Assembly (NCBI GenBank): GCA_027083715.1
Contig: JALWNR010000400.1
Coordinates: forward strand, 1-15,602
Direction of reading: 5' to 3'
Length of the DNA: 15,602 nucleotides
DNA from: Bacteroidales bacterium
GTDB taxonomy: Bacteria > Bacteroidota > Bacteroidia > Bacteroidales > NBLH01
In this document: positions 1 to 15,602 of the stretch, one piece after another
Layout: every line of letters begins with the position of its first letter
Position numbering within the stretch: position 1 is the first letter of the stretch
Made by a program: the position numbers and the translations under genes
Notes under the pieces: model-generated
The model's database searches: none
The model's input: only the letters and a program-made list of their open reading frames with translations
What the model was told of the DNA's origin: nothing

Positions 1-51
1 GAAAGTTTTTTCATAATAATAGGTTTTAGGTTAGTAATTAGGTTAAAATGC

Positions 52-82
52 AAAAGGCGGGAGTGGTTACCCGCCTTTTTTT
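52..82 (+). terminator. Rho-independent terminator, probably bidirectional
   Basis: A 10-bp perfect stem (AAAAGGCGGG at 52-61, CCCGCCTTTT at 70-79) encloses an 8-nt loop, and a run of seven T follows from 76. This is a textbook intrinsic terminator for a plus-strand gene ending left of the window. Read on the minus strand, the same stem is followed by TTTTGCATTTT, so it could also end the coaBC-DUF4835-meaB transcript after it has passed through the toxin-antitoxin remnant. Confidence 0.85.
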
Positions 83-112
83 ATTGGTTAAATTTAGTCT
101 GCAAATATCATA

Positions 113-222
113 TTATTTTATTCGCTTTTGAACAATATCGGGATTACGCGAAGTGTTAAACACCGATATTACAAAAATATTATTTTCCTGAACGGAATAA
201 ATTATCAAATAAGGAAAAACTC
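113..222 (-). pseudogene. RelE/ParE toxin, C-terminal remnant
   Basis: This minus-strand frame reads about 36 codons, with the stretch FPYLIIYSVQENNIFVISVF followed by NTSRNP and a TAA stop at 113-115. The pattern FPY-IIY-(5 to 6 residues)-IFV-VFHTSRNP is the C-terminal beta-sheet of RelE/ParE-superfamily toxins. A full toxin is about 95-100 residues, so the N-terminal two thirds are missing. The remnant begins directly at the end of the antitoxin-like frame, which points to an internal deletion joining the antitoxin end to the toxin tail. No start codon remains, so it is not expected to be expressed. The assignment rests on motif recognition, not a search. Confidence 0.75.
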
Positions 223-433
223 TTAAAACATATCTTTTACTGTTTCCCAATCAACAGCTTGCACCTTCTCTGTTTTTAGCTCTTGCAGTCTTTTGTCCAA
301 CATTTGTTTTTCTTCATTGGAAAGTTCTATCTCACTTTCTTCTTCAACAATTTGAAAAAAAATCAAACTTTTTCAGTAAATCAATGACAAACTGATATTC
401 TGTATCGGTAATATTAACGGTAATTGTTTTCAT
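223..433 (-). pseudogene. Antitoxin-like gene with a frameshift in an A8/T8 run
   Basis: An ATG at 431-433 opens a frame MKTITVNITDTEYQFVIDLL followed by KKFDFF, which then hits a stop. Removing one base from the eight-A run at 355-362 continues it as QIVEEESEIELSNEEKQMLD and on to DWETVKDMF, ending at the TAA at 223-225. The restored product is about 69 residues, acidic in the middle, with an SNEEKQMLDKRLQEL helix and a W-E-x-V-K end typical of addiction-module antitoxins paired with RelE/ParE toxins. It starts 31 bp after the meaB stop and is followed by the toxin tail. The frameshift could be a true mutation, slippage in the homopolymer or a sequencing error. The truncated toxin next door favours real decay. 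Confidence 0.72.
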
Positions 434-464
434 TCCAACAAATTAAAATCTCTTCGATATAAAT

Positions 465-1541
465 TTACGAAAAATAACGATTAAGTAAAACCTGAGCTGC
501 TTCAAACGGGCTTATTTTACCTTCCAAAACCTTTTGCTCATACTCGTTGATTAGTTTTCTGTTGTCCGGATTTTGGTAAAAATGATTTTTTAGGCTTTCC
601 AGAATGGTTTCATGCATCCAGTATTTAGCTTGTCGGTTGCGGTTTTGTTGCCAAAAACCATTTTTTTGTGTCAGTTTTTGATAATCAATTATTGATTTCC
701 AAACCTCATCAATACCCAAATTATTCAGCGCAGAAGTAAGCAAAACATTCGGGATCCAACCGGATTGTGTAGGCGGAAACATATGCAAAGCATTTTCGTA
801 TTCTCTTTTTGCCATTTTTGCTTTATCAACATTACTGCCATCAGCTTTGTTGATGATAATGGTATCTGCCATTTCCATAATGCCTCGTTTGATACCTTGC
901 AACTCATCGCCGGCTCCGGCAAGCATCAGTAAAAGAAAAAAATCAACCATCGAATGTACTTTGGTTTCCGATTGCCCCACGCCCACTGTTTCAATAAAAA
1001 TGGTATCAAAACCAGCTGCTTCACAAAGAATGATGCTTTCGCGCGTTTTTCGTGCCACTCCACCCAATGAACCGCTTGATGGAGAAGGACGAATGAAGGC
1101 ATTTTTTTCGGCACTTAGTTGTTCCATGCGGGTTTTATCGCCTAAGATACTACCGCCTGATTGTTCGCTACTCGGGTCTATTGCTAAAACAGCTAATTTA
1201 TGTCCCTGCTTAATCAGATGCAGACCTAATGCTTCGATAAAAGTACTTTTTCCTACGCCCGGCACACCGGTAATTCCAATACGAACAGAATTTCCCGAAT
1301 ACGGTAAACATTTTTCAATGATTTTTGCTGCTATTTTTTGATGTTTGGGCAAATTACTCTCTATCAAAGTAATCGCAGAGCTCAGTATTGTAATATTTCC
1401 TGCAAGAACTTCCTTAACGGTTTGGCCAATACCTAAATGTTTCTTTCTTTTAGTAAGAAAACGTTTAGCAGCATCTTCATTTACCGTTTCCGGTGCATCA
1501 ATACCTTTCATCACCTTGAGTGCAGATTTTTTCTTAGCCAT
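465..1541 (-). CDS. meaB: MeaB/ArgK-type G3E GTPase, methylmalonyl-CoA mutase chaperone
   Basis: This is a 358-residue P-loop GTPase of the MeaB/ArgK (MMAA) family. Visible motifs are Walker A GVPGVGKS (92-99), IDPSSEQSGGSILGDKTRM (121-139), ETVGVGQSE (184-192, Walker B and switch region) and the base-specificity motif NKAD (231-234). The C-terminal helical segment (about 300-358) forms the dimerisation arm in known structures. Family members load adenosylcobalamin onto methylmalonyl-CoA mutase and protect it from inactivation. The older name ArgK reflects a disputed link to arginine transport. No mutase gene is in the window. It lies 21 bp after the DUF4835 gene on the same strand and is probably the last gene of that operon. 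The ATG at 1541 fits the usual length. Confidence 0.93.
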   Translation of the reverse strand: MAKKKSALKVMKGIDAPETVNEDAAKRFLTKRKKHLGIGQTVKEVLAGNITILSSAITLIESNLPKHQKIAAKIIEKCLPYSGNSVRIGITGVPGVGKSTFIEALGLHLIKQGHKLAVLAIDPSSEQSGGSILGDKTRMEQLSAEKNAFIRPSPSSGSLGGVARKTRESIILCEAAGFDTIFIETVGVGQSETKVHSMVDFFLLLMLAGAGDELQGIKRGIMEMADTIIINKADGSNVDKAKMAKREYENALHMFPPTQSGWIPNVLLTSALNNLGIDEVWKSIIDYQKLTQKNGFWQQNRNRQAKYWMHETILESLKNHFYQNPDNRKLINEYEQKVLEGKISPFEAAQVLLNRYFS

Positions 1542-1562
1542 ATAAGAAGAATTAAATTTTAA

Positions 1563-2468
1563 TCAATTACTCTTTGTCAGCTTTTCATATTCTTTTAAAT
1601 GTGCAGGATCTATTTCTTTCAAAATATTATACACTTGTGTTTTTTGATCTGCATAAGCTTCCGAAAAAATATTTACTAATTCTTTATATTTAGCATCCAT
1701 AATCACTTTTAACAAAAAAGAATTCCTATCTACACGATACACCTTTTGTAAATATTTAAGGCTTTCTGCAATTTCTTTACGTGCCTGCTCCACTTTTTGG
1801 CTCATATTATCTAAACCTTGGCGATGATAACGGTACATACCACGCCTAGCTGCACCATTTCGGGTATCCAGTAATTTATTAATTAAAAAATAACGATTAT
1901 CTTGCTTACGAGCTTCATAGGCTTTCCACCCTTTAAATTGCGAACCTTGCGCATTGGTAACAATTTTTTGTGCTTTCTGGAAAAATGGAGTACCTCCTTC
2001 CATTTTAAAAGTATCAAAATCCATCCCTATTATTATATAAGCATAATATGCTAAAACTGAAGTTAAGTTATCACCATATCGGTTTTCATTAAAGACCAAT
2101 GGAGTATTTTCAATATATTCAAAATCAAAGTTACCTTCCTGTTCGCGCAAACGCAATATTGGAGACTCATATGATGATTCAAATACCGGACGTGTTGAAT
2201 TTACTTGCAGTGTAGATGTATAATGATTTCCTTGTACGGATTTTATTTCAATGACAATACTGCATTTTATCCGCTCATTATTTTCAAACTGATAATCAGT
2301 CCACTTAGTACTGTTCATAAACTGGGAGACGTCTTTACGCATATTGTCAAAAATCATACGCGATGTTCCGCTAATTTGTGAAGCATTAATTTGTACAGAA
2401 CAATTGAGCTCCTGTGCAGTTAATTTAGAAAAATACAATAGAAATATTAAAATTATGTTTAATTTCAT
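1563..2468 (-). CDS. DUF4835 family secreted protein
   Basis: A 301-residue protein that opens with a signal peptide (MKLNIILIFLLYFSKLTAQ, probable cleavage before or at Q19), so it is exported to the periplasm or envelope. The mature start, ELNCSVQINASQISGTSRMI, with a following aromatic-rich N-terminal half, matches the Bacteroidota-specific DUF4835 family. Its function is unknown, and I see no catalytic motif. Its ATG overlaps the coaBC stop by 4 bp (ATGA), implying translational coupling. From memory, coaBC-DUF4835 adjacency is common in this phylum, often followed by recN; here meaB follows instead. The conserved pairing of a cytosolic coenzyme A enzyme with an envelope protein remains unexplained. 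Confidence 0.85.
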   Translation of the reverse strand: MKLNIILIFLLYFSKLTAQELNCSVQINASQISGTSRMIFDNMRKDVSQFMNSTKWTDYQFENNERIKCSIVIEIKSVQGNHYTSTLQVNSTRPVFESSYESPILRLREQEGNFDFEYIENTPLVFNENRYGDNLTSVLAYYAYIIIGMDFDTFKMEGGTPFFQKAQKIVTNAQGSQFKGWKAYEARKQDNRYFLINKLLDTRNGAARRGMYRYHRQGLDNMSQKVEQARKEIAESLKYLQKVYRVDRNSFLLKVIMDAKYKELVNIFSEAYADQKTQVYNILKEIDPAHLKEYEKLTKSN

Positions 2469-3661
2469 TTTTGTGCGATTAATTCTATTTCATTTAAAAT
2501 ATCCTTTGCTACTTCTTGCTTTGTTTTTAACTCAAATTTTTTGATATTATTATCTTTAAACAGAATACTTATTTTATTGGTATCATGCCCAAAACCGGCA
2601 CCTTTGTCCTGCAAAGAATTTAAAACGATAAAATCCAGATTTTTCTTTATCAGTTTGCCCGCTGCATTTTTTTCTTCATCATCGGTTTCCAAAGCAAAAC
2701 CAATCAACATTTGTCCATTTTTCTTGATTTTTCCTAATTCAGCAGCAATGTCTTTGGTAGGTTTCAACTCAATAAACATATCATCTTTGGTGCGTTTTAT
2801 TTTTTTATCGGCAGCGTAGGCTGGTGTATAATCTGCCACGGCTGCATTCATAATGGTAATATCCGTTTCGGGAAAATACTGTAAGCATAGCTCCAACATT
2901 TCGGCTGCCGATTTTACATCAATTACTCTTACTCCTTCCGGTTTTGAGATACTTACGGGTCCACTTACAATGGTTACTTCGGCACCTCTGTTTTTGCATT
3001 CCTCTGCCAATGCATAGCCCATTTTTCCGGATGAATAATTACCAATAAAACGCACAGGATCAATGGATTCGTAAGTTGGTCCGGCAGTAATCAGTACTTT
3101 TTTCCCTTTCAGGCTTTGATTTTTGTAAAAATAATCTTTAACAGTATTAAAAATCTGTAAGGGCTCCGCCATTCTACCCTTCCCGATTAGTCCGCTGGCA
3201 AGTTCGCCGCTATCGGCATCTATGCAAATGTGCCCACGTGCAATTAAATCATTAATATTTTTTTGCGTAGCCGGATGTTGGTACATATCCAAATCCATGG
3301 CAGGAGCAAAAAACACAGGGCACTTTGCCGAAAGATAGCTGGTAAGCAAAAGGTTATCAGCAATACCATAGTTCATTTTTGCCAGTGTATTTGCCGTTGC
3401 CGGTGCAATTACCATAGCATCAGCCCACAAACCTAAATCTACATGACTATTCCAATCTCCGTTTTCAGGATTGAAGAAATCGGTTAAAACCGGATTTTTT
3501 GAAAGTGTTGCCATGGTAAGCGGAGTAATAAATTCTTTGGCAGCTTGGGTCATCAAAACTTTTACTTCGGCTCCTGCTTTGATAAACTCACGTACCAAAT
3601 ATGCGGTTTTGTATGCTGCAATACCGCCGGTAATCCCGATTACTATTTTTTTGCCTTTCAT
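2465..3661 (-). CDS. coaBC: Bifunctional CoaBC (phosphopantothenoylcysteine decarboxylase / phosphopantothenate-cysteine ligase)
   Basis: This 398-residue cytosolic enzyme of coenzyme A synthesis joins 4'-phosphopantothenate to cysteine (CoaB) and decarboxylates the product to 4'-phosphopantetheine (CoaC). The N-terminal flavin-binding CoaC domain (about 1-180) shows GITGGIAAYK (9-18), the catalytic His in NSHVDL (H73), PAMDLDM (120-126) and the substrate-clamp segment GELASGLIGKGRM (152-164). The CoaB domain starts near 187 with KVLITAGPTYESIDPVRFIG (188-207), then NYSSGKMG and NAAVADY. In E. coli the clamp carries a catalytic Cys (A-C-G); here it reads A-S-G, discussed as a finding. It is the first gene of an operon with DUF4835 and probably meaB, with a good promoter upstream. 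Confidence 0.96.
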   Translation of the reverse strand: MKGKKIVIGITGGIAAYKTAYLVREFIKAGAEVKVLMTQAAKEFITPLTMATLSKNPVLTDFFNPENGDWNSHVDLGLWADAMVIAPATANTLAKMNYGIADNLLLTSYLSAKCPVFFAPAMDLDMYQHPATQKNINDLIARGHICIDADSGELASGLIGKGRMAEPLQIFNTVKDYFYKNQSLKGKKVLITAGPTYESIDPVRFIGNYSSGKMGYALAEECKNRGAEVTIVSGPVSISKPEGVRVIDVKSAAEMLELCLQYFPETDITIMNAAVADYTPAYAADKKIKRTKDDMFIELKPTKDIAAELGKIKKNGQMLIGFALETDDEEKNAAGKLIKKNLDFIVLNSLQDKGAGFGHDTNKISILFKDNNIKKFELKTKQEVAKDILNEIELIAQK

Positions 3662-3722
3662 TATTTATTAATATTGTTGTTGCTATTTACAATTTTTGCA
3701 ACATTGTATGCTGCATTACATA

Positions 3723-3753
3723 CAAAAGTACAAGTTTTCTTTATCAGTAGCAA
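3723..3753 (-). promoter_or_regulatory. Bacteroidota-type primary sigma promoter for coaBC
   Basis: On the minus strand the -7 box TACTTTTG (3723-3730) matches TAnnTTTG exactly. A -33 TTG (3751-3753) lies exactly 20 nt upstream. This is the phylum's primary-sigma promoter layout. It predicts a transcript start near 3715 and a leader of roughly 50-55 nt before the coaBC ATG at 3661. The upstream repeat-protein gene ends in a terminator just before it, consistent with a new transcription unit. Confidence 0.65.
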
Positions 3754-3761
3754 TAGTGTTA

Positions 3762-3792
3762 AAATAAAAATGCAGTACTGTCCGTACTGCAT
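3762..3792 (-). terminator. Rho-independent terminator after the 35-residue repeat gene
   Basis: A perfect 9-bp stem (ATGCAGTAC at 3770-3778, GTACTGCAT at 3784-3792) has a 5-nt loop. Read on the minus strand it is followed immediately by TTTTATTTTA-type sequence (3760-3769). It lies 24 bp past the stop of the repeat-protein gene and separates it from the coaBC promoter. Confidence 0.8.
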
Positions 3793-3815
3793 TATATCGT
3801 AAACAGGAAATATTT

Positions 3816-4430
3816 TTACATAATATTTCCGTTAATATCAAAACTTACCGTAGAACCGGCTTTCACACTTATCGGCGAGCCTCCTTTATAATAAGTATGG
3901 TTAGCACTTAATATTCCTGATTTAAATATACCATTTGCATAAAAAAAGACTGGTTTACCTTTCATACAAGTAACCGGTGCATTTTTAGCGGTGTAATAGG
4001 TATGAGTGGCAGCTAATGTTCCGCTCAAAAACCTACCGGCATCATCAAAATACACAGCAGTACCTTTTAAGCAGGTAACCGGTGCATTTTTAGCAGTATA
4101 ATAAGTATGATTAGCGGCTAATGTTCCGCTTAGAAACCTGCCGGCATTATCAAATTTCACCACAGTACCCTTTAAACAGGTAACCGGTGCATTTTTAGCA
4201 GTATAATAAGTATGATTTGCTGCCAATGTTCCGCTCAGAAACCTGCCGGATTCATCAAAATATACAGTAGTACCTTTCAAGCAAGTAACCGGTGCATTCT
4301 TAGCCGTGTAATAAGTGTGGTTTGCTGCCAATGTTCCGCTTAGTAATTTCCCAGAACCATTCAAATGAACACTTGTTCCTTTCAAACAAGTAACCGGTGC
4401 ATTTTTGGTAGTATAATAAGTATGGTTTGA
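3816..4430 (-). repeat. 105-bp in-frame tandem DNA repeat, six units
   Basis: The DNA encoding the repeat protein is itself a direct tandem array with a period of 105 bp. Units start (minus strand) near 4427, 4322, 4217, 4112, 4007 and 3902. The segment AAAAATGCACCGGTTACCTG and its near variants recur in units one to five. The middle units are most alike and the outer ones diverge, the pattern expected from unequal crossing-over. Copy number could differ between strains. Confidence 0.88.
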
Positions 4431-4499
4431 ACTTAAAACCTGTGCATTTAAGCCTGTATAAAAGGCCGCAAATAATACAAAAATAAATATTCTTTTCAT
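3816..4499 (-). CDS. Secreted protein of six tandem 35-residue repeats, function unknown
   Basis: A 227-residue protein with a clear signal peptide (MKRIFIFVLFAAFYTGLNA, cleavage before Q20). The whole mature chain is six repeats of exactly 35 residues, in register at N25, N60, N95, N130, T165 and N200. The consensus is NHTYYTAKNAPVTCLKGT, then V-x-F-D-x-x-G-R-F-L-SGTLAA. Each repeat probably forms short beta-hairpins, as in MORN-like or adhesin-like beta-solenoids, but I cannot name the family. Repeats one to five each hold a single Cys (38, 73, 108, 143, 178). The sixth is divergent, lacks the Cys and acts as a cap ending in DINGNIM. There is no visible C-terminal sorting domain or transmembrane segment. 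It has its own terminator and 89 bp separate it from rlmI, so it is likely monocistronic or the tail of the rlmI unit. Confidence 0.85.
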   Translation of the reverse strand: MKRIFIFVLFAAFYTGLNAQVLSSNHTYYTTKNAPVTCLKGTSVHLNGSGKLLSGTLAANHTYYTAKNAPVTCLKGTTVYFDESGRFLSGTLAANHTYYTAKNAPVTCLKGTVVKFDNAGRFLSGTLAANHTYYTAKNAPVTCLKGTAVYFDDAGRFLSGTLAATHTYYTAKNAPVTCMKGKPVFFYANGIFKSGILSANHTYYKGGSPISVKAGSTVSFDINGNIM

Positions 4500-4588
4500 A
4501 ACTTCATTATTTTAAGGTTAAACATTGCATTAACAACGAATAATAAAAACTGAATATTATTTTCAAATTGCAGTTCTTAAACATAAAT

Positions 4589-5767
4589 TTATTCCACATA
4601 CAAAACCAAACCTTTTAAATACTCATTTTCAGGATGATAAATATTTACCGGATGATCGGGTGGTTGTGTAGTTTGATGCAATATACGAATATTTCGTTTG
4701 GCATCGGCAGCCGCCCCAAAAACGATTTTACGAAACAAGTCGCGTGTTATTTTTTGCGAGCAGGAAAAAGTAAACACAATCCCTCCGGGATTGATATTGC
4801 GAAAAGCGATTAAATTTAGCTCCTTGTATCCGCGTGTGGCGTTGGGCACTGCCTTAGCAGTTTTGGCAAATGCAGGCGGATCAAGCACAATTAAATCGTA
4901 TTTATTTTCGGTATTTTTCAAAAACTTAAACACATCTTCGGCATAAGATTGATGCTTTTCCGGTGCAATATTGTTTAGTTTCAAATTTTCTTCAATCAGC
5001 TCAACGGCTATTTTAGAGGAATCAACCGAATGCACCAATTCTGCACCTGCATACAAAGCATACAAGCTAAAACCTCCGCTGTAACTAAATGTGTTACAGA
5101 CTTTTGCTCCTTTTGAGTACTGCTTAATTAGCATACGCGCATCGCGTTGATCGAGGAAAAAGCCCGTTTTTTGCCCGCTTTCAATATCAACCCAAAACTT
5201 CACACCGTTTTCAATAATCTCAATTTTTGTATCACCGGTTTTACCGGAAACCCATCCTTTTTTACGTTCCACATTCTCCAAACGTCCGGCTACTTCTTTG
5301 GCTTTTAAATAAACTTTTTCAAAGCCTATTGCTTTTAGCGCATCAATAATAAAATCCAGGATTTTATCCGTTCCTCTTATCAATAATTGCACCACAACCG
5401 TATTCTTATACACATCAGCAATCAAGCCCGGGAAAAAATCACCTTCCGCATTAATCAGGCGGTAAGCATTGGTTTGCTCTGAAATAACATATCGCTTGCG
5501 AATATCATAAGCTTTGCGAACTTTTTCCGTCCAATATTCTTGCGAAAGCACATCGGTTTCCGTATCGGTATATTCAAACACGCGGCAGACAATTTGTGTC
5601 CCCGGCGCATAAAAGCCATACCCTATTAAGCGATTGTCATAGCTGTAAACAGAGAGTATTTCGCCCAATTCAGCATCAGGCATTATTTGCACCGCACCGG
5701 AAAATATCCAGGGGTGGCGATTAATAAGCGCTCGCTCACGCCCTTTCTTTATAATAATTCTTTGCAT
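4589..5767 (-). CDS. rlmI: Class I SAM-dependent rRNA methyltransferase, RlmI-like
   Basis: The protein is 392 residues from the ATG at 5767. An in-frame TTG at 5782 would add five residues, but it sits inside a promoter-like TTACTTTG (5780-5787), and the ATG gives the usual family N-terminus (MQRIIIKKGRERALINRHPW). Domains are an N-terminal PUA RNA-binding fold (about 1-75), a central EEHEE-type linker domain, and a Rossmann methyltransferase with QKTGFFLDQRDAR (199-211), FSYSGGFSLYA (228-238), acidic VDSS (248-251), LDPPAF (295-300) and FSCSQ (334-338), where Cys336 is the likely catalytic nucleophile. E. coli RlmI makes m5C1962 in 23S rRNA; the same activity is inferred here. A weak upstream TTTG (5810-5813) is 22 nt from the -7-like box, slightly too far. 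Confidence 0.9.
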   Translation of the reverse strand: MQRIIIKKGRERALINRHPWIFSGAVQIMPDAELGEILSVYSYDNRLIGYGFYAPGTQIVCRVFEYTDTETDVLSQEYWTEKVRKAYDIRKRYVISEQTNAYRLINAEGDFFPGLIADVYKNTVVVQLLIRGTDKILDFIIDALKAIGFEKVYLKAKEVAGRLENVERKKGWVSGKTGDTKIEIIENGVKFWVDIESGQKTGFFLDQRDARMLIKQYSKGAKVCNTFSYSGGFSLYALYAGAELVHSVDSSKIAVELIEENLKLNNIAPEKHQSYAEDVFKFLKNTENKYDLIVLDPPAFAKTAKAVPNATRGYKELNLIAFRNINPGGIVFTFSCSQKITRDLFRKIVFGAAADAKRNIRILHQTTQPPDHPVNIYHPENEYLKGLVLYVE

Positions 5768-5842
5768 CTGTTTTTTATGCAAAGTAAAGAAATTATGCTA
5801 AACCGTTTCCAAATCTGGTTAATAATTTTACAGTTCAAACAA

Positions 5843-5990
5843 CTACCTGGATTCTTTTATCAAAAACAGATAATAACTTACCGTTTCATCTCCTTGTGCA
5901 ACAGCTCTTTCCAAGCAGTATTTTGCATTTTCTAATTTTTTTCAACACCATCACCATTAAAATACATAATACCTAACCCGCAATAATTAC
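5843..5990 (-). pseudogene. Sel1-repeat protein, frameshifted terminal fragment
   Basis: One minus-strand frame reads LGIMYFNGDGVEKN and then TAG (5932-5934). The adjacent frame continues LENAKYCLERAVAQGDETVS and YYLFLIKESR, ending at TAG (5843-5845). Joined by adding one T at about 5935, they give a nearly complete Sel1 repeat (LGxMYxxGxGVxKNxxxAxxxLxxAxxxGD) followed by a gene end. Upstream the frame runs into the hairpin at 5991-6021 and stops, so the rest of the gene is missing. Sel1 proteins are tandem helical-repeat scaffolds. No start codon is available and it is not expected to be translated. This explains about 150 bases of the otherwise empty gap between carB and rlmI. Confidence 0.72.
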
Positions 5991-6021
5991 CTTCGATGAA
6001 GTGCTTCGTACTTCATCGAAG
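5991..6021. repeat. Strong perfect hairpin between carB and rlmI
   Basis: CTTCGATGAAGT (5991-6002) and ACTTCATCGAAG (6010-6021) form a perfect 12-bp stem with a 7-nt loop (GCTTCGT). It is extended by AATTA/TAATT after one mismatch. It lies about 100 bp past the carB stop, so it could end or protect that transcript, but no U-tract follows on either strand. Its sequence is unrelated to the REP copies further right. It also marks the point where the Sel1 reading frame is lost, so it may be an inserted palindrome. Confidence 0.75.
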
Positions 6022-6118
6022 ATAATTATTACAATTGACTATAAACAAAAAAGAAAAAGCTTAAAGGCAATTAAGACAACAACCTTTAATCACAGCTAAA
6101 ACATTGCAAAAATGTATT

Positions 6119-9100
6119 TTAAGAATATTTATTCCAACTCTTAATACTCAACGTTTCTTTTGAATGTTTGCAAATTGAATAGATAAAAGCACTTGCCAAA
6201 CGCGCATTGGTTATCAACGGAATGTTGTAGTCAATGGCACTTCGGCGAATGGTGTAATCATTTGCCAACTCTCCGGCGGACAAATTTTTGGGAATATTGA
6301 TGACCAAATCAATCAAACCGTTTTTCAGATAATCCAACACATTGGGCTTTTTATCTTCATCTGGCCAATGGAGCATGGTACTTTCAATGCCATTGCCTTT
6401 CAAAAACTCATGCGTTCCTTTGGTGGCAAACAAATTGTAATCTCTTTCTACCAACATACGACTACTCTTCAGCAATTCCAGTTTGGAACGTATCGGACCT
6501 GATGAAATCAGAATATTTTTTTCGGGAATGGTGTAACCTACTGAAAGCATAGCTTTCAGAATTGCCTCGTAATAGTCATCGCCTATGCAACCCACTTCAC
6601 CGGTTGATGACATATCCACACCCAAAACAGGGTCGGCTTTTTGTAAACGAGAAAATGAAAACTGCGAAGCTTTTACTCCAATATGGTCTAAATCGAAAAT
6701 GGATTTTGAAGGTACTTCATATTCTTCTCCCAGCATTATTTGTGTAGCCAACTCAATTAAATTGCTCTTCAATACTTTGGAAACAAAAGGAAAACTCCGT
6801 GATGCACGCAGATTACATTCAATCACTTTCACCTCGTTATCTTTTGCCAAAAATTGCATATTAAATGGTCCCGTAATGTTCAGTCCTTTTGCCAATTCAC
6901 GCGCAATACGTTTAATACGGCGCACGGTTTCAAAATAGATTTTTTGCGGCGGGAATACCAAAGTGGCATCTCCCGAGTGTACTCCGGCAAATTCAATATG
7001 CTCCGAAATGGCAGAAGTAACCAATTCGCCGTGGTCGGCAACCGCATCTATTTCAATCTCTTTTGCCTGCTCGATAAATTCAGTTACTACCACAGGATAT
7101 TGTTTCGACACATTGGCTGCCAAAGAAAGAAAATGCTCTAATTCTTCCTTATTGGAAACCACATTCATTGCAGCACCTGAAAGCACATAGGAAGGACGTA
7201 TCAATACCGGAAAGCCAACCTCATCTACAAAGCGGTAAATATCCTCTATGGTAGTTAGCTCCTTCCATTTTGGTTGGTCAATTTTCAATTCATCTAAAAG
7301 CATTGAAAATTTATGGCGATTTTCAGCACGGTCAATATCCTCAGGTGAAGTTCCCAAAACAGGCACTTCCTGATTACGCAAACGCATTGCCAGATTGTTC
7401 GGTATCTGTCCGCCTACAGAAACCACCAAACCTTTTGATTGCTCCAAATCCTGAATATCGAGTACACGTTCCAGCGTGAGTTCATCAAAGTACAATCGGT
7501 CACACACATCGTAATCGGTACTCACCGTTTCGGGATTGTAATTAATCATTACCGAGCGGTAATCGTTTTTATTGATGGTATTCAGCGCATTAACACTACA
7601 CCAGTCAAACTCTACACTACTACCGATACGGTACGCACCCGAACCAAGCACAATTACAGATTTTCCATCATTCTCATAATCAATATCGTGTACATTTCCA
7701 CTGTAAGTAAGATACAGATAATTGGTCTGCGCCGGATATTCAGCAGCCAAAGTATCAATTTGCTTCACATAAGGCACAATATTTCTTGATTTACGATATT
7801 CGCGTACTTTCAGCAAGGCACTGTCCATAGCTTGCACTTCACTTTTTTCTACGAAACGCGCCAATTGAAAATCGGAAAAACCGCGTTTTTTGGCTTCGAG
7901 CAATAAATCATCGGACAAATCTTCTACTTTATCATATTTTTCAAGCTCTTGCTTAATTCTGAGAATATTTTTCAGTTTTTCCAAGAACCATTTATCAATT
8001 TTGGTCAAATCATGAATTTTATCAATGCTCATGCCTTTGGCAAATGCCGAAGCAATCACAAAAATACGCATGTCAGTGGGGTTTTGAAGCTCTGCTTCAA
8101 TATCTTCAAAAACCAAATCGCGATTTCCGACAAATCCGTGCATCCCTTGCCCGATCATGCGCAAGCCTTTTTGTATGGCTTCTTCAAAATTTTTACCGAT
8201 AGCCATTACCTCACCCACGCTTTTCATACTACTGCCGATGAGTTTCGACACGCCTGAAAATTTATTCAAATCCCAACGTGGAATTTTGCAGACTACATAG
8301 TCCAAAGCCGGCTCAAAAAATGCCGATGTGGTTTTGGTAATCGAGTTTTTCAGTTCGTGCAAACCGTAACCCAAACCCAATTTAGCCGCCACAAATGCCA
8401 ATGGATAACCCGTTGCCTTTGAAGCCAAAGCACTGGAACGCGAAAGTCGGGCGTTTACCTCAATCACACGGTAATCCTCCGAGTTAGGGTCAAATGCATA
8501 TTGCACATTACACTCGCCAATTACGCCAATGTGGCGAATAATCTTAATTGCCAGCTCGCGCAATTTATGATACTCACGGTTTGTCAGCGTTTGCGAAGGA
8601 GCAATGACAATACTTTCACCTGTATGAATACCCAGTGGGTCAAAATTTTCCATATTACACACGGTAATACAGTTGTCGTACTTATCACGCACAACCTCAT
8701 ATTCCAACTCTTTCCAACCTTTCAGCGACTCTTCAATCAACACTTGATTGGAATAAGAGAAAGCATTGTTGGTCAGCTTAATCAATTCTTCTTTATTGTT
8801 GGCAAAACCACTACCCAGTCCGCCAAGCGCATAAGCGGCACGTACAATTATCGGATAACCTAGCTTTTCGGCTGCTTCCACGGCTTCATCCACACTTTCC
8901 ACCGCATAGCTGCGGGCTGTTTTTACGTTAATTTCATTCAGTTTATTAACGAAAATGTCACGGTCTTCCGTATCGATAATTGATTGCACAGGTGTACCCA
9001 GCACTTCGATACCATATTTTTCAAAAACTCCGTTTTTGTAGAGTTCCACACCGCAGTTAAGTGCAGTTTGTCCACCAAAAGCGAGCAAAATTCCTTCGGG

Positions 9101-9337
9101 ACGTTCTTTTTTGATAACCTGCTCTACAAAATAAGGGGTTACAGGCAAAAAGTAAATTTCATCGGCAACGCCTTCCGATGTTTGCACTGTGGCAATATTC
9201 GGATTAATCAGGACGGTTTTTACACCTTCTTCCTTTAATGCTTTTAATGCCTGTGAACCGGAATAATCAAACTCGCCTGCCTCTCCGATTTTCAATGCTC
9301 CCGAACCAAGAATGAGTAACTTGTTAAATTTTTTCAT
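6119..9337 (-). CDS. carB: Carbamoyl-phosphate synthase large subunit
   Basis: This is the 1072-residue synthetase subunit, which makes carbamoyl phosphate from bicarbonate, ATP and ammonia supplied by the glutaminase subunit CarA. The two homologous ATP-grasp halves start at LLILGSGALKIGEAGEFDYS and near residue 560 at VIVLGSGAYRIGSSVEFDWC. A C-terminal MGS-like allosteric domain (about 930-1072) contains FATKGTHEFLKGNGI. I chose the ATG at 9337 over one at 9391: the extra 18 residues are unlike the family, come from a REP copy and an AT-rich 8-bp repeat, and 1072 residues is the normal length. The N-terminal half resembles the arginine-specific CPSases of fungi and human CPS1 more than E. 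coli CarB (see findings). carA is not in the window. It is the last gene of the arginine cluster. Confidence 0.96.
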   Translation of the reverse strand: MKKFNKLLILGSGALKIGEAGEFDYSGSQALKALKEEGVKTVLINPNIATVQTSEGVADEIYFLPVTPYFVEQVIKKERPEGILLAFGGQTALNCGVELYKNGVFEKYGIEVLGTPVQSIIDTEDRDIFVNKLNEINVKTARSYAVESVDEAVEAAEKLGYPIIVRAAYALGGLGSGFANNKEELIKLTNNAFSYSNQVLIEESLKGWKELEYEVVRDKYDNCITVCNMENFDPLGIHTGESIVIAPSQTLTNREYHKLRELAIKIIRHIGVIGECNVQYAFDPNSEDYRVIEVNARLSRSSALASKATGYPLAFVAAKLGLGYGLHELKNSITKTTSAFFEPALDYVVCKIPRWDLNKFSGVSKLIGSSMKSVGEVMAIGKNFEEAIQKGLRMIGQGMHGFVGNRDLVFEDIEAELQNPTDMRIFVIASAFAKGMSIDKIHDLTKIDKWFLEKLKNILRIKQELEKYDKVEDLSDDLLLEAKKRGFSDFQLARFVEKSEVQAMDSALLKVREYRKSRNIVPYVKQIDTLAAEYPAQTNYLYLTYSGNVHDIDYENDGKSVIVLGSGAYRIGSSVEFDWCSVNALNTINKNDYRSVMINYNPETVSTDYDVCDRLYFDELTLERVLDIQDLEQSKGLVVSVGGQIPNNLAMRLRNQEVPVLGTSPEDIDRAENRHKFSMLLDELKIDQPKWKELTTIEDIYRFVDEVGFPVLIRPSYVLSGAAMNVVSNKEELEHFLSLAANVSKQYPVVVTEFIEQAKEIEIDAVADHGELVTSAISEHIEFAGVHSGDATLVFPPQKIYFETVRRIKRIARELAKGLNITGPFNMQFLAKDNEVKVIECNLRASRSFPFVSKVLKSNLIELATQIMLGEEYEVPSKSIFDLDHIGVKASQFSFSRLQKADPVLGVDMSSTGEVGCIGDDYYEAILKAMLSVGYTIPEKNILISSGPIRSKLELLKSSRMLVERDYNLFATKGTHEFLKGNGIESTMLHWPDEDKKPNVLDYLKNGLIDLVINIPKNLSAGELANDYTIRRSAIDYNIPLITNARLASAFIYSICKHSKETLSIKSWNKYS

Positions 9338-9339
9338 TA

Positions 9340-9362
9340 ATTGTTGTATTGTTAAATTCCTA
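9340..9362 (-). repeat. AT-rich 8-bp phased repeat before carB
   Basis: ATTG or ATTC recurs at 9340, 9348 and 9356, exactly 8 bp apart, in the stretch immediately before the carB ATG. On the coding strand it reads as CAAT/GAAT units separated by AT. The same layout precedes argH, argE and argG. It replaces a Shine-Dalgarno sequence, which is absent. Confidence 0.6.
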
Positions 9363-9579
9363 TTTTTGACACATTCCAAATTGCGATGCATGATTGTTTT
9401 ATTCTTTTTGAAACAACATTACTTGCACCGCTTTTGTTTTCCGTTTTTTATTCCCCGCATTTCGCTGCGCTACATACGGGGCTATCGATATTTAATCCCT
9501 ACGGGATTATTTATGACGCAGTCATAAACTTTTATATGAACTTATAACTTGTCAGTCCACAAGCTGATGCCTCATATGG
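9363..9579. repeat. REP-like modular palindromic element, copy A (complete)
   Basis: The element occupies nearly the whole argH-carB gap. In plus-strand order: a TTTTTGACAC flank; arm GCGATGCA (9383-9390) with imperfect partner TGCACCGC (9424-9431); stem CCCCGCAT/ATACGGGG (9453-9460, 9474-9481) around TTCGCTGCGCTAC; perfect hairpin AATCCC-TAC-GGGATT (9494-9508); perfect hairpin TTTATGAC-GCA-GTCATAAA (9510-9528); and a weak TCAG/CTGA hairpin (9552-9567). The CCCCG module and AATCCC hairpin resemble Bacteroidota REP sequences mobilised by RAYT (TnpA-REP) transposases. No such gene is present here, so the family link is an inference. Confidence 0.8.
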
Positions 9580-10911
9580 TTATTCCAACAATTTTTTAAC
9601 CGCCTCATCAACCTTATCAAAATTAAATTCCTTAATAATTTCTTCCATTTTTTGGGTGATTTTATCATTTGCCAAATTACCGATACTGCCTTCGTGTGTG
9701 TGATTGACTGTTTTTTCAGGATTGAAATTGCCTGCCGCTATATCCAAGCCTACTTTTTTATAGGCATCTCTAAACGGCATTCCGTTGATTACGTGTTTAT
9801 TCACTTCTTCCACACTAAACAGGTATTCGTATTTTTTATCATCGATAATATTTTCGTTTACACGGATATTATCCAGCATAAAATCCGTTATTTTCAATAC
9901 ATCTTTCATTTCATCAAATACGGGAATAAAGTCTTCCTTAATTATTTGTAAATCGCGGAAATATCCCGTTGGCAGATTATTGGCAATCAGTACAATCTCG
10001 TTCGGCAAAGCCTGTATTTTGTTGCATTTGGCACGCAAAAGCTCAAACACATCGGGATTTTTCTTATGGGGCATAATGCTTGAACCCGTAGTCAGTTCGT
10101 CAGGCAAACTGACAAAACCGAAATTCTGGCTCATAAACAGATTAAAATCCATACTGAATTTGGCAATGGTAGCCGCCAGCGAAGCCAAAGCATAAGCTAC
10201 CACGCGCTCTGTTTTTCCGCGTCCCATTTGGGCATACACCACATTGTAATTCATCCGCTCAAAACCCAAAAGTTCGGTAGTCATTTGCCTATCCAAAGGA
10301 AAGGATGAACCATAGCCCGCTGCCGAACCCAATGGATTTTGATTGGCAATTTTATAAGCCGCCAAAAGCATTTGTATATCGTCGGTCATACTTTCGGCAT
10401 AAGCACCAAACCACAAGCCAAATGATGAAGGCATAGCCACTTGCAAATGCGTGTAGCCGGGCATTAAAATATTTTTGTATTTTTCGCTTTGCGCGATAAA
10501 ATTGCGGAAAAGTTTATCCGTCAAATCCACCAGCTCTTTAATTTGCGCACGGATAAACAATTTCAAATCAAGTAATACTTGGTCGTTACGCGAGCGACCG
10601 TTGTGGATTTTTTTGCCCGTATCGCCCAGTTTTTGCGTTAAAAGAAATTCTATTTGCGAATGAATGTCTTCAATGCCTTCTTCAATTTGCAATTTGCCTT
10701 CTTTATTTAGTTGGTAAATGTTTCGCAATTCGCGTAAAACATCATCTAATTCCTGTTTGGTAAGCAAGCCGATACTCTCCAACATAGTGCAATGTGCCAT
10801 TGAACCGAGTATATCATTCTCTGCCAGATACATATCCAGCTCGCGATCTTTACCTATGGTAAAAAGTTCTATCTTTTTGTTTACTTCCGTTCCTTTATTC
10901 CAGAGTTTCAT
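9580..10911 (-). CDS. argH: Argininosuccinate lyase
   Basis: This is a 443-residue homotetrameric cytosolic lyase that splits argininosuccinate into arginine and fumarate, the last step of arginine synthesis. Fumarase/aspartase superfamily signatures are all present: HNGRSRNDQ (103-111), GYTHLQ (152-157, with the catalytic His) and the mobile signature loop GSSIMPHKKNP (276-286) with the catalytic Ser. The length is near that of the family. Family members often have about 20 more residues at the C-terminus, so this is a slightly short form. It is flanked by REP copy A downstream and copy B upstream. The ATG at 10911 lies directly after AT-rich phased repeats and is the only plausible start. 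Confidence 0.96.
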   Translation of the reverse strand: MKLWNKGTEVNKKIELFTIGKDRELDMYLAENDILGSMAHCTMLESIGLLTKQELDDVLRELRNIYQLNKEGKLQIEEGIEDIHSQIEFLLTQKLGDTGKKIHNGRSRNDQVLLDLKLFIRAQIKELVDLTDKLFRNFIAQSEKYKNILMPGYTHLQVAMPSSFGLWFGAYAESMTDDIQMLLAAYKIANQNPLGSAAGYGSSFPLDRQMTTELLGFERMNYNVVYAQMGRGKTERVVAYALASLAATIAKFSMDFNLFMSQNFGFVSLPDELTTGSSIMPHKKNPDVFELLRAKCNKIQALPNEIVLIANNLPTGYFRDLQIIKEDFIPVFDEMKDVLKITDFMLDNIRVNENIIDDKKYEYLFSVEEVNKHVINGMPFRDAYKKVGLDIAAGNFNPEKTVNHTHEGSIGNLANDKITQKMEEIIKEFNFDKVDEAVKKLLE

Positions 10912-10918
10912 TGTTAAA

Positions 10919-10942
10919 ATTGTTATATAGCTAAATTGTTAT
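10919..10942 (-). repeat. AT-rich 8-bp phased repeat before argH
   Basis: ATTGTTAT (10919-10926), ATAGCTAA (10927-10934) and ATTGTTAT (10935-10942) are three octamers in phase between the argH ATG and REP copy B. The first and third are identical, and the middle one is degenerate. Compare the arrays before carB, argE and argG. Confidence 0.6.
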
Positions 10943-11117
10943 TTTGATACATTATTAATTGCGATGCATGTTTGTTTTACTCTTTTTGAAACCACATTAC
11001 TTGCATCGCTTTGGTTTTTCTCTTTTTATTCCCTGCATTTCGCTGCGCTACATACAAACTATCAATATTTAATCCCTTCGGGATTATTTATGACGCAATC
11101 ATAAAACTTATATGCTC
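10941..11117. repeat. REP-like modular palindromic element, copy B (terminal hairpin missing)
   Basis: This copy has the same orientation as copy A and fills the alkD-argH gap. The long-range arms GCGATGCA (10961-10968) and TGCATCGC (11002-11009) pair perfectly. The CCCCG stem has decayed (CCCTGCAT against ATACAAAC). The hairpin AATCCC-TTC-GGGATT (11071-11085) is intact with a different loop. The TTTATGA/TCATAAA stem keeps 7 bp. The final TCAG/CTGA module is deleted, so the copy ends at the alkD stop. Confidence 0.78.
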
Positions 11118-11798
11118 TTATATGGTTATATTCCTCAAAGCTTCGCGTTTACTTAAATTACTTAATTTTGTTTTTTCCGTAAAATCAATTACCCATTGCG
11201 GGTTTGTTTTTGCATACTCTCTTAATATCCAACCTATTGCTTTATTAATAAAAAACTCATTGGTATCTTTCAGTTTCAATATAATTTCCCTTAAAAGCTC
11301 TGTATCTAAATCATTTTTGTATTTCAATTGAAATAAAATAGCCGTTCTTTGTAGCCAAATATTACCTGATGAAATCCATTTACTCACATATTCTTCAATT
11401 TTTTCGGGAGATTTTTCTAACAATACTCCTACAAGTTTAACCGCAATTACATCAACAGTATCCCACCACGATTTATGAGTAATCATATATTCAAACAACT
11501 TAATATCTTGCGGTTCAAATTGTTTTAGATATTTTTGAGCCAGTTCCTGTGCAAAATACTGATATTCTCTTTCTGCTTTGTTCCAAAAATGTTTTACTAT
11601 TTTGTGTAATTCCACTTTATCCGGTAAAGCTTCTTTATGTAAAAAAGCCTTCTGAATATTGCGTCTCTCAGGTGTTTTGATGCCTAAAAAAGCAAATTGA
11701 TTACGCATATACGCCGCCATTTCTTTGGAAAGTTGCGGATTAGCAGCTTTTTCAAATTCTGCTTCTAATGATTGACTATAAGCATTCATATTTGTCAT
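11118..11798 (-). CDS. AlkD-type DNA alkylation repair glycosylase (HEAT-like repeats)
   Basis: A 226-residue all-helical protein of the DNA alkylation repair (AlkD/AlkC) superfamily, which excises 3- and 7-alkylpurines without flipping the base. The diagnostic segment HKSWWDTVDVIA (108-119) carries the paired Trp and catalytic-type Asp (D113), and WLQRTAILFQL (148-158) carries the DNA-contacting Arg (R151), corresponding to W109/D113/R148 of Bacillus AlkD. The length is typical. It is inserted between the argE-like gene and argH, is unrelated to arginine synthesis, and is bounded by REP copies B and C. A second ATG at 11789 is possible. No 8-bp phased repeat precedes it, unlike its arginine neighbours, which hints at a separate arrival. 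Confidence 0.88.
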   Translation of the reverse strand: MTNMNAYSQSLEAEFEKAANPQLSKEMAAYMRNQFAFLGIKTPERRNIQKAFLHKEALPDKVELHKIVKHFWNKAEREYQYFAQELAQKYLKQFEPQDIKLFEYMITHKSWWDTVDVIAVKLVGVLLEKSPEKIEEYVSKWISSGNIWLQRTAILFQLKYKNDLDTELLREIILKLKDTNEFFINKAIGWILREYAKTNPQWVIDFTEKTKLSNLSKREALRNITI

Positions 11799-11815
11799 TT
11801 AATCATCATTCTTAA

Positions 11816-11905
11816 TTGCGATGCATGTTTGTTTTATTCTTCTTGAAACCTTATTACTTACATCGCTTTTATTATTCGTTTTCTAATCCCTACGGGTTAA
11901 TTTAA
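11816..11905. repeat. REP-like modular palindromic element, copy C (short, internal module missing)
   Basis: This copy lies between the argE-like gene and alkD. GCGATGCA (11818-11825) has an imperfect partner TACATCGC (11859-11866). The sequence then jumps from TATTCGTTTTC directly to AATCCCTACGGGTT (11885-11898), so the whole CCCCG/CGGGG module is gone, as are the later hairpins. At about 90 bp it is the shortest copy, and its orientation matches the others. Confidence 0.72.
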
Positions 11906-11914
11906 CAATGAGTT

Positions 11915-12958
11915 TTACCCTAACAGTTTAATATACAAATCAATTCCTTCCTTAATTTCATCAATATATACAAATTCATCAGCCGTGTGTGAACGCTTTG
12001 AACGTCCGGGTCCGATTTTCATTGAAGGAAAGTTCATCAATGCCTGATCGGATAAAGTTGGCGAGCCGTAAGTTTTTATACCTAAGCGCTTTGCCTTTTG
12101 CACAATTTCATGCTCTGGACTAATGGACGATGAATTTAAACGAAACGAACGGGCTTTCACTTCCGACTGCAACATATTGTCTATTATCTCAAATACCTCT
12201 TTGTTTGAGTAATACTCATTAGTGCGCACATCTACCACAAAAGTGCATGTTTCCGGCACAACATTATGCTGTGCCCCACCGTTAATCTGCGTTACCGTAG
12301 TTTTTACCGCTCCCAGAAAATCTGATTTTTTCTCAAACCGGTAATTTTCCAGCTTTTGAATATCGCGCAAAGCAATGCTTATGGCATTAATGCCTTCATC
12401 ACGCGCGGCATGTCCGGCTTTGCCTTTGGCAGTACAATCCAGCACCATTAAACCTTTTTCAGCTATGGCAGCATCCATTCCGGTAGGCTCACCTACAATG
12501 GCAAAGTCAATTTTTCCAAGTTCGGGCAATACCGAGGCTATGCCGTTCTGACCTGACACCTCTTCTTCGGCACTTGCCAGAAAAATATAATTATAGCTTG
12601 TATTTTTTTGCTTACTTAAATGAATAAAACTCATCAACAAGGAAACCAAAGGCGCTCCGGCATCGTTACTTCCTAAACCGTATAATTTGCCGTTTTCTTC
12701 TGTGGGTTGATACGGCTCACGCGTCCATGTAGCAACAGGCTTTACCGTATCGTGATGTGAATTTAACAAAACCGTAGGTTTTGTTTTATCGGTAAAATGT
12801 GTTACCCAAACATTATTATGCTTACGGTTTACCTCAAAGCCGTTACTTCTCAAATATTCCTCCAAAATATCAGCGGTTTTGTCCTCCGAACGACTGACGG
12901 AAGGCGTAGCAATAAGACGTTTTAATAGAGATATGGCTTGTTCGTGAAGAGTTTGCAT
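11915..12958 (-). CDS. argE: M20 family metallo-deacylase, ArgE-like (N-acyl-ornithine or N-acyl-citrulline deacylase)
   Basis: A 347-residue di-zinc amidohydrolase of peptidase family M20. Predicted zinc ligands are H68 in NSHHDTV, the bridging D99 in GSNDAG, E132 of the AEEE motif (E131 the general base), E157 in GEPTG and H324 in RSHTADEF. The dimerisation (lid) domain covers about 170-280 with GKAGHAA (179-185). In arginine synthesis this enzyme removes the acyl group from an N-acyl intermediate. Some Bacteroidota acylate with succinyl or act on citrulline rather than ornithine, and the sequence alone does not let me choose the substrate. DapE-like activity is a less likely alternative given argG and argH on either side. 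The ATG at 12958 follows phased CAAT repeats. Confidence 0.88.
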   Translation of the reverse strand: MQTLHEQAISLLKRLIATPSVSRSEDKTADILEEYLRSNGFEVNRKHNNVWVTHFTDKTKPTVLLNSHHDTVKPVATWTREPYQPTEENGKLYGLGSNDAGAPLVSLLMSFIHLSKQKNTSYNYIFLASAEEEVSGQNGIASVLPELGKIDFAIVGEPTGMDAAIAEKGLMVLDCTAKGKAGHAARDEGINAISIALRDIQKLENYRFEKKSDFLGAVKTTVTQINGGAQHNVVPETCTFVVDVRTNEYYSNKEVFEIIDNMLQSEVKARSFRLNSSSISPEHEIVQKAKRLGIKTYGSPTLSDQALMNFPSMKIGPGRSKRSHTADEFVYIDEIKEGIDLYIKLLG

Positions 12959-12987
12959 TGTTATATTGTTACATTGTCAGATTGTTG
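12959..12987 (-). repeat. AT-rich 8-bp phased repeat before argE
   Basis: TTATATTG (12961-12968), TTACATTG (12969-12976) and TCAGATTG (12977-12984) are three contiguous octamers in exact phase with the ATTG that overlaps the start codon. On the coding strand this reads as CAATnTAA units running into the ATG. It is the clearest of the four arrays. Confidence 0.7.
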
Positions 12988-13203
12988 TTTTTGATACATT
13001 TTTAATTGCGATGCATGTCTGTTTTATTTTTTTTTGGAACCTTATTACTTGCATCGCTTTTATTTTTTGTTTTTTATTCCCCGCATTTCGCTGCGCTACA
13101 TACGGGGCTATCAATATTTAATCCCTACGGGATTATTTATGACGCAGTCATTAACTCTTATATGAACTTATAACTTGTCAGCCCACCGGCTGATGTCTTA
13201 TAG
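12988..13203. repeat. REP-like modular palindromic element, copy D (most complete)
   Basis: This copy fills the argG-argE gap. It has a TTTTTGATAC flank; perfect arms GCGATGCA (13008-13015) and TGCATCGC (13050-13057); stem CCCCGCAT/ATACGGGG (13079-13086, 13100-13107); hairpin AATCCC-TAC-GGGATT (13120-13134); a TTTATGAC-type hairpin broken by one base (13136-13154); and a perfect 6-bp hairpin TCAGCC-CACC-GGCTGA (13178-13193). It is the best reference for the family. It has the same orientation as the other four copies. Confidence 0.82.
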
Positions 13204-13217
13204 GATTCTATATTTGT

Positions 13218-14402
13218 TTAATCCAACGAACGATGCATAAACATTGAGTTTGCCAGAATTTTGGTAAATCCTTTTACGTCATCGCCTGTCCATAAAGTAT
13301 TTTCCTCGCCATAGCTACCGAATTTGGCATTGGCTAAATCATAATCTGATTTTATTCCCTCTATTTCAAAACAGTATGGATAAAGCGTAATAAATACCTC
13401 GCCTGTTACACGCTGCTGACTATCTTCCAAAAATTTTTCAATATTGCGCATTACCGGTTCAAAATATTGTGCTTCGTGCAGCAACATTCCGTACCAGTTT
13501 GCCAACTGCTCTTTCCAATACATCTGCCATTTGCTCAATACATGTTTTTCCAACATACGATGTGCCTCAATAATCAATACCGCTGCCGGAGCCTCAAAAC
13601 CTACCCTGCCTTTCGATCCAATTACCGTATCGCCTACGTGCATTCCTCTGCCTATGGCATATTTTCCGCCTATCTCATTCAGTTCTTGAATGGCATCAAC
13701 AGTGTTTTCATAATTATTACCATTAATCGATACTAACTCACCATTTTTAAAAGATAAATTCAGTTTATAAGGTTCATTTTCTTGCAACTGATTTAAATAA
13801 GCATGCTCCGGTAAAGTTTTATCCGACGATAATGTTTCTTTTCCGCCAATGCTGGTTCCCCAAATGCCTTGATTAATGGAATATTCCGATTTTTTCCAAT
13901 CGTCTTTCACACCGTTTTCTTTGAGGTATTGAATTTCGTATTCGCGTGATAATTTTTCATCTCGCACGGGGGTAATAATTTCGGCTTCGGGAATAATCAG
14001 TCGAAAGGTTAAATCAAAACGAACTTGATCGTTTCCTGCTCCCGTGCTTCCGTGTGCAATGTATTTGGCACCGATTGATTTTGCATATTTGGCAATTTCT
14101 ATTGCCTGAAAAGTTCGCTCTGAACTTACCGATAACGGATAAGCATTATTTTTCAAGATGTTGCCATACACCATATAGCGAATGCAATCTTTATAATAAG
14201 TATCGGTAATATCAATATTTTTGTGGCTTGCCGCACCCAACCGTAATGCTTTGTCAGACACCGCTTCCAGCTCCTCTTTTGAGAAACCGCCGGTGTTTAC
14301 CAAAACGGTGTGTACTTCGTATTTTCCTTCCTCACTAAACTTTTTAACGATGTATGAGGTGTCTAATCCTCCGCTGTATGCTAAAACTATTTTTTTTTTC
14401 AT
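13218..14402 (-). CDS. argG: Argininosuccinate synthase
   Basis: A 394-residue ATP-pyrophosphatase that condenses citrulline and aspartate to argininosuccinate in the cytosol. The N-terminal nucleotide-binding PP-loop YSGGLDTS (9-16) is intact, as is the substrate-binding segment HGSTGAGNDQVRFD (117-130). GRGMHVGDTVIGSKGRVGFE in the synthetase domain and the C-terminal dimerisation helices complete the fold. Its length is normal. In many Bacteroidota it is the second gene of the arginine cluster after the GNAT, as here, but the usual argC/argD follow-up is missing. It is separated from the GNAT gene by a broken four-helix-bundle gene and from argE by REP copy D. The ATG at 14402 sits after 8-bp phased repeats. 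Confidence 0.96.
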   Translation of the reverse strand: MKKKIVLAYSGGLDTSYIVKKFSEEGKYEVHTVLVNTGGFSKEELEAVSDKALRLGAASHKNIDITDTYYKDCIRYMVYGNILKNNAYPLSVSSERTFQAIEIAKYAKSIGAKYIAHGSTGAGNDQVRFDLTFRLIIPEAEIITPVRDEKLSREYEIQYLKENGVKDDWKKSEYSINQGIWGTSIGGKETLSSDKTLPEHAYLNQLQENEPYKLNLSFKNGELVSINGNNYENTVDAIQELNEIGGKYAIGRGMHVGDTVIGSKGRVGFEAPAAVLIIEAHRMLEKHVLSKWQMYWKEQLANWYGMLLHEAQYFEPVMRNIEKFLEDSQQRVTGEVFITLYPYCFEIEGIKSDYDLANAKFGSYGEENTLWTGDDVKGFTKILANSMFMHRSLD

Positions 14403-14408
14403 TATTTC

Positions 14409-14440
14409 AATTGTTGAATGGTTAAATTGCTAAATGGTTA
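14409..14440 (-). repeat. AT-rich 8-bp phased repeat before argG
   Basis: Four contiguous octamers in phase: AATTGTTG (14409-14416), AATGGTTA (14417-14424), AATTGCTA (14425-14432) and AATGGTTA (14433-14440). They alternate AATTG and AATGG cores. The last octamer contains the stop of the four-helix-bundle remnant and one arm of the inverted repeat around it. Confidence 0.7.
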
Positions 14441-14828
14441 ATATTGCAATTTTGAATTTGTATATTTAATAAAAGAGTTTATCTCTATTGGCAACTTTTC
14501 AAGTTCTCCAAAGATATGCGTATATTGTTCTTTCGTTAATAATTTTCGGACTTTTGTTTTTTCGTTCCAATCAAAACTTTCTTTTAATGAACCAAAACTA
14601 ATTCGGTAAAATCTTTTTTATCCCTCTTGCCATATCTACCAAAGCCTTCGGCTATATTTGCTGAAATACTGTCAACTACATCAACAAACTGTTCGCCTAA
14701 TGTGTTTCTTGCAAAATAATCCCATTGAATTACAATATCTCAGACATAATTAGATAAATGAAATGCTATTTTATAGGCTTTGACATCATCTAATTTCAGA
14801 TATTTCTTCTCTATACCTTAACCATTTA
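14431..14828. repeat. 11-bp inverted repeat bracketing the four-helix-bundle remnant
   Basis: TAAATGGTTAA (14431-14441) and its exact reverse complement TTAACCATTTA (14818-14828) enclose the pseudogene almost base for base. The left arm belongs to the octamer array before argG. The right arm is also an octamer pair (TTAACCAT, TTTAACCAT) that includes the stop codon of the GNAT gene. The arrangement suggests insertion into, or duplication of, an octamer tract. Confidence 0.6.
14438..14814 (-). pseudogene. Four-helix bundle protein (23S rRNA intervening-sequence type), broken
   Basis: The minus-strand frame from 14814 reads IEKKYLKLDDVKAYKIAFHL and SNYV, then TGA (14740-14742) where relatives have Trp. 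It continues DIVIQWDYFARNTLGEQFVD, VVDSISANIAEGFGRYGKRD and KKDF. A one-T deletion at about 14608-14610 then shifts frame to YRISFGSLKESFDWNEKTKV and on to IEINSFIKYTN, stopping at 14438. SISANIAEGFGR is the hallmark of the four-helix-bundle proteins encoded in 23S rRNA intervening sequences and in many free-standing Bacteroidota loci. The restored length (about 125 residues) is normal. There is no in-frame ATG at the 5' end. Three lesions make it a pseudogene. The function of intact members is not established. Confidence 0.85.
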
Positions 14829-15398
14829 ACCATGTATTTTCGGATCAAACAACATTCCCGTGCAAAGACATTTATCGCGTTTAGTTCGGACAAGAATATC
14901 GTAATAGTTACAGGTTTCGCAGCCGTGCCAAAACTCATCATCTTGCGTGATTTCTGAAAATGTTACCGGAACATAACCCAATGCCGTATTGATTTTCATT
15001 ACCGCTAAACTGGTTGTTAAGCCAAAAATTTTTGAATTGGGATATCGCTTACGTGAAAGCTGAAAAGCACGCTTTTTTATTTCGCTTGCCAAACCGGATT
15101 TGCGGTATTTCTGTGCTACTATCAGTCCTGAATTAGCTACATACTTTTTGTTTTCCCAGGTTTCGATATAGCAAAAACCTGCTATATCTTTATCTCCTTT
15201 TTGCAAAGCAATTACTGCTTTTCCTTGACGGATTTTTTCCGAAATGTATTCCACCGTTCTAATAGCAATACCGGTTCCGGGAATTTTTGCAGCGTCTCCT
15301 ATCATTTGCACAATCTGTTTTGCCAAAGGCAAATGTTCCTCAGCTGCATCAATAATTTGAAATTCTTGTGTTGTCAAAACATTGTTTTTTATTTCCAT
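14826..15398 (-). CDS. GNAT N-acetyltransferase of the Bacteroidota arginine cluster
   Basis: The protein is 190 residues from the ATG at 15398. An ATG at 15416 would add six residues (MRKKRI); I prefer 15398 because AGAGG lies just upstream and it restores the 48-nt spacing to REP copy E. The GNAT fold is clear: AVIALQKG (61-68), GFCYIETW (74-81), the acetyl-CoA loop RKSGLA (100-105) and GLTTSLAVMKINTALGY (126-142). The C-terminal tail carries C160-x2-C163-x13-C177-x-C179, which looks like a zinc-binding knuckle. Relatives stand at the head of arginine clusters in this phylum. By position they are the candidate N-acylglutamate synthase (ArgA role), but no classical ArgA/ArgJ similarity is visible, so the substrate is inferred. 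Confidence 0.85.
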   Translation of the reverse strand: MEIKNNVLTTQEFQIIDAAEEHLPLAKQIVQMIGDAAKIPGTGIAIRTVEYISEKIRQGKAVIALQKGDKDIAGFCYIETWENKKYVANSGLIVAQKYRKSGLASEIKKRAFQLSRKRYPNSKIFGLTTSLAVMKINTALGYVPVTFSEITQDDEFWHGCETCNYYDILVRTKRDKCLCTGMLFDPKIHG

Positions 15399-15440
15399 AA
15401 TCCTCTTTTTACGCATTTTTCCGGATTAATCAAGCTGTTT

Positions 15441-15580
15441 TTATTGCGATGCATGTTTTTCTTACTCTTTTTGAAACGATATTACTTGCATCGCCTTACT
15501 TTTCATTTTTATTCCCCGCATTCCGCTTCGCTTCATACGGGCTTATCAATATTTAGTTCCTACGGGACTTTTTCTCAATT
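15441..15580. repeat. REP-like modular palindromic element, copy E (diverged, may continue past window)
   Basis: This copy lies upstream of the GNAT gene, in the same orientation as copies A-D. Arms GCGATGCA (15446-15453) and TGCATCGC (15487-15494) pair perfectly. CCCCGCAT (15514-15521) faces ATACGGG (15535-15541). The small hairpin is AGTTCC-TAC-GGGACT (15555-15569): both arms differ from the AATCCC/GGGATT of other copies, yet pairing is kept. After 15570 the sequence no longer follows the family; the TTTATGAC hairpin is missing. Confidence 0.75.
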
Positions 15581-15602
15581 CTAAAAGATTTGCCGTACTT
15601 TA

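Follow-up and report, generated by a model that had tools for sequence, protein, structure and literature searches.

Five related hairpin repeats, copies A to E, were found in five of the six junctions between carA and carB in an arginine operon of a Bacteroidales bacterium (contig JALWNR010000400.1). The window, i.e., the whole stretch of DNA analyzed, comprises 15,602 nt. The five copies are probably (probability about 0.7) non-autonomous REP-like composites that have a Y1/HUH-type hairpin core and were moved by an enzyme, perhaps aided by local recombination. Judged from their sequence, the core (H1-spacer-H2) appears to correspond in type to the hairpin unit at the ends of subclass 1.2 Y1/HUH single-strand transposases, and the long hairpin M1 appears to take the place of the third hairpin (H3) and the gene of the transposase unit. 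Genes and copies are given below with E values of two search models, R1 and R2.

6119..9338, minus strand: carB (name from the preliminary description; matches 78–93% identical in four relatives)
9378..9567, minus strand: copy A, junction argH/carB; R1 1.5e-30 (match 9378-9510), R2 7.8e-7; M1 9383-9431, M2/H2 9453-9481, M3/H1 9494-9508, M4 9513-9525, M5 9551-9567
9580..10911, minus strand: argH (lyase family; PF00206 6.7e-54)
10956..11102, minus strand: copy B, junction alkD/argH; R1 1.8e-27 (match 10956-11087), R2 0.0015, exact M1 match; M1 10961-11009, decayed M2 11031-11058, M3/H1 11071-11085, M4 11090-11102
11118..11798, minus strand: alkD-like DNA alkylation repair enzyme (PF08713 2e-63)
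11813..11924, minus strand: copy C, junction argE/alkD; R1 4.3e-15 (match 11813-11924), R2 0.14 (near background); M1 11818-11866, degenerate M3-like 11885-11898, M2 missing
11915..12958, minus strand: argE-like M20 deacylase (PF01546 1.1e-22; ArgE/DapE models below cut-off)
13003..13193, minus strand: copy D, junction argG/argE; R1 1.4e-29 (match 13003-13136), R2 1.5e-7, exact M1 match; M1 13008-13057, M2/H2 13079-13107, M3/H1 13120-13134, M4 13139-13151, M5 13177-13193
13218..14402, minus strand: argG (argininosuccinate synthase; PF00764, PF20979)
14826..15416, minus strand: GNAT-like gene (weak PF00583 just under cut-off; position conserved in two congeners)
15441..15571, minus strand: copy E, junction carA/GNAT; R1 1.2e-26 (match 15441-15571), R2 0.067 (near background), exact M1 match; M1 15446-15494, M2/H2 15514-15541, M3/H1 15555-15569

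A copy is laid out as H1 (a hairpin with a 3-nt loop), spacer, H2 hairpin, about 20 nt and M1; copy C is without H2. The spacer ends in ATAG (ATAAG in E), and H2 is preceded by GATAG in A, B and D and by GATAAG in E. The sharing of up to five hairpin modules, reported in the preliminary description, was found again, with five in A and D, four in B (without M5, M2 decayed), three in E and two in C. The long composite from M5 to M1 is present only in A and D, and largely in B. R1, whose training set included A, B, D and E, not C, detected the copies with E values of 1.5e-30 to 4.3e-15 in the window search; the next-best window places, both within ORFs, reached 0.027 (1951-2055) and 0.039 (15176-15269). 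All copies are sense to the genes, and GNAT/argG is the junction without a copy. The overlapping contig C194, from which carA next to copy E was read, gives a partial view of the same copy E (1-96). The start of carB is probably at 9338; thus, copy A lies upstream of carB and not within it. Placement just upstream of genes, as originally described, therefore held for carB as well, but each copy lies equally downstream of the preceding gene. The described lack of copies in the other part of the window agrees with the R1 search, which gave no clear copy in 1-9362. Since wide gaps are few there by the ORF list (3662-3815, 4500-4588, 5783-6118), this absence is weak evidence.

Beyond the window, R1 matched many further places. 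At least 27 distinct places were found in the genome (150 of 3085 candidates scored), 20 of them with both M1 hairpin arms. The 14 exact M1 hairpins were all located at R1 places (14/14), and a mirrored control pattern gave 0. H1 and H2 covary among the own-genome copies, and some copies (C281, C159) have a GTAG spacer end. With respect to the gene on the H1 side, 14 of the 22 places outside the window were sense and 4 antisense (p 0.03; one doubtful 70-aa ORF dropped, three places without a gene); for the M1 side, 11 were sense and 5 antisense (p 0.21; one doubtful ORF dropped, five places without a gene). Thus, outside the window the copies show a modest bias in orientation. An exact-M1 scan of genome contigs returned only two named MAG contigs, JAKQKB010000047.1 and WBUV01000091.1, and no Y1 gene was seen in their ORF lists.

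The genome search, proposed earlier as a check, thus yielded a dispersed REP-like family rather than a cluster-specific leader. A regulatory leader (attenuator or riboswitch-like RNA) ahead of each arginine gene would be in line with the five of six junctions filled in sense orientation, with an M1 sequence that is almost invariant, and with the distance from M1 to the start codon, which is 44–49 nt in A, B, D and E and 19 nt in C (29 nt for E if the GNAT-like gene starts at 15416). Nevertheless, this explanation is very improbable, being largely refuted by the at least 22 places beyond the window, many of them next to other genes. Moreover, copies outside the window lie at widely differing distances from the next gene, the equivalent operon of two congeners is without the copies, and an Rfam search of the window placed no family on A–E at E≤1.

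The three nearest relatives of every window copy were other window copies, and the mean identity within A–E, compared with random fives from 20 own copies (seven places without both M1 arms left out), gave a p of 0.005. In none of 200,000 simulations with 27 uniformly placed copies did five fall inside 6.3 kb. Five relatives, two of which have the identical gene order, gave no R1 match better than E 0.25 in their arg regions; a base-precise empty site was not definable for A–E. Because A–E are missing in two congeners and have their nearest relatives in the window, they appear to have spread locally, by transposition or recombination. The local duplication or repeated mobilization proposed earlier was thereby supported.

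A, B and D are similar past M1 as far as the start codon (each pair with 0/500 shuffles as high), a likeness that either recombination or transposition could produce. Copying from junction to junction by gene conversion or replication template switching, with a transposase at most delivering the first copy, is accordingly a real possibility, at less than even odds. Neighbors being nearest relatives, the confinement of the M5-to-M1 composite to A, D and largely B, and the likeness of A, B and D, by which whole junctions may have been copied, all speak for it. So does congener G005, in which an unrelated hairpin repeat occupies several of these junctions in the same local pattern, and so does the lack of an intact own Y1 gene among those found. 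However, copy E is without the 3' flank of A, B and D, and that of C measures only 19 nt. Furthermore, gene conversion requires prior homology at the target, where the congeners have no R1-type copy.

The reading as enzyme-moved composites draws on Y1 genes of relatives. Many subclass 1.2 Y1 (HUH) genes are bracketed there by inverted H1-spacer-H2-H3 units, recognized on both sides by R1 at L145, L180 and L181 and by eye at L184, L183, L163 and L160; the full unit was not evident in many of the flanks inspected. Congeners G002 and G006 have, at their Y1 genes, an H1-H2 that is nearly as in A–E (AATCCCGAAGGGATT..ATAACCCTGCATGAAATGCGGGG and AATCCCAAAGGGATT..AATAGCCCCGAATGAAATTCGGGG). Of the R1 matches lying no more than 130 nt from a Y1 gene, those facing the gene outnumbered those facing away by 25:8 (E≤1), 16:5 (0.1) and 10:4 (0.01). 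In congener G004, a unit of H1, H2 and a long M1-type hairpin is located about 220 nt before a stop-containing Y1 gene (L133). Beside full-length Y1 genes, no M1 of the GCGATGCA type was seen as a unit, and the flanking units of the relatives are without it. The motif Y...Q..HH was present in 47 of 61 readable Y1 frames (L131 and L147 being one gene counted twice). A scanner with a strict hairpin grammar found 9 facing units, 1 away and 6 farther off near 69 Y1 loci, and 0 in shuffles. In the window it found one unrelated place and missed A–E, because of their long H2 loop. Paired copies in genome G030 were rejected as transposase flanks; the ORFs between them were not transposase-like, and PF01797 matches were located elsewhere in G030.

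The covariance model R2 was trained exclusively on 18 Y1 flanks selected by hand, including one from L181, where no open frame was recovered and the subclass is thus unverified. Its training used no window sequence, but the selection was not wholly independent of the window: the flanks were chosen by eye because they displayed the pattern, in part once weak R1 hits had drawn attention to them. In these 18 picked flanks, the spacer ended in TAG (9), TAA (4), CAA (3) or CAG (2), 98.5% of cells pair and double changes occurred at 16/18 pairs; values as high were reached by 0/500 shuffles on four of five measures and by 4/500 on the fifth. The top five R2 places in the window were A–E, led by D (1.5e-7), A (8e-7) and B (0.0015), with E and C near background. 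Thus, the five same-orientation copies first noticed at the arginine junctions were confirmed by R1 and by a window-free model. The whole-genome search with R2 gave at least 30 matches at E≤1 (150 of 2184 scored), and among A–E only D and A reached that threshold. Of the 46 genomes that have a Y1 gene, 35 contained R2 matches, versus 3 of the 14 that have none (p 0.0004); repeat-rich or large genomes could be an alternative cause of this co-occurrence.

In the own genome (assembly 92% complete), no working mobilizer was found among the Y1 copies. The single full-length copy found (C505) has Asp in place of the catalytic Tyr, and C430 is a Y1 remnant, apparently internally deleted, with inverted units on either side. 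C505 has the full unit on one side only, and its flanks carry a GCACCAAAGGTGC version instead of the GCGATGCA module. Its protein scored 60.7 bits against IS200/IS605 NF033573 (cut-off 55; 63 bits for the enzyme of relative G016) and 28.5 bits against REP_Tyr_transpos NF047646, below the cut-off of 80. By these profiles, the enzyme appears to be IS200-like and not a canonical RAYT. Hence, the mobilizer suggested originally, a RAYT gene flanked by the same hairpins, was supported in architecture by the Y1 genes of relatives, but not in enzyme type, catalytic residue or the M1 module at C505.

Ordinary TIR-type MITEs of another transposase, with incidental hairpins, are an unlikely source. Several other own copies (on C855, C442 and C181) do lie within a roughly 240-nt repeat whose terminal inverted repeats, TGCGAATTAAGGGTT / AACCCTTAATTCACA, are imperfect (by eye); these ends were not seen at A–E, likewise by eye only, and the part shared with the Y1 gene flanks is the hairpin core.

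If A–E are enzyme-moved composites, a subclass 1.2 enzyme would recognize the folded single-stranded unit and move or copy it into nearby single-stranded DNA, possibly helped by local recombination. One junction of the arginine operon after another would thereby acquire copies, all on one strand, and their common orientation would stem from single-strand copying. A–E are presumably mostly inactive now, and recombination between the direct copies may delete genes. A broader proposal, that subclass 1.2 is a further REP-mobilizing class with a three-hairpin substrate (H1-spacer-H2-H3), that its gene-less derivatives spread locally and on one strand, and that in congeners unrelated hairpin families came to fill junctions of this operon in parallel, is put forward tentatively, as somewhat doubtful. 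If true, it would provide a hairpin partner for a single-strand transposase group without one in the classification of PMC6006769. The operon would also be a natural case in which to distinguish local jumping behind the replication fork from copying by recombination, and tolerance of hairpins between operon genes from their use. R2 has matches in 38 of the 60 genomes searched, own included.

A–E resemble REP/REPIN elements (TnpAREP/RAYT) in being short, intergenic, dispersed hairpins whose stem foot carries a short motif, with inverted copies around a Y1 gene and gene-less inverted doublets in relatives. In contrast, the unit has three hairpins, A–E are without the GTAG or GTGG hairpin foot, and NCBIfam does not place the enzyme among canonical RAYTs. 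REPs usually number over 100 copies (PMC2817692); the count here is at least 27, from the 150 candidates scored. The enzymes share DH[IV]H, WQ and Y...Q..HH motifs, about 150 aa and occurrence in Bacteroidetes with TnpA-Y1 subclass 1.2 as described in PMC6006769. Table 1 of that paper gives REP structures as 'no' for this subclass, and its description has the subclass generally without typical terminal IS200 structures, unlike the inverted three-hairpin units at many subclass 1.2 genes here. Subclass 2.6 (RAYT group 5) is described there as Bacteroidetes-associated, with atypical flanking secondary structures copied elsewhere in the genome; phylum and flanking structures with genomic copies are thus shared, whereas its motifs YIH[QN]NP and NH[LIV]H differ from Y...Q..HH and DH.H. 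With IS200/IS605 elements, the enzyme family (NF033573 above cut-off) and hairpins near the ends are shared, whereas gene-less dispersed units outnumber the genes here.

The window comprises the whole contig C400 (assembly of 3.94 Mb in 884 contigs, 92% complete), and the genes of the arginine cluster lie on its minus strand. Since contig C194 overlaps the end of C400, from within the M1 hairpin of copy E to the carA stop, the full operon order could be given as argR-carA-(E)-GNAT-argG-(D)-argE-(C)-alkD-(B)-argH-(A)-carB, with A to E being the five REP-like hairpin copies, all in gene orientation. The argR/carA and GNAT/argG junctions are without a copy. Pfam confirmed argG, argH, the alkD-like gene, the M20 gene and ArgR; the names carA and carB are based on sequence reading and mutual matches. 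The GNAT/argG junction (14403–14825) is without a hairpin element and resembles a decayed coding sequence; in the congener G004, this junction has a comparable tail. AT-rich TTGTTAAATTGCTAAATTG-like runs lie directly 5' of several start codons (10919–10946, 12957–12992 and 14418–14445), and also in congener junctions.

Read along the gene strand, a complete copy consists of M5, M4, M3 (H1, AATCCCGTAGGGATT), AAATATTGATAG, M2 (H2, CCCCG...CGGGG), about 20 nt and M1, which reads GCGATGCAAGTAAT-N-TCAAAAAGAACAAA-N-CATGCATCGC and ends 19–49 nt from the next start codon. In 17 copies of this genome, the pairing of H1 and H2 was kept through double changes and the M1 stem was near-invariant; because this stem hardly varies, M1 looks sequence-specific. 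Among the best 40 of 85 candidates scored in the own genome, the M5-to-M1 composite was found only in A and D and largely in B. From M1 up to the start codon, A, B and D are similar and E is not. The letters of the M1 stem recur in the printed copies of genome G030 and in two named MAGs. In G030, from the same order, 55 R1 matches were obtained at an E-value ≤0.001 (56 candidates scored); in its printed copies M1 is GCGATGCACGCAAT...GTTGCATCGC, and neighbouring copies are often in one orientation.

The covariance model R1, built from the 17 own copies, gave 28 matches in the own genome at an E-value <1e-5. As one was a second view of copy E, 27 distinct places remained, a lower bound with 150 of 3085 candidates scored; thus, the REP-like family anticipated in the preliminary description, rather than these five copies only, was borne out. 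By reading, both M1 arms were present at 20 of the 27 places; the C460 and C301 copies have lost M1 wholly or partly, and something else stands at its position on C600, C157, C424, C173 and at the second C181 place. The exact M1 pattern occurred 14 times, its mirrored control 0 times. Some of the other copies lie between genes which we take to be leuA/leuC, serC/serA and efflux-pump genes. At five loci (L010, L011, L013, L014 and L024, the last with M1 lost), own copies were judged by eye to be embedded in a repeat, some 240 nt long, that is bounded by imperfect terminal inverted repeats starting TGCGAATTAAGGGTT.

Y1 (HUH) single-strand DNA transposase genes were found in 46 of 60 related genomes, the own genome included. 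The 69 loci used for the R1 count represent 68 genes (L131 and L147 hold the same one); a readable frame was present at 61, with Y...Q..HH in 47 of these. R1 yielded 57 matches at an E-value ≤1 at the 69 loci: 33 lay ≤130 nt from the gene (25 facing it, 8 facing away), and 13 of the 24 farther ones faced it. A recurrent flank architecture comprised H1, a spacer ending [TC]A[AG], H2, about 22 nt, H3 and the gene, often mirrored on the opposite side; it was missing in part of the flanks, several having one, two or zero hairpins. M1 stands at the position of H3 in these transposase units. As a bare octamer, GCGATGCA occurred at 9 of the 69 loci; in L133 and L152, where it lies ≤150 nt from the gene, neither occurrence read as an M1 unit. 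In L133, from the congener G004, a Y1 gene containing a stop is preceded, at a distance of about 220 nt, by a unit (1149–1269) of H1-H2 and a long M1-type hairpin, the stem of which differs from that of M1. In the own genome, a PF01797 search of the 92%-complete assembly detected one full-length Y1 protein (C505; L114, 688–1140), one remnant (C430) and no working enzyme. The remnant (L026, about 1300–1720) looks internally deleted and sits between two inverted hairpin units. The preliminary description had guessed a RAYT (TnpA-REP) mobiliser elsewhere in the genome: Y1 genes are indeed present, but the full-length own protein is IS200-like, and its catalytic Tyr position is occupied by D, against Y in the other eight aligned proteins.

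The model R2 was built from 18 Y1 gene flanks (11 loci, eight other genomes) chosen by eye, and these showed strong covariation, to which the selection may contribute. In the window, R2 placed the five copies at ranks 1–5 (D, 1.5e-7; A, 7.8e-7; B, 0.0015; E, 0.067; C, 0.14), followed by an unrelated place with an E-value of 0.31. A match at ≤0.01 anywhere in the locus was obtained for 19 of the 47 non-training Y1 loci searched, out of 58 such loci. In the own genome, 30 places scored ≤1; the C430 remnant had such matches on either side, and of A–E only D and A were among the 30. Matches at ≤0.001 occurred in 38 of 60 genomes and were associated with Y1 genes (35 of 46 genomes with, 3 of 14 without; p 0.0004), an association that may partly reflect genome size or repeat content. 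At least seven gene-less facing doublets (gaps of 6–54 nt), a REPIN-like arrangement, and at least four neighbouring pairs in opposite order were noted by eye among the matches listed.

Doublets and pairs of R2 matches, by eye
G002, C255: facing doublet
G005, C251, C41 and C541: facing doublets
G016, C92: facing doublet
G053, C680: facing doublet
G056, C185: facing doublet
G005, C87 (twice): neighbouring pairs, opposite order
G006, C186: neighbouring pair, opposite order
G033, C102: neighbouring pair, opposite order

A further facing doublet (L191, 17259–17448) reads as two inverted units.

Five of the 27 copies lie within 6.3 kb, an arrangement reached in 0 of 200,000 random placements, and among 20 copies the three nearest relatives of each of A–E were window copies (identities 0.71–0.90). 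The best reading is that A–E are gene-less derivatives of subclass 1.2 units: such units would have given rise to gene-less derivatives, which would then have spread locally in one orientation, a sequence in which we infer the enzyme step. Local recombination as the source of the spread itself is a serious rival. The family may be stranded in its own genome, because a working own enzyme was not found and the copies have diverged. In the accessible parts of the classification, subclass 1.2 is without a REP partner (PMC6006769), and a literature search reaching few subscription papers or preprints returned nothing on REP-like partners of this subclass.

An argH search recovered the operon, with its gene order conserved, from the congeners G004 and G005; alkD is not in G005. 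R1 gave no match better than an E-value of 0.25 in the arg regions of both and of three other relatives. In G005, a single base separates carA from GNAT, where the own genome has E, and the GNAT/argG, argG/argE, argE/argH and argH/carB junctions hold other hairpin repeats, seen by eye. With 40 of 114 candidates scored, the argG/argE repeat had 43 matches in G005, its own site among them, and none in G000, the own genome, or G004; the best were at two further sites in this operon, and the three best, itself included, were in one orientation. In L190 (G005, C387), the junctions filled by this repeat include 3453–3680, 4957–5111 and 265–431; its hairpins are AACATCGCAGATGTT and TTTGCCGAAGGCAAA, unrelated to A–E. 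Between argH and carB, G004 has a different Y1-related gene, accompanied by CCCTACGAGGG-type hairpins; this gene (L191, 9530–10123) is of the REP type (NF047646, 60 bits, below the cut-off of 80) and flanked by CCCTACGAGGGTTTTGAACCCTCGTAGGG-like hairpins. Because the G005 and G004 junctions hold other hairpins, without R1-type copies, unrelated hairpin families are taken, from the sequences, to have filled the junctions of one operon in parallel.

Other features of the window were the following.
5–85: sub-threshold Rfam match to the Bacteroidetes FopS sRNA (36 bits; gathering threshold 56)
3816–4499: protein of tandem repeats of about 35 aa (105-nt DNA spacing), with a weak glucan-binding repeat match below the cut-off
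5982–6030: inverted repeat of 21 nt, near-perfect, located between the end of carB and the adjacent gene, possibly a terminator
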